From Kordia sp. SMS9 (GTDB taxonomy: Bacteria > Bacteroidota > Bacteroidia > Flavobacteriales > Flavobacteriaceae), in the NCBI RefSeq assembly GCF_003352465.1, contig NZ_CP031153.1:5295501-5359500 (forward strand): DNA of 64,000 nucleotides, written 5' to 3'. The position numbers and the translations under genes are program-made. Under the pieces are notes generated by a model, which saw nothing but the letters and a program-made list of their open reading frames with translations, made no database searches and was not told where the DNA came from. This document shows positions 1 through 64,000 of this stretch, piece by piece; the stretch's first letter is position 1, and each line of letters opens with the position of its first letter.

Positions 1-373
1 TTAAGGCTCGCGCGTATCTTCCATTCTCAAAATAATAATCGGCAACATCAATGTAGGCGGAATTTCTTTTGGTACTTGTCGGATAACTTTTTACAAAATC
101 TTCCATCATCGTATCTGCGCCAAGTTGGTTCAAGCGCACTGCACAATTAGCAATATAGTAGACGCAATTGGCTTCCGTTTCGTAATCGGAAGTACCGCGT
201 TTCACCTTGTCAAAAAGTGTTTGCGAAGCTTGATACTGTTTGCTATTATACAGATGTAAGGCTTCGTTATAGTCTTTTAAATCGTGTGTGTACACTTTGG
301 TTTTTTGTGCGTATGAGAGTTGAAAACATACAAGCACCAAGCATAGAATGAATTGAAGATTTTTTTTGCTCAT
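1..373 (-). CDS. Partial TPR-repeat periplasmic/outer-membrane-associated protein (N-terminal 124 residues)
   Basis: The frame starts with ATG at 373 and stays open to the left window edge, so only the N-terminus is present. Residues 1-22 form a signal peptide (hydrophobic core ILCLVLVCFQL, cleavage after SYA before QK). The rest is helical with TPR-like repeats, for example YNEALHLYNSKQYQASQTLF and a second repeat ending in SAYIDVADYYFENGRYARAL. Flavobacteria encode large TPR proteins with this beginning, probably scaffolds in the periplasm or at the outer membrane, but the specific role cannot be read here. Its promoter should lie in 374-713. TPR assignment is fairly sure; function is unknown. 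Confidence 0.7.
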   Translation of the reverse strand, partial: MSKKNLQFILCLVLVCFQLSYAQKTKVYTHDLKDYNEALHLYNSKQYQASQTLFDKVKRGTSDYETEANCVYYIANCAVRLNQLGADTMMEDFVKSYPTSTKRNSAYIDVADYYFENGRYARAL

Positions 374-713
374 GAATCTTGTGGTTTTATGAGATTTGCA
401 ATGCTTTGCGTCGAATTTCTATTCCTTACAAACATAATGTAAATAAATAGGTTTCGCCAAATTTGAAAGGTTCAAAAATTCTTTTATTTAGTAAAGTAAC
501 GTTGCTTTTTTGGTATAAGTATATCATTTGTGTTTAAATAGTAATTTCTACCGCGTATTTAGCAGTTTCTTAACAATTTCATGCAAAATTTTTAAAGCAT
601 TATAAATAGATCTTTTTTTATTTACAACAATTCACGGAATTATCGGACAGCCTGTTTTAACGCGACCTAATTATCTATTACCTTTATTTTATGAATCTTA
701 AAATCTAACTATT
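374..713. other. Gene-free stretch between divergent genes
   Basis: 340 bases of AT-rich sequence separate a leftward TPR gene from a rightward RiPP precursor. It must hold both promoters. I found no exact TAnnTTTG box, no long inverted repeat and no small gene with a convincing leader or domain. Confidence 0.5.
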
Positions 714-986
714 ATGAAAAAACGCAATTTTAAAACCTTACAATTAAACAAAAATTCTATTTCCTTTCTAAACGCAAACGCTCTTAATGGTGGAGCTGTA
801 AGAGGCTCAACGCTTCCTTCAAGCATTGATCAACCATGTCCAATATCTCAACATGATTTTTTTTGTGATTCTACGGGTCCTTTTCCTTCCGATGTAAACA
901 CTATGTGTATAGAAGTTTGCGCAGGTAATACACTAGATGATGGTTGTGGCTCTATAGGTGCTTGTCCAGATTCATATTGGTGCTAA
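714..986 (+). CDS. Class I lanthipeptide-like RiPP precursor, 90 aa
   Basis: The N-terminus MKKRNFKTLQLNKNSISFLN matches the leader pattern of Bacteroidota class I lanthipeptide precursors (L-x-L-N-K-x-x-I-S-x-L-N, the box usually bound by LanB-type dehydratases). A Gly-Gly at residues 26-27 ends the leader. The C-terminal part carries seven Cys and many Ser/Thr, as expected for a modified core peptide. The leader is almost identical to the one at 7578-7805, so the two are paralogs. No LanB, LanC, radical SAM enzyme or dedicated exporter is nearby, so any modification enzymes must act in trans. The mature product and its activity are unknown. Confidence 0.75.
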   Translation: MKKRNFKTLQLNKNSISFLNANALNGGAVRGSTLPSSIDQPCPISQHDFFCDSTGPFPSDVNTMCIEVCAGNTLDDGCGSIGACPDSYWC

Positions 987-1138
987 ATGAATTTTAGTAT
1001 AAAAAATTGAAAAGTTCTGATTTTCAAGTGCATTTTATTAAATTATTCGTAATTATCACTCATAAGAAATGTGAAATTCATGTATTGTAAGATGGGTTTT
1101 GTATATTGATAAGAACTTTAATTAAAACTTAATAAATC

Positions 1139-1306
1139 ATGAAGAAAAAAGGAATTAAACATTTAAAATTTAACAAAACTACGATTTCAACCATTAACAA
1201 AATTAAAGGTGGAACTGATTCCAAACCGTTATCAATTTGTCATTGTAAATCGTATGGACATTGTCCTCCAAAAGAGGCACCAGCGGATAACAGTCCAGTA
1301 AATTAA
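1139..1306 (+). CDS. Small RiPP precursor-like peptide, 55 aa
   Basis: ATG at 1139 opens a 55-codon frame. The leader has basic residues, then LKFNKTTISTINKIKGG, the same K-x-L-K-F-N-K-T-x-I-S layout as the other precursors, with a double Gly at residues 24-25. The short core contains three Cys (ICHCKSYGHC) and ends PADNSPVN. It follows the 714-986 precursor by 152 bp on the same strand and is closed by a strong hairpin terminator, so the two may form a transcription unit. No maturation enzymes are adjacent. The gene is too short for many gene callers and easily missed. Confidence 0.7.
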   Translation: MKKKGIKHLKFNKTTISTINKIKGGTDSKPLSICHCKSYGHCPPKEAPADNSPVN

Positions 1307-1317
1307 TAATAATGTAC

Positions 1318-1341
1318 AGCGAACTTCGGTTCGCTTTTTTT
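1318..1341 (+). terminator. Rho-independent terminator
   Basis: A perfect 7-bp stem AGCGAAC/GTTCGCT with a TTCG tetraloop is followed by seven T. It lies 11 bp after the stop of the small precursor at 1139-1306 and points rightward. Confidence 0.9.
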
Positions 1342-1431
1342 ATGTCAAAACCGCTTTTATCACAATAAGTTTTCTGTATTGCGGTTTAATTGTTTACTTT
1401 GTGTAACCGATTTTAAAATCCCTTAGTATTC

Positions 1432-2112
1432 ATGGAACAAATTCTCAGTCTTAGAAACGTTTCTATTTTTCAACGCGAAAATTTAATCCTTTCCGATGTC
1501 AATCTCACGATTCATAAAGGTGATTTTGTGTATTTGATTGGAAAAACAGGATCTGGAAAGAGTAGTTTCATGAAAACCTTGTATGGTGATTTGCCGTTGA
1601 CAGAAGGTGAAGGAACTGTGGTCGATTTCAATCTAAACACTTTAAAAGAGAAAGATATTCCGTTTTTACGTAGAAAATTAGGCATTGTTTTTCAAGATTT
1701 TCAATTACTCCAAGATCGCACAGTTGCCGATAATTTATTGTTTGTACTGAAAGCCACTGGCTGGAAAGATAAAGACAAAATGCAAACAAAGATTGATGAG
1801 GTGTTGGATAAAGTTGGTATGAAAACGAAAAACTTCAAATTTCCGCATCAACTCTCTGGTGGAGAACAACAACGCATTGCTATTGCGCGTGCACTTTTGA
1901 ACGATCCAGAATTGATCATTGCCGATGAACCTACTGGAAATCTCGATCCGCAAACCAGTGTGGAAGTCATGCAAGTATTACAAGAAATTAATCAAAACGG
2001 TCGTACCATTTTAATGGCAACGCACGATTATGCTTTGTTGTTAAAATATCCTTCAAAAACGCTCAAATGTGACGAAGGTAAAGTATTTGAAGTCGTTCAG
2101 AAAAATGTATAA
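1432..2112 (+). CDS. ftsE: FtsE-like ABC transporter ATP-binding protein
   Basis: A 226-residue ABC ATPase. It has Walker [10 protein letters not shown] at residues 37-45, a Q-loop FQDFQLL near 87, the signature [14 protein letters not shown] at 141-154, and Walker B LIIADEP at 161-167. The [10 protein letters not shown] stretch after Walker A is typical of the FtsE of Flavobacteria, which pairs with the membrane protein FtsX to control cell-wall hydrolysis during division. No ftsX lies beside it; in this phylum the pair is commonly split. The next gene starts inside its last codons (ATG at 2105), so translation is probably coupled to the glycan genes that follow. Family assignment is firm; the symbol rests on similarity to flavobacterial FtsE. 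Confidence 0.85.
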
Positions 2113-2842
2113 TTCGCTCAAAAAAACACTAAAAAAGCTACTTCCGAAGCGTTTTATTTTTAATAATGAACCTTTTTTTCGGTCTTTACACGGCATTTTG
2201 TATTTGGGAAACAAGCACCAATGCGGCGTTTGTAAAAAGAAATTACGAAGGTTTATCGAGTTGCCAAATAAGGATTTATTGTGTCCGTTCTGCGGAAGCT
2301 TGGCAAGAAATCGCCGTTTGTGGAACATTTTAACTACTGAAAACTATCTAAAAGGGCGTATCTTGCATTTTTCGCCTTCGCGGAATATCTACCGAAAACT
2401 CAAAAAACGGTCTGATATTACGTATGTAACTTCTGATTATGAAGATGAATTTATTGCCGACCATCAATTCGACATCACCCATATTGACCAAGAAAAAGCT
2501 ACTTTTGATACCATTATTTGCTTTCACGTGTTGGAACACATTCCTGACGATCGTAAAGCAATAAAAGAATTGTACAGAGTTGCCAAACCGAATGCGAATG
2601 TACTAATTCAGACACCTTTTAAAGATGGGGAAATTTACGAAAACGATCAAATTATTACTCCTGAAGATCGATTGAAACATTTTGGACAGGAAGACCATGT
2701 ACGTGTTTATTCTCCAGAAGGATTAAAAACACGCTTAAAACAAGCTGGTTTTACAGTAAAAAGCTTATATTTCACGCCTAAAAGTGATGACGCCTATTTT
2801 GGATATGCGTCTCCTGAAATTGTTTTAATTGCTACCAAATAA
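2105..2842 (+). CDS. Class I SAM-dependent methyltransferase with N-terminal zinc ribbon
   Basis: I take ATG at 2105, which overlaps the ftsE stop, rather than the GTG at 2069 deep inside ftsE; this gives 245 residues. Two CxxC pairs (C40/C43 and C60/C63) suggest a small zinc ribbon. The second half has a methyltransferase-11 type fold with FDTIICFHVLEHIPDD and a C-terminal strand region. Such enzymes occur in glycan clusters and probably methylate a sugar or lipid-linked saccharide in the cytoplasm. The downstream glycosyltransferase starts on its stop codon (TAATG), showing operon organisation. The substrate cannot be deduced. Confidence 0.75.
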   Translation: MYNSLKKTLKKLLPKRFIFNNEPFFRSLHGILYLGNKHQCGVCKKKLRRFIELPNKDLLCPFCGSLARNRRLWNILTTENYLKGRILHFSPSRNIYRKLKKRSDITYVTSDYEDEFIADHQFDITHIDQEKATFDTIICFHVLEHIPDDRKAIKELYRVAKPNANVLIQTPFKDGEIYENDQIITPEDRLKHFGQEDHVRVYSPEGLKTRLKQAGFTVKSLYFTPKSDDAYFGYASPEIVLIATK

Positions 2843-3738
2843 TGTTGTCGATCCTCATTCCAACGTATGATTACGATATTTCTTCTTTAGTGGAAGAAAT
2901 ACACAGTCAAATCACAAAAACTGATTGTGCGTTTGAGATTTTATGCTTGGATGATCATTCGAACGACAAAGAAACCATTCACAACAATGAGCGCATCAAT
3001 ACGTTTTCGAACGCTTCCTACACCGTTTTGCCGGAGAATATTGGTCGCAGTCGCATTCGCAATTTACTCGCACAAAAGGCAACATTTGATTGGTTATTAT
3101 TTTTAGATGCAGACGTACTTCCTGTCAATTCCAATTTTATTAAAAAGTATATTGAAGCTATTTCTGCTGAAAAAGAAGTGATTTATGGCGGAATTTTATA
3201 CCAAGAAGAGAAACCAAAGCAAGAAAATGTATTGCGTTGGATTTACGGAAAAGAACGGGAAGCTTTGAGCGTGCAACAACGAGAAGAAGCCTTGTATTTA
3301 CGGTTTTTAACCTTGAGTTTTTTGATTAAGAAAGATGTATTTCAACGTGTAAAATTTAACGAAGATATTCCGAATGCGCGTCATGAAGATACGCTGTTTG
3401 CCAACGATTTGAAACATGCAGAAGTGCATCTGACACATATTGAAAATCCTGTGTATCACTTGGGTTTGGACACGAGCAAGGAATTTATTCGAAAGTCTAT
3501 GGAATCAGTAGAAGTGCTGATTTTATTTTTGAAAAACGGATTGATCAAACACAATGATATTTTGATCACCAAAGTCTTCGGACGTGTCAAAAAATTTGGA
3601 ATTCATCATATTTTGTCGCTCTTTTATGGTTGGTTTGGAAATTATTTTGAGAAAAACTTGCTCTCTAATAATCCTTCTATGTTTATTTTTGACTTGTACA
3701 GATTAACGTATCTTTGTTATTTAGATAAGCGTCAATAA
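2842..3738 (+). CDS. Family 2 glycosyltransferase
   Basis: A 298-residue GT-A enzyme. The N-terminus MLSILIPTYDYD is the nucleotide-sugar binding start of GT2 enzymes, and the metal-binding DAD motif sits at residues 89-91 (LLFLDADVLP). ARHEDTLF near residue 179 resembles the acceptor/base loop (H/E-D). There is no membrane segment, so it acts at the cytoplasmic face. It overlaps both neighbours by one to three bases within an ftsE-MTase-GT2-GT2 operon, consistent with surface polysaccharide or lipid-linked glycan assembly. Sugar specificity is unknown. Confidence 0.85.
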   Translation: MLSILIPTYDYDISSLVEEIHSQITKTDCAFEILCLDDHSNDKETIHNNERINTFSNASYTVLPENIGRSRIRNLLAQKATFDWLLFLDADVLPVNSNFIKKYIEAISAEKEVIYGGILYQEEKPKQENVLRWIYGKEREALSVQQREEALYLRFLTLSFLIKKDVFQRVKFNEDIPNARHEDTLFANDLKHAEVHLTHIENPVYHLGLDTSKEFIRKSMESVEVLILFLKNGLIKHNDILITKVFGRVKKFGIHHILSLFYGWFGNYFEKNLLSNNPSMFIFDLYRLTYLCYLDKRQ

Positions 3739-4679
3739 TGCCACTTTTTTCCGTAATTATTCCATTGTACAACAAGCAAGCGTACATTCAGCAAACTGTT
3801 GAAAGCGTGTTGCAACAAACGTGTACAGATTTTGAGTTGCTAATTGTGAATGATGCTAGTACGGATGAAAGTGTTTCGGTGGTTTCTCAAATTTCGGATT
3901 CCAGAATTCAACTGATTGAAAACTCAGAAAACGTAGGACTTTCTGCGACGCGAAATCACGGGATTTCGAAAGCGAACGGTGAAATTATTGCCTTGTTGGA
4001 TGCAGATGATGTTTGGCGTCCAAACTTTTTGAAAACCATTGAAAAACTCTACATTACTTTTCCAGAAGCTTCTTTGTATGGAACGGATTATGTGGAAACC
4101 TATACGTCGCATGAAGATTTGATTCCGAGAAAAAATATAGATCGTTCTTTGCAAGGAACTTCATTTTTGATTTCCGATTTCTTTAAAGCGAGTATGTTCC
4201 AACCTATTTTTTGCCAGAGTAGTTTGGCATTTAAAAAGGAGATTTGCACTGAATATGAAGTATTTGATTCGAACATTACCTTTGCAGAGGATATTGATTT
4301 TTATATACAATACAGCTCAAAACATCGTGTTGCGTATCATTTTGAAGCACTTGCCGAAGTCCGTTTTGAAGTGCCCGATCAAATGAGTAAAAACGCCATT
4401 ATTACAAAGACTTTACCCGATTTGGATCGTTTTGAAATTTTAGCAAAAGATAACAATTCCCTCAAGAAATATTTGGATTTGTATCGCTATATTTTTGCTT
4501 CGCTCTACACCTTAGAAAACGCCATTCCACAACGAAACGCCATGTTGAAACATATTGATTATAACAATTTGACTTTTAAACAACGTTTCTTATTGAGAAG
4601 TCCACGATTTGTCATGGTATTGGTCAAAAAATTGAAAGGCTTTTTGTTGAAGTTGAATGTTCGGGTGACTTCTTTTTAG
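3738..4679 (+). CDS. Family 2 glycosyltransferase
   Basis: A 313-residue GT-A enzyme with MPLFSVIIPLYNKQAYIQQT at the start, the VNDASTDES loop near residue 38, NVGLSATRNHGI near 65-75, and the metal motif LDADD at 87-91. All are hallmarks of bacterial GT2 enzymes that transfer a sugar from a nucleotide donor. The start ATG shares a base with the preceding GT2 stop, so it is the last gene of the rightward operon. It converges with the leftward ketoisomerase gene; no clear terminator hairpin lies in the 71-bp gap. The acceptor is unknown. Confidence 0.87.
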   Translation: MPLFSVIIPLYNKQAYIQQTVESVLQQTCTDFELLIVNDASTDESVSVVSQISDSRIQLIENSENVGLSATRNHGISKANGEIIALLDADDVWRPNFLKTIEKLYITFPEASLYGTDYVETYTSHEDLIPRKNIDRSLQGTSFLISDFFKASMFQPIFCQSSLAFKKEICTEYEVFDSNITFAEDIDFYIQYSSKHRVAYHFEALAEVRFEVPDQMSKNAIITKTLPDLDRFEILAKDNNSLKKYLDLYRYIFASLYTLENAIPQRNAMLKHIDYNNLTFKQRFLLRSPRFVMVLVKKLKGFLLKLNVRVTSF

Positions 4680-4750
4680 GTCTTGGGTCGTAAAAAAACT
4701 ATTTTTTAATTCAAATTTTGGCAGCTAAGATTCAGCGTTTCACAAAAAAC

Positions 4751-5176
4751 CTACTTTGAAAGTTTCACGTCTTCTTTAGTGATCACGTAATCTTGGTAAT
4801 CGCGGATGTAGTCGGATTCGTTGAATTCGTCTGAAGCTAAAACTAAGCAAACCGCTCCAGAAGAAAAGTTTTCCAATTCGCGCCAAATTCCGTGTGGAAT
4901 TAAGCAACCTTGATTGGGTTTGTTGAGTAAAATACGTCTTTTGGAAGTGCCATCTTTAAAAATAACTTCAAAACTTCCACTAAGGGCAATTAAGACTTCG
5001 TGTTGCTCTACATGTGCATGTCCACCGCGTTTTGCGCCACTAGGAATGTCGTACAAATAATATACACGTTTGCATTTAAAAGGGATCGTATCGCCTTCAA
5101 TGACAGAAATATTTCCTCTAAAGTCTTCGATTTTGGGGATCGTTATGAGTTGAATATCAGCAACAGTTGTAGACAT
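4751..5176 (-). CDS. FdtA/QdtA-type dTDP-4-keto-6-deoxyhexose 3,4-ketoisomerase (cupin)
   Basis: A 141-residue single cupin. The RGNISVIEG start, RVYYLYDIP, the metal/catalytic region GGHAHVEQHEVLIALSGSFE and the IPHGIWRELENFS segment are the typical FdtA/QdtA layout. These enzymes move the keto group of dTDP-4-keto-6-deoxyglucose from C4 to C3, giving the substrate for a PLP aminotransferase that makes 3-amino-3,6-dideoxy sugars. A matching aminotransferase lies about 8 kb away (13507-14616). It starts 3 bp after the GT4 gene 5180-6265, so the two are co-transcribed. Whether the product has gluco or galacto configuration (Qui3N or Fuc3N) cannot be told from sequence. Confidence 0.85.
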   Translation of the reverse strand: MSTTVADIQLITIPKIEDFRGNISVIEGDTIPFKCKRVYYLYDIPSGAKRGGHAHVEQHEVLIALSGSFEVIFKDGTSKRRILLNKPNQGCLIPHGIWRELENFSSGAVCLVLASDEFNESDYIRDYQDYVITKEDVKLSK

Positions 5177-5179
5177 ATT

Positions 5180-6265
5180 TTAGACGTTTATAAGTTGAAC
5201 CCATTGCTGGATTACATTTTCTTCTGTGAATTTTGATATGGAATATACAGCATTTTGTTTACAATTCATATACAATTCCATATTTTCGATTAAAAGTAAC
5301 ATTGCTTCTTTCAAATTCGCAAAGTTTTGATCTTCAACGAGCAAACCGTTGGTTTTGTGTTGAATTATTTCACTTGGTCCCGATTTGCAATCAAAGGAAA
5401 TGACAGGCGTTTTTTGCTGCAATGCTTCTAATAAAACCATCGGAAAACCTTCTACCCTACTCGACAATATTAAATATGTTGCATTTTGAATGTATTCCGT
5501 CACGTTTTCTACAAATCCGAGCAACTTTACATGCGCTTGCAAGTGTAATTTTGAGATTAAGTTTTCTAACGATTCTTTGTCGTTTCCATCGCCGCAAATG
5601 TAGAGTTTGATGTTTTTTTCTGCAAGTTTGGAAGCGTGATAGGTTTCAACCAAACGATCAAACTGTTTGATGTCGTTTTGCAAGCGTCCGACAGCAATAA
5701 TGTAGTCGTCTTTTACTGGCGTTTTTTCATTCTGAGTCGATTCTACAGCAGTGATATAATTAGGAATGTGCAACAGGTTTTCAAAGTCGTACATGTGTCC
5801 TAATTTTAACTCAATCGCTTCTGAAACCGCCACAATTGCATGTGTTTTGTTGTAAATTTCTCTGAATAGTTTCCCTTTCGGGATGTGCCATTCAATGTGG
5901 TAACTGTGTACCATTAGGATCATTTTTTTGGCTTCAAAGATGAATTTGTGCAGCAAGTATTCCATCACAAATCTACTGCGTGCTCTAAAGTCAATATACA
6001 TGTCTGCATTGCAGGTTTTGTACGCTTTTTTGAACGCGAAAAATTTCTGAATTTGCTTGATAATTTTTATGGAAGATTCGTTTTTACCCAAATTGTACAA
6101 GGTTCCCGCAAAATCATAGGTAATTTGATCTTTTAGAGAAATGATAGATACTTCAAAACCGTACTTTTGAAGCGATTTGGAAAAGTTTGCCGCCTGCTTT
6201 TCTGCGCCGCCGCCACTAAGACATTCGACAATTAAACAGATTTTCTTTTTAGAATTTTGCAGCAT
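5180..6265 (-). CDS. Family 4 glycosyltransferase
   Basis: A 361-residue GT-B enzyme. It begins KKICLIVECLSGGGAEKQAA, the N-terminal GGxG acceptor loop of GT4. The C-terminal donor site has IAVGRLQNDIKQFDRLV, then LSSRVEGFPMVLLEALQQ, the E-x7-E motif, and SGPSEII. It is probably a retaining enzyme using a nucleotide sugar at the cytoplasmic membrane face. It is the first gene of a two-gene leftward operon with the ketoisomerase. A TATATTTG -7 box (minus strand) lies 25 bp upstream of its ATG. Substrate unknown. Confidence 0.87.
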   Translation of the reverse strand: MLQNSKKKICLIVECLSGGGAEKQAANFSKSLQKYGFEVSIISLKDQITYDFAGTLYNLGKNESSIKIIKQIQKFFAFKKAYKTCNADMYIDFRARSRFVMEYLLHKFIFEAKKMILMVHSYHIEWHIPKGKLFREIYNKTHAIVAVSEAIELKLGHMYDFENLLHIPNYITAVESTQNEKTPVKDDYIIAVGRLQNDIKQFDRLVETYHASKLAEKNIKLYICGDGNDKESLENLISKLHLQAHVKLLGFVENVTEYIQNATYLILSSRVEGFPMVLLEALQQKTPVISFDCKSGPSEIIQHKTNGLLVEDQNFANLKEAMLLLIENMELYMNCKQNAVYSISKFTEENVIQQWVQLINV

Positions 6266-6289
6266 AAAGTTTTCCTACTATCTTTCACA

Positions 6290-6297
6290 CAAATATA
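6290..6297 (-). promoter_or_regulatory. Predicted -7 promoter box for the GT4 operon
   Basis: On the minus strand the sequence reads TATATTTG, an exact match to the Bacteroidota TAnnTTTG -7 element, 25 bp upstream of the GT4 start. I see no clear TTG -33 element, so this is a moderate call. The rightward gene at 6304 must have its promoter overlapping the same short gap. Confidence 0.45.
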
Positions 6298-6303
6298 CTG
6301 TTT

Positions 6304-7464
6304 ATGCGCATATTATTGGTTGGAGAATACAGTAGATTTCACAATTCGCTTAAAGAAGGTCTACAAGAGTTACAGCACGATGTTACATTGATTGGGCGTG
6401 CTGATAACTTTAAAAATTATCCTATTGATATTTCGTTGGAAGCTACTTTTTTTCATAAAAAGATTCCGAATGCGTTTCGCCAATTGCTCTTTAAAGTATG
6501 TAAGATTGATATTGCTTTTTTAGAAATTACCTATCGTTTTTTTAAACATCGAAAGTCGTTTCAAAATTACGATGCCGTGCAATTAATTAATGAGTTTCCG
6601 TTTGCCACGATTCCGTTTGTAGAGCGAAAGTTGCTGAAATACATCTTTAAACATAATAAAAATGTGTATTTGTCTTCTTGTGGCGACGATTTTCATTATG
6701 TGAATTTTATTTTGAATGCCAATTTGCCGTATCACATGCTCACTGCATACGAAAACGATAAAAGTACTAAAAAGTGGTTTCAGTATTCGCTGCAATATTT
6801 ATCGAAAGCGCACGAAAAGTTGCATCATTTTGTAATTGAAAACGTAAAAGGAATTATTCCTGCGAATTTTGATTATGAAATGGCCTACAGAAATCATCCA
6901 AAAGTGTTGCCGCTTGTTCCGTTTCCTATTAATGTAGATTTGTTACCGTATGAACCTTTACAATATGATGGAAAGGTGATTATCTTTCACGGTGTGAATC
7001 AGGTAAATTATTTGAAGAAAGGAAACAATTTGATTGAAAAAGCCTTACACATTGTGGAAGCAAGATATCCAAATCGTGTAGAAGTGAAAACGGTGTCCAA
7101 TTTGCCGTATTCAGAATATATTGAAACCTATAACAGCGCGCATATTATTATGGATCAGTTGTATGGTTATGATCAAGGATATAATGCCTTGGAAGCGATG
7201 GCAAAAGGAAAAGTAGTGTTTTCTGGTGCTGAAAAAGATTTTTTAGCATATTATAAACTAGAGAAACCTGTATTGATGAATGCGACACCTAATGTAGATG
7301 ATTTGGTGGAAAAACTAAGTCATTTAATTGAAAATCCTCAAGAAATGATAGCGATTGGTGAAAACGCACGCACTTTTGTAGAGGAGTTTCACGAGTATAA
7401 AAATGTTGCTGAACAGTATGTAGAGTGTTGGTTTTCATTGTCCGAGTTAGAAAATCGTGCTTAA
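6304..7464 (+). CDS. Glycosyltransferase, GT-B fold (GT1/GT4-like)
   Basis: A 386-residue protein. It begins MRILLVGEYSRFHNSLKEGL, a Rossmann strand with an acceptor loop. The C-terminal half contains IIFHGVNQVNYLKKGNNLI and QGYNALEAMAKGKVVFSG, where E-A-M-A-K-G corresponds to the donor-binding E-A region of GT4-type enzymes. The last 60 residues are helical as in GT-B proteins. It stands alone, divergent from the GT4 gene at 5180-6265, and is followed by a RiPP precursor. It probably adds a sugar in the same glycan pathway. Fold confident; substrate unknown. Confidence 0.75.
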   Translation: MRILLVGEYSRFHNSLKEGLQELQHDVTLIGRADNFKNYPIDISLEATFFHKKIPNAFRQLLFKVCKIDIAFLEITYRFFKHRKSFQNYDAVQLINEFPFATIPFVERKLLKYIFKHNKNVYLSSCGDDFHYVNFILNANLPYHMLTAYENDKSTKKWFQYSLQYLSKAHEKLHHFVIENVKGIIPANFDYEMAYRNHPKVLPLVPFPINVDLLPYEPLQYDGKVIIFHGVNQVNYLKKGNNLIEKALHIVEARYPNRVEVKTVSNLPYSEYIETYNSAHIIMDQLYGYDQGYNALEAMAKGKVVFSGAEKDFLAYYKLEKPVLMNATPNVDDLVEKLSHLIENPQEMIAIGENARTFVEEFHEYKNVAEQYVECWFSLSELENRA

Positions 7465-7577
7465 CTCGCGCTAAATGTTGCTTTTGTTGATGATTTATGA
7501 ACCATCAACACGGTTTCTTTCAAGTGATCATTCGTATCGGTAGCTTTGTTTCATTATTAATTTAAAAATCAAATATA

Positions 7578-7805
7578 ATGAAAAAGCGAAATTTTAAATT
7601 CTTACGATTAAATAAGAAACCTATTTCTAACTTGAATGCCTTAGAGGTTAAAGGAGGAAAAAATTCGTATGACACCACCTGTCCAATTAACGGCTATAAT
7701 TTAGGATGTAATGAACCTGAGGAAGAAGCGCCAGATCTTTATACAAGTTATCTTCCAACAGAAGAAGGTGGTGGCGTACCAAGTGAATGTGGTAGAGATT
7801 ATTAA
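7578..7805 (+). CDS. Class I lanthipeptide-like RiPP precursor, 75 aa
   Basis: The leader MKKRNFKFLRLNKKPISNLN is nearly the same as in the 714-986 peptide. It ends in a Gly-Gly (residues 26-27, VKGGKNS). The core has only three Cys, is acidic and Gly/Pro-rich (EPEEEAPDL, EEGGGVP) and ends SECGRDY. The gene stands alone; no modification or export enzyme is close. An element with terminal inverted repeats begins right after the stop codon. The paralogous leaders suggest that one modifying enzyme encoded elsewhere serves several precursors. Confidence 0.75.
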   Translation: MKKRNFKFLRLNKKPISNLNALEVKGGKNSYDTTCPINGYNLGCNEPEEEAPDLYTSYLPTEEGGGVPSECGRDY

Positions 7806-7809
7806 TAAT

Positions 7810-7945
7810 GAGAAGGCTGTCTAAAAGATTTTAGATACGTCATTCTGGACTTGATCCAGAATCCCATTAAATTGATTTTCAACTGTTATGGGAAACCGAA
7901 TCAAGTTCGGTTTGATGAAATCTGTACTTTTTAGAGAGCCTCTTC
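7810..7945. repeat. 136-bp element with imperfect terminal inverted repeats (MITE- or REP-like)
   Basis: The left end GAGAAGGCTGTCTAAAAG (7810-7827) and the reverse complement of the right end GAAGAGGCTCTCTAAAAA (7928-7945) match at 14 of 18 positions. Inside are two perfect hairpins, TTCTGGA/TCCAGAA (7843-7861) and AACCGAA/TTCGGTT (7894-7912), and a weaker CCCAT/ATGGG pair. There is no coding potential. It lies between convergent genes and could also fold as a bidirectional terminator. A dispersed family elsewhere in the genome is expected but cannot be tested here. Confidence 0.6.
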
Positions 7946-7956
7946 CTTTTTTTTGA

Positions 7957-8409
7957 TTATTGAAGCCTACGAATGCCTTCATAGACTACAATACTGACTG
8001 CATTGGCTAAATTTAAGCTTCTAATGTGTTCGCTAAACATAGGAATGGTGTACAAATCTTCTTTGTGAGCATCCGTGATTGCTGCTGATAAACCAACAGA
8101 TTCTTTTCCAAAAACTAAAAACAACTCATCTTCAAACGGAATTTCGGTATAGCTTTTTTGACTTTTACTGGTGAGATACACCATTTTTTTGTTTGTATTT
8201 TTCGTGTAGAATTCTTCTATATTTTCGTAAATATGAACATCTAAGTGTTGCCAATAATCAAGTCCTGCACGTTTCAGGCGCGCGTCGGTAATTTCAAAAC
8301 CAAAGGGTTTTACTAAGTGCAAGTTGGAACCAGATGCCAAGCTTAAACGTCCTATATTTCCTGTATTTGTGTGAATTTCGGGTTCAACCAATACGATGTT
8401 GTATGCCAT
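7957..8409 (-). CDS. trmL: tRNA (cytidine(34)-2'-O)-methyltransferase TrmL
   Basis: A 150-residue SPOUT methyltransferase of the usual TrmL size. The N-terminal NIVLVEPEIHTNTGNIGRL (motif 1), central LVFGKESVGLS and C-terminal IPMFSEHIRSLNLANAVSIV (motifs 2 and 3, the knot that binds SAM) are all present. TrmL methylates the ribose at wobble position 34 of tRNA-Leu isoacceptors. The gene stands in a leftward series after two small membrane-protein genes, though an operon is not obvious. Confidence 0.92.
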   Translation of the reverse strand: MAYNIVLVEPEIHTNTGNIGRLSLASGSNLHLVKPFGFEITDARLKRAGLDYWQHLDVHIYENIEEFYTKNTNKKMVYLTSKSQKSYTEIPFEDELFLVFGKESVGLSAAITDAHKEDLYTIPMFSEHIRSLNLANAVSIVVYEGIRRLQ

Positions 8410-8423
8410 TGTATTTGATATGA

Positions 8424-8582
8424 TTATTCTTCCTGTTTACCTATATATGTTACTCCTGTTGCTAATATACTCATACCACTTATGATTCCCATACCAATGG
8501 CACTCTCTGAATTCCCTATATACACACAAGAGATTCCAGTTATTAAAGATATCATTAAAAATAAAGCTCTGATTGAATTCAT
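8424..8582 (-). CDS. Small two-helix membrane protein, 52 aa, paralog of its neighbour
   Basis: I chose the ATG at 8582, which follows the stop of 8605-8829 after a 22-bp gap. The in-frame ATG at 8624 lies inside the preceding gene. Two hydrophobic segments (ALFLMISLITGISCVYI and IGMGIISGMSILATGVTYIG) cover most of the protein. Its ending GVTYIGKQEE is close to AITYIGREEN of the upstream gene, so the pair looks like a tandem duplication. I do not recognise the family; it is probably an inner-membrane peptide. Confidence 0.5.
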   Translation of the reverse strand: MNSIRALFLMISLITGISCVYIGNSESAIGMGIISGMSILATGVTYIGKQEE

Positions 8583-8604
8583 AAATTTTAAATTAGTAAT
8601 ATAA

Positions 8605-8829
8605 TTAGTTTTCTTCTCTTCCAATATATGTGATAGCTATTGCTATAAAACACATTCCGCCTAGTAATCCAAAACCAATAGCGCCGCCATTTGCTCCAGA
8701 ATGACTTGTAACCTCATGAATATTTATTGAACTATTGTTGTAATCTTTGATTTCTACACTTCCAAATTTAGCTGCTCCAATAACACTAAATATTGCAACA
8801 AAAATTAAAAATCCTCTAAAAGTTTTCAT
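8605..8829 (-). CDS. Small membrane protein, 74 aa
   Basis: An N-terminal hydrophobic segment (GFLIFVAIFSVIGAAKFG, possible signal anchor) is followed by a polar loop. A second hydrophobic stretch, GAIGFGLLGGMCFIAIAITY, is Gly-rich. The end YIGREEN is shared with the downstream paralog. No catalytic motifs are visible and the family is not recognised. The downstream gene follows closely, so the two are likely co-transcribed. Confidence 0.55.
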   Translation of the reverse strand: MKTFRGFLIFVAIFSVIGAAKFGSVEIKDYNNSSINIHEVTSHSGANGGAIGFGLLGGMCFIAIAITYIGREEN

Positions 8830-8926
8830 AAACTGTAATTATGTGATTGTTTTTGTGATTGGCTAAAATCAAAAATAATTGAGGGAAGTATTCAAATATA
8901 AATATTCTTCGTTATGAAGCAATATT

Positions 8927-9475
8927 TTATTCAAACTTTATATAATCAATTTCTATTTTAAAAGGTCCTGCTTTTTTCTCGTTAGAGATGAATCCGATGC
9001 GGAGAATGTTTGCCAATTCGTTTTGTGTAGGTTTCCCATCACGTTTGCGCCCAATATTGTACCGATCAAAATCGGTAAAGATGATTTCTTTGGTTACCCA
9101 TTTCCAATCTGTTGTTGGCAAATTTACTTTATAATATGGAACGTACCAACGTCTGTCCATTTCTAGCGTAAATCCCATTGCGTATTGTTTGGAACGGTAA
9201 TGAATGATTATTTTTTTATAGGAAGAAAGATCGCGTTTTTGATAATTACTTCGATACGAGGAAAAACCGCCGTTGTTTTCTAAAGAGATGTTTCCGCTAA
9301 ACACTACACTGTCATCCGTAATTCGATAATCGCCTTCAGAAAGTCCGCCCATCACACCATCATTTGTAATCTTCCAACGTTCGTTGTCTTTGTATTTTCC
9401 AAAATCAACATTATCTTGTTGTGCATAGATGAATTGAGATAGCAGGAGAAAACAGATCGTTTTTAACATGTTCAT
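8927..9475 (-). CDS. CIA30-family (NADH:ubiquinone oxidoreductase intermediate-associated-like) exported protein
   Basis: Start ATG at 9475 gives MNMLKTICFLLLSQFIYAQ, a good signal peptide with cleavage after IYA; the upstream ATG at 9538 would bury it. The mature domain of about 160 residues has WKITNDGVMGGLSEG, the typical CIA30 motif, followed by VVFSGNISLENNGGFSS and a C-terminal strand pair ending KIEIDYIKFE. The fold is a jelly-roll resembling carbohydrate-binding modules. In bacteria the family has no proven role; export makes a respiratory-complex assembly role unlikely. Family assignment is good, function unknown. Confidence 0.8.
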   Translation of the reverse strand: MNMLKTICFLLLSQFIYAQQDNVDFGKYKDNERWKITNDGVMGGLSEGDYRITDDSVVFSGNISLENNGGFSSYRSNYQKRDLSSYKKIIIHYRSKQYAMGFTLEMDRRWYVPYYKVNLPTTDWKWVTKEIIFTDFDRYNIGRKRDGKPTQNELANILRIGFISNEKKAGPFKIEIDYIKFE

Positions 9476-9968
9476 TTCTTTTTTCCTTAAAGATACAAAG
9501 ATTTGAAAAACAATCGAATTTCGTATGAAATCCTCCAAACTAATTTGTTAAAATTTGAAATGCAAAAAACACCAAAAGTCATTTTGAACTATGTTTTTAG
9601 TTTTTGAATTATTCACTGATTTTTCGTGTTTTTGATGGGTTTCATTCAATAAAATACCTTTTTTCACTTGTTTTTTGAATTATACTCAATAAAATTCGTT
9701 TTTCTAGCAAGTTTTAAATGTTAAAATTTTAACATAATTTCATTTTTATTAACATATTTTATGTTAATTTTTTCTTCTCAACGTTAAGTATTGTTAAATG
9801 ACTTGACATATTTTGTTCAGCCCTTATATTGAAAGTGTGATTATTACAAATCGCAATTACAACACTAAAAAATTACTTCTTGAAAATTTCATTTTGGATC
9901 CTCCAAAGTTCAAGCTTTAGTGTTTATTTCAAAGTCAATTATTAATCTTTAAAAAAGAAAAAATTATT
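9476..9968. other. Gene-free stretch upstream of dps
   Basis: 493 AT-rich bases lie between the CIA30 gene start and dps. Two short direct repeats are visible: TTTTTGAATTAT at 9601-9612 and 9672-9683, and TCAATAAAAT at 9647-9656 and 9687-9696. They could be binding sites for a regulator of dps or remnants of local duplication. No OxyR/Fur-like box or small gene stands out. Confidence 0.4.
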
Positions 9969-10472
9969 ATGAATTATTTAAATATGAGTGATGAAAAATT
10001 AGTACCTGTAGTCGTAGAATTGAATACATTATTGGCTAATTACCACGTATACTATCAAAAATTAAGAAGTTTTCACTGGAATATTTTAGGAAAAAACTTT
10101 TTCGATTTACACGATAAATTTGAAGAACTGTACACAAACGCACAAACAAAAATCGACGAAATTGCAGAACGTGTGTTAACTTTAAAATATCACCCAATTA
10201 GTAAAATGAGTGATTATTTGGAAATTTCAGCCGTAAAAGAATCAAGTCCATTATTGACCGATACCGAAATGATTGAAATTTTAATCAACGACCATAAGAT
10301 GATTTTAGCACAAATGAAAGTCGTGATTGATCATGCAAATGCAGCCGGAGATGAAGGAACACTCGATTTGATTGGAGCCTACATTAGAGAGTTGGAAAAA
10401 GCAAGTTGGATGTTAAACGCTTGGTCAAAGAAAACAAGTGCACAGTTGAACAATTCAATGGTAAAAGCCTAA
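9969..10472 (+). CDS. dps: Dps-family DNA-binding ferritin-like protein
   Basis: A 167-residue Dps. The ferroxidase residues H36, H48, D63 and E67 keep the family spacing of 12, 15 and 4 (LRSFHWNILG, DLHDKFEELY, KIDEIAERVL). Dps forms a dodecamer that oxidises and stores iron with hydrogen peroxide and protects DNA in stress. The C-terminus (SWMLNAWSKK) is the usual last helix. It stands alone behind a long leader region, fitting stress-controlled transcription. The next gene, a small exported protein, lies 136 bp downstream. Confidence 0.92.
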   Translation: MNYLNMSDEKLVPVVVELNTLLANYHVYYQKLRSFHWNILGKNFFDLHDKFEELYTNAQTKIDEIAERVLTLKYHPISKMSDYLEISAVKESSPLLTDTEMIEILINDHKMILAQMKVVIDHANAAGDEGTLDLIGAYIRELEKASWMLNAWSKKTSAQLNNSMVKA

Positions 10473-10607
10473 TCGCAATTTACTTCGACACAACTATAGA
10501 CTTTTCTAAATACCAAGTCTTCTAATTACAGGTATTTACAGCTGTTGAAGATGTCATCGCAGCTTAGCAAGAGTATGACGTCATAAATAACAAAAAGAAT
10601 AAAAGTT

Positions 10608-11132
10608 ATGAAAAATTATATAAAAATTTTAGTACCCACAATAATATTATCAACCTCAATTGCATTTGCGCAAGACACTGTAAAAGCTTCAGAGATTGTA
10701 CGAGAAAATGTAACCGAATATGAAATCGTAGAAAAAGCGATTGCAAGTGAAACCAGAATTTACGAAGAAACTATTGCAACGTATCCAGTAGCTTTTGACA
10801 GCGAAGACAAATACGATTTAAACCAGGAAAGATTGATTGTATCCCCAATTTTAGAGACAACCTTTAAATTAGATACAAATAAAGATTCCAACTTTGAAAG
10901 AGAAATTACCATCAATTATACAAAGCCAGACAATTTTAGATACGATTTTATGCTAACGCGCAACGGATTGAATGTATGGTGTACCGAAAAAGGAATGTCC
11001 GTAAAAGAGATTCACATGATTGATGCCTATAATAATAAGAAAAAGGTGAATAAATTGACAAAAAAAGGAATGTATAATATTATCATGTCCAACAATGATG
11101 TCTATGAAATTGAAGTGATTGACATGAAATAA
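10608..11132 (+). CDS. Exported protein of unknown function, 174 aa
   Basis: Residues 1-21 form a signal peptide (ILVPTIILSTSIAFA, cleavage before QDT). The mature part is rich in Glu and Val with a central block (EREITINYTKPDNFRYDFML) that looks like beta strands, and ends YEIEVIDMK. No enzyme motif is visible and I do not recognise the family. It follows dps on the same strand and is closed by a strong terminator; a shared stress role is only a guess. Confidence 0.6.
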   Translation: MKNYIKILVPTIILSTSIAFAQDTVKASEIVRENVTEYEIVEKAIASETRIYEETIATYPVAFDSEDKYDLNQERLIVSPILETTFKLDTNKDSNFEREITINYTKPDNFRYDFMLTRNGLNVWCTEKGMSVKEIHMIDAYNNKKKVNKLTKKGMYNIIMSNNDVYEIEVIDMK

Positions 11133-11170
11133 CATACAATCCAATCCCTGAAATAGCCTTTTCGCTATGC

Positions 11171-11202
11171 AAAAACCGTCTCAGTTTTGAGGTGGTTTTT
11201 TT
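11171..11202 (+). terminator. Rho-independent terminator
   Basis: A 13-bp stem (AAAAACCGTCTCA with TGAGGTGGTTTTT, two G-T wobbles), loop GTTT, then a T run. It follows the exported-protein gene 10608-11132. Because the stem begins with five A, it could also stop leftward transcripts. Confidence 0.85.
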
Positions 11203-11243
11203 GTGTTTCTATTTTAAAGTGCTATGCTTTGAATTTATTTCGA

Positions 11244-12002
11244 TTAGAAATCAATCATCAGTGCGTTTTCAATCATGGCGCGTTCGCCTTCCCAATCTCT
11301 GGAAATATTACTTTTAATAACTTTGGCAGGAATACCTCCAATCATGGTATTTTCTGGTACATCCGAAAAATCTTTTTTCAGAACTGCATGTGAAGCAATT
11401 GTAGTAAAATTGGGCGTTTTGGTATCTTTGTAGACCGAAATCCGATTCCCAAAATAATTATAATTCCCTAGATGAATACTGCCTTTCATCTCGCTTTTTT
11501 CACCAGTTTCTGTGTTGATCATTGCATGAAAATTGGTATCAATGAGTTGCGATTCTGAACCGATGCGCGCATATTCGCCAAATTTTATTTCTTTAGAACA
11601 TATAATTTTTCCGCGTGAACCTAACGAAGCCATATTCCCCATTTCGCAATACGCATCGTCCATAATGTTGAGAAAATAATCTTTCCCAAATTGACAATAT
11701 CCTTTAAATGCCAAATGTCCGTCGAGCGTGATTTCTGCAATACGCATAGAGCGTTTGTTCATTTCATAATTCTGTCCAAAACCAATCATGCCACGTTTGA
11801 TGGTTGCTGCATCAATTGTGACTTTTCCTTGCAAACTGTTGAATTTTACAGAACCGTAAAAAAACACGGGAAGCTTCCTCGCAATGTGCTTTGGAAACAT
11901 CTTATAATTGAAATAAATCGTTTTGTACCAATTGACCGTTCGGGCAAACTTGAATCGCCTCCATTGCTTTCGTAACACCTTATATATTTTTTTCAATGGC
12001 AT
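11244..12002 (-). CDS. Left-handed beta-helix (hexapeptide repeat) acyltransferase
   Basis: ATG at 12002 (MPLKKIYKVLRKQWRR), two bases after the flippase stop, is the likely start, giving 252 residues. The in-frame extension further upstream lies inside the flippase gene. Residues from about 60 on contain imperfect hexapeptide repeats (GMIGFGQNYEMN, LAFKGYCQFGKDYFLN, GNMASLGSRGKIICSK) and end with the classic ENTMIGGIPAKVIK. Such trimeric enzymes O- or N-acetylate sugars, here probably a component of the glycan exported by the neighbouring flippase. The substrate is unknown. Confidence 0.78.
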   Translation of the reverse strand: MPLKKIYKVLRKQWRRFKFARTVNWYKTIYFNYKMFPKHIARKLPVFFYGSVKFNSLQGKVTIDAATIKRGMIGFGQNYEMNKRSMRIAEITLDGHLAFKGYCQFGKDYFLNIMDDAYCEMGNMASLGSRGKIICSKEIKFGEYARIGSESQLIDTNFHAMINTETGEKSEMKGSIHLGNYNYFGNRISVYKDTKTPNFTTIASHAVLKKDFSDVPENTMIGGIPAKVIKSNISRDWEGERAMIENALMIDF

Positions 12003-12004
12003 AC

Positions 12005-13489
12005 TTATTTTTTTGAAAGCTTGTTTTTTATCAACTGTTTGATATTCATTTTTTGCTGCAATTGCGCGTATGTAAAGATATAAGAAAGTAGCATTATGAC
12101 AATGATTCCGCCATATTTCAAATAAGTATTCTCTATAAACGTACACACAAACGCCAATCCGCTCAACAAAACACATATAAAAAACAACTTGTAAAATGCA
12201 GATTGAAATTGCAAACCGTAAAAGATTTTGGTAATGATCAACATGCTGATAAAGTGAATGATATAGTAAATCAACACACTGATTCCCAAACCTGTCAAAC
12301 CGTAATAATAATAGCCCGCACAACTCATTCCCAACAGTAACAGATTGAAACAAATCGAAGTTTTGACAAATATTCTAGCGTCACCTTTCGCCAAAATAAC
12401 ATAACCAACTGACCAAGAAACCGCTTTAAACGCCATGCCCAAAACGCCCCAAGAAATCAATCCTAGAATGACTAAAAATTCTTTTGAGTATAATATTTTC
12501 ACCACTAACGGCGCCGCCAGAAAAAACGTCGTAATAATCGGCGTGATCAATAAAATAGCAATCGTAGCCTGATTTCGAACGGCAATTTGCACTTTGCTAT
12601 TGTCTGTATGAATGGAAGATAATCGCGGAAAATAATCCGTTCCCATTGCGTTGAAAACCATCCCAACATATCCATTGATGATTAAAAAACCTGCGGTGTA
12701 ATAGCCAACTTCATCCAATCCGCCCAAATATCTAATGTAAATTTGCAATAAATACGTGGTCGTCAGCGTAATGATTCCCGTAATACTTAGCACCAAACCC
12801 AAATGAATCATGTCTTTTCCTCTGCTGTATGCTTCTTTCACACCTAAGGAAATGCGTTGAATATTAAGCGTATTTTCAAAATACCAGAAAAACAGAAAAA
12901 CCACAACTGCGGTAATGATTATGGTAGGTACAATAGCTTCCAAACCATAAATATAGTATAGCGGAACGGAAACAATCAAACCGACCGTACTTCCTAAAAC
13001 ATTGGCAACTGCAAGTTTTTTGAGCGCTTGTGTTCCTTGCAAAATGGCGATTTTTCCATTGGTCAATTGCATGAAAAAAATCGCGATGGCAATCCAAATA
13101 AATTCAAACGTATACGCGGTATTCCCAAAGGTAAGTTTGCTCAATACTGCCGAAAAAATAATTGTAAAAATAGCCCCAATAATTGCTGTAATCATGATGA
13201 ATTTTTGAAGAATACTCACCGTTTCTATCACCGCTTTTTCATCTTTGGTGTTGTGTACATGTGCCAATTCTTTGACGGCACTTGTGTCCAAACCCAACTT
13301 GGCAATTTCACTTACTACTTGAATTGTGCTGTTGAACAATCCGATAATGCCCATTCCGACACCACCTAATAAAATGGCAACAATTTTGACACGAACGATC
13401 GAAATCAGAATCTTAAATACCTGAACGCCGCCAAATAGCGAAGTTGCTTTTAAGATGTGCGTGTATGAAAATTGTTGTTTTTCCGTCAT
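12005..13489 (-). CDS. Wzx-type O-antigen/oligosaccharide flippase
   Basis: A 494-residue membrane protein with about 12-14 hydrophobic segments and few charged residues. The N-terminus (KATSLFGGVQVFKILISIVR, then KIVAILLGGVGMGIIGLFNS) is the pattern of bacterial O-antigen translocases of the MOP exporter superfamily. It would flip undecaprenyl-linked oligosaccharides to the periplasm. It sits between the aminotransferase and acyltransferase genes with gaps of 17 and 2 bp, so one leftward operon is likely. A matching Wzy polymerase is not visible in the window. Confidence 0.85.
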   Translation of the reverse strand: MTEKQQFSYTHILKATSLFGGVQVFKILISIVRVKIVAILLGGVGMGIIGLFNSTIQVVSEIAKLGLDTSAVKELAHVHNTKDEKAVIETVSILQKFIMITAIIGAIFTIIFSAVLSKLTFGNTAYTFEFIWIAIAIFFMQLTNGKIAILQGTQALKKLAVANVLGSTVGLIVSVPLYYIYGLEAIVPTIIITAVVVFLFFWYFENTLNIQRISLGVKEAYSRGKDMIHLGLVLSITGIITLTTTYLLQIYIRYLGGLDEVGYYTAGFLIINGYVGMVFNAMGTDYFPRLSSIHTDNSKVQIAVRNQATIAILLITPIITTFFLAAPLVVKILYSKEFLVILGLISWGVLGMAFKAVSWSVGYVILAKGDARIFVKTSICFNLLLLGMSCAGYYYYGLTGLGISVLIYYIIHFISMLIITKIFYGLQFQSAFYKLFFICVLLSGLAFVCTFIENTYLKYGGIIVIMLLSYIFTYAQLQQKMNIKQLIKNKLSKK

Positions 13490-13506
13490 ATATAGTTTGG
13501 AAATTG

Positions 13507-14616
13507 TCAGTGATTGCTGTACGAATTGAGTAATGAAATGATGGTGTTCACGTCAAATTCATCCATCACAGGACTTATCGGCAAACTCAAACATTCGTTG
13601 TGTATTTTCTCCGTGATCGGAAAATGTAAATGATTCCATTCTTTGTACGCTTCTTGTTTGTGTGGCGGAATTTCGTAATGAATCAACGTTCCGACTTCAC
13701 TTTCTGCCAAATATTTTTGCAATTTAGATCTGTTTTCCGTTCGTATCACAAATTGATGAAATACATGCGAACCATCTCGCGGATGTGTTGGCAATCTAAT
13801 TTCAGGATTGTCAATGCCCATGCAATAGCGCAATGCGACATCGCTGCGTTCTTCATTGTCCGCATCCAATTGACGTAATTTTATATTGAGAAAAGCGGCT
13901 TGAATTTCATCCAACCGATTGTTGACACCTTTGTATTGATTTACATATTTTGAAGATGTTCCATAATTGCGCAATTTTCGGATGATTTCTGCTAATTCCG
14001 CATCGTTTGTGGTCACAGCACCAGCTTCGCCCAACGCACCTAAGTTTTTGGTTGGATAGAAACTAAATCCTGCTGCATCACTCAAATTTCCTGCTTTTTT
14101 TCCTTCAGAATTTACAGCGCCGTGTGCTTGTGCAGCGTCTTCCATAATGAGCAGATTCTGTTTTTTGGCAATGTCTTGGATTGGACGCATATCTGTGAGT
14201 TGTCCATATAAATGCACGACTAAAATAGCGCGTGTTTTCCACGTGATAGCAGCTTCAACCGCAGCAGCATCAATGTTGAAAGTTTCCAGATTTGGTTCTA
14301 CCAATACAGGTTTTAATCCAGCTTTGGTAATTCCCAGAATACTGGCAATATACGTATTGGCTGGCACAATAATTTCGTCACCTTCTTGCAGTTTTCCTTG
14401 AATTTTATACGCTTCTAAGATTAACGTGAGCGCGTCCAAACCATTACTGACACCAATACAATGTTGCGTTCCGCAATAGTTGGCAAACGATTTTTCAAAC
14501 TGTGTTACATTATTGCCCAACACATAATATCCCGAATCGAGAAATTTCTTGAACGCTGCTCGAAATTCGATTTCAAAGCGCGCATTGATTTTATGTAGAT
14601 CTAAAAATTTTATCAT
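13507..14616 (-). CDS. DegT/DnrJ/EryC1/StrS family PLP sugar aminotransferase
   Basis: A 369-residue enzyme of standard family length. [12 protein letters not shown] near residue 57, [10 protein letters not shown] near 158 with the PLP-binding D160, and [15 protein letters not shown] with the Schiff-base K190 are all intact. Such enzymes aminate nucleotide keto-sugars. Given the FdtA/QdtA-type ketoisomerase at 4751-5176, an FdtB/QdtB role (making a dTDP-3-amino-3,6-dideoxyhexose) is the best guess. The upstream FemAB-like gene overlaps it by 4 bp, so they are translationally coupled. Confidence 0.88.
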
Positions 14617-15548
14617 ATAAAAATCGTATCAAGTTTGTGACTTTGTTTCACGTCAATTTCGTAAAAATCTTGCGTGATTGTGCGTGCACCAAAACCTTCT
14701 TTCCAATAATTTAGTCCAGTATTGATGTTTTTTCCTTGATTTTCGTTGGAAATACCGAAATCAAAGTACATTTTATCTGCAAAAACTTCATTAAGCAAAA
14801 ACAGGTGTAAAAAGTCGAGACTTCCCAAATCGTTTTTGTCTTCGTTTCCAGAAATGTATTGTGAATGCGCAACATATTTTGTGTCGAAAATCGTTGTTCC
14901 TGCAACAATTGTATCCTCTTTATACACATTAAATTGCCGAATCTGTTTCGGAAAATTTGCTTTTAGTTGTTGAATTTCCACAAGTGAATGTACAGGTTTT
15001 GCGGCGTGTTTTTGTGCTAAATTCGGAATGAGTATTTCGTTCCAAAACGCTTCAAACGTATCAACTTCTTTGATGACCAAACCGTGTTTTTTAGCTCTTT
15101 TATTTCCTGCGATTCTGTCTCTTGAGATTTTAGGTCTGTGCTGCATGTTCACTACCGAAAGTGCATCTCTACGTGTTAATTTCGCTTCCAAAATAAATAA
15201 CAAATATTGCAATTCGTTGGTTGGCAACGGACTGTACATAGTTGGCAACAATTTGAGATGTACTTTTTGAAAGTTGTTTTCTTTTGCATGTTCCAACAAT
15301 ATTTTGAAACATTCTGAAACATCGCGGAGTTTTAAGTCTTTGTTGAAAAGCAAACCGCCGTATGTCAAACCCTGATGTGAATGCAATACATTTTCAGCTT
15401 CATTTGCAGGAAACACAGCTACTAATTTCTCCTTTTTGTAGAGTAACAGTGAATGATCTTTGAAACGATCTTGATGATAGTCCATAAAATCGCGATAGCA
15501 CAAAAATGTACTATTCTTTGCTTCCGAGACAAAGTTGTCCCACAGCAA
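14613..15548 (-). CDS. FemAB/GNAT-like acyltransferase of the glycan locus
   Basis: From TTG at 15548 the protein has 311 residues. It has a FemAB-like double-GNAT appearance: [20 protein letters not shown] and [10 protein letters not shown] at the start, then [41 protein letters not shown] and [12 protein letters not shown]. Relatives in glycan clusters transfer amino acids or acyl groups to amino sugars. The reading frame stays open and protein-like upstream (IYTLTKYTSENQ) with no ATG; a start at ATT 15584 would restore a natural N-terminus. The start is therefore unsettled. Its end overlaps the aminotransferase gene by 4 bp. Confidence 0.7.
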
Positions 15549-15721
15549 TTGGTTTTCACTTGTATATTTGGTTAGTGTATAAATTAGGTTTGGTTTAGAA
15601 AAAGTGAATTTACTAATTTTAACGTCAGTTTGGTAGTTGTAGTGTGGAAAAATGAATTTTTATCTTTTTTTGGTTTTTATTTAGATTCCTTTAGCTTTAT
15701 TCATTCTAACGATAAAAATAT

Positions 15722-16069
15722 ATTCAGATCGAAAAAGAAGACACATATACTAGTTTCAGTTCCGCTATAAAATGGTGGGAAAGAAAGCGATTTATCTATA
15801 ATATCATTACTATTTTAGGAGGATTATTAGTATTCTTCATGAGAAGTGATGTACCCAACGGAATTTCTCCTTATGAAAACTATAGCATCCTATTGTTTTG
15901 GTTATTCGGAGCCAATATTTTTTATACTTTTGGCTGGGCGTTAGAAGCTTTACTAAACTATTATTTCAAAGTTCCTTTTTGGAAGAATGACACACGACGT
16001 ATATTTTTCGTTTTAGGCACGGTTTTTTCTTTCGTTTGGATGTTTTTATTGACAAGTCAAATACGTTAA
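15722..16069 (+). CDS. Small membrane protein with three predicted helices, no ATG at its natural start
   Basis: The first ATG (15839) lies within a hydrophobic helix, but the frame is open back to 15716 after a TAA. It encodes a sensible N-terminus (KEDTYTSFSSAIKWWERKRF) preceding the first helix. The likely start is thus the ATT at 15722, giving about 115 residues, unless the 5' end is damaged. Helices are near IIIT-ILGGLLVFF, ILLFWLFGANIFYTFGW and IFFVLGTVFSFVWMFLL. It resembles uncharacterised Bacteroidota membrane proteins. It converges with the toxin gene 3 bp downstream of its stop. Confidence 0.5.
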   Translation: MQIEKEDTYTSFSSAIKWWERKRFIYNIITILGGLLVFFMRSDVPNGISPYENYSILLFWLFGANIFYTFGWALEALLNYYFKVPFWKNDTRRIFFVLGTVFSFVWMFLLTSQIR

Positions 16070-16072
16070 AAT

Positions 16073-16372
16073 TTAATCATTGATTCTGCGTTCCAAGTCC
16101 ATGCGTTCGTGTAGAATTCTAACAATTTCAATGGTAGTTTCTGAAACTTGATGATAAAAAATAATGTGTTTCCCTACTTTGAATCCGATTAAATTCGCTT
16201 GTATGTTTTGATATGATTTTCCGATATTCGGTTTTTTGGCAATTTCTTTACAAGCCAATCGAATTCCTTGATAATAAATGTCTGCTTGACTTTCTGACCA
16301 TTTTTGCACGGTATACTTCCAAATAGCGGTTAAATCATCAATAGCTGTTTGTCTAAAAATAATTTCAGCCAT
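16073..16372 (-). CDS. RelE/ParE-family toxin
   Basis: A 99-residue protein with the ParE layout: an N-terminal strand plus helix (EIIFRQTAIDDLTAIWKYTV), a second helix (QADIYYQGIRLACKEIA), then strands GKSYQNIQANLIGFKVGKHI and IIFYHQVSETTIEIVRILHE, ending with R-M-D. ParE toxins poison DNA gyrase, whereas RelE toxins cleave mRNA; the sequence fits ParE better. The ParD-like antitoxin gene lies directly upstream with no gap, the usual order. Confidence 0.87.
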   Translation of the reverse strand: MAEIIFRQTAIDDLTAIWKYTVQKWSESQADIYYQGIRLACKEIAKKPNIGKSYQNIQANLIGFKVGKHIIFYHQVSETTIEIVRILHERMDLERRIND

Positions 16373-16615
16373 TTACTTTTTCTCCGTTTTAAGCTTAGCT
16401 AAATGCGCATCGAAGTCAAAATTTTCAACTAATGGACTGTTCATGCCTTCTTGAATTGCATGTCGCAATGCGATGACTTTATTTTCTTCGTTTTCTAACA
16501 ATCGAAGTCCCGCTCTAATTACTTCGCTTTTATTTTTGTAACGTCCTTCTGAAACTTGCGATTGCACAAACTCATCAAAATAGGTTCCTAACAATATGGA
16601 TGTATTTTTACTCAT
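16373..16615 (-). CDS. ParD-like antitoxin (CopG/Arc-type)
   Basis: An 80-residue antitoxin. An N-terminal strand (NTSILLGTYFDEFVQSQVSE) and the GRYKNKSEVIRAGLRLLE helix pair form a ribbon-helix-helix domain. An acidic/basic tail (FDFDAHLAKLKTEKK) would wrap the toxin. It abuts the toxin gene. A perfect 25-bp palindrome starts 15 bp upstream of its ATG and is the expected autoregulatory operator. The pair sits as an independent cassette inside the glycan region. Confidence 0.87.
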   Translation of the reverse strand: MSKNTSILLGTYFDEFVQSQVSEGRYKNKSEVIRAGLRLLENEENKVIALRHAIQEGMNSPLVENFDFDAHLAKLKTEKK

Positions 16616-16629
16616 GACACATTTTTTAT

Positions 16630-16654
16630 AAATATACCAATAATTGGTATATTT
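16630..16654. promoter_or_regulatory. Palindromic operator of the ParDE-like pair
   Basis: Two perfect 11-base arms, AAATATACCAA and TTGGTATATTT, flank a TAA centre, just upstream of the antitoxin start. Ribbon-helix-helix antitoxins bind such palindromes to repress their own operon. The position and perfect symmetry support this; binding is inferred. Confidence 0.75.
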
Positions 16655-16774
16655 TACAAATTGATATTGATAGTAAGAGTATCCAACTTTTACGTTCAGC
16701 TAGTGAAAGTTCTTTGAAGACTGTTTATGAATTTGCTGAACAACAGGAATAAAAGTATATTAAAAATTGGTAAA

Positions 16775-18253
16775 TTACCTCTCAACTTCCTCAAAAACTA
16801 CCTTTCCGTCCGCGTCAATGTATTTGTACACACTTCCCAAAATTCCGTTGGTGATGATGGAATAACTTGCGTCCTCTTCCTTATTGTCAAGCAATGCTTC
16901 GTTGTCGCCCAAATAGGCAAAAACCGTTCGAAACAGATTGACAGGCGTTTTGAGTTGCGCATCATAACTTGGCGCTTGTTTGTTAGGCCATTTAATTGCT
17001 AATGCCGCAGAAAATCCTGAGTACACAAGTTTTTCGTCGGTTTGCTTTTGAAAGAATTGTTTGGTATAGTCAAATCCTACGTAACCACCATGATCTGCCG
17101 CAATGACAATCAAACTATTGGGATCGTTTTGTATGATAACTTCTGTGATTTCTTTAAGCCATTCGTTGGCTTTTTTCACTTGCGTGAGATAGTTCTCGCG
17201 TTCCGTTGCTGCTCCTTTGGAAGCAGATTTGAACGTAGAAATGTGTCCTGGCAAAATCTTTTCTATAAAGTAAAAACTACGCTTTCCTTGTTGCTTTTTG
17301 ATGGTTTCCGCCAACGGTTGAATCATTTCTTTGCGCATGCCAAACGCGCCAATTCCAAACCACGGAACTTCGTCCATAGAGAAATTACAGTAATCATATT
17401 GAATTTCTGGGCGGTTCAATAATACATACGGATTTTCTATGAAGAGAAAGGTTTCGTACTCGTTGTTTTTTAGAGTTTCAATCACAGGGTTTTTCCCTGC
17501 AATGACTTCCCGTGCACCAAATAATTGTTCGCCTTTGTAATGCTGTTTCATGGAAAACATAGAACCATTTGACAATATCGTAGATGTGTAATTGCTACGA
17601 AAATCTTTGTACAATTTGAATCCGCTGTTTTGTAAATACGCTTCAAATTCACCATTTTGAAAGTTGTACGGATCTTTTCCCAATTCGGTAAAATTTACAT
17701 AACCATCTGGCTGAATGACATAAATATTAGGAAATTGCGTGAATTTTGTTTGTACGACTTCTTCTGGAAAGCTTCGCCATTCATCAGCATCAAACATCGC
17801 TTTGTACAAGGTTGGAATCATTGTGGCAAATGCTACAAATGCCATGATGAATTGCAATACGATGATTTTTTTGTATTGTTTTCTGAGTCCAATCGCGAGC
17901 AACGCAGCAATGACGACTGTTAAAAGCATCATTTTTTTGTGTTGAAAGCTGTAAATTCTTCCCACAAAGTAGAATCCAAAAAACATGGCATTTAAAACTG
18001 GCAATACGTATTGTTGAAATTTATGGAGGAATTTGAGTCGCTTTGAAACTTCCCAAGAAACGCTAAAAATTACGACTGGAAATACAATATATACACAGAA
18101 AACGACTGCCAATTGAAACCATGAATTTACCAACATAAAGTTAGACGCAAATACGTACACAAACGCATATAAACCTGCTGCAATCGCAAAAATGATTGGA
18201 TAGTCTTTGGTGTTTTCTACAAAGTATTCTATGTTTTTTTTAAGTTTTGACAC
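16775..18253 (-). CDS. Membrane-anchored alkaline-phosphatase/sulfatase-superfamily enzyme
   Basis: GTG at 18253, one base after the stop of the preceding gene, is the most likely start (492 residues); a TTG at 18298 would overlap. About five hydrophobic segments fill residues 1-165. The soluble domain has PNIYVIQPDGYVN (first metal-binding Asp), STILSNGSMFS (nucleophile region), LPGHIST and IVIAADHGGYVG (second metal site, D-H-G). This is the layout of LtaS/EptA/OpgB-type transferases and sulfatases acting in the periplasm. It may add or remove a phospho-group on a surface glycan; the exact donor is unknown. Confidence 0.72.
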   Translation of the reverse strand: MSKLKKNIEYFVENTKDYPIIFAIAAGLYAFVYVFASNFMLVNSWFQLAVVFCVYIVFPVVIFSVSWEVSKRLKFLHKFQQYVLPVLNAMFFGFYFVGRIYSFQHKKMMLLTVVIAALLAIGLRKQYKKIIVLQFIMAFVAFATMIPTLYKAMFDADEWRSFPEEVVQTKFTQFPNIYVIQPDGYVNFTELGKDPYNFQNGEFEAYLQNSGFKLYKDFRSNYTSTILSNGSMFSMKQHYKGEQLFGAREVIAGKNPVIETLKNNEYETFLFIENPYVLLNRPEIQYDYCNFSMDEVPWFGIGAFGMRKEMIQPLAETIKKQQGKRSFYFIEKILPGHISTFKSASKGAATERENYLTQVKKANEWLKEITEVIIQNDPNSLIVIAADHGGYVGFDYTKQFFQKQTDEKLVYSGFSAALAIKWPNKQAPSYDAQLKTPVNLFRTVFAYLGDNEALLDNKEEDASYSIITNGILGSVYKYIDADGKVVFEEVER

Positions 18254-18254
18254 G

Positions 18255-19634
18255 CTATTTTTTCTTAAATAGATAAAGTACACGTTCCGAATCTGCAATT
18301 TCTTTTTTAGCTACCAATTTGAAATGTTCGGAATAGGTTTTTTCAAAATTTTCTACATTGTAATGTCCAAATTGATCTTTGAATTCTGCTTTCGCATTGA
18401 GCAATCGTGTTGCATACGAATCGGCTCGTTTTGGGAATTCAATGATGAGGTTTTTGGAGAATGTTGCAAAGAAAGCAGCGGAGTTTTGAAACGGCACATT
18501 TCCTGTCAACGATATGTGATGAATTAATGCCAACGCTAAGGTTGCATCTGGCTGAAATGCTTTTACACGCTCTATAAACGACGAACGTTCTGTATTTTGA
18601 AAACCAATTGCCGCCGACGGATTTAGCAAATCAATCGTAAAAGGCAGCATGTTTTGTTCTTTGTTTTTTTTGACTGCATAGTGATTTTGATCTACGGCAT
18701 TGTTGTCAATATCGCCCACCAACGCCAGCTCAATTTCAGTTTGTATTTCGCGCACAAATGTTCCGTCGTTTCCGCCGACATCAATGACCGTTTTGGCTTG
18801 TATTTCCTGCATCCAATCGTTAATAATAGATGATTTCTGCTGAAAAGCGGTATCCGAATAGTTTGTTTTTTGATAGTAATTTCCCCATTCTGATTGCGAG
18901 GAGAGCTTTAGTTTTTTGATGTAATTGTACAAACTGTCAATAATGTTGAACAAGCCTTTTTTGGATAACGAAGCTTGTTTCGTTGCTTTTACATCTTCTT
19001 CTTGATGCTTGTTTTCAAATTTTGCCAATAAGTGAATATTGGTATATAAAAATGGATTCAATTTTGTCTTTCCTGGCAATAAGGAAGCGATCATTTTTAG
19101 GGGAATTCCGTCAATGAAGTTCGACATCGTTTTGAGGAATTCGGCACCGTGATATTTTGCCACAACCAACGGCCCTAAAAAGTGCGTGATGAATTGTTTG
19201 TACGCGCGCCACGGTGTATTTTCTTGGTAAAAATCTAGCGAAAGCGTATCAATAAAAATAGCATTCCCTTTGTAAAAAGCGATATTGTACGCTGTTGCAT
19301 CTTTTAATGAAAAGTTGTGTTGCAGTGCATATTTTTGCAGCTTTAACGTATGCAAAGCCGCTTCTTTATATTGCTGAAAACTCCACTCGTACGGATAGGT
19401 GATGAACGGAATTTGTGCAGGTTGAATACAAATATGATTTTCTGTATGTTCTGTTTCTGTATGCGGAATCAACAGTTTGTGCTGAAATGCTTTTTGAAAG
19501 AATTCGGAAGTTTGTAACGCTTCGTATTGCGGAAAATAACTTGGGAATATGATTCGTTTGATGCTATCGTTTTCAACATACACATATCCACTAGGATCGC
19601 GATACGATGAAGCATGCTGCGCATTAGTTGTCAT
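18255..19634 (-). CDS. SAM-dependent methyltransferase, about 460 aa, glycan-associated
   Basis: ATG at 19634 overlaps the stop of the small upstream gene (ATGACAACTAA) and is preferred to 19664. The first ~270 residues hold a domain with YDPSGYVY-like start, YPYEWSFQQYKEAALHTLKL and a kinase-like stretch DATAYNIAFYKGNAIFIDTL. The C-terminal ~190 residues form a class I methyltransferase (TVIDVGGNDGTFVREIQTEI, VGDIDNNAVDQN, ALALIHHISLTGNVPF). Similar proteins occur beside membrane sulfatase-like enzymes in Bacteroidota. They are probably translationally coupled (1-bp gap to the downstream gene). Substrate unknown. Confidence 0.72.
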   Translation of the reverse strand: MTTNAQHASSYRDPSGYVYVENDSIKRIIFPSYFPQYEALQTSEFFQKAFQHKLLIPHTETEHTENHICIQPAQIPFITYPYEWSFQQYKEAALHTLKLQKYALQHNFSLKDATAYNIAFYKGNAIFIDTLSLDFYQENTPWRAYKQFITHFLGPLVVAKYHGAEFLKTMSNFIDGIPLKMIASLLPGKTKLNPFLYTNIHLLAKFENKHQEEDVKATKQASLSKKGLFNIIDSLYNYIKKLKLSSQSEWGNYYQKTNYSDTAFQQKSSIINDWMQEIQAKTVIDVGGNDGTFVREIQTEIELALVGDIDNNAVDQNHYAVKKNKEQNMLPFTIDLLNPSAAIGFQNTERSSFIERVKAFQPDATLALALIHHISLTGNVPFQNSAAFFATFSKNLIIEFPKRADSYATRLLNAKAEFKDQFGHYNVENFEKTYSEHFKLVAKKEIADSERVLYLFKKK

Positions 19635-19833
19635 CTTGCGATGATTTTTTGAGCGTTTCATCATTCACATCAATGTCGTCAAAAACCTCTTCTGAAGTGT
19701 CTTTTTGCAAGCCCAAAATAGTTCTGATTTTGTATTTGATACTTTTATAGAACAATAAAACTCCAGCAGCAACAGCAACAGCAGCTTGCGCAATCATGGC
19801 ACCTAAGCCCGCATCAAAGTAAAGAAATTGCAT
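19624..19833 (-). CDS. Small membrane protein of the methyltransferase/sulfatase operon, 69 aa
   Basis: One hydrophobic segment (LGAMIAQAAVAVAAGVLLFY) near the N-terminus is followed by a basic stretch and an acidic C-terminal tail (EEVFDDIDVNDETLKKSSQD). Its stop overlaps the start of the methyltransferase gene, so it belongs to the same operon. The family is not recognised by name; such small anchors accompany the same two enzymes in related bacteria, which I recall only generally. Confidence 0.55.
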   Translation of the reverse strand: MQFLYFDAGLGAMIAQAAVAVAAGVLLFYKSIKYKIRTILGLQKDTSEEVFDDIDVNDETLKKSSQDDN

Positions 19834-19917
19834 AGTTTGAGATTTCAGTAAAGATATAAAAATTTACTTTTTGGCAATGATTATCTAACATAAATTCAAT
19901 ATTGGAAAACCTCGTAG

Positions 19918-20160
19918 CTATTCGACTTTTTTTCTAGTTAAATGATAGATATTGATTCCGAAAATTGCCAAATTGGTAATGATAATTGGCAAACCTACGC
20001 GCAATGTGGGCATTAAGTACCCGTATAATACAAAAAGCAAACAACCAATTCCGTTGATCTTTCGCAGGTTTTTTAAGTCTTTCATAGTGAAAGAAACCAA
20101 TACGGCAAGTGACGCTAAATATCCTATAATTTCTGTTCCTGTGATTCCTAGTATGTCCAT
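19918..20160 (-). CDS. YgjV-family inner membrane protein, 80 aa
   Basis: Three hydrophobic helices: TEIIGYLASLAVLVSFTM, LRKINGIGCLLFVLYGYLM and LPIIITNLAIFGINIYHL. The order with KDLKNLRKINGIGCLLF between helices 1 and 2 fits the YgjV family (short versions in Bacteroidota). Function is not established. The gene stands alone between a small operon and the typA terminator. Confidence 0.65.
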   Translation of the reverse strand: MDILGITGTEIIGYLASLAVLVSFTMKDLKNLRKINGIGCLLFVLYGYLMPTLRVGLPIIITNLAIFGINIYHLTRKKVE

Positions 20161-20243
20161 TTTTTGTTTTTTGTTGCATTTCGACTGCGCTCAATGTGGC
20201 AGGTTTTTGATTAAAAAGCTAAAATCAACAATCATACATCAAA

Positions 20244-20276
20244 AAAAGGTTTCACTGCGTACCAATGAAACCTTTT
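20244..20276 (-). terminator. Rho-independent terminator of typA
   Basis: A perfect 11-bp inverted repeat, AAAAGGTTTCA with TGAAACCTTTT around an 11-base loop. Read on the minus strand it is followed by a T run, 22 bp after the typA stop codon. Confidence 0.85.
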
Positions 20277-20297
20277 GTATGATATGAATTTTATATT

Positions 20298-22097
20298 TTA
20301 GATTGTTTTGTTACGCTTTCTTTCTACTTCCGTTAGGAATACTTTTCGTAAACGTAAGAAGTTTGGCGTTACTTCCACGTATTCGTCTTTTTGAATGTAT
20401 TCCAATGCTTCTTCTAGTGAAAATTTGATGGCAGGAACAATTTTTGCTTTGTCATCGGCTCCTGATGAACGAACGTTTGATAGCTTTTTCGTTTTCGTAA
20501 CATTTACTGTCATGTCGTCTCTACGAGAGTTTTCTCCAATTACTTGTCCTTCATAAATTTCTTCTCCTGGATCTACAAAGAATTTTCCTCTGTCTTGTAA
20601 TTTATCGATAGAATATGGAATCGCCGTTCCTTTTTCCATAGATACTAATGAACCATTTTGACGTTCTGGAATTCCACCACGTAAGGGTTGGTATTCTTTG
20701 TATCTGTGTGCCATGATTGCTTCTCCAGCCGTAGCTGTTAATAATTGGTTACGCAATCCGATGATTCCTCTTGACGGAATTAAGAATTCGCATACCATAC
20801 GATCTCCTTTAGCTTCCATACTGAGCATTTCCCCTTTACGAAGTGTCACCATTTCGATTGCCTTTCCAGATACATGTTCTGGTAAGTCGATGGTTAATTC
20901 TTCAATTGGCTCACATTTTACACCGTTTATTTCTTTGATGATTACTTGTGGTTGTCCAATTTGCAATTCGTATCCTTCTCTACGCATCGTTTCAATTAAT
21001 ACTGATAAGTGTAATACACCTCTACCAAATACGATAAATTTATCTGCGCTATCGGTTTCGTTTACACGTAAAGCTAAGTTTTTTTCTAGCTCTTTCATTA
21101 AACGATCTTTGATATGGCGTGAGGTTACAAATTTTCCATCTTTTCCAAAGAAAGGAGAATCGTTGATGGTAAACAACATACTCATTGTTGGCTCATCAAT
21201 CGCAATAGTTTTTAAACCTTCCGGATTTTCCAAATCGGCAATCGTATCTCCAATTTCAAAACCTTCCAAACCGACAATCGCACAGATATCTCCAACTTGA
21301 ACTTCCTGAGTTTTCTTTCTACCTAAACCTTCAAATGTAAATAATTCTTTGATTCTTGATTTTATAATACTTTTATCACGCTTTACTAAGGATACTTGCA
21401 TGCCTTCTTTGAGTGTTCCACGTTGCAAACGTCCAATGGCGATTCGTCCTGTAAAAGAAGAATAATCTAACGACGTAATTAACATTTGCGTACTTCCTTC
21501 TTCAAATTCTGGTGATGGAATGTGTTCCATAACCATGTCTAATAATGGCTCAATAGAATCGGTTGGTTTTTGCCAATCGTCTGACATCCAGTTTTGTTTT
21601 GCAGAACCATATACTACTGGGAAATCTAACTGCCATTCTTCCGCACCTAATTCGAACATTAAGTCGAATACTTTTTCATACACTTCTTCTGGCGTACAGT
21701 TTTCCTTGTCTACTTTATTAACAACTACACAAGGTTTTAATCCTAAATCAATAGCTTTTTGCAGTACAAATCGTGTTTGCGGCATTGGACCTTCAAAGGC
21801 ATCTACTAATAGTAATACACCATCTGCCATGTTTAATACACGCTCTACTTCTCCTCCAAAATCGGCGTGACCAGGCGTATCAATGATATTGATTTTAGTT
21901 CCTTTATAGTTGACAGAAACATTTTTAGAAGTAATGGTAATTCCACGTTCACGTTCTAAATCGTTGTTGTCAAGAATGAGATCCCCTGTGTTTTCATTTT
22001 CACGAAACAGTTGACAGTGATACATTATTTTATCTACCAAGGTTGTTTTTCCGTGGTCAACGTGCGCAATTATTGCAATATTTTTTATTGAAGCCAT
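20298..22097 (-). CDS. typA: Ribosome-associated translational GTPase TypA/BipA
   Basis: A full-length 599-residue GTPase. G1 AHVDHGKTTL, G2 region RERGITI, G3 DTPGHADFGGEVERV, G4 VVNKVDKE and G5 GSAKQNW are intact in the first 200 residues. EF-G-like domains II, III and V follow, then the BipA-specific C-terminal domain (IPSRGIIGLRNQLLTATAGE). BipA binds ribosomes, aids 50S assembly at low temperature and modulates stress responses. A -7 box and a terminator flank it, so it is monocistronic. Confidence 0.97.
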   Translation of the reverse strand: MASIKNIAIIAHVDHGKTTLVDKIMYHCQLFRENENTGDLILDNNDLERERGITITSKNVSVNYKGTKINIIDTPGHADFGGEVERVLNMADGVLLLVDAFEGPMPQTRFVLQKAIDLGLKPCVVVNKVDKENCTPEEVYEKVFDLMFELGAEEWQLDFPVVYGSAKQNWMSDDWQKPTDSIEPLLDMVMEHIPSPEFEEGSTQMLITSLDYSSFTGRIAIGRLQRGTLKEGMQVSLVKRDKSIIKSRIKELFTFEGLGRKKTQEVQVGDICAIVGLEGFEIGDTIADLENPEGLKTIAIDEPTMSMLFTINDSPFFGKDGKFVTSRHIKDRLMKELEKNLALRVNETDSADKFIVFGRGVLHLSVLIETMRREGYELQIGQPQVIIKEINGVKCEPIEELTIDLPEHVSGKAIEMVTLRKGEMLSMEAKGDRMVCEFLIPSRGIIGLRNQLLTATAGEAIMAHRYKEYQPLRGGIPERQNGSLVSMEKGTAIPYSIDKLQDRGKFFVDPGEEIYEGQVIGENSRRDDMTVNVTKTKKLSNVRSSGADDKAKIVPAIKFSLEEALEYIQKDEYVEVTPNFLRLRKVFLTEVERKRNKTI

Positions 22098-22119
22098 GTA
22101 CTGCTGATTTTTAAGCGTG

Positions 22120-22127
22120 CAAATGTA
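22120..22127 (-). promoter_or_regulatory. Predicted -7 promoter box of typA
   Basis: Minus-strand TACATTTG matches TAnnTTTG exactly, 23 bp before the typA ATG. No confident -33 TTG partner is seen. Confidence 0.5.
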
Positions 22128-22357
22128 GGGTTTATTTACTAGAGAAAAGAATTTTAGTGAGTTTTTAGATTAAATTCCTATGAATAAACATTTTAAGAAG
22201 TTTTTAAACGCTACAAATTATCCTATTTTTACAGTGTTTCTTTCAGAATTTACGCGTAAAGTTGTAACATTTTCATGCAGATGTCGTCTTAAATAAGGTA
22301 GCTAACGTAATTATCAATATTTTTATCGTTTTTTATTTTTAAAAATGCAGATATTGT

Positions 22358-22365
22358 TAAATTTG
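22358..22365 (+). promoter_or_regulatory. Predicted -7 promoter box of the DUF4836 lipoprotein gene
   Basis: TAAATTTG matches the Bacteroidota -7 consensus exactly, 54 bp before the ATG at 22420. The -33 element is not clear. Confidence 0.5.
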
Positions 22366-22419
22366 CACTCCTCCACCAAATTAATAACAAATTAGTAAAC
22401 TTTAAAGACTTCATTCAAT

Positions 22420-24081
22420 ATGAAAAAAATTTTATTCCTGTTCGCAATTGCCTTTACGGTTATAAGTTGTGGAAACAAAAATACTGAATCAGCTTATATT
22501 CCAAAAGACGCTGTTGGAGTAATGTACATGAACTTAGGTTCATTGTCAGAAAAGAGTAAAGATGTTGATTTTAAAAATTTAAGCATCGTTAAAATGATGG
22601 AGGAAAATGCTCCTCAAGATTTTAAAAAGTTCATGGACGAGAACTTAACAAAAGAAAACTTAGAAGCAACGTTCCGCAATGACTTCATTTTAGGCTTCAT
22701 GAAAATGGGGAACCGCATGTCGGGTTCAGGAGGATTGATTATTCCTATCCAAAGTGCAGCTGCTTTTGAAAAGATGATTGCGCCTGCAGTTGAAAAAATA
22801 CCAAGTTCTGACAAACAAGAAAATGTTGGAAAAGGAGACGCATTTACCGTTTATGCCAATAAAGAAATGGCATTTGGTTACAATGAACAAACAGCATTGG
22901 TCGTTTTTTCATCTAACGGATTTGCAGGTCAAGAGTTGATTGACTTGACAAACCTAGAAGCTTCTGAAAATATTACTGCTACCGATTATTTTAAAGGTTT
23001 CTTTGATGCAGATCAAGATATGGGAATGCACATTACGTCTACACCTGTGGCAGATATGGCAAGTCCAATGGTATCTAGCATGTCTGGACTTAAAGTTGAT
23101 TTAAAAAATAACAACTTTGTGTATCACACGACTTTTGAAGAAGATCGTTTGTATGCAAGTATGAAATTACTATTGAATGACGATTTAAAGTCGCTTATAG
23201 GATATGATTCGTGGATGGCTACTGGATACGATGCAAATTTATTGAATATGATGCCTAACAATCCTGCGGTTGCGATGAAAATGTCTATGGATCTTCCTGC
23301 GATGTACAAGCATGTTGAAAGCTTACAAGACAATAAAGTTTTACCAGAAATGATCAGAAAGCAATTAAAAATGTCTTTAGAAACTGCTAATAAGCAACTA
23401 GAAGGTATGACAGGAATGACTGTCCTTGACATTGCTGGTATTTTTGAAGGCACAATGATGGTTGCCCTTACAGAAGGCAAAACAGTAAAAGATAGCATCC
23501 GTACTTACAACTACGACGACGGCCCTGAGTTTAAAGTTTTTGAAAAGAAAATGCCATATATGTATGCAGCAGTTTCTATTAAAGATATGAAAAAATTTGA
23601 AGAGCTTGTAGGAATGGCAATGATGATGTCAAGACCACAAACAAAAGGGAAAAATTATTATCAAATGTCCGACGATGCTTTTGTATTGTTAAAAGGCAAT
23701 GCATTATTTATCACCAATGATGAAAGTAAAGCAGATGAAGTATATAATAATGGAAAATTAGCTTCTAATCTTTCTGGATTTGAGCACAAGTCTAAATTAG
23801 ACAATTCTATGTACATCTACTCTGCTTCTGGCGCAACAAGTATGTTTTCTGACATGATTACTGGTATGAATCCGTATGCGAGTATGTATGGAAACGACAT
23901 GGGAGTTGATGACACGTATAAAATGATGTCAGAATATTTTGGAGATAGTCACATGATTATGAATGCTGATGGACTGGAAGCGTATACGTACATGAAAGGC
24001 GAAGGAAATTCACTAGAAAATATGATTGCCTATATCAATGCAATGACAGAACAATCTATGAAAATGATGGCACGTTTTTAA
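22420..24081 (+). CDS. DUF4836-family lipoprotein
   Basis: A 553-residue lipoprotein: signal peptide with lipobox VISC (Cys17), followed by GNKNTESAYIPKDAVGVMYM. The mature protein is long and Met-rich, with repeated all-alpha/beta segments (NDFILGFMKMGNRM, VAMKMSMDLPAMYKHV) typical of DUF4836, a Bacteroidota family of surface or periplasmic lipoproteins of unknown function. It is followed after 28 bp by an ABC transporter pair and may be co-transcribed with it. Confidence 0.75.
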   Translation: MKKILFLFAIAFTVISCGNKNTESAYIPKDAVGVMYMNLGSLSEKSKDVDFKNLSIVKMMEENAPQDFKKFMDENLTKENLEATFRNDFILGFMKMGNRMSGSGGLIIPIQSAAAFEKMIAPAVEKIPSSDKQENVGKGDAFTVYANKEMAFGYNEQTALVVFSSNGFAGQELIDLTNLEASENITATDYFKGFFDADQDMGMHITSTPVADMASPMVSSMSGLKVDLKNNNFVYHTTFEEDRLYASMKLLLNDDLKSLIGYDSWMATGYDANLLNMMPNNPAVAMKMSMDLPAMYKHVESLQDNKVLPEMIRKQLKMSLETANKQLEGMTGMTVLDIAGIFEGTMMVALTEGKTVKDSIRTYNYDDGPEFKVFEKKMPYMYAAVSIKDMKKFEELVGMAMMMSRPQTKGKNYYQMSDDAFVLLKGNALFITNDESKADEVYNNGKLASNLSGFEHKSKLDNSMYIYSASGATSMFSDMITGMNPYASMYGNDMGVDDTYKMMSEYFGDSHMIMNADGLEAYTYMKGEGNSLENMIAYINAMTEQSMKMMARF

Positions 24082-24109
24082 ATAATAGAATCTTACAAGA
24101 TTTACAAAC

Positions 24110-24742
24110 GTGATTATAGATATACAATCAATACATCCAACTTACTTTACTCCAGCTTCCTCCGAAGTTTGGAGTAAAGTTTTTTATTTGGAAGCTGGCG
24201 GAAAGTACTTGGTAAAAGCAGCTTCAGGTAGTGGAAAGAGTTCTTTTTTTAATTTTTTATACGGTTTAAATAATAAGTTTACCGGAAGTATTCTTTTTGA
24301 TAAAGAGGATATTTCTAGTTTTCCGGAAACAACATGGACACAGTTACGCCGTGAAAAAGTCTCCATCGTGTTTCAAGGATTGCGCTTGTTTCCTGAACTG
24401 ACGGCTATGGAAAATGTGCAACTGAAAAATCAATTGACAAATCATAAAACGGAAACTGAAATTTTAGCCTACATGAAACGTTTACACGTAGATGAATTGG
24501 CCGATAAGAAAGCAGAAACTTTGTCGTACGGACAACAACAACGCGTTGCCATTGTGCGCGCACTTTGCCAACCGTTTGAATTGTTATTGCTCGATGAACC
24601 TTTTAGTCATATTGACGATGCGCAAATTGACAATGCTACAAAATTAATCATTGAAGAAATTACCCAACGAAAGGCAACTTTGCTCATTGCGAGTTTAGGA
24701 AATTCATACAATATTGACTACACAAAAACATTGCTCCTGTGA
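24110..24742 (+). CDS. ABC transporter ATP-binding protein (LolD/MacB-like)
   Basis: Starts with GTG at 24110; 210 residues. Walker A is ASGSGKSSFF near residue 38, the Q-loop IVFQGLRLFPELTAMENVQL, the signature LSYGQQQRVAIVRAL near 138-152, and Walker B LLLLDEPFSH. The signature has Tyr where most have Gly (LSYGQ). The subunit pairs with the permease encoded directly downstream (4-bp overlap). Such LolD/MacB-type modules move lipoproteins or other substrates, or do mechanical work, across the envelope. The substrate is unknown. Confidence 0.85.
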   Translation: MIIDIQSIHPTYFTPASSEVWSKVFYLEAGGKYLVKAASGSGKSSFFNFLYGLNNKFTGSILFDKEDISSFPETTWTQLRREKVSIVFQGLRLFPELTAMENVQLKNQLTNHKTETEILAYMKRLHVDELADKKAETLSYGQQQRVAIVRALCQPFELLLLDEPFSHIDDAQIDNATKLIIEEITQRKATLLIASLGNSYNIDYTKTLLL

Positions 24743-25932
24743 TTAAAAACTTGTTACATAAACAAATTCACTTTTCGCAATTGCTGTTTTTTGCGTTGAC
24801 GTCTAGTCTTGGATTGGGAATTTTACTCGTGGTTTTCCAACTGTTTTTGGATACACAACCACTTTTTAGTTCTTCTAATGATTTAATGGGCAATCAAAAT
24901 GTAATTATCTCTAAAGCTTTGGGCATTGATAATGCATTTACAGATGAAGAAATCGAGGTTCTAAAACAGCAAAAATTCATTACAAAAGTAGGTGGTTTTA
25001 CCAACGGAACGTACAGAGTTCGTGGAACGGTCTCTTTTGCAGGAATCAGTGGTATTACGACCGATATGTTTTTGGAAGCAATTCCGAATAGTTTTATTGA
25101 TATTCAGGATGAGAATTGGAAATGGTCTCCGAGTTCGCGGGAAGTTCCGATCATCATTCCAAAAAATTATATTGATTTGTATAATTACGGTTTCGCGCCA
25201 AGCTCAGGATTGCCGCAAATTGATGAAAAGTTGATTCAACAAATTCCTATTGAACTGGATTTGATAGGTTCTGCTGGTAGAAAAAAATACAATGCCTATA
25301 TTTTAGCGGCTTCTGAAAAGATAAATTCCATTATAGTACCGCAAACTTTTTTACAGCATACCAACCAATTGTTGAGTCCTGACAAGGAAATTAAAATTTC
25401 GCGGGCAATTTTGGAAGTAATTAATCCTTCTGATCCTACATTGCTGGAATTTTTAGCAAAAAATAAATACCAATATTTTAAAGCTGAGTTATTAAGTTCT
25501 CGCATTAGTTACTTTTTGCAACTCGTATTATCAATTGTATTTGGGATTGGAATTTTGATCACGTTTTTATCTATTACGTTGGTGATTACCAATATCAACT
25601 TACTCATTTTAAAGAACAAACAAACCATTTGTCAATTGCACTTTTTGGGCTTCTCTCAAAAACAAATTGCAGCTGTATATCTTACATTATCGTACAAAAT
25701 TTTAGCAATTTCTATTTGTATTGCAGTAGCACTCACGTTGATTTGCAAGTTTGCTTTCATACCGTTTTTAAAGAATTTAAACGTGGAGTTTTCTGCGTTT
25801 TCATTAGTGTATGTGTGCATTGTTGCAATTGTTTTATTTGTTGTGCTTGCAATTTATTACACCAAACACACCAACAAAAAAATCAAGCAAATGACCGCGG
25901 TCAATACCAGCTTACTTACTACTGAAATTTAG
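24739..25932 (+). CDS. FtsX-like ABC transporter permease
   Basis: Starts with GTG at 24739 inside the stop region of the ATPase gene; 397 residues. One N-terminal helix (LLFFALTSSLGLGILLVVFQ) is followed by a large periplasmic domain of about 220 residues. Three C-terminal helices then follow (FLQLVLSIVFGIGILITFLS, ILAISICIAVALTLICKF, VYVCIVAIVLFVVLAIYY). This is the MacB/FtsX architecture. It works with the preceding ATPase. The kdsA promoter overlaps its last codons. Confidence 0.8.
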   Translation: MIKNLLHKQIHFSQLLFFALTSSLGLGILLVVFQLFLDTQPLFSSSNDLMGNQNVIISKALGIDNAFTDEEIEVLKQQKFITKVGGFTNGTYRVRGTVSFAGISGITTDMFLEAIPNSFIDIQDENWKWSPSSREVPIIIPKNYIDLYNYGFAPSSGLPQIDEKLIQQIPIELDLIGSAGRKKYNAYILAASEKINSIIVPQTFLQHTNQLLSPDKEIKISRAILEVINPSDPTLLEFLAKNKYQYFKAELLSSRISYFLQLVLSIVFGIGILITFLSITLVITNINLLILKNKQTICQLHFLGFSQKQIAAVYLTLSYKILAISICIAVALTLICKFAFIPFLKNLNVEFSAFSLVYVCIVAIVLFVVLAIYYTKHTNKKIKQMTAVNTSLLTTEI

Positions 25933-25934
25933 TG

Positions 25935-25942
25935 TATCTTTG
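25935..25942 (+). promoter_or_regulatory. Predicted -7 promoter box of kdsA
   Basis: TATCTTTG is an exact TAnnTTTG match 18 bp upstream of the kdsA ATG at 25961, right after the permease stop codon. A -33 element is not obvious. Confidence 0.5.
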
Positions 25943-25960
25943 CACAAAATTTACAAATAT

Positions 25961-26779
25961 ATGCAACTTAGTTCTATACCAAAGATCAAACATACGACTT
26001 CCAATAATTTCTTTTTATTAGCAGGTCCCTGCGCTATTGAAAGTGAAGATATGGCATTGCGCATTGCGGAAAAAGTAGTCGCAATTACGGACAAATTAGA
26101 GATTCCGTATGTGTTTAAAGGAAGCTTTAAGAAAGCCAATCGCAGTCGTATTGATAGTTTTACTGGTATTGGAGATGAAAATGCCTTAGAAATCCTTAAA
26201 AAGGTTTCTGAAACCTTTGATGTGCCAACAGTTACTGACATTCACGAAGTTTCGGATGCTGCCAAAGCAGCACAGTATGTAGATGTGTTGCAAATTCCTG
26301 CATTTTTGGTGCGCCAAACCGATTTGGTGGTGGCGGCAGCGAAAACTGGAAAAGTAGTGAATTTGAAGAAAGGACAGTTTATGAGTCCTGAAAGTATGCA
26401 ACACGCCGTAAAGAAAGTACACGATTCGGGAAATGAAAACGCTTGGATTACCGATCGCGGAACGATGTTTGGCTATCAAGACATGATTGTCGATTTTCGT
26501 GGCATTCCGACCATGAAACAATTTGCGCCAACTGTTTTGGATGTGACACACTCGTTACAACAACCCAATCAGTCCAGTGGTGTGACAGGTGGACGTCCTG
26601 AAATGATTGAAACCATTGCACGTGCTGGCGTAGTTAATAATGTTGATGGTTTGTTTATTGAAACTCATTTTGATCCTGCAAACGCTAAAAGTGATGGTGC
26701 TAACATGCTCCATTTAGATCATTTGGAAAATTTGTTGAGCAATTTGGTTAAGATTCGCAGAACGATTCAGGCTTTGTAG
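25961..26779 (+). CDS. kdsA: 3-deoxy-8-phosphooctulonate (KDO-8-P) synthase
   Basis: ATG at 25961 gives 272 residues; the frame upstream starts only with TTG at 25940 and overlaps the -7 box. LLAGPCAIES, KGSFKKANRSRIDSFTGIG, ITDRGTMFGYQDMIVDFRGI, DVTHSLQQPNQ and FIETHFDPANAKSDGANML are the conserved KdsA blocks. The enzyme condenses phosphoenolpyruvate with arabinose-5-phosphate to KDO-8-P for the inner core of LPS. It therefore ties to the surface glycans of this region, though it is not in their operons. Confidence 0.96.
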   Translation: MQLSSIPKIKHTTSNNFFLLAGPCAIESEDMALRIAEKVVAITDKLEIPYVFKGSFKKANRSRIDSFTGIGDENALEILKKVSETFDVPTVTDIHEVSDAAKAAQYVDVLQIPAFLVRQTDLVVAAAKTGKVVNLKKGQFMSPESMQHAVKKVHDSGNENAWITDRGTMFGYQDMIVDFRGIPTMKQFAPTVLDVTHSLQQPNQSSGVTGGRPEMIETIARAGVVNNVDGLFIETHFDPANAKSDGANMLHLDHLENLLSNLVKIRRTIQAL

Positions 26780-26834
26780 ACTTCTTAGACTTGCTTAGGT
26801 TTTTAGATTTTTTAGATTCTTTTTTGTTGAAACT

Positions 26835-27203
26835 TCAATACAAACTAGCAGCTTCTTTTATGATATCAAAGAAAATTTTAGTGTTGATGTGTTTCACATC
26901 TTTATATCGAAGTGATGCCATTTGCTTTCTGTTTTTTGTCACCAAATGTGAAGGATGCATGGTAAGTTCGCCGCCTTTTACCAAACCAACATCTACAAAT
27001 TTCTTTTTATGGCTCGCATTTAAGTAACAAAATGGTTTTCCTTTGTAATAGTAAAATGGAATCCTGTATTTGTATTTTAGTTCTGCGGTTGGCAACAAAT
27101 GTTCAATTAATACTTGCAATTCTAGTAAGATAGATTTGTATGGTTCTGGTTGTTGTACTATGTAGGTTTCTGCGGGATTCACTTTTACTTTTAATGACTT
27201 CAA
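26835..27203 (-). CDS. DUF1801 (YdhG-like) protein, 122 aa
   Basis: A 122-residue soluble protein. VNPAETYIVQQPEPYKSILL, the YRIPFYYYKGKPFCYLNASH block and VDVGLVKGGEL match DUF1801, a small alpha/beta fold of unknown function related to iron-chaperone-annotated YdhG proteins. The family function is unproven. It stands alone, downstream of a leftward terminator. Confidence 0.8.
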   Translation of the reverse strand: MKSLKVKVNPAETYIVQQPEPYKSILLELQVLIEHLLPTAELKYKYRIPFYYYKGKPFCYLNASHKKKFVDVGLVKGGELTMHPSHLVTKNRKQMASLRYKDVKHINTKIFFDIIKEAASLY

Positions 27204-27229
27204 GATAAAACATATTTTACTCTTTCTAC

Positions 27230-27265
27230 AAAAAAAAGAGTCTACAAACTGTAAACTCTCTTTTT
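27230..27265 (-). terminator. Terminator of the 98-aa precursor gene
   Basis: An inverted repeat GAGTCTACA / TGTAAACTC (one mismatch) with A-rich and T-rich flanks; on the minus strand it is followed by eight T. It lies 22 bp after the stop of 27288-27584. Confidence 0.7.
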
Positions 27266-27287
27266 ATAACATCGTTTTCTTCAAATG

Positions 27288-27584
27288 TTAATAGCAGCCT
27301 CTTGTATCTAAACAATCTCGAAACGTACCGGTTCCGCAATAGTCAGTATTACCATTAGCAGTTGTTGTAGGTCGCGTACATTCGGTATTAGTACAAGATA
27401 AACAAGTTTGTTTGTTATCTTGTGTATGACACTCCAATTCAGTTGGACAAGCAATACTGGTTATAGTAATTGGTTCTGTATCTACATTTACAAGCGATCT
27501 ACCGATGATGTTTTTCATGGCATTAAAGGATACAACAGTTGTTTTTTGAAATTTCAGTTTGGAGATAATTTGTTTTTTCTTCAT
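27288..27584 (-). CDS. Cys-rich RiPP precursor-like peptide, 98 aa
   Basis: ATG at 27584 (MKKKQIISKLKFQKTTVVSF) gives a leader with the K-L-K-F-x-K-x-x-V pattern related to lanthipeptide leaders; the in-frame ATG at 27626 gives an unlikely extension. The C-terminal 60 residues contain nine Cys with many Thr (ACPTELECHTQDNKQTCLSC), ending DTRGCY. There is no clear Gly-Gly after the leader. It lies 101 bp downstream of a TPR-AraC regulator gene, mirroring the arrangement at 29759-31826. No modification enzymes are adjacent. Confidence 0.6.
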   Translation of the reverse strand: MKKKQIISKLKFQKTTVVSFNAMKNIIGRSLVNVDTEPITITSIACPTELECHTQDNKQTCLSCTNTECTRPTTTANGNTDYCGTGTFRDCLDTRGCY

Positions 27585-27685
27585 AATCATTAGGGTTTCA
27601 TAAGTTATGCTCAAATATAAATCCACAAATGTATTTTTAGTTAAAAAAGCATCTAGAAATTCATAAATCCCGAGTATAATTTTAT

Positions 27686-29494
27686 TTATGTAATATTCTG
27701 ATTTTCAAGGTTTTTTATATAGTATGAAGGATATAAACCTGTTTTATTTTTAAAAGCTCTTGAAAAGGACTCAGAACGATTAAAACCTATTTCTCTAGCA
27801 ATAGAATCAATGGTATACGATCTAAATCGCTTATCTTCCTTCAATCTTCTGATCGCATAGTTCACTCGTAAATCGGTAATATAGGCTGTAAACGATTTTC
27901 CTTTGTGTGCATTCACTAATTTTGACAAATAGGAAGTGTTCGTCTTTAGTTTTTTAGCCACTTCATTCAAACTACTATTTTTACTTAAAAACTGTTCTTT
28001 ATCTTCAAAGCTTTGTAATTTCTTGAGTAGTTTTATTTTGGTTTCATCAATAATTTCTACTTCTTTGGAAGCAAGTTCTGTCGAGATTTTCTTTTTAGAA
28101 ATACTTTCTTTGGGAGCTTCTTTTTTGAATACTTCTTTTTGTACACCTACTTTACTTTTTTGTTTTTCTTCTTCTAAACTTTGTAAAAGTGCTATAAACT
28201 TTTGTTGATTGTCTTTTTCACGCTTTTTATAAAAATATATCAAACCAATTACTACAAAAAATCCCAAAAAGGCACTTATATATAATACGGTTCTAGTTTT
28301 TTCGGTTTTCTGTTCCGCTTTATTTAATTCTTCTTTTAACGATTGTAAGTCATATTTTTTAATAATGTCTACACTAATACTACCTTGTCGTTCATCATTT
28401 TTCTTATAGGCTTCATTCGCTTTTTCATAATATTTTATACTATTTTTTGTATTTCCTATTTCATTATATGATTTTGCCAACAATGCATACGTTTCTTCCA
28501 ACTTTATAAAATCAAGTTTATTTTGTTGCATTAAAGTACCTGCTTTGAGCAAAATATGTATAGCTTTTTGAAACTTTTTTTCTTTGTAAAACACTTTCCC
28601 TTTTTCAAAATAAATAAGTGGAATTTCGGTAGTCACTGTTTTTATTTCTTGTGCAATAATTAAAGATTCATCCAAAAGTTCATGAGCTTTTGAATAATTT
28701 TCATAAAATCGCTCAATAGTTCCTAAAAAAGAAAGTCCATAAAACTCATATTCTTTATAGTTATTATCTCGACTAAGTTTGATTGTCTTCTCACAATATA
28801 TTCTGGCTTTAGGATAATTTTCAACCTTTATGTACCCTTTGATCAAAGCAACATATACTTTTATTTTCAAATTAATTAATTCTCCTACTGTGCCATCATT
28901 AATAACAATTAGAATTTTATCAAGTAGTTCAATAGCACCAACATTATCATTCGTTTCAAGTTTTATCAATGCTAAATTCAATAAAATAGCCAACTCTCGC
29001 TTTACATTATTACTTGCTTTTGCTAATTCTAGTGCTTCTAGATTAAATTCCATTGATTCTTTATAATTTCCAAACTTGAAATAAAAATTTCCTCTATTGA
29101 TTAAGGAAGATAGAATCAGATCATTATCCTTTAATTCAACTGCGATCTTGTATAATTTGTCAACATATAATAGTGATTTCTCAAAGTTCAATTGATTGTG
29201 ATGCCAGTGCGCCAGTGCATAATTTCCCCAAAATTGTGTCAATAAATCTTCAGATTGAAGCATTTCATCTTTAATGTAGCGAAGACATACAGATGCTTTT
29301 TTTGGATGTTGTTTATATTTTTGCAAGAATACACCCGTAAACTCTTTAGGCGCTAACTTCCGCAACGAATCTTTAAATACTTCTGCATTAAATTGTGGAA
29401 CGGTATCTTGAAATGTCGTCTGAGAAAATGAATAGTGTCCAAGACACATACCCATTATAAATAGTAAAAAAGCAATACGTTTTTGGGACAGCAT
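27686..29494 (-). CDS. TPR-membrane-AraC hybrid transcriptional regulator
   Basis: 602 residues: a signal peptide (RIAFLLFIMGMCLGHYSFSQ), periplasmic TPR-like repeats over about residues 40-385, a transmembrane helix near 402-422 (VLYISAFLGFFVVIGLIYFY), a linker rich in Lys/Glu, and an AraC-type HTH at about 500-600. The HTH has NTSYLSKLVNAHKGKSFTAY, then IAREIGFNRSESFSRAFKNK and TGLYPSYYIKNL. The topology puts the sensor in the periplasm and the DNA-binding part in the cytoplasm. It sits directly upstream of the 98-aa precursor and is a clear paralog of 30063-31826. Its ligand and targets are unknown. Confidence 0.82.
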   Translation of the reverse strand: MLSQKRIAFLLFIMGMCLGHYSFSQTTFQDTVPQFNAEVFKDSLRKLAPKEFTGVFLQKYKQHPKKASVCLRYIKDEMLQSEDLLTQFWGNYALAHWHHNQLNFEKSLLYVDKLYKIAVELKDNDLILSSLINRGNFYFKFGNYKESMEFNLEALELAKASNNVKRELAILLNLALIKLETNDNVGAIELLDKILIVINDGTVGELINLKIKVYVALIKGYIKVENYPKARIYCEKTIKLSRDNNYKEYEFYGLSFLGTIERFYENYSKAHELLDESLIIAQEIKTVTTEIPLIYFEKGKVFYKEKKFQKAIHILLKAGTLMQQNKLDFIKLEETYALLAKSYNEIGNTKNSIKYYEKANEAYKKNDERQGSISVDIIKKYDLQSLKEELNKAEQKTEKTRTVLYISAFLGFFVVIGLIYFYKKREKDNQQKFIALLQSLEEEKQKSKVGVQKEVFKKEAPKESISKKKISTELASKEVEIIDETKIKLLKKLQSFEDKEQFLSKNSSLNEVAKKLKTNTSYLSKLVNAHKGKSFTAYITDLRVNYAIRRLKEDKRFRSYTIDSIAREIGFNRSESFSRAFKNKTGLYPSYYIKNLENQNIT

Positions 29495-29681
29495 GCGGGG
29501 GCGTTGTTTCGGTTTTAAAATGATTTATGGTAGGTAGATGATCAAAAATAGTGGTTTTCTTATAATTAAAATAGTATTTGAAATGCTAATTTTATAAAAC
29601 AACAGTTATTTGACACAAACAAAAATGAGATCTTTCCCCTTTTGAAACAAATTCTACACTGAGTAGAAAGCTTTTAAACAT

Positions 29682-29714
29682 AAAAAAACTCCCTAATTTT
29701 TTTTAGAGAGTTTT
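29682..29714 (-). terminator. Terminator of the 64-aa precursor gene
   Basis: Stem AAAACTCCCTAA / TTAGAGAGTTTT with a single mismatch; on the minus strand a seven-T run follows. It lies 45 bp after the stop of the precursor at 29759-29953. Confidence 0.8.
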
Positions 29715-29758
29715 CATGAATGTATAGATGCTAAATAGCGAAGATCAGTTGTGTGTTA

Positions 29759-29953
29759 TTAACAATCTCTTTCGCTTTGATTACTATTTCCTAATCCAGT
29801 TTTACAACTTATTCCAGGTAGTGTCTGAGGCTCTGTAGTAACTACACATAAAAAGTTAACAGATGGTATTAAATCATCTCCGCCAAGTACATTATTGAGA
29901 TGAGATACACTTACTTTTTTCATCTCTAATTTGAGTTTTCTTTCTTTTTTCAT
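29759..29953 (-). CDS. RiPP precursor-like peptide, 64 aa
   Basis: The leader MKKERKLKLEMKKVSVSHLN has the L-K-L-x-x-x-x-V-S-x-L-N pattern and ends VLGGDD with a double Gly at residues 24-25. The core (about 38 residues) holds three Cys and several Ser/Thr and ends QSERDC. It lies between two TPR-AraC regulator genes on the same strand and has its own terminator. The regulator immediately upstream (30063-31826) may control it. No modifying enzyme is nearby. Confidence 0.65.
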   Translation of the reverse strand: MKKERKLKLEMKKVSVSHLNNVLGGDDLIPSVNFLCVVTTEPQTLPGISCKTGLGNSNQSERDC

Positions 29954-30062
29954 AATGTTTGATTTTATAGTTTAATGTTGCATCAAATATACTCGAAAAT
30001 AAAAACGAGCTGTAAAATTGCTAGTCGTTATTTATAAATAACGGGCAATTTAAAAACGCAAC

Positions 30063-31826
30063 TTACTGTTTTTCAAGCTCTTTAATAAAGTATGAAGGAT
30101 ATAACCCTGTTTTTAATTTAAAGGCTTTCGAAAATGATTCAGAACGTTTAAAACCAATTTCTTGTGCAATAGCTCCAATGGTAAATGACCTAAATTTGCG
30201 ATCAATCGACAATCTTTCAATAGCATATTCTACTCGTAAATCCGTAATGTATGCTGTAAATGATTTTTCTTTATGTGTATTGATAACCTTAGATAAATAG
30301 GTGGTGTTGGTTTGTATTTTTTTAGCCACTTCTACTAAAGTACTATCTTGACTTAAAAACAGTTCTTTTTCTTCAAACTCTTCCAAGTTCTTTAAAATCT
30401 TTTCCGTTTTTGCATCTATCGCTACCGCTTCTTTTTTATGTTTTTGTGTGTTTTCTGCTACTCTTTTAGGTGTAGCTACTATTTTTTTGTTCATTGCAAC
30501 CTGTCCTTTTCGCAGTTTTTCCTGCTGACGCTTTTCTTCCAATTGAAGCATGACCGCATTAAAGCGTTTTTTGTTTTTTTGTTGTTGCTTTTTGTAGTAA
30601 AATATCAATCCTATAATTACGAAAACTAATACTGTAATACCCGTAATGTACAGAGACGTATTGCGCTTTGACGTTTTTTCTAACTCATCAATTTCTTTTT
30701 TTAATTCTTCATGACCAAATTTATTTATGATCTTTGCATTTAGTGCAATTCTTTTCTTATTACTTTCTGCATCTATTTGCCGTCCTTTTTGATAATATTT
30801 CATAGCATTTTCACTATTTCTCAACGCTGTATATGCTTGCGCTAGGTAATAGTACATTTCTTGTAAACTGAGAATTTGTAATGTAAAATGTTCCTTGTTT
30901 TTTTCCAGCTCAAGAAGTTCGTCCACTACTTTTTGAAACTTTTTTTCATCATAATACGACTTCGCCCTATATAGTTTTAGAAATGCTTCCATACTTTCTT
31001 TTCCGTTCACATTTACAATCACTTTTTCCGCTTCATCTAATAATTGATAACTCTTTTCAAATTCTTTATTATATCTGGCTATTTCTGCAAAAGCTGATAA
31101 TAAATGTGCCTGCGAAATTGGGTCATTGATCGTTTTATTTTGTAAAATTCCTTCATTGCAATATACAGTAGCGGTTTTGTAGTCCTCTTTATGTATATAA
31201 GCTACACATAAGTTTACATAAAGATTGAGTTTATTTATACTGTTGGTTAATGTTGGATCTTTTGTTATTTTTTCTAAACTTTCTAACAACAGTTCAATGG
31301 CTCCATCTGTATCGTAGGCCTGTATTTTGACTAACGCTATGTTGGTCGATGTATAAACGATTCTTTTAGCATTTTTCTTTGCTTTTGCAATTTCATAAGC
31401 TTTGTAATATGCTTCTAATGCCAGTGTATTCTCTGCATGTTCATAATAAAAAACTCCTTCACGCAAATATCCTAAGTATAAAATACTATCATTTTGGATT
31501 TCTTTGGCTAGGGTTATTCCTTTCTTTACCAGCGCAATGGCTTCTTCATAATTTCCTTTTTTATTTTCCCAATTTGGAATGGTAATATACGCGCCAGCAG
31601 CTTCTTTTAAGTTACTAGAATTTAAATAACCCTTTATATGAGTTACCACTTTTTCTGTTTGAAGAGAATCTGAATCCCGTACTTGGCAATAAAGCTTTAT
31701 GAGTTGATGAAAAGATTTATTTTGTAATGATTGCTCAAATACGTTGTTGTCTAACTGCTCAGAATCTGTGTTTTGAGAAAACACCAAAGAAGTAAAAAAA
31801 CAAATGAATACACACAATATACGCAT
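30063..31826 (-). CDS. TPR-membrane-AraC hybrid transcriptional regulator (paralog)
   Basis: From ATG at 31826 the protein starts MRILCVFICFFTSLVFSQ, a canonical signal peptide; ATG at 31859 would add 11 residues. TPR-like repeats fill the periplasmic half, a helix LYITGITVLVFVIIGLIFYY crosses the membrane, and a Lys/Gln-rich linker leads to an AraC-type HTH (NTTYLSKVINTHKEKSFTAY, then AIAQEIGFKRSESFSKAF). Architecture and motifs match the 27686-29494 gene throughout, so the two are duplicates. It precedes the 64-aa precursor by 109 bp. Ligand unknown. Confidence 0.82.
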   Translation of the reverse strand: MRILCVFICFFTSLVFSQNTDSEQLDNNVFEQSLQNKSFHQLIKLYCQVRDSDSLQTEKVVTHIKGYLNSSNLKEAAGAYITIPNWENKKGNYEEAIALVKKGITLAKEIQNDSILYLGYLREGVFYYEHAENTLALEAYYKAYEIAKAKKNAKRIVYTSTNIALVKIQAYDTDGAIELLLESLEKITKDPTLTNSINKLNLYVNLCVAYIHKEDYKTATVYCNEGILQNKTINDPISQAHLLSAFAEIARYNKEFEKSYQLLDEAEKVIVNVNGKESMEAFLKLYRAKSYYDEKKFQKVVDELLELEKNKEHFTLQILSLQEMYYYLAQAYTALRNSENAMKYYQKGRQIDAESNKKRIALNAKIINKFGHEELKKEIDELEKTSKRNTSLYITGITVLVFVIIGLIFYYKKQQQKNKKRFNAVMLQLEEKRQQEKLRKGQVAMNKKIVATPKRVAENTQKHKKEAVAIDAKTEKILKNLEEFEEKELFLSQDSTLVEVAKKIQTNTTYLSKVINTHKEKSFTAYITDLRVEYAIERLSIDRKFRSFTIGAIAQEIGFKRSESFSKAFKLKTGLYPSYFIKELEKQ

Positions 31827-32035
31827 GCTCCAGTAGTTAAAACTAAATTTTAATAGCATATTTTATTCTGATTGTAATTATTGGGAATACTCAAAAATAA
31901 AAAAATTAATTGCATTAATTGACGTTTTGCTCTATAAATGTAGAACAAAAAAAATCATAAAACATCCTTAAAAAGACACATTTTTACCTTAAAAACTGCT
32001 TTTCAGCTACTTATTGCCATGATTTAGGTTCGAAA

Positions 32036-33319
32036 CTAGTTATTTTTGGGAAGACTGAAAATAAAGGTCGCACCATTTCCTTCAGCGCTTTTTACATAAA
32101 TTTTACCTTCGTTGCGTTCAACAATTTTTTTAACGAGTGCTAACCCAATTCCAATGGCTTCACCATCCATGTCGGATCGTAGTTTTTGAAACAACTCAAA
32201 GATTTTTGTGTGATACTTTTCTCCAATTCCCGGACCATTGTCTTTAATAAAAAACTTATGGCGCACTTTATTCACTTCATAATTGATGGAAATTTCAATC
32301 TTCTCCTTGTCATTATGTTTGATGGCATTTTGAAGCAAATTCCAAAATACTTGCTGCATTTGCGACTCGTTACACACAATTCTAGGTAGCTTTTTTTCCA
32401 TGGTAATGGAGATGTTCTCAGAAGATATATTATTTATAATACGCTTCACCAATGTGTGTAAATTTACCTCTTTCATCGCTTGCTCATTATCTGCTTGAAG
32501 CGAATAGTTTAAAATACCTTCTACGAGCAAATCCATTTGCGTAACTTGCGTTTTTATTTGTTGCAAACTCTTCATGGCTGTAGCATTGAGTTGTTCGTCA
32601 TCATCTTCTGAAAGCCAATCGGTCAAAGTATAAATATTGCGCAATGGACGTTTTAAATCATGAGAAACCACATAGGCAAACTCTTCCAAATCTTTATTTT
32701 TATCTAACAATTCTTTCGCACGAATTTCCAAATCTAACGTACGTTTTTTTACGGTATCTTCTAGGGATAAATTCATCACTTCCATCTTTTTACGGTAGCG
32801 GATAAATCCATTCATCATCCAAAAAGAACAGACAAAAATTGCCATTGTAGACAGTAAAATAGCACTTTCGGAAACCACATCTAAATCTGAAATAAATACC
32901 GCATACGCCAAATGAATTGTTTCTGTGGTACTATACACCAACACTAAAATTCGATTACTTAACAACAACACGGAACCAAAGATAAAAACATAGGTAACCA
33001 ATAAAATATCTAGCGAAAAGTCATTTAAATACGCAGTATACGTGAGGTAATGTTGAAACGCCATCGTTGACCAAAATACAAACCAACCATAATGTTGTAA
33101 GATAAATTTTGATTTTAAGTTTACGGAAACACCAACCAATAAAAAAAGCAGTGCAAAAAATATATTTCCATAAAAAGGTAGTACAATTTCTGGATTGTAA
33201 TATTTCATCAATTCCAAATAAGCATACGTACTTGGCGCACCCAAACATAGCGTAATACTGCTATTTCTGATTTCAAACGGCTCTAAAGCGCCTAAATTTT
33301 TGAATACGTTTTTTATCAT
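32036..33319 (-). CDS. Membrane sensor histidine kinase
   Basis: 427 residues. Residues 1-180 contain about six hydrophobic helices and no large extracellular loop. A coiled-coil linker follows, then the HisKA H-box VVSHDLKRPLRNIYTLTDWL with the phospho-accepting His near residue 219. The HATPase domain has NLLQNAIKHND (N box), DNGPGIGEKYH (G1) and GIGLALVKKIVERNEGKI (G2). No response regulator gene is beside it, so it signals to a distant partner. It is a tandem paralog of the following kinase, 27 bp apart. The signal is unknown. Confidence 0.87.
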   Translation of the reverse strand: MIKNVFKNLGALEPFEIRNSSITLCLGAPSTYAYLELMKYYNPEIVLPFYGNIFFALLFLLVGVSVNLKSKFILQHYGWFVFWSTMAFQHYLTYTAYLNDFSLDILLVTYVFIFGSVLLLSNRILVLVYSTTETIHLAYAVFISDLDVVSESAILLSTMAIFVCSFWMMNGFIRYRKKMEVMNLSLEDTVKKRTLDLEIRAKELLDKNKDLEEFAYVVSHDLKRPLRNIYTLTDWLSEDDDEQLNATAMKSLQQIKTQVTQMDLLVEGILNYSLQADNEQAMKEVNLHTLVKRIINNISSENISITMEKKLPRIVCNESQMQQVFWNLLQNAIKHNDKEKIEISINYEVNKVRHKFFIKDNGPGIGEKYHTKIFELFQKLRSDMDGEAIGIGLALVKKIVERNEGKIYVKSAEGNGATFIFSLPKNN

Positions 33320-33346
33320 GGTAAATGGTACACTACTTATAAAAAA

Positions 33347-34642
33347 TCATGAGGTGATTTGTGATGGGATGGTAAAAATAAACGCGGTTCCTTTGCCTAA
33401 TTCACTTTGAACCGTAATTGTGCCGCCATTGCGTTCAATAATTTTTTTAACCAAAGCCAAGCCAATTCCGATAGAATCTACTTCCGATTTGACTTCTAAT
33501 TTTTGAAACAACTCAAAGATTTTCTTGTGATACTTTTCAGCAATTCCAGGACCATTATCTTGTATGGTAAATTGATGTCCCGCGGCTGTTTGTTGGTAGT
33601 TGATATGAATTTCCACCAAATCTTTGTCATTGTGTTTGATGGCATTTTGAATCAAATTCTGAAAAACCTGTAGCAATTGCGATTCGTTAAACGTAATTTT
33701 TGGTAATTTATTTTTTACAAGAATCTCTACGTTTTCGCTAGCATTTACCGTGATAATTCTGTTGACTAATGATTGCGCATTTACAGTACTTACGTTGCGT
33801 TCCTTGTCCATCTGCAAGGAATAATTCAAAATTCCTTCAACCAACAAATCCATTTGTGTGACTTGCTCTTTGATCAATCGTAAGCTTTGATTGGTTTCTT
33901 GGTTGAATTGATATTCGGTATCATCGGTAAGCCAATCGGTTAAGGTATAAATATTTCGCAACGGACGTTTTAAATCGTGTGAAACAACATAGGCAAACTC
34001 TTCCAAATCCTTATTTTTCCGGAGTAATTCTTTCGCTCTATTTTCCAAATCTTCTGTACGTTGTTCAATACGTGCTTCCAATTCGACATTGATCGCTTCT
34101 AGCTTTTTCCGGTAACGAATCAGTCCGTTCATCACCAAAAAAGAAAAGATAAAAATGGTACTCATAGAAATCAAAATAGCACTTTCAGAAACAGCATCTA
34201 AATCTGAATAATACACTCGATATGACAAATGCACCAACTGAGAAGCACTAAAAATAATGACCAACAAACGATTGCTCAACAATAAAACAGCTCCAAAAAT
34301 AAATACATAGGTCACTAGCAGATAATCCAGTGAAAAGTTGTTCAACGCAGTTGTATACGTAAGATAATATTGAAAAATCATCAGACTTACAAACGTAATC
34401 CAGCCGTATGCTTCATCTAGGAATTTGTTTTTGAAATACGGAATAATTCCCACCAACACAAACCATACAGAAAATACAATTTCTCCACGATACGGAATTA
34501 TAAGATCGGGATTGTAATACAGCATCAGCAATACATACATGTAAGTGCTTGGCCCAGCAAGTAGAAAGGTATTACTACTGTTTGTTATTTCAAAACGTTC
34601 AAGTCGCCCAATATCTTTGAGATATTTTAAAACTTTTGTCAA
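33347..34642 (-). CDS. Membrane sensor histidine kinase (tandem paralog)
   Basis: 431 residues with the same layout as 32036-33319: multi-helix N-terminal sensor region, coiled coil, H-box VVSHDLKRPLRNIYTLTDWL identical to its neighbour, N box NLIQNAIKHND, G1 DNGPGIAEKYH and G2 GIGLALVKKIIERNGGTI. The N-terminal membrane parts are also alike (GPSTYMYVLLMLYYNP against GAPSTYAYLELMKYYNP). As the first gene, it is probably co-transcribed with the downstream copy. No cognate regulator is adjacent. Divergence of the pair could allow two different signals onto one output. Confidence 0.87.
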   Translation of the reverse strand: MTKVLKYLKDIGRLERFEITNSSNTFLLAGPSTYMYVLLMLYYNPDLIIPYRGEIVFSVWFVLVGIIPYFKNKFLDEAYGWITFVSLMIFQYYLTYTTALNNFSLDYLLVTYVFIFGAVLLLSNRLLVIIFSASQLVHLSYRVYYSDLDAVSESAILISMSTIFIFSFLVMNGLIRYRKKLEAINVELEARIEQRTEDLENRAKELLRKNKDLEEFAYVVSHDLKRPLRNIYTLTDWLTDDTEYQFNQETNQSLRLIKEQVTQMDLLVEGILNYSLQMDKERNVSTVNAQSLVNRIITVNASENVEILVKNKLPKITFNESQLLQVFQNLIQNAIKHNDKDLVEIHINYQQTAAGHQFTIQDNGPGIAEKYHKKIFELFQKLEVKSEVDSIGIGLALVKKIIERNGGTITVQSELGKGTAFIFTIPSQITS

Positions 34643-34862
34643 CTAATTAAATTTAGGTTAAGTTTTTAAAGTTATGCAAATGATTTTAAATAATGATACT
34701 TCCACACAAAATATATTGGAATGTCATTTTTTTAAAGAAAAACCAACTATATTATTAAGAAAAATGAAGGTTTCAACTAAGTTGCAAATAAAAAATAGAA
34801 ACACATTTCACTAAAAAAACGAAAGAAAGCTATTTTTCACTTGTACATTCCACAATTTTTAT

Positions 34863-34890
34863 TTTACTTTGTATTTCAAAGTACTTTTAA
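34863..34890 (+). promoter_or_regulatory. Operator/promoter copy 1 of the winged-helix regulator locus
   Basis: Contains ACTTTG-TATTT-CAAAGT (34866-34882) and, overlapping, the palindrome AAAGTACTTT. The 28-base block is identical to 35914-35941 at 27 positions. It ends one base before the ATG at 34892. The TTACTTTG at its left resembles a -7 box, with a TTG about 20 bp upstream, so a bound protein would block transcription. Confidence 0.65.
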
Positions 34891-34891
34891 T

Positions 34892-35530
34892 ATGACATCA
34901 TCAGACTATCTAGAAGACATTAAAGAAATTAAGCAGCTTATGAATAAATCTTCTCGGTTTATTTCATTGAGTGGACTTTCAGGCATCATGGCAGGAATCT
35001 ATGCGTTGATTGGTGCTTGGTTTGCACGCGTACAATTAAGAAGCGCCTACGAAATTAAAAGCGTTTCTAAATATGAAGAAATGTCGGTATTTGCAAATGG
35101 AATTACCTTCAAGTTAATGACAATTGCTGCCATTGTATTGTTTTTAGCCGTTGTCACGGGAATTTTCTTAACGCAACGAAAAGCACGGAAAAACGGTGAG
35201 AAAATTTTTGATAAAACAGCTTTAAAACTTTTGATTAACTTTTTGATTCCATTGGTTACTGGCGGACTTTTCGCATTGGTGTTATTGCAAGAAGGCATTG
35301 TGTATCTTGTAGCTCCAGCAACACTTATTTTTTACGGATTGGCTTGTGTCAATGCTAGTAAATATACACTTGGACATATAAAGTATTTAGGATATGCAAC
35401 GATCATTTTAGGACTCATTGCTACACAATATGTCGGATATGGTTTGTATTTTTGGGCAATTGGTTTTGGCATTTTTCACATCATTTATGGCGGATTAATG
35501 TATATTCTAATTGAACGAACAGCAACATAA
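34892..35530 (+). CDS. Membrane protein, 212 aa, in a regulator operon
   Basis: ATG at 34892 lies right after the operator; the earlier in-frame ATG (34841) would put the promoter inside the gene. A cytoplasmic helix (SSDYLEDIKEIKQLMNKSSR) precedes about six hydrophobic segments (GIMAGIYALIGAW, AAIVLFLAVVTGIFLTQ and others). It matches an uncharacterised Bacteroidota membrane-protein family often followed by a winged-helix regulator. The regulator gene begins 2 bp after its stop, so they form one unit, probably autoregulated. Confidence 0.65.
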   Translation: MTSSDYLEDIKEIKQLMNKSSRFISLSGLSGIMAGIYALIGAWFARVQLRSAYEIKSVSKYEEMSVFANGITFKLMTIAAIVLFLAVVTGIFLTQRKARKNGEKIFDKTALKLLINFLIPLVTGGLFALVLLQEGIVYLVAPATLIFYGLACVNASKYTLGHIKYLGYATIILGLIATQYVGYGLYFWAIGFGIFHIIYGGLMYILIERTAT

Positions 35531-35532
35531 TT

Positions 35533-35829
35533 GTGAGTATTATAAACAACATAAATAAAGCATTTGATCACCGAATTCGTTTGGGCATTATGTCCATTTT
35601 AATGGTGAACGAATACGCCGATTTTAAAATGCTGAAAGAATTGCTTTCTATCACAGACGGAAACTTGGCAAGTCATGCAAAAGCATTGGAAAAAGTGGAA
35701 TATATTAAGGTGGAAAAACAATTTATCGGGCGAAAGCCAAATACACGATATAGCGCCACAAAGTTAGGAAAAATTGAATTTAAGAAACATATTGAAGCTT
35801 TGGAACAACTCATCCGCAAAAGCGAATAA
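35533..35829 (+). CDS. Winged-helix transcriptional regulator (HTH_34/ArsR-MarR-like), 98 aa
   Basis: Begins with GTG 2 bp after the preceding stop. IRLGIMSILMVNEYADFKML, ELLSITDGNLASHAKALEKV (recognition helix region) and IKVEKQFIGRKPNTRYSATK (wing) form the compact winged-helix domain of PF13601-like regulators. No metal or ligand site is obvious. Two nearly identical operator copies flank the operon, one before 34892 and one before creD, so this protein is the likely DNA-binding factor. Confidence 0.85.
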   Translation: MSIINNINKAFDHRIRLGIMSILMVNEYADFKMLKELLSITDGNLASHAKALEKVEYIKVEKQFIGRKPNTRYSATKLGKIEFKKHIEALEQLIRKSE

Positions 35830-35913
35830 TTATAAGATATGAAACAACATATACACATTTCAAAAAATTACATTAGGCTTCACTCCTAATACTTAAAACT
35901 ATTTTTTTATCTA

Positions 35914-35941
35914 TTTACTTTGAATTTCAAAGTACTTTTAA
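35914..35941 (+). promoter_or_regulatory. Operator/promoter copy 2, upstream of creD
   Basis: Same 28-base block as 34863-34890 with one change (ACTTTG-AATTT-CAAAGT at 35917-35933, then ACTTTTAA). It ends 10 bp before the creD ATG. The shared position relative to both starts argues for common control by the winged-helix protein encoded in between. Confidence 0.65.
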
Positions 35942-35951
35942 ATCTATTTAA

Positions 35952-37334
35952 ATGAACATACATCAAACAGACACAAAACAAAAAAACGTATGGATTTGGT
36001 TTAAAACCTCCATTACTGCGAGACTCATATTGATGAGCGCATTGACGTTATTACTCATGATTCCGCTGACACTGATTCAAGATTTGATCCAAGAACGCAA
36101 AATCCGACAGCAAAGCGTAGTCAATGAATTGAATGCTAAATGGGGAAATGAAGTCCTTTTGTACGGTCCCATTTTGAAAGTTCCGTATAAAACGTATGAA
36201 GAATCTGTAAAATTCAACGAAATCACGCAGCAAACGGAAAAGTATCGAAAAACGATCATCCAACACGCCTATTTTTTTCCAAAAACGTTAGACATTAACA
36301 CGGATGTACAAACCATTCCTAAGAAGCGAAATAACTTTGATACCACCGTGTTTACCGCAGCTATGAATACTTCGGGTAGCTTTGATATTCCTGATTTTTC
36401 TATGAAAGCAGTGGCGAAAGAAGATATTGTGTGGAACAAAGCAACACTTGTTATTAAAACGACAAATTTAAAAGGATTGAAAAGTGAAGTAAAACTTAAT
36501 TTGAACGGAAATACCTATAATTTTGAAACGTTGCCAAATACCAAAACAAATCTAAATTCACTTGAAAGTTCTTATATCGCTTTGGACGATTTGCCTTCGG
36601 AAGCTTCACGTAGTTTCAATTTTAAGCTTTCCTATAATGGTAGCAGAAGCATTCGTTTTATTCCGATTGGAAAGGTAACCAATGTACAAATGACTTCCGA
36701 TTGGCAGCATCCGAAACATACAGGAAGTTTTATCACGCAAAGCAAACGCACACTTGATGATGGTGGTTTTGAAGCCAATTGGAAACTATTGCACACCAAT
36801 CGTTCGTTTTCGCAGCAATATTTTGTAGTCTTGCCCAACTTACTGAATTATGCTTTTGGCACCGATTTTATCATTCCCGTAGACGAATATCAACAAAGTG
36901 AACGTGCCGCCAAATATGGTTTTTTAGTCATCGGATTGACATTTTTGATCTTTTTCCTCATTCAAACGTTGAGTAAAATTTCTATTCATCCATTTCAATA
37001 TTTAATGATCGGAATTGCGCTCGTTATGTTTTACACGTTGCTGATTTCCATTTCAGAACATAGTAGTTTCTTAAAAGCCTATTTAATTGCAGGAATTGCC
37101 GTCATCGTTATGATTACGCTGTATTCTAAATCCATCTTAAAAAACTTCAAATTTCCCATCTTTATTGGTGCATCGCTTACTGCTTTGTACAGCTTTATTT
37201 ATGTGATTATTCAATTGGAAGATTATGCTTTGTTGGTAGGAAGCATTGGTTTGTTCCTCATTTTGGGAGTTGTCATGTATGTTTCTAGAAAAATCGATTG
37301 GCAATTTGATATGGAAAAGGCTGTGGTTGTGTAG
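35952..37334 (+). CDS. creD: Cell envelope integrity protein CreD
   Basis: 460 residues. An N-terminal helix (ARLILMSALTLLLMIPLTLI) is followed by LIQERKIRQQSVVNELNAKW and GPILKVPYKT, the family hallmark. A large periplasmic beta-rich domain of about 260 residues precedes five or six C-terminal helices (IGLTFLIFFLIQTLSKI onward). CreD is an inner-membrane protein linked to envelope stress and beta-lactam response in Proteobacteria. Here CreBC is absent; a winged-helix regulator and two operators replace it. Family assignment is firm; the role in this phylum is not established. Confidence 0.92.
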   Translation: MNIHQTDTKQKNVWIWFKTSITARLILMSALTLLLMIPLTLIQDLIQERKIRQQSVVNELNAKWGNEVLLYGPILKVPYKTYEESVKFNEITQQTEKYRKTIIQHAYFFPKTLDINTDVQTIPKKRNNFDTTVFTAAMNTSGSFDIPDFSMKAVAKEDIVWNKATLVIKTTNLKGLKSEVKLNLNGNTYNFETLPNTKTNLNSLESSYIALDDLPSEASRSFNFKLSYNGSRSIRFIPIGKVTNVQMTSDWQHPKHTGSFITQSKRTLDDGGFEANWKLLHTNRSFSQQYFVVLPNLLNYAFGTDFIIPVDEYQQSERAAKYGFLVIGLTFLIFFLIQTLSKISIHPFQYLMIGIALVMFYTLLISISEHSSFLKAYLIAGIAVIVMITLYSKSILKNFKFPIFIGASLTALYSFIYVIIQLEDYALLVGSIGLFLILGVVMYVSRKIDWQFDMEKAVVV

Positions 37335-37636
37335 GTTTTGGGTTTTGGGTTAAGTTCTATTTATACATTTCGTATCAAAACATAAACATTTTAAACTTCA
37401 ATCTTGTTGTTCAAGTGTTTAACAAACTTCCTAATTCCATTTGTCCTCAGCAATAAGATTGTTGGTTACTATCACAAAACGTTGTCTACAACTGACAACT
37501 GACAAAACATAAACTTCAAATAAAACCTAGTTAGTTTGGTGAGAAAACGATTCCTGATTTTTTTGGAGTTGGAGGACTGAAAAGTTCAGGTTTCGTTTTC
37601 ATAATCAAATTCAAGTTAAAGTTCAAATTCACACCT
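37335..37636. other. Gene-free stretch after creD
   Basis: 302 bases without a supported gene. It contains low-complexity sequence and a short direct repeat (ACTGACAACTGACAA around 37492-37506). No hairpin terminator for creD or strong promoter box was found. Confidence 0.4.
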
Positions 37637-37948
37637 ATGAATATTTCTTTTGTATATCAATTATTGAAAACTGCTAAAATTATGGCGATTCTCAGTTTTT
37701 TAGGCGGCACTTTTTTACTCATTGCGTATTTCTATCATGCAGGTTCAATGGCAATTTTACAAGTAGGAATCTATTATGCGTTGCTTGCTGTATTGATCAA
37801 TTGCATTCTATTTTTCACACTTTTTATCGCACTTATGCATAGCAAAATTCAACGCAAAAAGATTTTGAAATCTTTAATTTTAATGATCATCAATGTTCCC
37901 ATTGGTCTCTGCTATATTGGCGTCATTGTTTCGTATCATCTTCCATAA
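37637..37948 (+). CDS. Three-helix membrane protein, 103 aa
   Basis: Hydrophobic segments IMAILSFLGGTFLLIAYFYH, YYALLAVLINCILFFTLFIA and MIINVPIGLCYIGVIVSY fill the protein, with a basic loop (SKIQRKKILKS) before the last helix. No catalytic residues are evident and I do not recognise a named family. It precedes the DUF1361 gene by 37 bp on the same strand and may be co-transcribed. Confidence 0.55.
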   Translation: MNISFVYQLLKTAKIMAILSFLGGTFLLIAYFYHAGSMAILQVGIYYALLAVLINCILFFTLFIALMHSKIQRKKILKSLILMIINVPIGLCYIGVIVSYHLP

Positions 37949-37985
37949 TTCTATAACAACTATTTTTAAAACACATCATTTTCGT

Positions 37986-38648
37986 ATGCATCTAAACATT
38001 TCAAAAACACATCGTTTTTTAGCCATTTTTAGCACATTCTGTATTGCTTTATTACTTGCTCGAATATTGATAAAAGGAAGTATGTTCTATGTGTTCTTAG
38101 TGTGGAATTTATTTTTGGCAATCATTCCATACGCTATTTCTTCTTGGTTATTGCACACCCGTTGGATACGCAAACACACATTTCCGTTGTGCATATTTTT
38201 GGGAATCTGGCTGTTATTTTTGCCTAATGCACCATATTTGATTACCGATTTGATGCACTTGCGATACGCAAAATCGTCCGTTATTTGGTTTGATGCTTTG
38301 CTCCTATTTGCCTTCGCGTTGAACGGATTGCTTTTGGGAATTTTCTCTTTGCAACATGTTTTTCAAGTTTTAATGGAACGATGGAATGTTAAAACGGCAA
38401 AACGCATCCTTTTTTGTGTTGTTTTTTTATGTGGATTTGGAATGTATTTGGGAAGATTTTTACGATGGAATTCTTGGGAATTGTTTAGCGATCCAATGCT
38501 GTTGGCTCAAGATTGTTTTCGAAGCATTTTGTACCCTGCATACCGAATGAAAACTTGGGGAATTACACTCGGTTTTGGTAGTTTTCTTTGGGTGTTATTG
38601 TTAGGCGTACAAACGTTTATTCCCATAAAAAAAGCAACAACTATTTAA
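37986..38648 (+). CDS. DUF1361 membrane protein, 220 aa
   Basis: ATG at 37986 (MHLNISKTHRFLAIF) avoids a long overlap with the previous gene. Six or so helices are present. The blocks LFLPNAPYLITDLMHL and CGFGMYLGRFLRWNSWEL are diagnostic for DUF1361, an uncharacterised family of bacterial membrane proteins. An inverted repeat spans its stop codon and the region beyond, a likely transcription end shared with the convergent lipoprotein gene. Confidence 0.85.
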   Translation: MHLNISKTHRFLAIFSTFCIALLLARILIKGSMFYVFLVWNLFLAIIPYAISSWLLHTRWIRKHTFPLCIFLGIWLLFLPNAPYLITDLMHLRYAKSSVIWFDALLLFAFALNGLLLGIFSLQHVFQVLMERWNVKTAKRILFCVVFLCGFGMYLGRFLRWNSWELFSDPMLLAQDCFRSILYPAYRMKTWGITLGFGSFLWVLLLGVQTFIPIKKATTI

Positions 38649-38717
38649 AAATATTTTCAAAATTTCAGCTTACAAAGGTAAACTCTTGAATATCATTCTT
38701 TTTAAATAGCTGTTGCT
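38633..38717. repeat. Inverted repeat across the convergent gene ends
   Basis: Left arm AGCAACAACTATTTAAAAA (38633-38651) and right arm TTTTTAAATAGCTGTTGCT (38699-38717) pair at 18 of 19 positions around a 47-base loop. It covers the DUF1361 stop codon. It could be a bidirectional terminator or mRNA-stabilising hairpin between two convergent genes. Confidence 0.5.
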
Positions 38718-38744
38718 ATATTCTTGTTTTATATTTCAGTTATA

Positions 38745-41700
38745 TTAACAACCTGAATCTACAATCAAATCAATTGTTCCTGTTGAAAAACAACCTGAGT
38801 TGGCGCCTTCTACACGATAAAATATAGTTTCAGAGCCTGAAATCGTATTTGTATAGCTATTGCCATTAATTGCATTCGTACCACTATCAGCATTACTTTG
38901 AGTTAAATAGTAAGTGACTATTAAGCCCGTTTGTGCTTGTGTAATGTCTGGTTCAAGTTGACTAGGACTAAATACAGCAAAACCATCTGCATTACCATCA
39001 CATTCTGTAATAGTTAAATTTCCTGGAGCTATTGGGATATCAAACACGTTGCATTGTAGCGTAGATACTTGGAATGTTCCGCCACTACTTTCAATACGTA
39101 CAAAGATAGTATCTCCATTCAAAGCTTGATATATGATTGGTAGGGCATTTATACCATTTTGTGCATCAGCAGCCGTTGAGTGATAACTTATAATTACCGA
39201 AAAATCTCCAGCAGCATAATAGGTATTCATGCTTGTTAAATCAAAAGTAGCAAAATCACTATTAGGATTCGCACAACCTTCAATAGTTCCTGTTGTTGGA
39301 TAGTTTGCAGTATCATTGTCCAAAATGGTGACGACTGCTTGCGACTGTTGATTGCTCAGATTGTTTGAAAATGCATTTCCAGTGACGAAGAAAGTTTCGT
39401 TGCCTTCCACTTGGGCATCATCAATAATTGCTATTGAAACACTTCCAGAGAGTTGTCCTGCCGGAATCGTCAAGGTTTGTACCGAAGCGGTATAATCCAA
39501 ACTTTCTGAGGCAGTTCCTCCAGAAGTAGATATGGATATGACGGTATCAACTCCAGATGGATTGTTTAAGGTGACGGGAACATTAGCCGTTCCATTATCT
39601 TCTGTAATATTAATGTCTTGTAACGTAAAAATTGTTCCTACATCATCATCGTTAATTGTAACTGTCGCAAAAAGATTTTGTCCAGGCGGATTTAATAAAT
39701 TTCCTGAAGCGATAGTTCCTACAATATTGAACGATTCAGTTTGCTCTACATCGGAGTCATCCACAATAGGAACCGTGAAACTTGCCGATAGTTGTCCTGC
39801 CGGAATGGTCAATGTTTGTGTAGTAGCCGTGTAATCTAAGTTTTCTACAGCAGTTCCTCCTGAGGTAGAAACTCCAACAACAGTATCAACATCACTTGGT
39901 ACATCGAGTGTTACTGGAATTGTTACACTTCCCGCATTTTCATCTACCGAAACATCATCAATACTTAAAGTGGCAACTGGTTGTAAATTTGGATCATTTG
40001 GATCGTTTGGATCACTTGTTCCGTTTGGCACTAAAGCTGTACTTGGATTATCTATTCCTGTAAGTTCTTCACAGTCCGTTAAGCCATCTCCATCAGAATC
40101 GACAAAACTCCAATATAAAAATACAGTTCCAATTGCAGTTTGACCAGAATTGTTATTAGTCGCCACTACATATATTTGTTGTGTATTGCTATTTAAATCA
40201 GCTATAGAAACTCCAAATGGTGAACTTAGTGGGCCGTTTTCTGCTAATGCATCCGCTTCGGTTAGATAGAAAGCATACGTATGCAAATCATTTCCATTTT
40301 CAGCAACGATGGCATCTAAATCAAATTCCACAGGATCGCAACCTACTCCGAGAGCTTCTACCGAAAATACAGCTACATCTTCTGCATCTAAGTAATCGGG
40401 AGTTCCATCGCCATCACTGTCTTCATTTGTCGGATCGTTATCGCCGTCGTAATCTTCATCGGCAGTATTTATACCATCTCCATCATCATCGGCATCTTGG
40501 TAATTCGGAACTCCGTCGTCATCTGTATCATCATTATCAAGGTCGTTATCACCGTTGACATCTTCAAACGTATCAAAAACGCCATCTCCGTCGGTATCTT
40601 CAAATCCTGTACAAGAACTTAGCGTTCCTAGATCGATCGTTTCTGTTCCATCAAGAGTTCCCGTAATGATACTGGTAATTTGATTGCTTGTTACATCCAC
40701 ACCTTTTAAAGAATAGTCAATATCATCACAATAAGAAATCGTGTAGTTGATGGTTCCATCTGTTACAGGAATGATTTCTGAATTTCCATCAATAAATAAT
40801 TGAATGTATCCATCTGTTACATTATCACCATTACAGTTGACAAATGTTCCTGAGAGTGTTGAGGTATTTTGTCCGCCTGTTACCGTAATGACAACATCCG
40901 TGTCTGTGGTAAAAGGTCCAATGGTTGTGGTAAATGGTTCTCCAGGACATAATGGATTTGGAACGGTGATTGTGAGTTCTTCACCTTCTGGCACCAAACC
41001 GCATTCTTCACCAGCAGCATTCGTAAATCCGTACGTTCCTGTATTATTTAGTAGTGAAGAATACACATCTAATTCTGTGTATGATAATGGTCTTCCTGCT
41101 TCGTCTATGAGTTTTATACATAAATATACGGATGGATACGGATAGTCATAATTCCAAAAAGAAAAGTGACTTACTTCTCCAACATACATATTTCCTTGCA
41201 GTGTTGCTTCTCCTTCTTCCACCCAATATCCTAATTCTTCATCAAAATGCCACAACGGAATCGTTGCTGGTGGATTGACAGAGTTTGCAGGTACAGGCAT
41301 GGTAATTTGTGAAGTACTTCCATCAGAGAGTTGTAACAATTCTCCCGTTGAACTCATAAGCTCTACAGCCAACATTCCATAAGTTTCTAAGGTTACTGCA
41401 TCGCCACTTCCATCTTGTGCAAATAGCATTCCTGGCATCATTGCTGCCATGTTTTCATCTTCGGGACTTAAATGTTTTAGTACTACATCTACTTGTCCTG
41501 TATATGGCGAACCATCTTGGCGAGTGTAGTTTCCATTCAATGCTACTTCCGTACCATTGCTTAGATTGACCATCGCAGTTTCACCAGAAGTAACCGTTGC
41601 AATAATGTCTTCATTTAATAGCATGATTTCAATGCGGTTTACTTCCGTGATGGATGGCGCTAAGGCTCTAGAACCTTTCATGTATCCTGCTTTTTCAGCA

Positions 41701-42002
41701 GTGATGTATGCAAATTTTTCGAATACTTCTGAACTGGATGCTGAAAACATTCCAAATAAGTCGGTCGTGGTAACGGTTGTTCCAATTCGGATAGTGGCAC
41801 CTTGAATGGGATTGTTTTCTTCGTCAACAATGCGTCCTAAAAAACGTGCGTTTACAGAAGTTCCAAAGTTTTCTTCAAAGTTAATTGGGATTACAGGTTG
41901 CTCTTCTTCAGCAACTTGTTGTGGTACTACATTGTCGTCATTTTCACAAGAGAATGTGCATAATAATAACATACAGCATAGGAATACTAGTGATTTTTTC
42001 AT
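38745..42002 (-). CDS. Large surface lipoprotein with Calx-beta and calcium-binding (TSP3) repeats
   Basis: 1085 residues. A lipoprotein signal ends LLLCTFSC (Cys19). Next comes a carboxypeptidase-regulatory-like domain (FLGRIVDEENNPIQGATIRI), beta-rich domains, then about residues 465-545 of Asp-rich thrombospondin type 3 repeats (DTDGDGVFDTFEDVNGDNDL) that bind calcium. Two Calx-beta domains follow at roughly 680-900 (each with SGGTA-x-E-x-LDYTA and TLTIPAGQLS). The C-terminal 180 residues hold two related modules (FATFDLTSM, FAVFSPSQLEPDI). There is no type IX secretion C-terminal domain I can recognise. It is probably a calcium-stabilised surface protein; the binding partner is unknown. 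Confidence 0.78.
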   Translation of the reverse strand: MKKSLVFLCCMLLLCTFSCENDDNVVPQQVAEEEQPVIPINFEENFGTSVNARFLGRIVDEENNPIQGATIRIGTTVTTTDLFGMFSASSSEVFEKFAYITAEKAGYMKGSRALAPSITEVNRIEIMLLNEDIIATVTSGETAMVNLSNGTEVALNGNYTRQDGSPYTGQVDVVLKHLSPEDENMAAMMPGMLFAQDGSGDAVTLETYGMLAVELMSSTGELLQLSDGSTSQITMPVPANSVNPPATIPLWHFDEELGYWVEEGEATLQGNMYVGEVSHFSFWNYDYPYPSVYLCIKLIDEAGRPLSYTELDVYSSLLNNTGTYGFTNAAGEECGLVPEGEELTITVPNPLCPGEPFTTTIGPFTTDTDVVITVTGGQNTSTLSGTFVNCNGDNVTDGYIQLFIDGNSEIIPVTDGTINYTISYCDDIDYSLKGVDVTSNQITSIITGTLDGTETIDLGTLSSCTGFEDTDGDGVFDTFEDVNGDNDLDNDDTDDDGVPNYQDADDDGDGINTADEDYDGDNDPTNEDSDGDGTPDYLDAEDVAVFSVEALGVGCDPVEFDLDAIVAENGNDLHTYAFYLTEADALAENGPLSSPFGVSIADLNSNTQQIYVVATNNNSGQTAIGTVFLYWSFVDSDGDGLTDCEELTGIDNPSTALVPNGTSDPNDPNDPNLQPVATLSIDDVSVDENAGSVTIPVTLDVPSDVDTVVGVSTSGGTAVENLDYTATTQTLTIPAGQLSASFTVPIVDDSDVEQTESFNIVGTIASGNLLNPPGQNLFATVTINDDDVGTIFTLQDINITEDNGTANVPVTLNNPSGVDTVISISTSGGTASESLDYTASVQTLTIPAGQLSGSVSIAIIDDAQVEGNETFFVTGNAFSNNLSNQQSQAVVTILDNDTANYPTTGTIEGCANPNSDFATFDLTSMNTYYAAGDFSVIISYHSTAADAQNGINALPIIYQALNGDTIFVRIESSGGTFQVSTLQCNVFDIPIAPGNLTITECDGNADGFAVFSPSQLEPDITQAQTGLIVTYYLTQSNADSGTNAINGNSYTNTISGSETIFYRVEGANSGCFSTGTIDLIVDSGC

Positions 42003-42096
42003 CGGCTTTTGTTTAGTTAATTCACTAATATAACAATTACCTCACATTTATTCCTACCCTAGGAACTATATTTCTTACTGATTTTGAATGTAATAG

Positions 42097-43302
42097 TTAT
42101 TTTCCATCTACATAGTCTTGCAAATACGCATAGCGTTCTGTCAATTTTCCGTCAGCAGTTGTCATTTTAGCTCGAGCTAATACACCATCTTTGTCACCAT
42201 TGTAGAATGCGGGAATGACATGTTGTAAGAACATCTCTCCAAAACCTTCACTGGCATCTTTTGGCAATTCGCAGGGTAAATTGTCTACTGCCATTACGGT
42301 AATAGCATTTTTAGCATTGAAAGCAACTTCTTTTTCGGTTTGCGGATCGTAGCCATAAAAAGGATCGGCAATGGTAGAAGGACGAATAGTGCTTGCTACA
42401 GGTCCGTCAATATCGCACGAAATATCGGCTACTAAATTGATGTTGAAATCTGGATGTTTGGCATCTTCTCGTGTGAATAGAAACGGCGCACCATCACCGT
42501 AGAAATGTCCTGCAATGAAGAAATCGGACACTTTTGCATACGGCATAAAGTTACTTTTGTAGCCTGTTGGATTTTTGTAAAATGCGAACTTATCGCCTAC
42601 TTTTCCATCTTCGCGTACGTTGTATTCCATCACATCGATCATACAGTATACGGGCTCCGAAAATTCTGATGTTAAGTAAATAGCGTCTGAAACTTCTTTG
42701 ATGCCTAAATGATCTAGTATTTCTTTGGCGCCATAAGCAACTTTTCCTGTTCCTGAGAGTAGAATTTTTATGTTGGGAATGGTGATTTTGTCCAATTCTT
42801 TTTTTACTTCATCTAAATCGGCAAGTGTTTCTACTTTTGGTAGATGGAACAATTTGTCGCGTAATCCTAACGCACGAAAACCGTTGTAGGCGCCCACTAA
42901 ACCTGCATAGCGTCCGAAACCGATCAAACGTCCACCATTGTCTTTGGTGATCACTTCATGATCGTACATTTCAATGTTTTTTGCCAACATTGCCTGTAAT
43001 AATTTACGATTGTACGGTTGTTTTTTAATCGTATGTGAAAAGAAAAAGTATTTTTTGTTGGGAATTAAATGATCGAGTGGCACTTCTTTTACGCCGATCA
43101 TGACATCGCAATCTGACACATCATCAGTGACTTCAAATCCTTTTTCCGCATACGCGTTATCAGTAAACACACGAATATCAGAGCTTTCTACTTTGAAAGT
43201 GGCTTGTGGAAACTGCTCGTTGGCTTCGGCAAGTTTTTCGGGAGAGAATACTACGCGTCTGTCTGGCGGATTTTTACGTTCTTTGATGATGGCAAATTTC
43301 AT
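42097..43302 (-). CDS. NAD(P)-dependent oxidoreductase, saccharopine/alanine dehydrogenase-like
   Basis: 401 residues. The N-terminal domain starts MKFAIIKERKNPPDRRVVF, as in alanine dehydrogenase and Lys1-type saccharopine dehydrogenase (L-lysine forming), with VMIGVKEVPLDHL near residue 68. The Rossmann domain has ILLSGTGKVAYGAKEILDHL. ADISCDIDGPVASTIRPSTI is typical of Lys1-like enzymes. The reaction may be reversible reductive condensation of an amino acid and a keto acid, but the substrate in Bacteroidota is unproven. It stands alone as a leftward gene. Confidence 0.82.
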   Translation of the reverse strand: MKFAIIKERKNPPDRRVVFSPEKLAEANEQFPQATFKVESSDIRVFTDNAYAEKGFEVTDDVSDCDVMIGVKEVPLDHLIPNKKYFFFSHTIKKQPYNRKLLQAMLAKNIEMYDHEVITKDNGGRLIGFGRYAGLVGAYNGFRALGLRDKLFHLPKVETLADLDEVKKELDKITIPNIKILLSGTGKVAYGAKEILDHLGIKEVSDAIYLTSEFSEPVYCMIDVMEYNVREDGKVGDKFAFYKNPTGYKSNFMPYAKVSDFFIAGHFYGDGAPFLFTREDAKHPDFNINLVADISCDIDGPVASTIRPSTIADPFYGYDPQTEKEVAFNAKNAITVMAVDNLPCELPKDASEGFGEMFLQHVIPAFYNGDKDGVLARAKMTTADGKLTERYAYLQDYVDGK

Positions 43303-43531
43303 GGGCTATTTTCTCTTTTAAATTTTTTTCGAAGATATTAGATTTTAAAAGTTTTTACAACTGATTTTTCATCTGATTGAAACTTTAGCTATTGTTAGCA
43401 GTTAGTATTATTTAAAATAAATTGATTACACACACCTTGAATACTTTAAAAAAGTGTTAACTACGGAAAAACCTTACTTTAAATTTAGATACAATTGGTA
43501 TTTTTAGGTGTATTAATAAAAAAAAGTTATT

Positions 43532-43675
43532 ATGTTAAAAAATCTTTTACGCTTACCGGAAGTAACACAATTAAAAAAAGAAGAACAACTTCGAATTAAT
43601 GGTGGTATTGTTTGTAATTATGAATGTTGGGAAACCGTACCTTCGCCACCATGCATCTGTTTTAGATGGGAATAA
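43532..43675 (+). CDS. Double-Gly bacteriocin-type RiPP precursor, 47 aa
   Basis: ATG at 43532 opens a 47-codon frame. The leader (MLKNLLRLPEVTQLKKEEQL then RINGG) is a classic double-glycine leader as cut by PCAT/C39 transporters: L-x-x-x-E-x-x-x-L-x-x-I-N-G-G. It differs from the lanthipeptide-type leaders elsewhere in the window. The core IVCNYECWETVPSPPCICFRWE has four Cys and two Trp. It is isolated, between a dehydrogenase gene and tmRNA. No transporter is nearby. It is too short for most gene finders. Confidence 0.65.
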   Translation: MLKNLLRLPEVTQLKKEEQLRINGGIVCNYECWETVPSPPCICFRWE

Positions 43676-43819
43676 TTACTTTAAATGAGTGTCAGAATGG
43701 CATACTATTACTCAAAAAGTGTGTTTTGCATACTTTTTGATATATTGTATGTATGTTTTGAAAAGATTGTGTAATTTCGCAATCCTTTTCTATTTAAAGG
43801 AAAAGTTCTTAAACATATT

Positions 43820-44213
43820 GGGGTCGACTGGTTTTGACAGCGAGTCGAATTGGAGTGTAAGCACGTCGAGCGCTGAGAAATAGCTCGTAAATCTCATATT
43901 TCACACTTTTTAAATGGCGAGAATAACTACGCTTTAGCTGCCTAATCTGAATTATAGTAGGATTGGCCTCGTTTCCGTAAGACGGAAAGGCTGAATGTCT
44001 CCTGGTAGCCCTTGTTGATGGCGACCAATTTTGAGACACCATAAAAGTCAACATCGAAATTATGTAGCTTCGTCATAATTTTTACAACTAAGAAGATAAG
44101 CAAATAGTGGGCGGTTTTTGGTCAGCTATTTGTCGAAAATTAAACAAGAACTAAGCGTGTAGAAAGCATTTTAATTGCTTGTTTGGACGAGAGTTCGATT
44201 CTCTCCGACTCCA
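43820..44213 (+). ncRNA. ssrA: Transfer-messenger RNA (tmRNA)
   Basis: The 5' end GGGGTCG pairs with CGACTCC near the 3' end (with the typical G-T wobble at position 3). The T-arm GAGAGTTCGATTCTCTC is intact and the encoded 3' end is CGACTCCA without CCA. The tag reading frame at 43916-43945 encodes GENNYALAA and then TAA, the tag known from Bacteroidota. tmRNA with SmpB rescues stalled ribosomes and marks nascent proteins for proteolysis. It lies at the left border of an accessory island, and tmRNA 3' ends are common integration sites. Confidence 0.96.
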
Positions 44214-44218
44214 CAAAT

Positions 44219-44255
44219 AACGCTCTAAACATTGATTTTAGGGCGTTTTTTATTT
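44219..44255 (+). terminator. Rho-independent terminator of tmRNA
   Basis: An 11-bp stem AACGCTCTAAA / TTTAGGGCGTT (one T-G wobble), 7-base loop, then a T-rich run. It begins 6 bp after the mature tmRNA end. Confidence 0.88.
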
Positions 44256-44315
44256 TGGGTGTAAATTTAGGTGTAAGTAGAAGTGTTTTTAATCTTATGA
44301 AAACTTGATTTTATT

Positions 44316-44555
44316 TCATTCTAAGTTTTCAACCAAATAATCTAAAGATTTGATGTGATAATCTTCTTTTTGATAATCATTCGTTTTACAAAACTTCTTC
44401 AATAGTTCGTAAAGGTTGTTTGTAAGAATGAAGAAGTATAAACCGTTTTTGATATTCTTTTCGATCTCAAATTCATGTTTGTACTTTTCCAGTTCCGACT
44501 TTTTTTGCTTTAATTCTTTTAGTAAAGCTCTGTTTACTTCTTTTTGATTTGTCAT
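44316..44555 (-). CDS. Small helical protein of unknown function, 79 aa
   Basis: The first half is a highly charged helix likely to form a coiled coil (NRALLKELKQKKSELEKYKH), followed by KNGLYFFILTNNLYELLKKF and a polar tail. No family is recognised. It is the first gene after tmRNA, in leftward orientation, and could be island-specific. It is divergent from the XRE regulator gene, which may control both. Confidence 0.45.
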   Translation of the reverse strand: MTNQKEVNRALLKELKQKKSELEKYKHEFEIEKNIKNGLYFFILTNNLYELLKKFCKTNDYQKEDYHIKSLDYLVENLE

Positions 44556-44638
44556 ATACGATAATTTTAATGTTACAAAACATTACAAATATAGCTAGTT
44601 AATATCAAAAGATAAAATAAGATATAACATTTAAACGC

Positions 44639-44646
44639 TACCTTTG
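44639..44646 (+). promoter_or_regulatory. Predicted -7 box of the XRE regulator gene
   Basis: TACCTTTG is an exact TAnnTTTG match 39 bp upstream of the ATG at 44686. No clear -33 element is present. Confidence 0.4.
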
Positions 44647-44685
44647 TATTTTTATATAGCCTTGAGATGTTAAATAGTATTTTTT

Positions 44686-44970
44686 ATGTTACGTGTAAAA
44701 GAAGTTGCAAAGAGTAAAAATATAAGCTTAGAACAATTAGCCAATATTTTACAAATAAATCGAGTTACGTTAAGTAGAACAATTAACGGCAACCCAACCG
44801 TTGAAACATTGACAAAAATAGCCAATGCGCTTGATGTTGAAATTAACGAGTTATTTAGTTCCTCTAAAGGTAATACGAAGCTTCACGGCTATGTAGAGTA
44901 TAAAAATGAAGTGTATCGCATTAATTCAAAAAAGGATTTGGAAAACTTGCTTGATGTTGTTAATCCATAA
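44686..44970 (+). CDS. XRE-family HTH transcriptional regulator, 94 aa
   Basis: Residues 1-60 are a Cro/CI-type HTH: LRVKEVAKSKNISLEQLANI, then INRVTLSRTINGNPTVETLT and IANALDVEINELF. The C-terminal 30 residues (LHGYVEYKNEVYRINSKKDL) form a short extension seen in regulators near mobile or defence genes. It probably represses genes of the island. It stands divergent to 44316-44555. Confidence 0.82.
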   Translation: MLRVKEVAKSKNISLEQLANILQINRVTLSRTINGNPTVETLTKIANALDVEINELFSSSKGNTKLHGYVEYKNEVYRINSKKDLENLLDVVNP

Positions 44971-45148
44971 AAATTAATAACTAAAAATTTTACCAACAGT
45001 TTTTAGCTTATCGATTTTTAGAATATAAAAGTTATGAAGAATATATTTTTTATGTTTTATCGGTCACTTAATGGAGTAAGTATTTTTTAGATACAATTCA
45101 TAATTTGTGTAATACTATTGATATAATTTTCTACAAAAGTTAGTATTT

Positions 45149-45838
45149 ATGAAAAATAGACTTGAAAGTAAATTTAATTGGAAATATAAATTGATAACTA
45201 AGTATAATCTAAATTGGAATAAAATTTCAAAATTAGGAAATAATAAATTCATTAGAAGCTTTTACATCTATTTAATATTAATTCCTATTATAACTAAATT
45301 TTTATCAAAAGCTGATGAAACAATCACTCTTTTTGGAATTCCTTTTGACATAGTATTACCCTTTAGTTGGAAAATGTTCTTTTTTTCTGCATTGTTTTTT
45401 ACGATAGCAAATATTTTGTACTCTTTTTATGCACCAAAAATAATTATTGAAAATAAGTATTTTAGTGATTTTATAACAAAGCATTATACTTTCAATCATT
45501 TAGAATCATATTGTCAAAATATTGGTTTGTACATTGTAAGAGTATCCATACCTAAATCTAGTAAAATGAAATTTGCAACTATGTTTCCAAAGGATAAAAC
45601 AGTTTATGAGGTATATAGTGGTAATGTCTTCTTACATAGTTTGCAAGAAGAGAAACCACTAAAGAAGTTTAAAAATAAAAAAGAATTACTTCCTAATTTG
45701 TTCTATTTTATATATGAAATAGCAAATACATACAATTCAAAATATATAATAATAGTTAGTTTTCTGTATTTAATTGGTATTTTAATGTTCTTAATTGTAT
45801 TTACTTCAAATTTAATTTATGTCATACAGCAAATTTAA
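45149..45838 (+). CDS. Membrane protein of unknown function, 229 aa
   Basis: Hydrophobic segments lie near residues 31-51 (FIRSFYIYLILIPIITKF), 75-97 (MFFFSALFFTIANILYSFY) and 200-225 (YIIIVSFLYLIGILMFLIVF), with a soluble middle part (NHLESYCQNIGLYIVRVSIP). No family is recognised. It precedes two small overlapping genes on the same strand and may belong to an operon with them. The sequence is very AT-rich compared with the core genes to the left. Confidence 0.5.
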   Translation: MKNRLESKFNWKYKLITKYNLNWNKISKLGNNKFIRSFYIYLILIPIITKFLSKADETITLFGIPFDIVLPFSWKMFFFSALFFTIANILYSFYAPKIIIENKYFSDFITKHYTFNHLESYCQNIGLYIVRVSIPKSSKMKFATMFPKDKTVYEVYSGNVFLHSLQEEKPLKKFKNKKELLPNLFYFIYEIANTYNSKYIIIVSFLYLIGILMFLIVFTSNLIYVIQQI

Positions 45839-45882
45839 ATCATTGTAAGTAATTTATTATATTTATACAAACTTTATAAGTT

Positions 45883-46095
45883 ATGGACGAAAAACTAATA
45901 GATTCAATCATTGAACAAATTGAAAAACTCGATGGTTCAGAAGAATTAGAAATACATATTGAACCTGGTTCTGCTACTCCTGAACAAATAGGCGAGTTTC
46001 TTGCAAAGCTTTCCATCTTTTACAGGATGCTTGGTGGCTCTAGTTTGACTTTCAATAAAGATAATATTAAAGTTCATATTTTACAGGAGTCATGA
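45883..46095 (+). CDS. Small acidic protein, 70 aa
   Basis: A compact protein (SEELEIHIEPGSATPEQIGE, then FLAKLSIFYRMLGGSSLTF) with a strand-helix-strand prediction. I recall comparable small proteins with E-P-G-x-A-x-P-E-E-I in predicted conflict-system loci, but I cannot name a family. It overlaps the next gene by 4 bp, so the two products are made together and possibly interact. Confidence 0.55.
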   Translation: MDEKLIDSIIEQIEKLDGSEELEIHIEPGSATPEQIGEFLAKLSIFYRMLGGSSLTFNKDNIKVHILQES

Positions 46096-46607
46096 TAGGA
46101 GAAAAAGAACAAATGCAAGGTAGAACTACTGTTACTACCAGACCTACAAATCCTGACAAAAATGGAGAAAAATCTAAATGGAAACTTTTTTTGGGTTTTG
46201 TTTTGAGTCTTTTTAAAAGAACAACTAAAGGGGTTACTAATCATTTTGAAGGAGAAGCAGAAAGAAGAAGAAATGAAGCTAATAAACTCAAAAAAGAAGA
46301 AGAATTATTTGCTCAACGAATAGCAGAATCTGCAACTGAAATAGCTAGCAAAAAGCAAGCTATGCTTGAAAAAGATTTTGAATTAATCGACGCTTTGAAG
46401 CTTGAAAAAGATCCAAAAATAATGCGATTAAAATTAAAAATGCTGTTAGAAGAACGCCCACATATAAAAGAATTTATTGAAGAATTAACTACAGATGAAA
46501 AGATTTTGAAAGTAAATAACTTCTGTGAAATAAGTTTTTCTTTTAAAAAAATAATACAGATATACGGCTTGTGTCTTTATCAGATAGTTCTAAAACATAT
46601 TCCATAA
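46092..46607 (+). CDS. Upstream part of an apparently frameshifted gene, coiled-coil protein
   Basis: The frame runs from ATG 46092 (overlapping the previous stop). It has a hydrophobic stretch (KWKLFLGFVLSLFKR), then a long charged helix (AERRRNEANKLKKEEELFAQ onward) and ends with KVNNFCEISFSFKK. After an A7 run (46545-46551) this frame becomes poorly coding and ends. The -1 frame continues sensibly (NNTDIRLVSLSDSSKTYSIK) into 46571-46990. The two parts probably encode one protein of about 300 residues, either by true mutation, sequence error or slippage. No family is recognised. Confidence 0.55.
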   Translation: MIGEKEQMQGRTTVTTRPTNPDKNGEKSKWKLFLGFVLSLFKRTTKGVTNHFEGEAERRRNEANKLKKEEELFAQRIAESATEIASKKQAMLEKDFELIDALKLEKDPKIMRLKLKMLLEERPHIKEFIEELTTDEKILKVNNFCEISFSFKKIIQIYGLCLYQIVLKHIP

Positions 46608-46990
46608 AATTACATGCCCAAGAAAATTTAAACTGGGAACTAAGAGACAGAAAAGGAATAAAAAATATTGTCTACGCAGCAAAAGGTAAAACAGAATCAC
46701 AAAATTTAATCATACTTCATAAGGAATTACCCAAAAAATTAAATGAAGAAATAGTCGCATTGCTATCAATCAAAATAAGCGATAAAAACAAAACATTAAG
46801 TGAACAAGCAATAAAATTTTTAAGAAAAAATGAAATTGATACACTTGGAGATTTAATTTCTTATAATCTTGAAGATATTAGAAAACTATCTAATTTTGAT
46901 GTTGATATACAGTCTGACCTTATTAAATTAGTAGATGATTACAAACTCGAATTTGGATTAGATTTATCAAATATTAATTTCAATATTTAG
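46571..46990 (+). CDS. Downstream part of the frameshifted gene, with an alpha-CTD-like helical domain
   Basis: A GTG at 46571 is the first start in this frame, but the coding sense extends upstream to the A7 run at 46545-46551, so it is more likely the C-terminal part of the preceding gene. The last 65 residues (SEQAIKFLRKNEIDTLGDLI, then LEDIRKLSNFDVDIQSDLI) resemble the helix-hairpin-helix fold of the RNA polymerase alpha-subunit C-terminal domain. Such domains also act as adaptors in conflict-system proteins. The specific role is unknown. Confidence 0.5.
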   Translation: MSLSDSSKTYSIKLHAQENLNWELRDRKGIKNIVYAAKGKTESQNLIILHKELPKKLNEEIVALLSIKISDKNKTLSEQAIKFLRKNEIDTLGDLISYNLEDIRKLSNFDVDIQSDLIKLVDDYKLEFGLDLSNINFNI

Positions 46991-46999
46991 TTAAGTTTT

Positions 47000-49039
47000 C
47001 TATTGGAATTCTACATCAATACATTCAGAAAGCAGATATTTCAAATCAATCGACATATTGTACCCTGTTAAGCATTCGCCTGTATCGGTGTTTATCCAGT
47101 CGGTTGCATTAGACACAAACTCCCAAAGTTTATAATTTTCAACCGTGCGCACATTCGCTTCTTTTTCTTCTTGTTGAGGTAAGTTAAACCCAAAACGGTC
47201 AAATATTCGTTTTCCTTTCATTGCTGCGTTTATGTTATCCATAGCACGCGCATATATTTTCATATCCTTTTTAATACGCTTTTTGTCATTTGGGTTGGGT
47301 TCTGTAAAAACTTTAGTACCGTATTTAATCGTTTCAATCAAATCACGTTCTAAGTTTTCAACTGCTCTAAAATGCTGTGCTTTTCGTGTGCAATGAAACT
47401 TTCCGTTTCTGTTCCATTGTTTGCGCCATTCCTGTACTAAATAAAGTGCGGTTTCTCTGTTCGGCACAATAATATGATAATGCGGATTATATGTGTTTTT
47501 ACTAGGGTTAAAATTACATTCGAGAGACTTAATACCTATTAACCTCATCTTTGCGCCGCGATGGTGTCGCTGTCTACATCTATCATTTATTTTTCTGAAA
47601 GCTTTTTTCATTCCAAAAATCCAACGTTGTAATTTATCTGCCTTTACAGACTTTACGGTTAAGGTAACGAAATACGGGTTTTCCCAATTTTTTAAAACAG
47701 GATAGTATGTATGTATTTTATCTGCTTTACGGATGGCATTGCAGATTGTACAGTAACGTGTTTTGCAGTAATTGGTATGAAGCCTTTTATTATGTTCCGT
47801 TAGAGTTGTACAGCAGTAGTAAGCATTCCAGTAAGATTTTGCCCGCTCGGCTGCTCCCTTGTCTTTTGCTATGTCAGCTAAGCTAAATAACATTGCGCGG
47901 GAAATCGTTTTTCTTTTCGCTCTATTTATGAGTGATTCGTTACCTATCATTTCCGTGCCATCGCCCGCTATTTGTATGTGTTGAGGTTTTTTGCGCTCAT
48001 TGGCTGTCACGCTTTGTGCTAATGTATAAATCGTATGTAGATTTTTCATAACCTCTGCATTGAAGTTTATCTCATCTTTCAAAAACTTATTCCAAACCTC
48101 ACTTCTCAATGAATAAATTATTTTGCTGACGTCTTTATCATCCAATAGCTTTTTCTTTAATTTTGGTCTAGTTTCAAATATTTCATCAACTATTTTTTGT
48201 GATGATCTTATATAATTTAATCTAGTTTGTTTTATAAACTTATTGAAATAGTTTGCTACGCTTCTGTGTCTGGAGTGTTCTACTTGACAAATATTCTTGA
48301 GTTGATCGAAAATAGTTTCAATAATAGCTCTTTTTCTAAGATGATATGCGTCACTCATTGGTGTTAGTAATTTAGTTTTCATATTCTTTCTGAGTTTTGT
48401 TACTAAATGGATTCCACTAGTGAACAATTCAGTAAAAAGTGATTTAGAAATATATCCTTTATCGCCAAATAGTTTACCAAAAAGCTTTTTGATGAATGCC
48501 TTAAATCGTAAGGGTTTACGATCATCAGTATTACCTTTTGTTATCATAAAGTCAATAATACCACCTTGATCATTAGTAATAATATGTAATTTAAAGCCAT
48601 AGAACCAACCAAGCGAACATTGTCCACGCATAGCAATATTTTTAAAGACTTTATGTTGGTTAATGCGTCTTTTATCACAAACTCTAAGTGGTGTAGAATC
48701 TATAAAACTGATTCCTGTGCAATTGGCTAAACCACAAACTTTAAGGTAAATAGCAAGTGGCATGAAGCTTTCTTTTTTAAGTTCAACCATACGATTGTAT
48801 GATACCAAAGTAGGAAACTCATTTTTTAAATGCTTACAGACATATCCTAAATAAAATTCTTTAAATGTTTTATAGCCTGATAAGTGAAAAATCACTTGAA
48901 TAGTCATTACCTCAGCCAAGTTCATTTTAGTGTTACGAATACGTTTTTTACCATTAGAGAGTAAGTTTTTGTGCCAAAAAGGAACAAATTCTTGACAAAA
49001 ATCATCAATTGAGCAGAAAATTTCAGTAATTTTATCCAT
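47000..49039 (-). CDS. In-frame fusion of IS982-family transposase and Rep_1-type replication protein, 679 aa
   Basis: Residues 1 to about 268 are an IS982 transposase: the DDE residues are D114 (SFIDSTPL), D193 (FGDKGYIS) and E241 (AIIETIFDQLKN). The usual transposase stop is missing. From about residue 330 the protein is a pC194/pUB110-like rolling-circle Rep: Cys cluster C425, C430, C433, HUH motif NPHYHIIVP (H520, H522), candidate catalytic Tyr Y573 (IETIKYGTK) and the family signature MKGKRIFDRFGFNL. The frame stays open across the joint. It might be an inactivated rep disrupted by an IS, or an expressed chimera. It points to an integrated plasmid or mobile element next to tmRNA. Confidence 0.8.
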   Translation of the reverse strand: MDKITEIFCSIDDFCQEFVPFWHKNLLSNGKKRIRNTKMNLAEVMTIQVIFHLSGYKTFKEFYLGYVCKHLKNEFPTLVSYNRMVELKKESFMPLAIYLKVCGLANCTGISFIDSTPLRVCDKRRINQHKVFKNIAMRGQCSLGWFYGFKLHIITNDQGGIIDFMITKGNTDDRKPLRFKAFIKKLFGKLFGDKGYISKSLFTELFTSGIHLVTKLRKNMKTKLLTPMSDAYHLRKRAIIETIFDQLKNICQVEHSRHRSVANYFNKFIKQTRLNYIRSSQKIVDEIFETRPKLKKKLLDDKDVSKIIYSLRSEVWNKFLKDEINFNAEVMKNLHTIYTLAQSVTANERKKPQHIQIAGDGTEMIGNESLINRAKRKTISRAMLFSLADIAKDKGAAERAKSYWNAYYCCTTLTEHNKRLHTNYCKTRYCTICNAIRKADKIHTYYPVLKNWENPYFVTLTVKSVKADKLQRWIFGMKKAFRKINDRCRQRHHRGAKMRLIGIKSLECNFNPSKNTYNPHYHIIVPNRETALYLVQEWRKQWNRNGKFHCTRKAQHFRAVENLERDLIETIKYGTKVFTEPNPNDKKRIKKDMKIYARAMDNINAAMKGKRIFDRFGFNLPQQEEKEANVRTVENYKLWEFVSNATDWINTDTGECLTGYNMSIDLKYLLSECIDVEFQ

Positions 49040-49140
49040 AGAGCAGACTGTTTTAGTTTATTGAAAATCAACACTTTAATTTACTAAATTTTCTGCTCTT
49101 TTCTATGGAAAATATTCAAGTTCTTACGTCGAACTCACGT
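48230..49140 (-). mobile_element. IS982-family insertion sequence, apparently truncated at its 3' side
   Basis: The DNA encoding the transposase part plus its 5' flank. The upstream end is probably near 49139, where a sequence reading ACGTGAGTTCGACGTAAGAA on the minus strand lies between the transposase start and the next gene. I could not find the matching inverted repeat at the other side, consistent with loss of the IS end and of the transposase stop. An imperfect hairpin (CCATAGAGCAGAC near 49037 and its inverse near 49095-49110) lies in the 5' leader. Boundaries are approximate. Confidence 0.55.
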
Positions 49141-49143
49141 TAT

Positions 49144-49980
49144 TTAATGAACTTGAAATTTGGTACTGTGTAGTCTTTTTTCATCTAGCCATAATTCAAA
49201 AGTGTAAATTCCTTTCTCATAAGCATTTCCGTTTTTATTTCCCCATCCGTTTAAAAATAGATATTTATAAGACCTTTTATTGGTATTTATTCTTCCTTTA
49301 TAAATATAAGAATAGCCCATTGGTGATGATGTTCCAAGCATTAAAGTTCCATCAGGTTTAAAAATTTTTATTTTAAATTTGAGTTCTTTTTCATAATAAA
49401 GTGGACTCAAATAGGTAATTCGCGGATACACATATTTAACATTTGAATAAATTTTACTTCCGTATGCCTTATTGTCTTGTTGAAATGAAATATTAGACAC
49501 TATAATAGTCTTATTACTTTCTATTAGATCTTGTAGATCACTATTTTTATCGACAAGATTTTGAATGTAATTTTGAGTTTTTTGATTTTCTTGCTTTAAG
49601 CTAAATACTTCTAGATATGCCGTCTCTTTTTGAATATGCTCACTATTATATGTACTATACCAATATATGGTAAGACTGAAAAAAAGAAGTGCTATTAATG
49701 TAGAGACTATAAAATGATTAATATAACTTTTGGTGATTACGGTTGGTATTTCTTTTTTACCATATTCAGTATTTGGTATGTAGGCTAATGTTTTTGTTTG
49801 TTTACAACATTGTCCTCTTTTCGTATTTTCCCAAACTTCATGTAAATATACAGTTTTACATACAGCGCATACACACACTTCATCACCAACTTTGAGTAAC
49901 TTTTTTGTTACAGGATCTACACGATGATCTGCAAGTATTGAAGTATGCTTTTTTCTGTTGATGATGATAGTGTTGCTCAT
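49144..49980 (-). CDS. Membrane-anchored protein with N-terminal Cys-rich domain, 278 aa
   Basis: Residues 1-70 are a Cys-rich domain (IIINRKKHTSILADHRVDPV, then VGDEVCVCAVCKTVYLHEVW) with C36, C38, C41, C58 and C59. The same domain occurs in 51847-52836 and 59308-60408. One transmembrane helix (HFIVSTLIALLFFSLTIYWY, near 88-108) is followed by a coiled coil and a beta-rich C-terminal domain of about 120 residues ending GIYTFELWLDEKRLHSTKF. The Cys domain would lie in the cytoplasm. Function unknown; it may anchor an assembly of the conjugation system. Confidence 0.6.
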   Translation of the reverse strand: MSNTIIINRKKHTSILADHRVDPVTKKLLKVGDEVCVCAVCKTVYLHEVWENTKRGQCCKQTKTLAYIPNTEYGKKEIPTVITKSYINHFIVSTLIALLFFSLTIYWYSTYNSEHIQKETAYLEVFSLKQENQKTQNYIQNLVDKNSDLQDLIESNKTIIVSNISFQQDNKAYGSKIYSNVKYVYPRITYLSPLYYEKELKFKIKIFKPDGTLMLGTSSPMGYSYIYKGRINTNKRSYKYLFLNGWGNKNGNAYEKGIYTFELWLDEKRLHSTKFQVH

Positions 49981-50055
49981 TTTTCTAAAATTCTATTTTA
50001 AATGGTAAATATTTCAATGTATTTGGATTATACAATATTGATTTGGTTATCTTTT

Positions 50056-50439
50056 TTATACTTCCAATGACATGAGCTTTTCTACATATTCTTCTGAGAC
50101 ATATATACCAACTTTTTCAAAAATTATAGTATCACCAGATTTTAAATGGTATGTTAATTTCTTTGTCCAAATGCCCGAAGTTTCGATACGAGCAATGTCT
50201 TTTAACCAAATTTGATGAAATACTTTATCGATTCCGTTTTTTTGTAATACTCGGTGATTGGTTAAAACAAACCAAGGTTCATTGTCTTCATCCGAAGCAT
50301 CGTTTACCCAAATGAGGTATTCGTTTGGTAAAGGAGCTTGAAAATTTTTAAAAAAGATTGATATTGAATTTCCATTAGCGGGGCGAAAAAGATCGTAGAA
50401 ATCATAGAGAGACAGATTAGCAACTACTCTGAAATTCAT
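50056..50439 (-). CDS. Soluble protein of unknown function, 127 aa (PH-like?)
   Basis: Predicted to be beta-rich with a C-terminal helix: NEYLIWVNDASDEDNEPWFV, LTNHRVLQKNGIDKVFHQIW, IARIETSGIWTKKLTYHLKS, GDTIIFEKVGIYVSEEYVEK. The strand order with L-T-N-H-R-V followed by I-x-L-K-D-I is reminiscent of bacterial PH domains, but this is a weak guess. It lies between two membrane proteins of the array on the same strand. Confidence 0.45.
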   Translation of the reverse strand: MNFRVVANLSLYDFYDLFRPANGNSISIFFKNFQAPLPNEYLIWVNDASDEDNEPWFVLTNHRVLQKNGIDKVFHQIWLKDIARIETSGIWTKKLTYHLKSGDTIIFEKVGIYVSEEYVEKLMSLEV

Positions 50440-50460
50440 TCCAATAAAATTTAACTTTCC

Positions 50461-50583
50461 CTAACTCCATGCTTCATAAGATTGTTCGTAAAATGATTTA
50501 TATTCTTCTGGAATTTTCCATAGTTTTTCAACTTCATTCGACAAAATTTCTTTGGGTGCTTCTTTTTGTTTTACAGCTTTTAC
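50461..50583 (-). pseudogene. In-frame protein-like remnant directly after a stop codon
   Basis: Immediately after the TAA of 50584-51645, in the same frame, 40 codons encode a protein-like stretch (KEILSNEVEKLWKIPEEYKS, then FYEQSYEAWS) ending in TAG at 50461-50463. There is no start codon in it. It may be the lost C-terminus of the 353-residue protein, a remnant of another gene, or part of a readthrough product. Low confidence. Confidence 0.3.
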
Positions 50584-51645
50584 TTAGTTCGGGATCGTCC
50601 TGTAGAGTCCCAAAATCCCAAAAAGCAAAGGTATATGCAAAGGTATTACCATATAAAAAGAAAAAAATATAGATAAATCAGATAGAGCAAAAACTAAACA
50701 AAGACCAACAAGATAACTAAAGAATATAACGGGAACATATTTTTGCTTGGGTATGCTAGGAGATCTCCAACAAAGACCTATTTGTTCATAGATAGGTTTG
50801 AGTGCGTACCTTAGGATGGGTTTAAACGGTTTTGAGGCACTGCTACGATATCCTGCATCGTGGCATATACTAACCTTGGAGCCAAAATTTTCATCAAAAT
50901 ATATAATAGCACTTATACTGGCAATACCAAAGAATACTGTTTTATCTAAATTTGGAAATTCTATATCATGATCTAACTTTAGTCTTTGTTTAAAATTTAC
51001 ATATATATCCTTATTAAATGGAATGAGAAAAAGTAGTTTTTTAGGAGGTACTAATTCCATTGCTTGATCTATTTCCCATTTTAAGTGTTCACCTTCTCCA
51101 ATTCTGACCAGTACAAAAGCGGAAGTTTTCATCAAGTACTTTATTCTTTCTCTCCATTCTCTGCTTTCGAAATTGATTTGAATGGCTCCTGCATTTGGCA
51201 GTTCTGTTTGGGGATTTGCTGCTGATATAAATTTTCCAAATCGATTGAACTCACTAGCTAGAATTTCTTCTTCTGTGGTTAGTTGAGGTAAATCAACACC
51301 TCTGATTTGATAAGCAGGTTGGGTTTTGGATGTAATGAAGTCATCCGTAAATGATCGAAGATATAATACCGTATTATCCGCTTCGGATTCTGAGAAAATA
51401 GTAGCCTTGTATTTAACAGTTATTTTTTTTTCTCTAAGAATAAGATAGTGTCCAATTTTAATTATAGCTAGACAAAATATGAAAACCAATAAAAGTGATA
51501 CTGCCCAAAAGAGTAATTCTAGACTAAAGCCAACCCTAGTGACTTTATAACCAGCAGATACTATACCTATAGCTCCTATTCCATATAAAATATATCCTGT
51601 TATTTTAAAAAATATTCCTAAAATATATAGTCGCTTTTTTTCCAT
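50584..51645 (-). CDS. Membrane protein with central nucleotide/TIR-like domain, 353 aa
   Basis: Two helices at the N-terminus (residues 8-30 and 42-62), a cytoplasmic domain of about 200 residues and two helices at the C-terminus. The central domain contains TVLYLRSFTDDF, EEEILASEFNRFGKFISAAN, EWRERIKYLMKTSAFVLVRI and LKWEIDQAMELVPPKKLLFL. This Rossmann-like order (strand-D, W-E-I helix, strand) recalls TIR/STALD-type domains found in bacterial conflict systems and in uncharacterised actinobacterial membrane proteins. I cannot name the family. It is a candidate effector or sensor of the array. Confidence 0.5.
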   Translation of the reverse strand: MEKKRLYILGIFFKITGYILYGIGAIGIVSAGYKVTRVGFSLELLFWAVSLLLVFIFCLAIIKIGHYLILREKKITVKYKATIFSESEADNTVLYLRSFTDDFITSKTQPAYQIRGVDLPQLTTEEEILASEFNRFGKFISAANPQTELPNAGAIQINFESREWRERIKYLMKTSAFVLVRIGEGEHLKWEIDQAMELVPPKKLLFLIPFNKDIYVNFKQRLKLDHDIEFPNLDKTVFFGIASISAIIYFDENFGSKVSICHDAGYRSSASKPFKPILRYALKPIYEQIGLCWRSPSIPKQKYVPVIFFSYLVGLCLVFALSDLSIFFSFYMVIPLHIPLLFGILGLYRTIPN

Positions 51646-51846
51646 GTCTTAGTAAAATTTTTAATTAATAAAACGTTGATCTTATAATTATTACAAATAT
51701 TAAAAACATTTATACTTGTGATTTTTTACCTAGTTGAATTATTTTTTGTGTTTGTGACTATTTCATAAAAAAGGTATGACTAACCTTAATTTAAGGTGAT
51801 AAAACGAACACAATCTTTAGTTAATTAGATAGATTTTCAACTGTAT

Positions 51847-52836
51847 TTACAACGCTTTAATTTGATACTCCCATTCAAAAAAGTTCATATAGTATATACC
51901 TTTATCGTGTGGACCTTGGATAGAAATGGTATTATCTGAAATAGGATACTCATCATAATCACTTATAGATGTTAAGCTAACATTTCCTTGATTCGTCATA
52001 TAATATTCTCCTTTATTCACCATACAATTAAACTTTAAGGTTCCTAAACCATCTTTTATAGAACCATTATATGCCTCACAAACCAATCTATCATTTTTAT
52101 CATAGATTAATGCTCTCATAAAACCTTGACCTTCTGCTTCAATTTTAACAGATTTAAAATAGATTGGTCGATGAACTGTAAAACTTATTTTAGTTGGAGT
52201 TTTACCAGATTCTAGAGAGTAATTATGAATTTCTTCATATTTAACTCCAGTTATGAATTTTTTAGATGATAAAACAGTATTTGCATTTTTCACTTTAGCA
52301 GATAGCCTTTCTGACCTTTGAGAAGATAAATCTAATCTAGTTTGCAATTCTTGTTTCTCTTTGTTAAGTACTGAGATTTCATTTTTTAGGTGTGTTATGG
52401 TACTATCTAATTTATTTTTATCATTATGAGTAGAAGCATATTTGTCTTGCTGCTGTTCAAAAATTGAAGTATATTTATTTTGTATTGTCTCATTTTCAGT
52501 ATATAAATAATAACAACCTGCACAAGCGATAAAAGTAGTTACAAGGAAAAAAACAAATATTCCTTTGTATGATTTTTCAGCTTTTTTTGAAGAATATTTT
52601 TCCTTTTTGAAATCAATATTTGTAGCATTTGGAATTTCTTTTAGTGTTAAGTTTTGATCACAACAACTATTTCTTTGGGTATTTATCCAAACATCTTTCA
52701 AATAGACTGTCTTGCATTTAGCACAAACGCATACCTCATCTCCAACTTCAAATAGTTTTTTAGTTATTGGATCAGTACGATGATCTGCCAAAAAAGAGAG
52801 GTGTTTTGACCTACTGATGATTATTGAATTATTCAT
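51847..52836 (-). CDS. Membrane-anchored protein with N-terminal Cys-rich domain, 329 aa
   Basis: Residues 1-70 (IIISRSKHLSFLADHRTDPI, then VGDEVCVCAKCKTVYLKDVW) are the same Cys-rich domain as in 49144-49980, with C36, C38, C41, C58 and C59. A transmembrane helix (IFVFFLVTTFIACAGCYYLY, near 92-112), a coiled coil (about 120-185) and a beta-sandwich-like C-terminal domain of about 140 residues follow. Its ATG overlaps the end of the UEV-JAB-TM fusion gene by 8 bp, so it belongs to the conjugation operon. Role unknown; membrane scaffold or substrate are possible. Confidence 0.62.
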   Translation of the reverse strand: MNNSIIISRSKHLSFLADHRTDPITKKLFEVGDEVCVCAKCKTVYLKDVWINTQRNSCCDQNLTLKEIPNATNIDFKKEKYSSKKAEKSYKGIFVFFLVTTFIACAGCYYLYTENETIQNKYTSIFEQQQDKYASTHNDKNKLDSTITHLKNEISVLNKEKQELQTRLDLSSQRSERLSAKVKNANTVLSSKKFITGVKYEEIHNYSLESGKTPTKISFTVHRPIYFKSVKIEAEGQGFMRALIYDKNDRLVCEAYNGSIKDGLGTLKFNCMVNKGEYYMTNQGNVSLTSISDYDEYPISDNTISIQGPHDKGIYYMNFFEWEYQIKAL

Positions 52837-54364
52837 TTTTATTCACTAAAGAATCCTTGAGAGTAGAATTTTGTATTAAAATAGGTTGCTTTATACTATC
52901 GATAAGTAAAGTATCATTATAGATGATGTTATCTAAATTAGTATCGTGTGTATGTGATTCTTTTATCTCATTTGGAATAGGATCATTTTCTTTAATTACT
53001 TCATCTTTTTGAATCACTAGATAAATACTAAATACTATCACCGTCAGTAGAAAGATTGTTGAGCTCAGAATTATCAAGCCTTTTTTTTTAAAGCTATTAT
53101 TACTCGATTTTTCTTTAGTATCATCAGCGTCTGTATAATTTACATCATCATCTTTCAGTACGTATCCTTTGCATTCTTCAGCCTCTTTACCTACAAAAGC
53201 TTTCCAAATTTCCTTATGAGGGTTTAGTATGACAGCATAATGCCAATTTTGATTGAAAAAGCGATATTGAGTATTCATATCTGTACCTGACATATATAGA
53301 CTCAACTCATTTGGATGTGTGTGATACCAGCCAATTACTTGAATATTATCGTTTTTTTCTTCGGCTATTTCATCTGCATCGTTTAACATTTGTGACCAAG
53401 TTTCATGTGACATTTCTAAATACGTAGGATTTCCCTTAGCTGTTTTACCTATCACAATATCCTCCACGATTGCAAACTGCATTTTTCTTTTTTTATCAAA
53501 AAATACTTTTCCCAGAAGAATACCTCCTTGTTCGTTTTTATTTATCGAAGTCTTATGATTCCCCCATTCAATGTGATTCCATATTTGTTGTTTTGCTTTT
53601 TGAGATATGAACAGCAAACTATCAGATTGAATATTTTTATTTCTGGAGTTGAGATTTTCATCGATTTTAAAATCTTCTTCTGTTAATTCTTTTTCTTCAA
53701 GTTCATATTTTTCATTAGCTGTTATATTGAATCTTTTTTTGATTTTAAACTGTGCTTTTTTACTAGAACTTCTCTTGTTTTTATCTGAATCAATATTGAA
53801 CTTTGGTTTTTTAATTTGTTGATTTGAATCTGAGGGTATTAGTTCTTCTAAAAAAGTATCTGTTGGGGGAATGTTTTTATCTCTGACTATTTGATCTGAA
53901 TACCACTGATAAGCTTTTTTATTTCCAATATTATCAGGGTTGATGTAATTTTTATGAAATTGTAGGGATAGAATCATTTCTTTCACATAATCTACAACAC
54001 TATCATGTTTTCTTAAAGAGCCAACCCATAATGCCTTTTTATTAAATAATTCTATTTGAGTATACTTATTTAATAAATCCAAGTATGGAATAGGACTAAG
54101 AAGCCTGAAGTTTGGATGATAAGGTACTTCTAATCCTTCCTTAATAAAAATCTTATAAATAACTTTAGAATCATTTTTCTTTTCCAGTACTAGTTGAAAT
54201 TTAAACCCTTTTCCGATTTCACCTTTTGAAATGTAACTTTTCACTTTCAAAGTAAAATCTACAATGTAAGAGCCTTTTTTAACATCTAAATAATTGATTT
54301 TGTTTTCTTGGAAAAAGCTTAATAGTTCTTGTAATTCTCTGTCAATTGATTTTCGTATTTCCAT
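52829..54364 (-). CDS. Fusion of inactive E2 (UEV-like) domain, JAMM peptidase and transmembrane helix, 511 aa
   Basis: Residues 1-160 resemble the E2 of the operon: YHPNFRLLSP matches the E2 P-x-x-Y-P block, and WVGSLRKHDSVVDYVKEMIL plus YQWYSD match its C-terminal helices. The catalytic Cys position is occupied by Trp/Val, so it is predicted inactive. A linker (180-245) has four F-x-I motifs, including KRFNI at 210-214. The JAMM peptidase domain (245-405) keeps E278, H348, H350, S359 and D362. A helix at 430-452 anchors it. It probably removes Ubl at the membrane. The following Cys-domain gene overlaps its stop. Confidence 0.78.
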   Translation of the reverse strand: MEIRKSIDRELQELLSFFQENKINYLDVKKGSYIVDFTLKVKSYISKGEIGKGFKFQLVLEKKNDSKVIYKIFIKEGLEVPYHPNFRLLSPIPYLDLLNKYTQIELFNKKALWVGSLRKHDSVVDYVKEMILSLQFHKNYINPDNIGNKKAYQWYSDQIVRDKNIPPTDTFLEELIPSDSNQQIKKPKFNIDSDKNKRSSSKKAQFKIKKRFNITANEKYELEEKELTEEDFKIDENLNSRNKNIQSDSLLFISQKAKQQIWNHIEWGNHKTSINKNEQGGILLGKVFFDKKRKMQFAIVEDIVIGKTAKGNPTYLEMSHETWSQMLNDADEIAEEKNDNIQVIGWYHTHPNELSLYMSGTDMNTQYRFFNQNWHYAVILNPHKEIWKAFVGKEAEECKGYVLKDDDVNYTDADDTKEKSSNNSFKKKGLIILSSTIFLLTVIVFSIYLVIQKDEVIKENDPIPNEIKESHTHDTNLDNIIYNDTLLIDSIKQPILIQNSTLKDSLVNKNE

Positions 54365-54366
54365 AA

Positions 54367-54966
54367 TTAGCTTTTTAAAATATATCCATTACATTCTTTG
54401 GCATCTAATCCACTAAAAGCTCTCCATATCTGCTTTTGAGGATTTAAAACAATGGCAAACTGCCAATCTTTAGAAAACATTGTTCGTTGCGTATGTAAGT
54501 CTGTCCCAGACATAAATACAGATAATCTTCCTGGATGTGTATGATACCACCCGATTACTTGTAATTCTTCATTTTTTTCAGAATCGTCATTCATAGCATC
54601 AAGATTATCCATCATTAATTTCCATGTATGATGATCAAATTTCAAATATGCCATAGAACCTTTGGCAGTAAGCGCTGGAATTGCATTTTTAGCGTAACCA
54701 ATGATTCTCTTCTTTTTTTTATCTTCATAAGAATGACCTATTAATAATCCGCCTTGTTCTACCGAATTATTAGCTGTATCCTTATTCCAATCAATATGAC
54801 CAAAAATAGTTTCCTTTGCTTTTTGAGAAAGAAATATCTCATTTAGTGTTCCTAGTTTTTGGATATCAGAATCGTATTCATCATTCTTTTCTAGCGAAAT
54901 GTTTTTTTCTAATAGTTTTGGAATATATTCACTAACCGTTTCGTGTATACTAAATTTCTTATTCAT
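54367..54966 (-). CDS. JAB/JAMM deubiquitinase-like metallopeptidase, 199 aa
   Basis: The zinc site is complete: E70 (VEQGGLLIG), H142 and H144 (GWYHTHPGRLSVF), S153 and D156 (MSGTD). The N-terminus MNKKFSIHETV carries the operon motif KKFSI at residues 3-7. JAMM enzymes of bacterial Ubl operons trim Ubl precursors and reverse conjugation. The protein closely resembles the JAMM part of the downstream 511-residue fusion (ITQ/GWYHTHP, LNPxKxIWxAF, ECxGYxLK), so the two are duplicates. It lies 2 bp before the fusion gene. Confidence 0.88.
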   Translation of the reverse strand: MNKKFSIHETVSEYIPKLLEKNISLEKNDEYDSDIQKLGTLNEIFLSQKAKETIFGHIDWNKDTANNSVEQGGLLIGHSYEDKKKKRIIGYAKNAIPALTAKGSMAYLKFDHHTWKLMMDNLDAMNDDSEKNEELQVIGWYHTHPGRLSVFMSGTDLHTQRTMFSKDWQFAIVLNPQKQIWRAFSGLDAKECNGYILKS

Positions 54967-54978
54967 ATTATTTTAGTT

Positions 54979-55524
54979 TTAACAACCATCTGTTGCCGGA
55001 ATTATTCTAATCGTATCATTATCTTGGATAGAATTTTGAGAAAGTGTTCTTGTATTATCTAACTGATGAGCTCCTTTAAGTACAAGATTATACCCATCAT
55101 CACAAGCAGGCACAAAGTCATTAGCAATCAACTCTGATACTATTTGTTGCCCAGTCATAATATCATCCAAAGTGACTGAAATAACTCTTCCATCAGTTGG
55201 GTGCATAAAATTTACATTGATAACCTCAGTCTTAACAGGGCTTATCTCGTTGCTTCTAATAGTATTTTTTTTATTTGTTTTTTCAGGTGATACGTTATTA
55301 TTACCTAGAAGATTTCCTCCTATAAATGTTAACTCATATCCTTGACTATTTGCAAGTATAAAGTCATTTGCTATCAATTCACTTATAATTTCGCCTCCAG
55401 TCATTGTATTATCTATTGTTATACTAATGAACTTACCATTTATAGGATGCATGAAATTTAAGTTAATAGATTTTTGATCGAGAATTTTGAATTTCTTTTT
55501 TATTCTATTGTTAAAAGTGTTCAT
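54979..55524 (-). CDS. Tandem ubiquitin-like protein, 181 aa, ending Gly-Cys
   Basis: Two beta-grasp repeats of the YukD/Ubl type: residues 20-75 (NLNFMHPINGKFISITIDNT) and 102-181 (NVNFMHPTDGRVISVTLDDI). Both carry the MTGxxIxSELIANDF segment. The first lacks the last strand; the second is complete and ends DTIRIIPATDGC, so the chain ends in Gly180-Cys181. The N-terminus has the motif KKFKI at 10-14. It closely matches the single Ubl at 56721-56999 but lacks its tail. It may be a conjugated poly-Ubl or a fixed binding platform. JAMM genes flank it on both sides. Confidence 0.82.
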   Translation of the reverse strand: MNTFNNRIKKKFKILDQKSINLNFMHPINGKFISITIDNTMTGGEIISELIANDFILANSQGYELTFIGGNLLGNNNVSPEKTNKKNTIRSNEISPVKTEVINVNFMHPTDGRVISVTLDDIMTGQQIVSELIANDFVPACDDGYNLVLKGAHQLDNTRTLSQNSIQDNDTIRIIPATDGC

Positions 55525-55544
55525 GTTATATTTTTTGAGTTTAT

Positions 55545-56129
55545 TTACTTAAGTACAAATCCTTGACATTCATGAGCTTTTTTACCGTTAAAAGCCTTCC
55601 AAATTTGTTTTTTCGGATTTAAAACAATTCCAAATTGCCAAGGCAATGGAAACATTTTCTGCATATCCATATCCTTTTCTGACATATAAACTGAACGGAT
55701 TCCTTTGTGAGTATGATACCATCCTACAACATATTCTTTATTGGCAACAGTTTTATTTTTATTATAGATATCTAATTTGCTTAGCATGACTTGCCATGAA
55801 TCGAATCCATACTTTTTTTCATTAATTGAATCCTCTTTAACAACTGCTGGAATAATTGACGTAACTATAGAATAATAGAATCTTTCAGAACTATTCAAAT
55901 ATGGTTTTCCTATTAACAAACCTCCTTCTTCATAAGCATTAGTAGCGATTTTGGCTCCCCAATTTATTTCTTTAAATAATTGTTTTCGTGCCATAGCCGA
56001 AATATAAATTCTACTTGAACAACTGTAAGTTGAATTCAAAGAATTAAACCTATCAAGTGTTTCAAAGTTTAATATATCCTGTTCTTTTGGCTCATGAAGA
56101 ATAGTTTTATTTATGTGAAAAAAATACAT
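55545..56129 (-). CDS. JAB/JAMM deubiquitinase-like metallopeptidase, 194 aa
   Basis: A second stand-alone JAMM protein. E67 (YEEGGLLIG), H139 and H141 (GWYHTHKGI), S150 and D153 (MSEKD) form an intact zinc site. The C-terminus (LNPKKQIWKAFNGKKAHECQ) matches the other two JAMM domains, but the rest has diverged more. The N-terminus MYFFHINKTI holds a loose F-x-I motif. It sits between the E2 and the tandem Ubl genes. Three JAMM domains in one operon suggest separate jobs, such as Ubl maturation and deconjugation. Confidence 0.86.
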   Translation of the reverse strand: MYFFHINKTILHEPKEQDILNFETLDRFNSLNSTYSCSSRIYISAMARKQLFKEINWGAKIATNAYEEGGLLIGKPYLNSSERFYYSIVTSIIPAVVKEDSINEKKYGFDSWQVMLSKLDIYNKNKTVANKEYVVGWYHTHKGIRSVYMSEKDMDMQKMFPLPWQFGIVLNPKKQIWKAFNGKKAHECQGFVLK

Positions 56130-56190
56130 ATTTCAGTTTTATTGATTGGCTACTTAAAAAAGAAAAATATGTTCTTTATAAGGCTCAGCC

Positions 56191-56724
56191 TCAATTAATT
56201 TTGAATTTTTTCTTTGCTTGAAATTGCATTGTCATTTTCTTCTTTGTAGGATCAGGAAGTATTGTGCTATCGCAAGGAAATATACCGCTACGTTTATGAG
56301 ACTTGTACCAATTATTTGCACTTGAATTGGCGGGACTATTTTCATTAGTAATGTCTAAATCGTACTGTAATGTACGTATCATTCTTATGATATGATGTCC
56401 TAAGCCTTCAGACATTAACCATGTTCCATAACACCATTTTCCAGCTCTATACCAATTTGGGTGGTATACAATGGGTTTTGATATCATTTCAACCTGTGGC
56501 GCTGCAATCGGATAATTTGGAGGTAGCTTTACAGTAATAGTATGTGAGTTTCTATACTTAGGACCTTCTCCTACAATACCTCTAATATTAATGGTTACTT
56601 CATATTCCTCAACATACGGAGGAGTGCCTTTTGTAGCTTTCCAAGAAATTATACTTCCTTTTATATTGACCATTTCTGTATGGTCATTTTTTAACCGTAA
56701 GTTTCTTATTTCTTGTGGTGTCAT
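56191..56724 (-). CDS. E2-like ubiquitin-conjugating enzyme, 177 aa
   Basis: The E2 (UBC) fold is clear: strands EYEVTINIRG and SHTITVKLPPNYP, then IVYHPN at residues 85-90 and the catalytic Cys98 (GKWCYGTWL). HPN-x7-Cys is the same spacing as in eukaryotic E2 enzymes. C-terminal helices (GHHIIRMIRTLQYDLDI, NNWYKSHK) follow. The protein ends KKKFKIN, the operon motif at its extreme C-terminus (172-176). It would receive the Ubl thioester from the E1 and pass it to a target. Its start overlaps the Ubl stop by 4 bp. Confidence 0.88.
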   Translation of the reverse strand: MTPQEIRNLRLKNDHTEMVNIKGSIISWKATKGTPPYVEEYEVTINIRGIVGEGPKYRNSHTITVKLPPNYPIAAPQVEMISKPIVYHPNWYRAGKWCYGTWLMSEGLGHHIIRMIRTLQYDLDITNENSPANSSANNWYKSHKRSGIFPCDSTILPDPTKKKMTMQFQAKKKFKIN

Positions 56725-56999
56725 ACGCTCTGATTTGAAGAATTTAATTGTCCCGCATCTGTTGCTGGAATTACTCTAATGGTATCGTTGTCTTTAACAG
56801 CATTTTGAAAAAGAGTTCTTGCATTATCCAATTGAGCGCCACCTTTTATTGCCAAATTGTACCCGTCACCACTTGCTGGCACAAAATCGTTTGCAATTAA
56901 CTCTGCCACAACTTCTTGTCCTGTCATGGTGTCTTCTATTGTTACAGAAATTACTCTTCCGTCTGTTGGGTGCATAAAATTTACGTTTACATCTGCCAT
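56721..56999 (-). CDS. Ubiquitin-like protein (Ubl) with C-terminal tail, 92 aa
   Basis: A single beta-grasp domain (NVNFMHPTDGRVISVTIEDT, VVAELIANDF, DNDTIRVIPATDAG). It ends with a nine-residue tail after Gly83 (QLNSSNQSV), so a peptidase must cut it before adenylation if Gly83 is the active end, as known for bacterial Ubls in related operons. The fold is YukD-like and not ThiS/MoaD, because E2 and JAMM genes accompany it. It overlaps the E2 gene by 4 bp and follows the E1 gene by 10 bp. Confidence 0.86.
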   Translation of the reverse strand: MADVNVNFMHPTDGRVISVTIEDTMTGQEVVAELIANDFVPASGDGYNLAIKGGAQLDNARTLFQNAVKDNDTIRVIPATDAGQLNSSNQSV

Positions 57000-57009
57000 A
57001 ATTTTGATT

Positions 57010-58248
57010 TTAATTAATTGATTTTAAAATTGTGTTATCTGCTAGTTTATAATATTTATATTCGTTTTGTTGATTTAATACTGCGAGAATTTGCATGTGC
57101 GGTACGCCTAATTGATGTAATGTGAAATTAAGGAGTTCTTCATCTGAATTTTCTAGACTAAATTGTTCTTGAGAAATTTTATGTGTTTGAATTTCTTTAT
57201 CCGTCTTTGAATAATTACTACCTCCATCTTTACACTTTTTACAAATAAATTCTTCTGCGTCAATTCTAAAAGTGGGACGCATTAGTTTAATTTGAGAATC
57301 ACAAGTTCTACAAGAAACACTTTTGATAAAACTTCTGTCTCCTCTAAAGTCTAACGAAGCACCTTCTCCTGAAAATTCATCTTGTGTTATATGTTCTAAA
57401 AAATCCTTTAGTTTAATATGTACGTCTAATGATAGCTCAGTTACATTAGGGTAACTTGCATGTGCTGTACAACTTTCATTTATATTTTTAGAAAATATAT
57501 CAAAGTCATTGTTCTTCCCTTGGAAGTATATTTTTTTTCCGATGGCAACTTCTTGACCACATAAAAACTTAACAGCTTCTTGTACTTGTATGGCTGACAC
57601 AATCGCTGAAGTAATTTGAGTTGTAGGCATTTTATCTTCTTCAAACGCTTTTAATTTTGCTTGATCGCAAGAATATCTTTTATTTGAGTTTGCGAGTTGA
57701 TTAGGTGTTAGGTTACATTCGTAACATGGTAGTTGTGGCGGATGGTAAAATTCTACTCTCAAACCTAATTCATACATGCCGCTATCAATCCATGGTGTTT
57801 TTGTGAGCCAGCATTGCCTGTTGATTGACATGCGAGCCTCTACATTATCTAAACAACCTAATACTAGATCCATTTCATCATAGATTCCTGTGCCAAGTTC
57901 CCAAACTAAGTCTCCATGAAACCAGTCTATATTTATATCATCATTGAATGCTAGTTCCTTTACTCTTTTTGCAGCTACTTCAGCTTTCTTCTTTCCAACA
58001 TCATCTTTTCGAAATAGCACAGTTCTACTTAGATTAGATGTATTTATAGTATCAAAATCTACAATAAATATATTTCCGATTCCCAGTAATGCTAAATTTT
58101 TCAGGGTTTCATTCCCTATGGCTCCAGCTCCTACAACCATTATTTTTGCATTTTTCAGTTTGTCTTGACTCCACCATGATATTCGTTCTTGCCTATCAGT
58201 TGGGTTTTCTTCAAAATTTATACTGTTTTTAATCTCGAATTTTTTCAT
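57010..58248 (-). CDS. E1-like (ThiF-fold) activating enzyme, 412 aa
   Basis: A single adenylation domain: nucleotide loop VVGAGAIGN (residues 38-46), IVDFDTINTSNLSRTVLF (62-79, with the Asp and Arg that bind ATP), K87/K88, and MPTTQITSAIVSAIQVQEAV (207-226). C175/C178 form a CxxC; Cys194 (RYSCDQ) is a candidate catalytic Cys. A C-terminal zinc ribbon (C313/C316, C336/C339) replaces the usual fold domain. The N-terminus MKKFEIKN bears the operon motif at 2-6. It lacks the N-terminal inactive adenylation domain of larger bacterial E1s. It activates the Ubl and loads the E2. Confidence 0.88.
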   Translation of the reverse strand: MKKFEIKNSINFEENPTDRQERISWWSQDKLKNAKIMVVGAGAIGNETLKNLALLGIGNIFIVDFDTINTSNLSRTVLFRKDDVGKKKAEVAAKRVKELAFNDDINIDWFHGDLVWELGTGIYDEMDLVLGCLDNVEARMSINRQCWLTKTPWIDSGMYELGLRVEFYHPPQLPCYECNLTPNQLANSNKRYSCDQAKLKAFEEDKMPTTQITSAIVSAIQVQEAVKFLCGQEVAIGKKIYFQGKNNDFDIFSKNINESCTAHASYPNVTELSLDVHIKLKDFLEHITQDEFSGEGASLDFRGDRSFIKSVSCRTCDSQIKLMRPTFRIDAEEFICKKCKDGGSNYSKTDKEIQTHKISQEQFSLENSDEELLNFTLHQLGVPHMQILAVLNQQNEYKYYKLADNTILKSIN

Positions 58249-58260
58249 TATTTATTTTTT

Positions 58261-58569
58261 TTACCAGATAAAATCACATCCACCTTTTTCAATACTACAC
58301 TTCCATCGATTATTATGTTTAATAATTGTTCCGGATGAATTACATCTTGGACAACTTCTAGGACGACTGCTATTTATAATATTAAATTTCTCATCTTTTA
58401 CAGGAACTCTTCTCCGATTGGTGATCTGAAATTTTTTATTTGTTGGGTTGTTGATGTTAAAGGTTTTTTTTTCTGTTTCAGTTATGTCATTATAGATTTG
58501 TTCAGTATGTATTTCTTCTTCTGAAAACATATTCTTAATTTTTCGCCATGCTCGTGATAAAAAATTCAA
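58261..58569 (-). CDS. Small adaptor-like protein: three F-x-I motifs plus zinc ribbon, 102 aa
   Basis: Apart from the N-terminal helix (NFLSRAWRKIKNMFSEEEI), residues 30-70 look disordered and hold KTFNI (35-39), KKFQI (45-49) and EKFNI (60-64). Residues 73-98 are a zinc ribbon (C73, C76, C91, C98; SCPRCNSSG, KCSIEKGGCDFIW). Nothing catalytic is present. Multiple copies of the motif found once in other operon proteins suggest a bridging scaffold. It lies 12 bp before the E1 gene and 1 bp after the two-helix protein gene. Confidence 0.6.
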   Translation of the reverse strand: MNFLSRAWRKIKNMFSEEEIHTEQIYNDITETEKKTFNINNPTNKKFQITNRRRVPVKDEKFNIINSSRPRSCPRCNSSGTIIKHNNRWKCSIEKGGCDFIW

Positions 58570-58570
58570 T

Positions 58571-59305
58571 TTATTCTGTTTTTTGATGTTGTTTAATATT
58601 ATGCACCTCTTTTATGAGCGTCTTGAGCATAAGAGTATTTTGCTTTTTCATACTCCATTCGTTGGGTCGAGGATGCCAATCAAATAGTACATCAAATAAA
58701 CGAGCACATGCTTTTTCTTTTTGATCTTGATTTACACATATTGCGTTTATTATAGCGGGATAACTTCCCATTATGTGTATGGACTCACATGCTTTGTGAT
58801 AATGTTTTAATGCATTTCGATATTGGTATATTAGTAATGCTATTATCGCACTGAACGGAAGTAATACCGATGTTCTATATATAATTTGAGTAGATATTGC
58901 TGTATCCAACCAATTTTTATAATGTAAAGGAAGAATTAAAAGAAATATTAATGTTATAACAGTTATTATGGTTAAGCTAAAAAACAACCAATATTGAAGC
59001 GAATATTTACGTTTATCTCTTTGAAAAGGTTTTTTTTCGGGTTTTAATAAGTCTTTTAAATCTTCAATCCCTTTACTAACAGTATTCGTTGTACCATTAG
59101 CTATTTTTAATAGGTTTATTTCTGATTGTTTCTCTTTAATTACATGACGTAATATTTTTAAGATGATTTCAGTTCCTTTTTCTTTATCAGTAGATTTTGT
59201 TGAGACATAATCGTTAATTTCTATGACAAACTCTGCAGGATAATTGATTTCTTCAGTTTCAATTTCATCTTGTATTGCCACAATTGTATCTGAAAGTATT
59301 CCCAT
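58571..59305 (-). CDS. Two-helix membrane protein, 244 aa (possible effector)
   Basis: A soluble N-terminal part of about 120 residues (AEFVIEINDYVSTKSTDKEK) is followed by two adjacent helices (YWLFFSLTIITVITLIFLLI and VLLPFSAIIALLIYQYRNAL) and a C-terminal helical part with HKACESIHIMGSYPAIINAI. The two-helix hairpin flanked by helical domains resembles SLATT-like or other pore-forming effectors of bacterial defence loci, but no signature proves it. It lies 2 bp downstream of the TIR gene and 1 bp upstream of the zinc-ribbon gene, so they are co-transcribed. Confidence 0.5.
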   Translation of the reverse strand: MGILSDTIVAIQDEIETEEINYPAEFVIEINDYVSTKSTDKEKGTEIILKILRHVIKEKQSEINLLKIANGTTNTVSKGIEDLKDLLKPEKKPFQRDKRKYSLQYWLFFSLTIITVITLIFLLILPLHYKNWLDTAISTQIIYRTSVLLPFSAIIALLIYQYRNALKHYHKACESIHIMGSYPAIINAICVNQDQKEKACARLFDVLFDWHPRPNEWSMKKQNTLMLKTLIKEVHNIKQHQKTE

Positions 59306-59307
59306 AA

Positions 59308-60408
59308 TTATCCTTTTTTGGTTTGAATGTTATAAATAATTTTTAATAGTAGTTCATAGAATTTTTCAATTAAAAAGCTATTCTTTACATTAATTGGTAC
59401 TAACAAAAAACCTATCCTATCTTGCAACTCAGAATTTGAACTATATGAAAATATTATTCCTTTTGTATTGACTAAAGATTCTAATACTAACACATAAGTG
59501 TTAGTGGTCACTGATAAAAGTTTACAGCTATCTAGGTTTATGAAATTGAAATATATTTCAACACTTAAAAGAATTTTATTTTCAATGTAAAACTCAAGTA
59601 CTACTTTGTCTTTATCACATAAGACTTTATTAAATAATAATTCTGTATTGACCAAATGCAACTTAAAATGTATTAGAGGAATTATATCACATAACTCTTC
59701 AATAATTTTTTCAGTATCCATTTTAAAATCATTTAGCACAGTATTTGGTAATTCTGTTAATGTTTCACTTTGATTACAATGAATATTCAAAAAATGTAAT
59801 GTCCATATATCTTTTAAAAATACCATCCTACACTTCTTACAAACAACAACTTCATCTCCGACACCAATTAACTCTTTACTGACAGGGTCTTTTCTTTGAT
59901 CAGCTAAAAATGCTTCGTGCTTGTTCCTATTAATTGTTATAACATTAGGTTCATTTACCAGATTAGAATTATTACTTTCAGGTTTAATTCTATTTTTTTT
60001 AATTAATCTTTTATTGATTGTGTTAGCGATAGCTTTAGGATCTGAATTCCACTTTATATATGCTATTTTTTTTATCGTAACTGGAAGTTCTGTATTCTCA
60101 TACAATATTGGAATGAAATAATTTGCGTCTGTTTTTAATCGCTCCAGTATAACCTTTAATTCAAGCTGCGTGTATTCTCCTAGAAGATATTCTTCTGAAA
60201 GAATTGCTAAAGCAATTTTAGCAGAATCTCTAAATAATTTAGTCAGATTATCTCCTAATTCAAACCCTGCATTCTCCTCTTGATTATAAGGATAGTAATA
60301 AGTATTAATATTTAATCTTTCTAAAGCTATACATATACCTGCTGCAATATCTTTTTGAGCTTCTGAGAAAGAAATAACAACATCGTATTTGTGATTTAGT
60401 ATTTGCAT
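59308..60408 (-). CDS. TIR-domain protein with Cys-rich domain, 366 aa
   Basis: Residues 7-135 are a TIR domain: YDVVISFSEAQKDIAAGI, ALERLNINTYYYPYN, AILSEEYLLGEYTQLELKVI with the candidate NADase Glu83, and FIPILYE. Residues 155-222 are the Cys-rich domain seen in 49144-49980 and 51847-52836 (ITINRNKHEAFLADQRKDPV, VVVCKKCRMVFLKDIW), with C190, C193, H210 and C211. The last 140 residues are an unknown alpha/beta domain. TIR enzymes in defence systems deplete NAD or make signalling molecules. It leads a transcript that continues through the E1, Ubl and E2 genes. Confidence 0.75.
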   Translation of the reverse strand: MQILNHKYDVVISFSEAQKDIAAGICIALERLNINTYYYPYNQEENAGFELGDNLTKLFRDSAKIALAILSEEYLLGEYTQLELKVILERLKTDANYFIPILYENTELPVTIKKIAYIKWNSDPKAIANTINKRLIKKNRIKPESNNSNLVNEPNVITINRNKHEAFLADQRKDPVSKELIGVGDEVVVCKKCRMVFLKDIWTLHFLNIHCNQSETLTELPNTVLNDFKMDTEKIIEELCDIIPLIHFKLHLVNTELLFNKVLCDKDKVVLEFYIENKILLSVEIYFNFINLDSCKLLSVTTNTYVLVLESLVNTKGIIFSYSSNSELQDRIGFLLVPINVKNSFLIEKFYELLLKIIYNIQTKKG

Positions 60409-60522
60409 CTACTATTAGATAAATTAACAAATCAAAGATCATAGATTGCTCAATATTTACCGTCATGAAATGTATTGATTTACATCTCCTTACTTCTTAT
60501 GATTTTTTTATCATGGCTAGTT

Positions 60523-62385
60523 TTACTCTTCTTCATAGTAGTCGATACTTTTAACACCATAATTTGATTGATTTAAAGGCAATTCTAACGAATCTTGCAA
60601 AATCATTTGTATACTTTTATTTATCTTTTCAATACTTGAATTCAACTCTCTTTTTCGTTCTTCATCATCGGACACAATAGCTTCCACAAGCAATTCTGTT
60701 AATTCTTCTCTCTTTTTAGTCAATGCACCTATCACAGGATTATTCGTATTTCCATTACATACTAATATTCTCGTCAAGTATGGTTCTCCTAAAAGAACTC
60801 CATATTCGTTTGTAATTTTACTTTGAGTATTTTCAAATAATCTGGTTATATAAAGATCAATATCTCTAGCATCTTTTTCTTTTAATGAAGTGCTGTCATT
60901 ATATTTAAATGCTAACTCAATGTTGCTCTTTATATCGCTAGAAATATCCTTATACTCCAATGAAGTATTACCATAGTATTTTATTTGATTTTTATGAAAA
61001 CTATCCCAATTACTAACATCTATGATGTTAAATTTTATTTCATAACAAGCTACATTATCGTTACTGTAGATGATTATTCTACCTCTTTCGGCTTTTAATA
61101 AATCAAACCGCTCTTTTATATCAGTATCTAAAAAGCTTATTGAAATACTAAAATCATTTTCATCAAGTTTAAAGTTTTCAAAAAGTTTTAAGGTAATTTT
61201 CTCTTTAATAACACTAAAGACTTTTCTGGAACTACTGTAATAATCAGAAGGAATAACTTTTCTCATTTGTTTGCTAATTATTTCCTTGGTCATTTTTTTT
61301 ATTGCATCAATAATTGATTTTTTTGGCTTTATATATTTTTTATGAATTCCATTAATTCGTGTTCCTTTACCTTCTACAGTAACACTTAGCCTAATTTTAA
61401 TACCTGCTTGTGAAGTTTCGAAAGTATCCTCTTCCCCTATTGTAAATGTAAATCCATTAATAAATTCTTCAATCTCTTCACTAGGAATAGAAATGATATG
61501 TTCTACTGAATATCCAATTTCTCTTACAGCTTTTTCCAGTTCTGAACTAATATTTTTTTTATATTTTGATTTAAATCCATCTACCACATCTCGAAATGTT
61601 TTTTTTATTAATTCATTTTGGATGATAGTATCTACTTTTCGTTTAATCCATTCTTCGGGATTTTCAATTTTTTTCAATGAAAAAATTCTTCTATCCTTTA
61701 GATTTAGAACAATTTTATTTTTTACTTCTATAGTACTATCTTTAATTTCACAAGGTGTTGAATGAACAATTGCAATATGTTCAAATAGGGAATCAATATT
61801 TGAATCCGCTACTTTAAAAGGATTAGTTATCATATTAACTACAGACAACCCTATATGTTTAGAAATTTTATCTATAATTTCTCTATTTAGTTTATTTTCA
61901 AGACTTACAAATTCTGTTAGAAAATCGGGGTGATTATTAACAAAACTACGAACCCAGCTCGTGATTGTATGTTTTAAGATAGTGAGAGCTTCATTTAAAT
62001 TATTTTTAAAAAACAAGATTACGTTTTCTCCCCTTGATTCAATACAACTTACTTCAAATGACATTTTGAGTTCAATCATCATTCCACTTTTGGGATCACT
62101 TATTTCACAGGTTAAATCCTTTACTCTTGAAAAATTAGACCAGTTTACTATGTAATGACTATAGGTTCTTCCCATAAATGAATCTCTCAAGATAGTAAAT
62201 CCATCTTGCCTTTTTGGCTCTCCTTTTTTATCATCAATAATGACTAGCTCCTCATTATCTGTATCAATATTTATCGCTTTAGGATTAACTTTTCGGATAA
62301 TATTTTCTAGGATATTTAAATTTATAGAAGAAGGATTTTCTTTTATTATAAATTTTTTAGGATTATCATTAAAATTTGTCATCAT
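60523..62385 (-). CDS. Large protein, possibly SPFH/band-7-like, 620 aa
   Basis: The N-terminus MMTNFNDNPKKFIIKENP holds the operon motif KKFII at 10-14. Residues 60-200 (ILRDSFMGRTYSHYIVNWSN, SGMMIELKMSFEVSCIESRG, then a helix to VVNMITNPF) and 330-450 (SQAGIKIRLSVTVEGKGTRI) look like two strand-helix modules reminiscent of SPFH domains; this is a weak fold guess. The C-terminus is acidic (VKSIDYYEEE). There is no membrane helix. Its start overlaps the stop of the gene upstream. A 114-bp gap separates it from the TIR gene. Confidence 0.5.
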   Translation of the reverse strand: MMTNFNDNPKKFIIKENPSSINLNILENIIRKVNPKAINIDTDNEELVIIDDKKGEPKRQDGFTILRDSFMGRTYSHYIVNWSNFSRVKDLTCEISDPKSGMMIELKMSFEVSCIESRGENVILFFKNNLNEALTILKHTITSWVRSFVNNHPDFLTEFVSLENKLNREIIDKISKHIGLSVVNMITNPFKVADSNIDSLFEHIAIVHSTPCEIKDSTIEVKNKIVLNLKDRRIFSLKKIENPEEWIKRKVDTIIQNELIKKTFRDVVDGFKSKYKKNISSELEKAVREIGYSVEHIISIPSEEIEEFINGFTFTIGEEDTFETSQAGIKIRLSVTVEGKGTRINGIHKKYIKPKKSIIDAIKKMTKEIISKQMRKVIPSDYYSSSRKVFSVIKEKITLKLFENFKLDENDFSISISFLDTDIKERFDLLKAERGRIIIYSNDNVACYEIKFNIIDVSNWDSFHKNQIKYYGNTSLEYKDISSDIKSNIELAFKYNDSTSLKEKDARDIDLYITRLFENTQSKITNEYGVLLGEPYLTRILVCNGNTNNPVIGALTKKREELTELLVEAIVSDDEERKRELNSSIEKINKSIQMILQDSLELPLNQSNYGVKSIDYYEEE

Positions 62386-64000
62386 CAGTTATTTAATAAA
62401 TTTATAAATTGAATTAGAGAATCTCGCTCTTTCTTTAATTGTTGTTTTTCGGAAAAATCTTTAATTGCGATAATCTGTTTATTCAAAAAAGAACGATTTC
62501 TCTCAAGCCCCGTCTTTATTTTTTTAAGTTGATCTTTTCTTAAAGTGTTCAGTATAATATCTATTAAAAATTGTATTTCTTCTTCAATCGTTGTGTTTGA
62601 AATATTCAACTCTTGTATTTTCTTAAGAATTTGATACCAAAAAACAATTAATTCGGTTAACTGATTTTGAATTTTCTTAAAGACATACTCTTTTTCTTCT
62701 TCTGATATCAAAAGAATATTTAACATATTACTGACTACTATATTGAGGTATCGTTTACATTTGGAGCGGTCTTGAAAAATCGCTTTGTAAGTATCTGAAT
62801 TTAATGGAGTATTATTTTTTTCATATCGTTTATCACTTGTCATTTGCTTTGTTAAAACATCAAAAAGAATTATCACCACATTTTTTTCTAATTTTGTGTA
62901 TTCTTGGAAGGATTTGCCATTTTCTGGAAACCAATCCTTAATTTTAGAAAAGTACATGTAAAAATCAGATGATTGCGCTGATAACAAATCACAAAATGCT
63001 GTTATCGCAATTTCGTTCAAATTTTTATTCGAATGTATTAACGATTGTTTGTAATATTCAAATGTGTTGAAAGTTTCGTTTTTAATTTGAAATTTAGTGA
63101 TTACATCAAGTAGTATAAAATGATGATAAATTAATCTTAAACTTTCGGTAAAGAAATCAGAAATCAGCTCATCAGACTCATCTTTTTCATGAATAGTACT
63201 TAATAAATCGACATATAGATATACATTTCTACTCAAATTATTAGACGCTTTATTATGATCATTATTAGTTACATGTAGCTGTTCTAAGAGTGTTTCTTCT
63301 AAATCATATAGTCCACTAAGTATTTCTTCAATTGATACACTTTCTGGAATACCTTCTTCTTTATGAAATAGAAATCTCATAAACTGTAATTCGTCTAGTA
63401 AGTCATCGTGTTGTTGTCTAAATCGAATTGGAGTGATTTTTCTTAATCGTTTAATTTTATCTTCTTCATCTTTAATATTTTTTAAAAGTCGAAGTTCATT
63501 AATCTTATCAATAACGCCTTTTCTATCTGCTTTTATTTTTTTGAACTTTTTCTTAATATAGAGTATTTCTTTCCGTTCATCTTCTAATTGCAATAACCAT
63601 TTTTTTAACAACTCGTCTCCATAGTAATTTTTAAATTGCATTGCTAATTTTGCAATAATAGGGTGCATTTTATAATGCAATTTTAGAGAAGCTTTAGAAG
63701 TAAAAAGATGTTGTTGATCTATTAATAACCTTGCATTTCTTTGAGCAAAAAATGTAAGTTCCTTAAATACAAAAGATTCCCGCTCTGTATTTTCTGCAGA
63801 AGACTTGAAATCAATAAAATACTGATTATCTTTTCGATACGTCTCCAAATTACATTCATCAAGAATTAAATCAGAATCTTCTTCCCATAGATTTAATAGT
63901 GAAATTTTTTCTCCGTTAATTTTGATTTTTTTTCGTTTTTTCAATAGTATATGTAAGTATTCTATAAACATATCAGGAGAAAGTTCTGGGAATAATGTAG
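62385..64000 (-). CDS. Partial large helical/coiled-coil protein (continues beyond the window)
   Basis: An ATG lies at 63971, but the frame is open and protein-like to the window edge (TLFPELSPD), so the gene is probably longer and its start is missing. The visible 537 residues are mostly alpha-helical and Lys/Glu-rich, with a likely coiled coil around residues 115-200 of the 63971 numbering (LEDERKEILYIKKKFKKIKA) and another near the end (TGLERNRSFLNKQIIAIKDF). No family is recognised. It overlaps the following 620-residue gene by one base. Confidence 0.5.
   Translation of the reverse strand, partial: TLFPELSPDMFIEYLHILLKKRKKIKINGEKISLLNLWEEDSDLILDECNLETYRKDNQYFIDFKSSAENTERESFVFKELTFFAQRNARLLIDQQHLFTSKASLKLHYKMHPIIAKLAMQFKNYYGDELLKKWLLQLEDERKEILYIKKKFKKIKADRKGVIDKINELRLLKNIKDEEDKIKRLRKITPIRFRQQHDDLLDELQFMRFLFHKEEGIPESVSIEEILSGLYDLEETLLEQLHVTNNDHNKASNNLSRNVYLYVDLLSTIHEKDESDELISDFFTESLRLIYHHFILLDVITKFQIKNETFNTFEYYKQSLIHSNKNLNEIAITAFCDLLSAQSSDFYMYFSKIKDWFPENGKSFQEYTKLEKNVVIILFDVLTKQMTSDKRYEKNNTPLNSDTYKAIFQDRSKCKRYLNIVVSNMLNILLISEEEKEYVFKKIQNQLTELIVFWYQILKKIQELNISNTTIEEEIQFLIDIILNTLRKDQLKKIKTGLERNRSFLNKQIIAIKDFSEKQQLKKERDSLIQFINLLNN

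What the first reader, a model, noticed from the sequence alone, without database searches (positions are those of the whole stretch)
52829..58248. Complete bacterial ubiquitin-like conjugation operon with three JAMM domains and two Ubl genes
Seen: an E1 with adenylation motifs, an E2 with HPN-x7-Cys, a Ubl with a C-terminal tail, a tandem Ubl, two stand-alone JAMM proteins and a JAMM fusion, all on one strand with overlaps or tiny gaps. Known: Bil and BUB-type operons carry E1, E2, Ubl and JAMM genes and can act in phage defence. Unusual here: three peptidase domains, two Ubl forms, and an E1 with one adenylation domain plus a C-terminal zinc ribbon. This set may be a distinct subtype.
Basis: partly seen in the sequence, partly recalled or inferred. 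Interest (0 to 1): 0.85.

Follow-up and report, generated by a model that had tools for sequence, protein, structure and literature searches.

The report
Bacterial ubiquitin-like pathway in caspase-TIR island
A marine bacterium (Kordia) carries a gene cluster that looks like a small, complete version of our ubiquitin tagging pathway, wired next to cell-death enzymes (a caspase-like protease and TIR domains), and its parts share a repeated short peptide "label" that changes from one family of such systems to the next.

Summary
On the minus strand, 58248-52829, lie an E1, a Ubl, an E2 (HPN-x7-Cys98), three catalytically intact JAMM domains and a tandem Ubl. The cluster is larger than reported: co-directional genes with mostly tiny gaps run from a caspase, a TIR protein and an 881-aa protein beyond the window end down to a membrane RING-like protein (51847-52836). 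The fusion JAMM carries an inactive E2 (UEV-like) domain plus a TM helix. A degenerate RING-like module occurs three times in the genome, all here. Orthologous clusters sit in 4 of 11 Kordia genomes; core relatives occur in Bacteroidia and cyanobacteria. The third JAMM and tandem Ubl are a local duplication (window and L004 only), so they do not define a subtype. It is not Bil: one adenylation domain, and an HPN E2 instead of CEHH. Nearest are RING-type prokaryotic Ubl systems and caspase/Ubl conflict systems. Unexpected: most components carry one shared short motif (KKFxI here), replaced by another shared motif in each divergent group (IxI-basic; LNWR; IxW); the single Ubl never carries it. 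I infer a Ubl-binding docking tag. Best reading: a RING-type Ubl conjugation module regulating caspase/TIR effectors, probably in phage defence; function untested.

The parts
62385..63971 (-). C-terminal part of an 881-aa protein of unknown fold (gene runs past the window end, to about window position 65030)
   Evidence: full gene L018:3886-6531; ortholog L004:1741-4353; no Pfam, PADLOC or NCBIfam match
60523..62385 (-). 620-aa protein of unknown fold with N-terminal motif KKFII
   Evidence: conserved 47-75% in L004, L014, L015; overlaps the 881-aa gene by 1 bp
59308..60408 (-). TIR domain followed by a RING-like module (about residues 155-223)
   Evidence: TIR_2 4.9e-10; RING-like module shared with RING329 and RING278
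58571..59305 (-). 244-aa membrane protein
   Evidence: hydrophobic segment at residue 107; orthologs in L004 and L015
58261..58569 (-). 102-aa adaptor-like protein: repeated KxFxI motifs, C-terminal zinc ribbon
   Evidence: orthologs in L004, L014, L015 and in cyanobacterial L005, L073-L075
57010..58248 (-). E1: one adenylation domain, CxxC (175/178), conserved Cys194, C260/H263, C-terminal extension with Zn ribbon and possible UFD; N-terminal motif MKKFEI
56721..56999 (-). Ubl, predicted mature C-terminus ...PATDAG after removal of QLNSSNQSV
   Evidence: about 75% identical to the second domain of the tandem Ubl, which is predicted as a ubiquitin fold
56191..56724 (-). E2, HPN-x7-Cys98, SPAN motif, C-terminal tail KKKFKIN
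55545..56129 (-). JAB1, JAMM protease (paralog of JAB2, present only in the window and L004)
54979..55524 (-). tandem Ubl: truncated domain 1, full domain 2 ending PATDGC; N-terminal motif KKKFKI
54367..54966 (-). JAB2, JAMM protease, N-terminal motif KKFSI
52829..54364 (-). inactive E2 (UEV-like, HPN kept, catalytic Cys absent) + JAMM + TM helix; motif KKRFNI in the linker
   Evidence: hhalign to the E2 profile 95.4%, E=1.9e-8; alignment A8; JAB Pfam; TM segment at 429
51847..52836 (-). RING-like module (residues 1-68) + TM + coiled coil; candidate membrane E3
   Evidence: overlaps JAB3 by 8 bp; AlphaFold2 pLDDT 77.7; best fold matches RING E3 domains, Z 6.5
49144..49980 (-). second RING-like + TM protein (paralog)
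   Evidence: membership in the same transcript uncertain (two genes in between)

Best explanation
This is a RING-type ubiquitin-like conjugation module inside a caspase/TIR conflict island. Proposed working: a JAMM protease trims the Ubl behind its Gly (...PATDAG); the E1 adenylates it and loads it on Cys194; the E2 takes it on Cys98; membrane-anchored RING-like proteins act as E3 scaffolds; the membrane UEV-JAMM fusion binds Ubl or E2 and removes the tag. Most components carry a short basic-hydrophobic motif (KKFxI) that I think docks them on the Ubl, so conjugation nucleates an assembly at the membrane. The output is control (activation or release) of the TIR and caspase effectors of the same gene run, leading to growth arrest or death of the infected cell. 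Shown by sequence or fold: gene content, catalytic residues, E2/UEV/Ubl assignments, motif sharing, conserved synteny. Inferred: thioester cascade, E3 activity, Ubl as receptor of the motif, substrates, phage defence.
For: E1, E2 and JAMM domains above Pfam cut-offs. The E1 profile scores eukaryotic E1/UBA2 adenylation domains above MoeB/ThiF (131 vs 107 bits), with C194 invariant in 8 E1s. The E2 keeps HPN, Cys and SPAN, best PDB match UBE2A. Ubl fold Z 12.8, C-termini ending AG|x, GG|K, GG|Y or G|C as expected for JAMM trimming. UEV-JAMM fusion. RING-like module: top 19 structural matches are all RING E3s, and a related protein in L032 has the Cys/His pairs that are lost here. Caspase (2.5e-18, catalytic AGHG/DCCHSG) and TIR genes upstream in the same order in 4 Kordia genomes. 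An HK-RR-caspase cassette recurs in other Kordia genomes, in L056 also with the 260-aa gene and ThsB-type TIR genes. Shared motif: 7 of 19 proteins vs 0.56 expected, 0/5000 shuffles; group-specific match between E2 tail and JAB region, 0/20000 label permutations.
Against: No biochemistry. The RING-like module has lost two of four ligand pairs, Z 6.5 is below the safe level of 8 and Foldseek gave no E<=0.001. UFD similarity to UBA3 is not significant (E=1.0). The motif was noticed before it was tested; some best E2-JAB matches are not the motif (L030, L034, L073, L075). AlphaFold2 left the motif in the tandem Ubl disordered. No phage or defence assay; close relatives in cyanobacteria lack caspase and TIR next to the cluster.
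Confidence: 0.6

Rival explanations
1. The conjugation module is a housekeeping or stress-response protein-modification system that only happens to sit beside defence genes in a genomic island.
For: Cyanobacterial relatives (L005, L073-L075) have only adaptor-E1-Ubl-E2-UEV/JAMM and mostly the RING-like protein, with no caspase or TIR. Bub operons are reported as not yet shown to protect against phage (PMC13373217).
Against: In four Kordia genomes caspase, TIR, 881-aa, 620-aa and E1 genes keep the same order, the 881- and 620-aa genes overlapping by 1 bp in the window; a TIR domain is fused to the RING-like module; only 4 of 11 Kordia genomes have the E2.
Confidence: 0.25
2. The shared KKFxI-type peptides are not docking motifs but acceptor sites for Ubl attachment (auto-modification of the machinery).
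For: Group A and B motifs are lysine-rich; self-modification would control assembly.
Against: The cyanobacterial group C motif (LNWR; E2 tail SQSSRQLNWR, JAB start SQLQWR in L077) has no lysine.
Confidence: 0.15
3. The motifs bind another partner common to the systems, such as the E1 or the RING-like protein, rather than the Ubl.
For: Group C E1s lack the motif, as do the membrane RING-like proteins of group A.
Against: Group A E1s carry the motif themselves; the Ubl is acidic (net -4 to -9 in 8 of 9 checked) while the A and B motifs are basic, and the single Ubl never carries it. Indirect only.
Confidence: 0.3
4. The operon belongs to the Bil/Bub antiphage family.
For: Same four enzyme types; E1 has a weak BilD match (40.5 bits); a tandem Ubl is present.
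Against: E1 has a single adenylation domain; E2 is HPN type without the CEHH motif of BilB; extra RING-like, UEV, TIR and caspase parts (Bil features from PMC11354881).
Confidence: 0.1

Closest known systems
Prokaryotic Ubl systems with RING-type E3 (Burroughs, Iyer and Aravind 2011; recalled from its abstract, text not available here)
   Same: E1, E2 with eukaryote-like active site, YukD-like Ubl, JAMM, RING finger in one neighbourhood
   Different: UEV-JAMM-TM fusion, degenerate RING on TM/TIR proteins, caspase and TIR genes, shared tail motif
Caspase/Ubl conflict systems (FtsH ternary systems, PMC7159879)
   Same: E1, JAB, RING E3, Ubl and E2 with a caspase-like effector
   Different: there the Ubl is fused to the E2 and to EAD1, with vWA-MoxR and FtsH ATPases; here Ubl and E2 are separate and none of those ATPases was matched
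Caldiarchaeum-type archaeal E1/E2/small-RING/Ub/Rpn11 cluster (PMC5654768, PMC6043591)
   Same: single operon with E1, E2, RING, Ubl and JAMM
   Different: bacterial, several JAMMs, inactive E2 domain, death effectors; Ubl tail is a single Gly here
Bil (BilABCD)
   Same: E1, E2, Ubl, JAMM; Ubl needs C-terminal trimming
   Different: Bil E1 has an inactive and an active adenylation domain; Bil E2 uses CEHH
Operon type 6e of Iyer et al. 2006 (polyUbl)
   Same: tandem Ubl, inactive E2-like domain, metal-binding protein
   Different: in 6e the JAB is usually fused to E1 and the E2-like domain is inactive; here E1 is separate and there is an E2 with its Cys

Membership tests
Ubl conjugation operon (E1-E2-Ubl-JAMM) | all four enzyme types with catalytic residues | tested here: met
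MoeB/ThiF cofactor enzyme | score over the NCBIfam equivalog cut-off | tested here: not met
   MoeB TIGR02355 99.4 of 376.55; ThiF TIGR02356 127.5 of 275.25
Bil | E1 with inactive + active adenylation domains | tested here: not met
   412 aa, one ThiF stretch 27-259
Bil | E2 with CEHH motif | tested here: not met
   HPN-x7-C; definition from PMC11354881
Bub (types I/II) | Bub protein set and phylogeny | not testable with these tools
   papers not held; no Bub models recognised in the libraries
RING-type prokaryotic Ubl system | RING finger E3 | tested here: inconclusive
   sub-threshold Prok-RING_1 E=0.006; top fold matches all RING, Z 6.5; two ligand pairs lost
RING-type prokaryotic Ubl system | eukaryote-like HPN E2 | tested here: met
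RING-type prokaryotic Ubl system | C-terminal UFD in E1 | tested here: inconclusive
   UBA3 UFD (1y8x) at E=1.0 only
FtsH-ternary caspase/Ubl conflict system | caspase-like peptidase in the same operon | tested here: met
   Peptidase_C14 2.5e-18; same strand and order
FtsH-ternary caspase/Ubl conflict system | Ubl-E2 fusion with EAD1, vWA and FtsH | tested here: not met
   Ubl and E2 are separate genes; no vWA, FtsH or EAD match in the genes scanned
Type II CBASS / 6A-MBL | fused E2-E1 Cap2, CD-NTase or MBL | tested here: not met
   separate E1 and E2; 6A-MBL model 41.5 of 320 bits; no CD-NTase or MBL match among the island proteins scanned
Iyer 2006 type 6e | polyUbl with only an inactive E2-like protein, JAB mostly fused to E1 | tested here: not met
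   active-site Cys98 present; E1 separate

The most novel reading that the evidence does not exclude
Each lineage of bacterial Ubl-conjugation systems labels most of its own components (E2 tail, JAMM, and variously E1, adaptor, effector or ATPase) with a private, co-varying short peptide (KKFxI; IxI-basic; LNWR; IxW) read by its own Ubl: a SIM-like assembly code, here driving a caspase/TIR death complex.
Probability: 0.3. Interest if true: 0.85.

Novelty: new variant of a known kind. Interest (0 to 1): 0.7.

Why it matters
Bacterial ubiquitin-like pathways are the likely roots of eukaryotic ubiquitin signalling, and few are studied. This one joins an HPN E2, an inactive E2 fused to a JAMM, degenerate RING proteins and the apoptosis-type effectors caspase and TIR in one gene run, a bacterial parallel to ubiquitin control of death signalling. 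The shared tail motif offers a direct, cheap test (peptide binding to the Ubl) of how such systems assemble.

Tried and rejected
Viral contigs and the phage collection held no relative of the E2; the plasmid collection held only Crinalium. The reading that three JAMMs define a subtype was rejected by relatives with one or two. The P620 and P881 proteins gave no family match over a cut-off in Pfam, PADLOC or NCBIfam. The UFD claim was tested and left open. The UEV profile found no solved E2, so its assignment rests on the profile-profile match to the operon's own E2 family. The lysine-acceptor reading of the motif is disfavoured by group C. Foldseek alone gave no significant match for the RING-like module. 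Key papers on Bub and prokaryotic RINGs were not held. An E1 tree was not built. The literature search for Ubl genes linked to Bacteroidetes T6SS returned nothing.
Full report
Observation. The coordinates are right but the unit is larger. Going along transcription, the gene run is: sensor kinase, response regulator, a 260-aa gene, caspase, TIR, an 881-aa gene (these six lie wholly or partly beyond the window end, L018), the 620-aa gene, TIR-RING-like, a 244-aa membrane protein, a 102-aa zinc-ribbon protein, E1, Ubl, E2, JAB1, tandem Ubl, JAB2, UEV-JAMM-TM, RING-like-TM. From the 620-aa gene to the RING-like gene the gaps are -8 to 114 bp. A ThsB-type TIR gene lies on the opposite strand between the response regulator and the 260-aa gene.

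Distribution. With the E2 as query, 4 of 11 Kordia genomes (the window genome and three others) hold the cluster. In those four the order caspase-TIR-881-620-...-E1-Ubl-E2-JAB2-UEV/JAMM-RING is kept. JAB1 and the tandem Ubl are found only in the window and in L004. An E2 profile finds relatives in 8 of 395 Bacteroidia-level (same class) genomes and 14 of 339 genomes of the phylum of the cyanobacterial MAG, so the module is rare and scattered, as expected for mobile genes. GC is 0.29 in the island against 0.345 in window 1-42000, the drop beginning near the tmRNA gene.

Enzymes. The E1 has one adenylation domain, CxxC, a Cys (194) invariant in eight relatives, C260/H263 and a C-terminal extension. 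It scores better with eukaryotic E1 domains than with MoeB or ThiF and misses the MoeB and ThiF equivalog cut-offs. The E2 has HPN-x7-C and a SPAN motif and matches UBE2A. The N-terminal part of the third JAMM protein aligns with the E2 family (hhalign 95.4%, E=1.9e-8) but lacks the catalytic Cys: a UEV-like domain fused to a JAMM and a TM helix. The Ubl fold was predicted on the tandem Ubl: domain 2 superposes on ubiquitin and ISG15 with Z about 12; domain 1 lacks its last strands. Ubl tails across relatives mostly end in Gly followed by a few removable residues or none.

RING-like module. Three proteins of the island, and no other place in the genome, share R-DP[IV][ST]...GD-V-C-x2-C...W...[CH]C. 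Pfam gives only sub-threshold Prok-RING_1 matches. A 13-sequence model reaches pLDDT 77.7; the best 19 superpositions are all RING E3 domains (Z 4.9-6.5), but these Z values are modest. A related protein in L032 keeps Cys/His in the missing positions (ICHYC...CKHIMHVHC) and scores zf-RING below the cut-off. My reading is a RING that lost one zinc site, with DPIT in place of CPIC. E3 activity is inferred.

Shared motif. K[KR]Fx[IV] occurs in 7 of 19 island proteins (0.56 expected; 0 of 5000 shuffles), and only once in 38 ORFs of the rest of the window. It sits at the N-terminus of E1 and JAB2, the C-terminus of E2, and in linkers. Cyanobacterial relatives L073-L075 show the same motif. In a divergent Bacteroidia group the tails read GKKKIVIKKK, KPEIKIYKRN, IVIQKR (22 hits in 11,717 aa of system proteins against 5 in 11,433 aa of neighbouring ORFs). 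In cyanobacterial group C they read LNWR, with two to three copies in the tail of a VirD4-like ATPase. E2 tails match the pre-JAMM region of their own group (0 of 20000 label permutations; within-system mean 22.1 against 16.2 +/- 0.7 for shuffled tails). E2 and JAMM are not homologous, so descent alone does not explain the match. Caveats: the motif was chosen after it was seen, groups are clades, and in L030, L034, L073 and L075 the best 6-mer match is not the motif. The single Ubl never carries it and is mostly acidic; that the Ubl is the receptor is inference.

Context. Related clusters in one Bacteroidia family lie near type VI secretion genes (L034 next to TssF; G710 about 18 kb away), and L031 and L032 lie near Rhs or VgrG genes. 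In Kordia the neighbours are caspase, TIR and, in L004, a WYL gene and a restriction-type methylase. The HK-RR-caspase cassette recurs in three other Kordia genomes and once more in this one; in L056 it also carries the 260-aa gene and two ThsB-type TIR genes. I therefore favour a defence or cell-death role, at moderate confidence.

Comparison with what is known. Ubl-RING-caspase combinations were predicted before in FtsH-ternary conflict systems (PMC7159879), and tandem Ubl or inactive E2 proteins in type 6e operons (PMC1779556). Bil differs in E1 and E2 architecture (PMC11354881). Bub could not be tested because the papers were not held. The set here is a new variant of a known kind; I did not meet a report of the co-varying motif in the papers I could read, but I did not search for it specifically.

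Noticed in passing
L034:97-3860; L032:16105-19651; L031:1093-5238: Divergent E1-Ubl-E2-JAMM-vWA/RING/FHA clusters of other Bacteroidia lie beside type VI secretion or Rhs genes (TssF, VgrG, Rhs), suggesting a Ubl pathway tied to secretion.
   Followed up: partly
L012:10730-12460; L077:7104-8825; L078:7484-9214: Cyanobacterial group C clusters encode a VirD4/TraG-like ATPase whose C-terminal tail repeats the group's own motif (LNWR) two to three times.
   Followed up: partly
L056:6155-12011; L054:11498-15522; L055:8453-12314; L057:9078-12970: Kinase, regulator and caspase genes form a recurrent cassette in Kordia, followed by different genes (in L056 also the 260-aa gene and two ThsB-type TIR genes).
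   Followed up: partly
window 47000-49039: One open frame joins an IS982 transposase to a sequence that looks like a rolling-circle Rep protein (my reading of the residues); a remnant of the second part lies at the same end of the island in L014 (5643-5825).
   Followed up: no
window 43820-49000: GC falls from about 0.39 to 0.25 just past the tmRNA gene, a common integration site for islands.
   Followed up: partly
L032:2937-5327: vWA-type protein with a more complete RING-like zinc finger (ICHYC...CKHIMHVHCW), a possible ancestor form of the degenerate module.
   Followed up: partly
window 54979-55524: First Ubl domain of the tandem Ubl lacks the last strands of the fold; it might accept a strand from a partner.
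   Followed up: no
L018:9003-9536: A ThsB-type TIR gene on the opposite strand lies between the regulator and the 260-aa gene.
   Followed up: no
window 50584-51645: Membrane protein with a weak relative near the caspase cassette in L056 (15564-16256, 27% identity); no family match.
   Followed up: no
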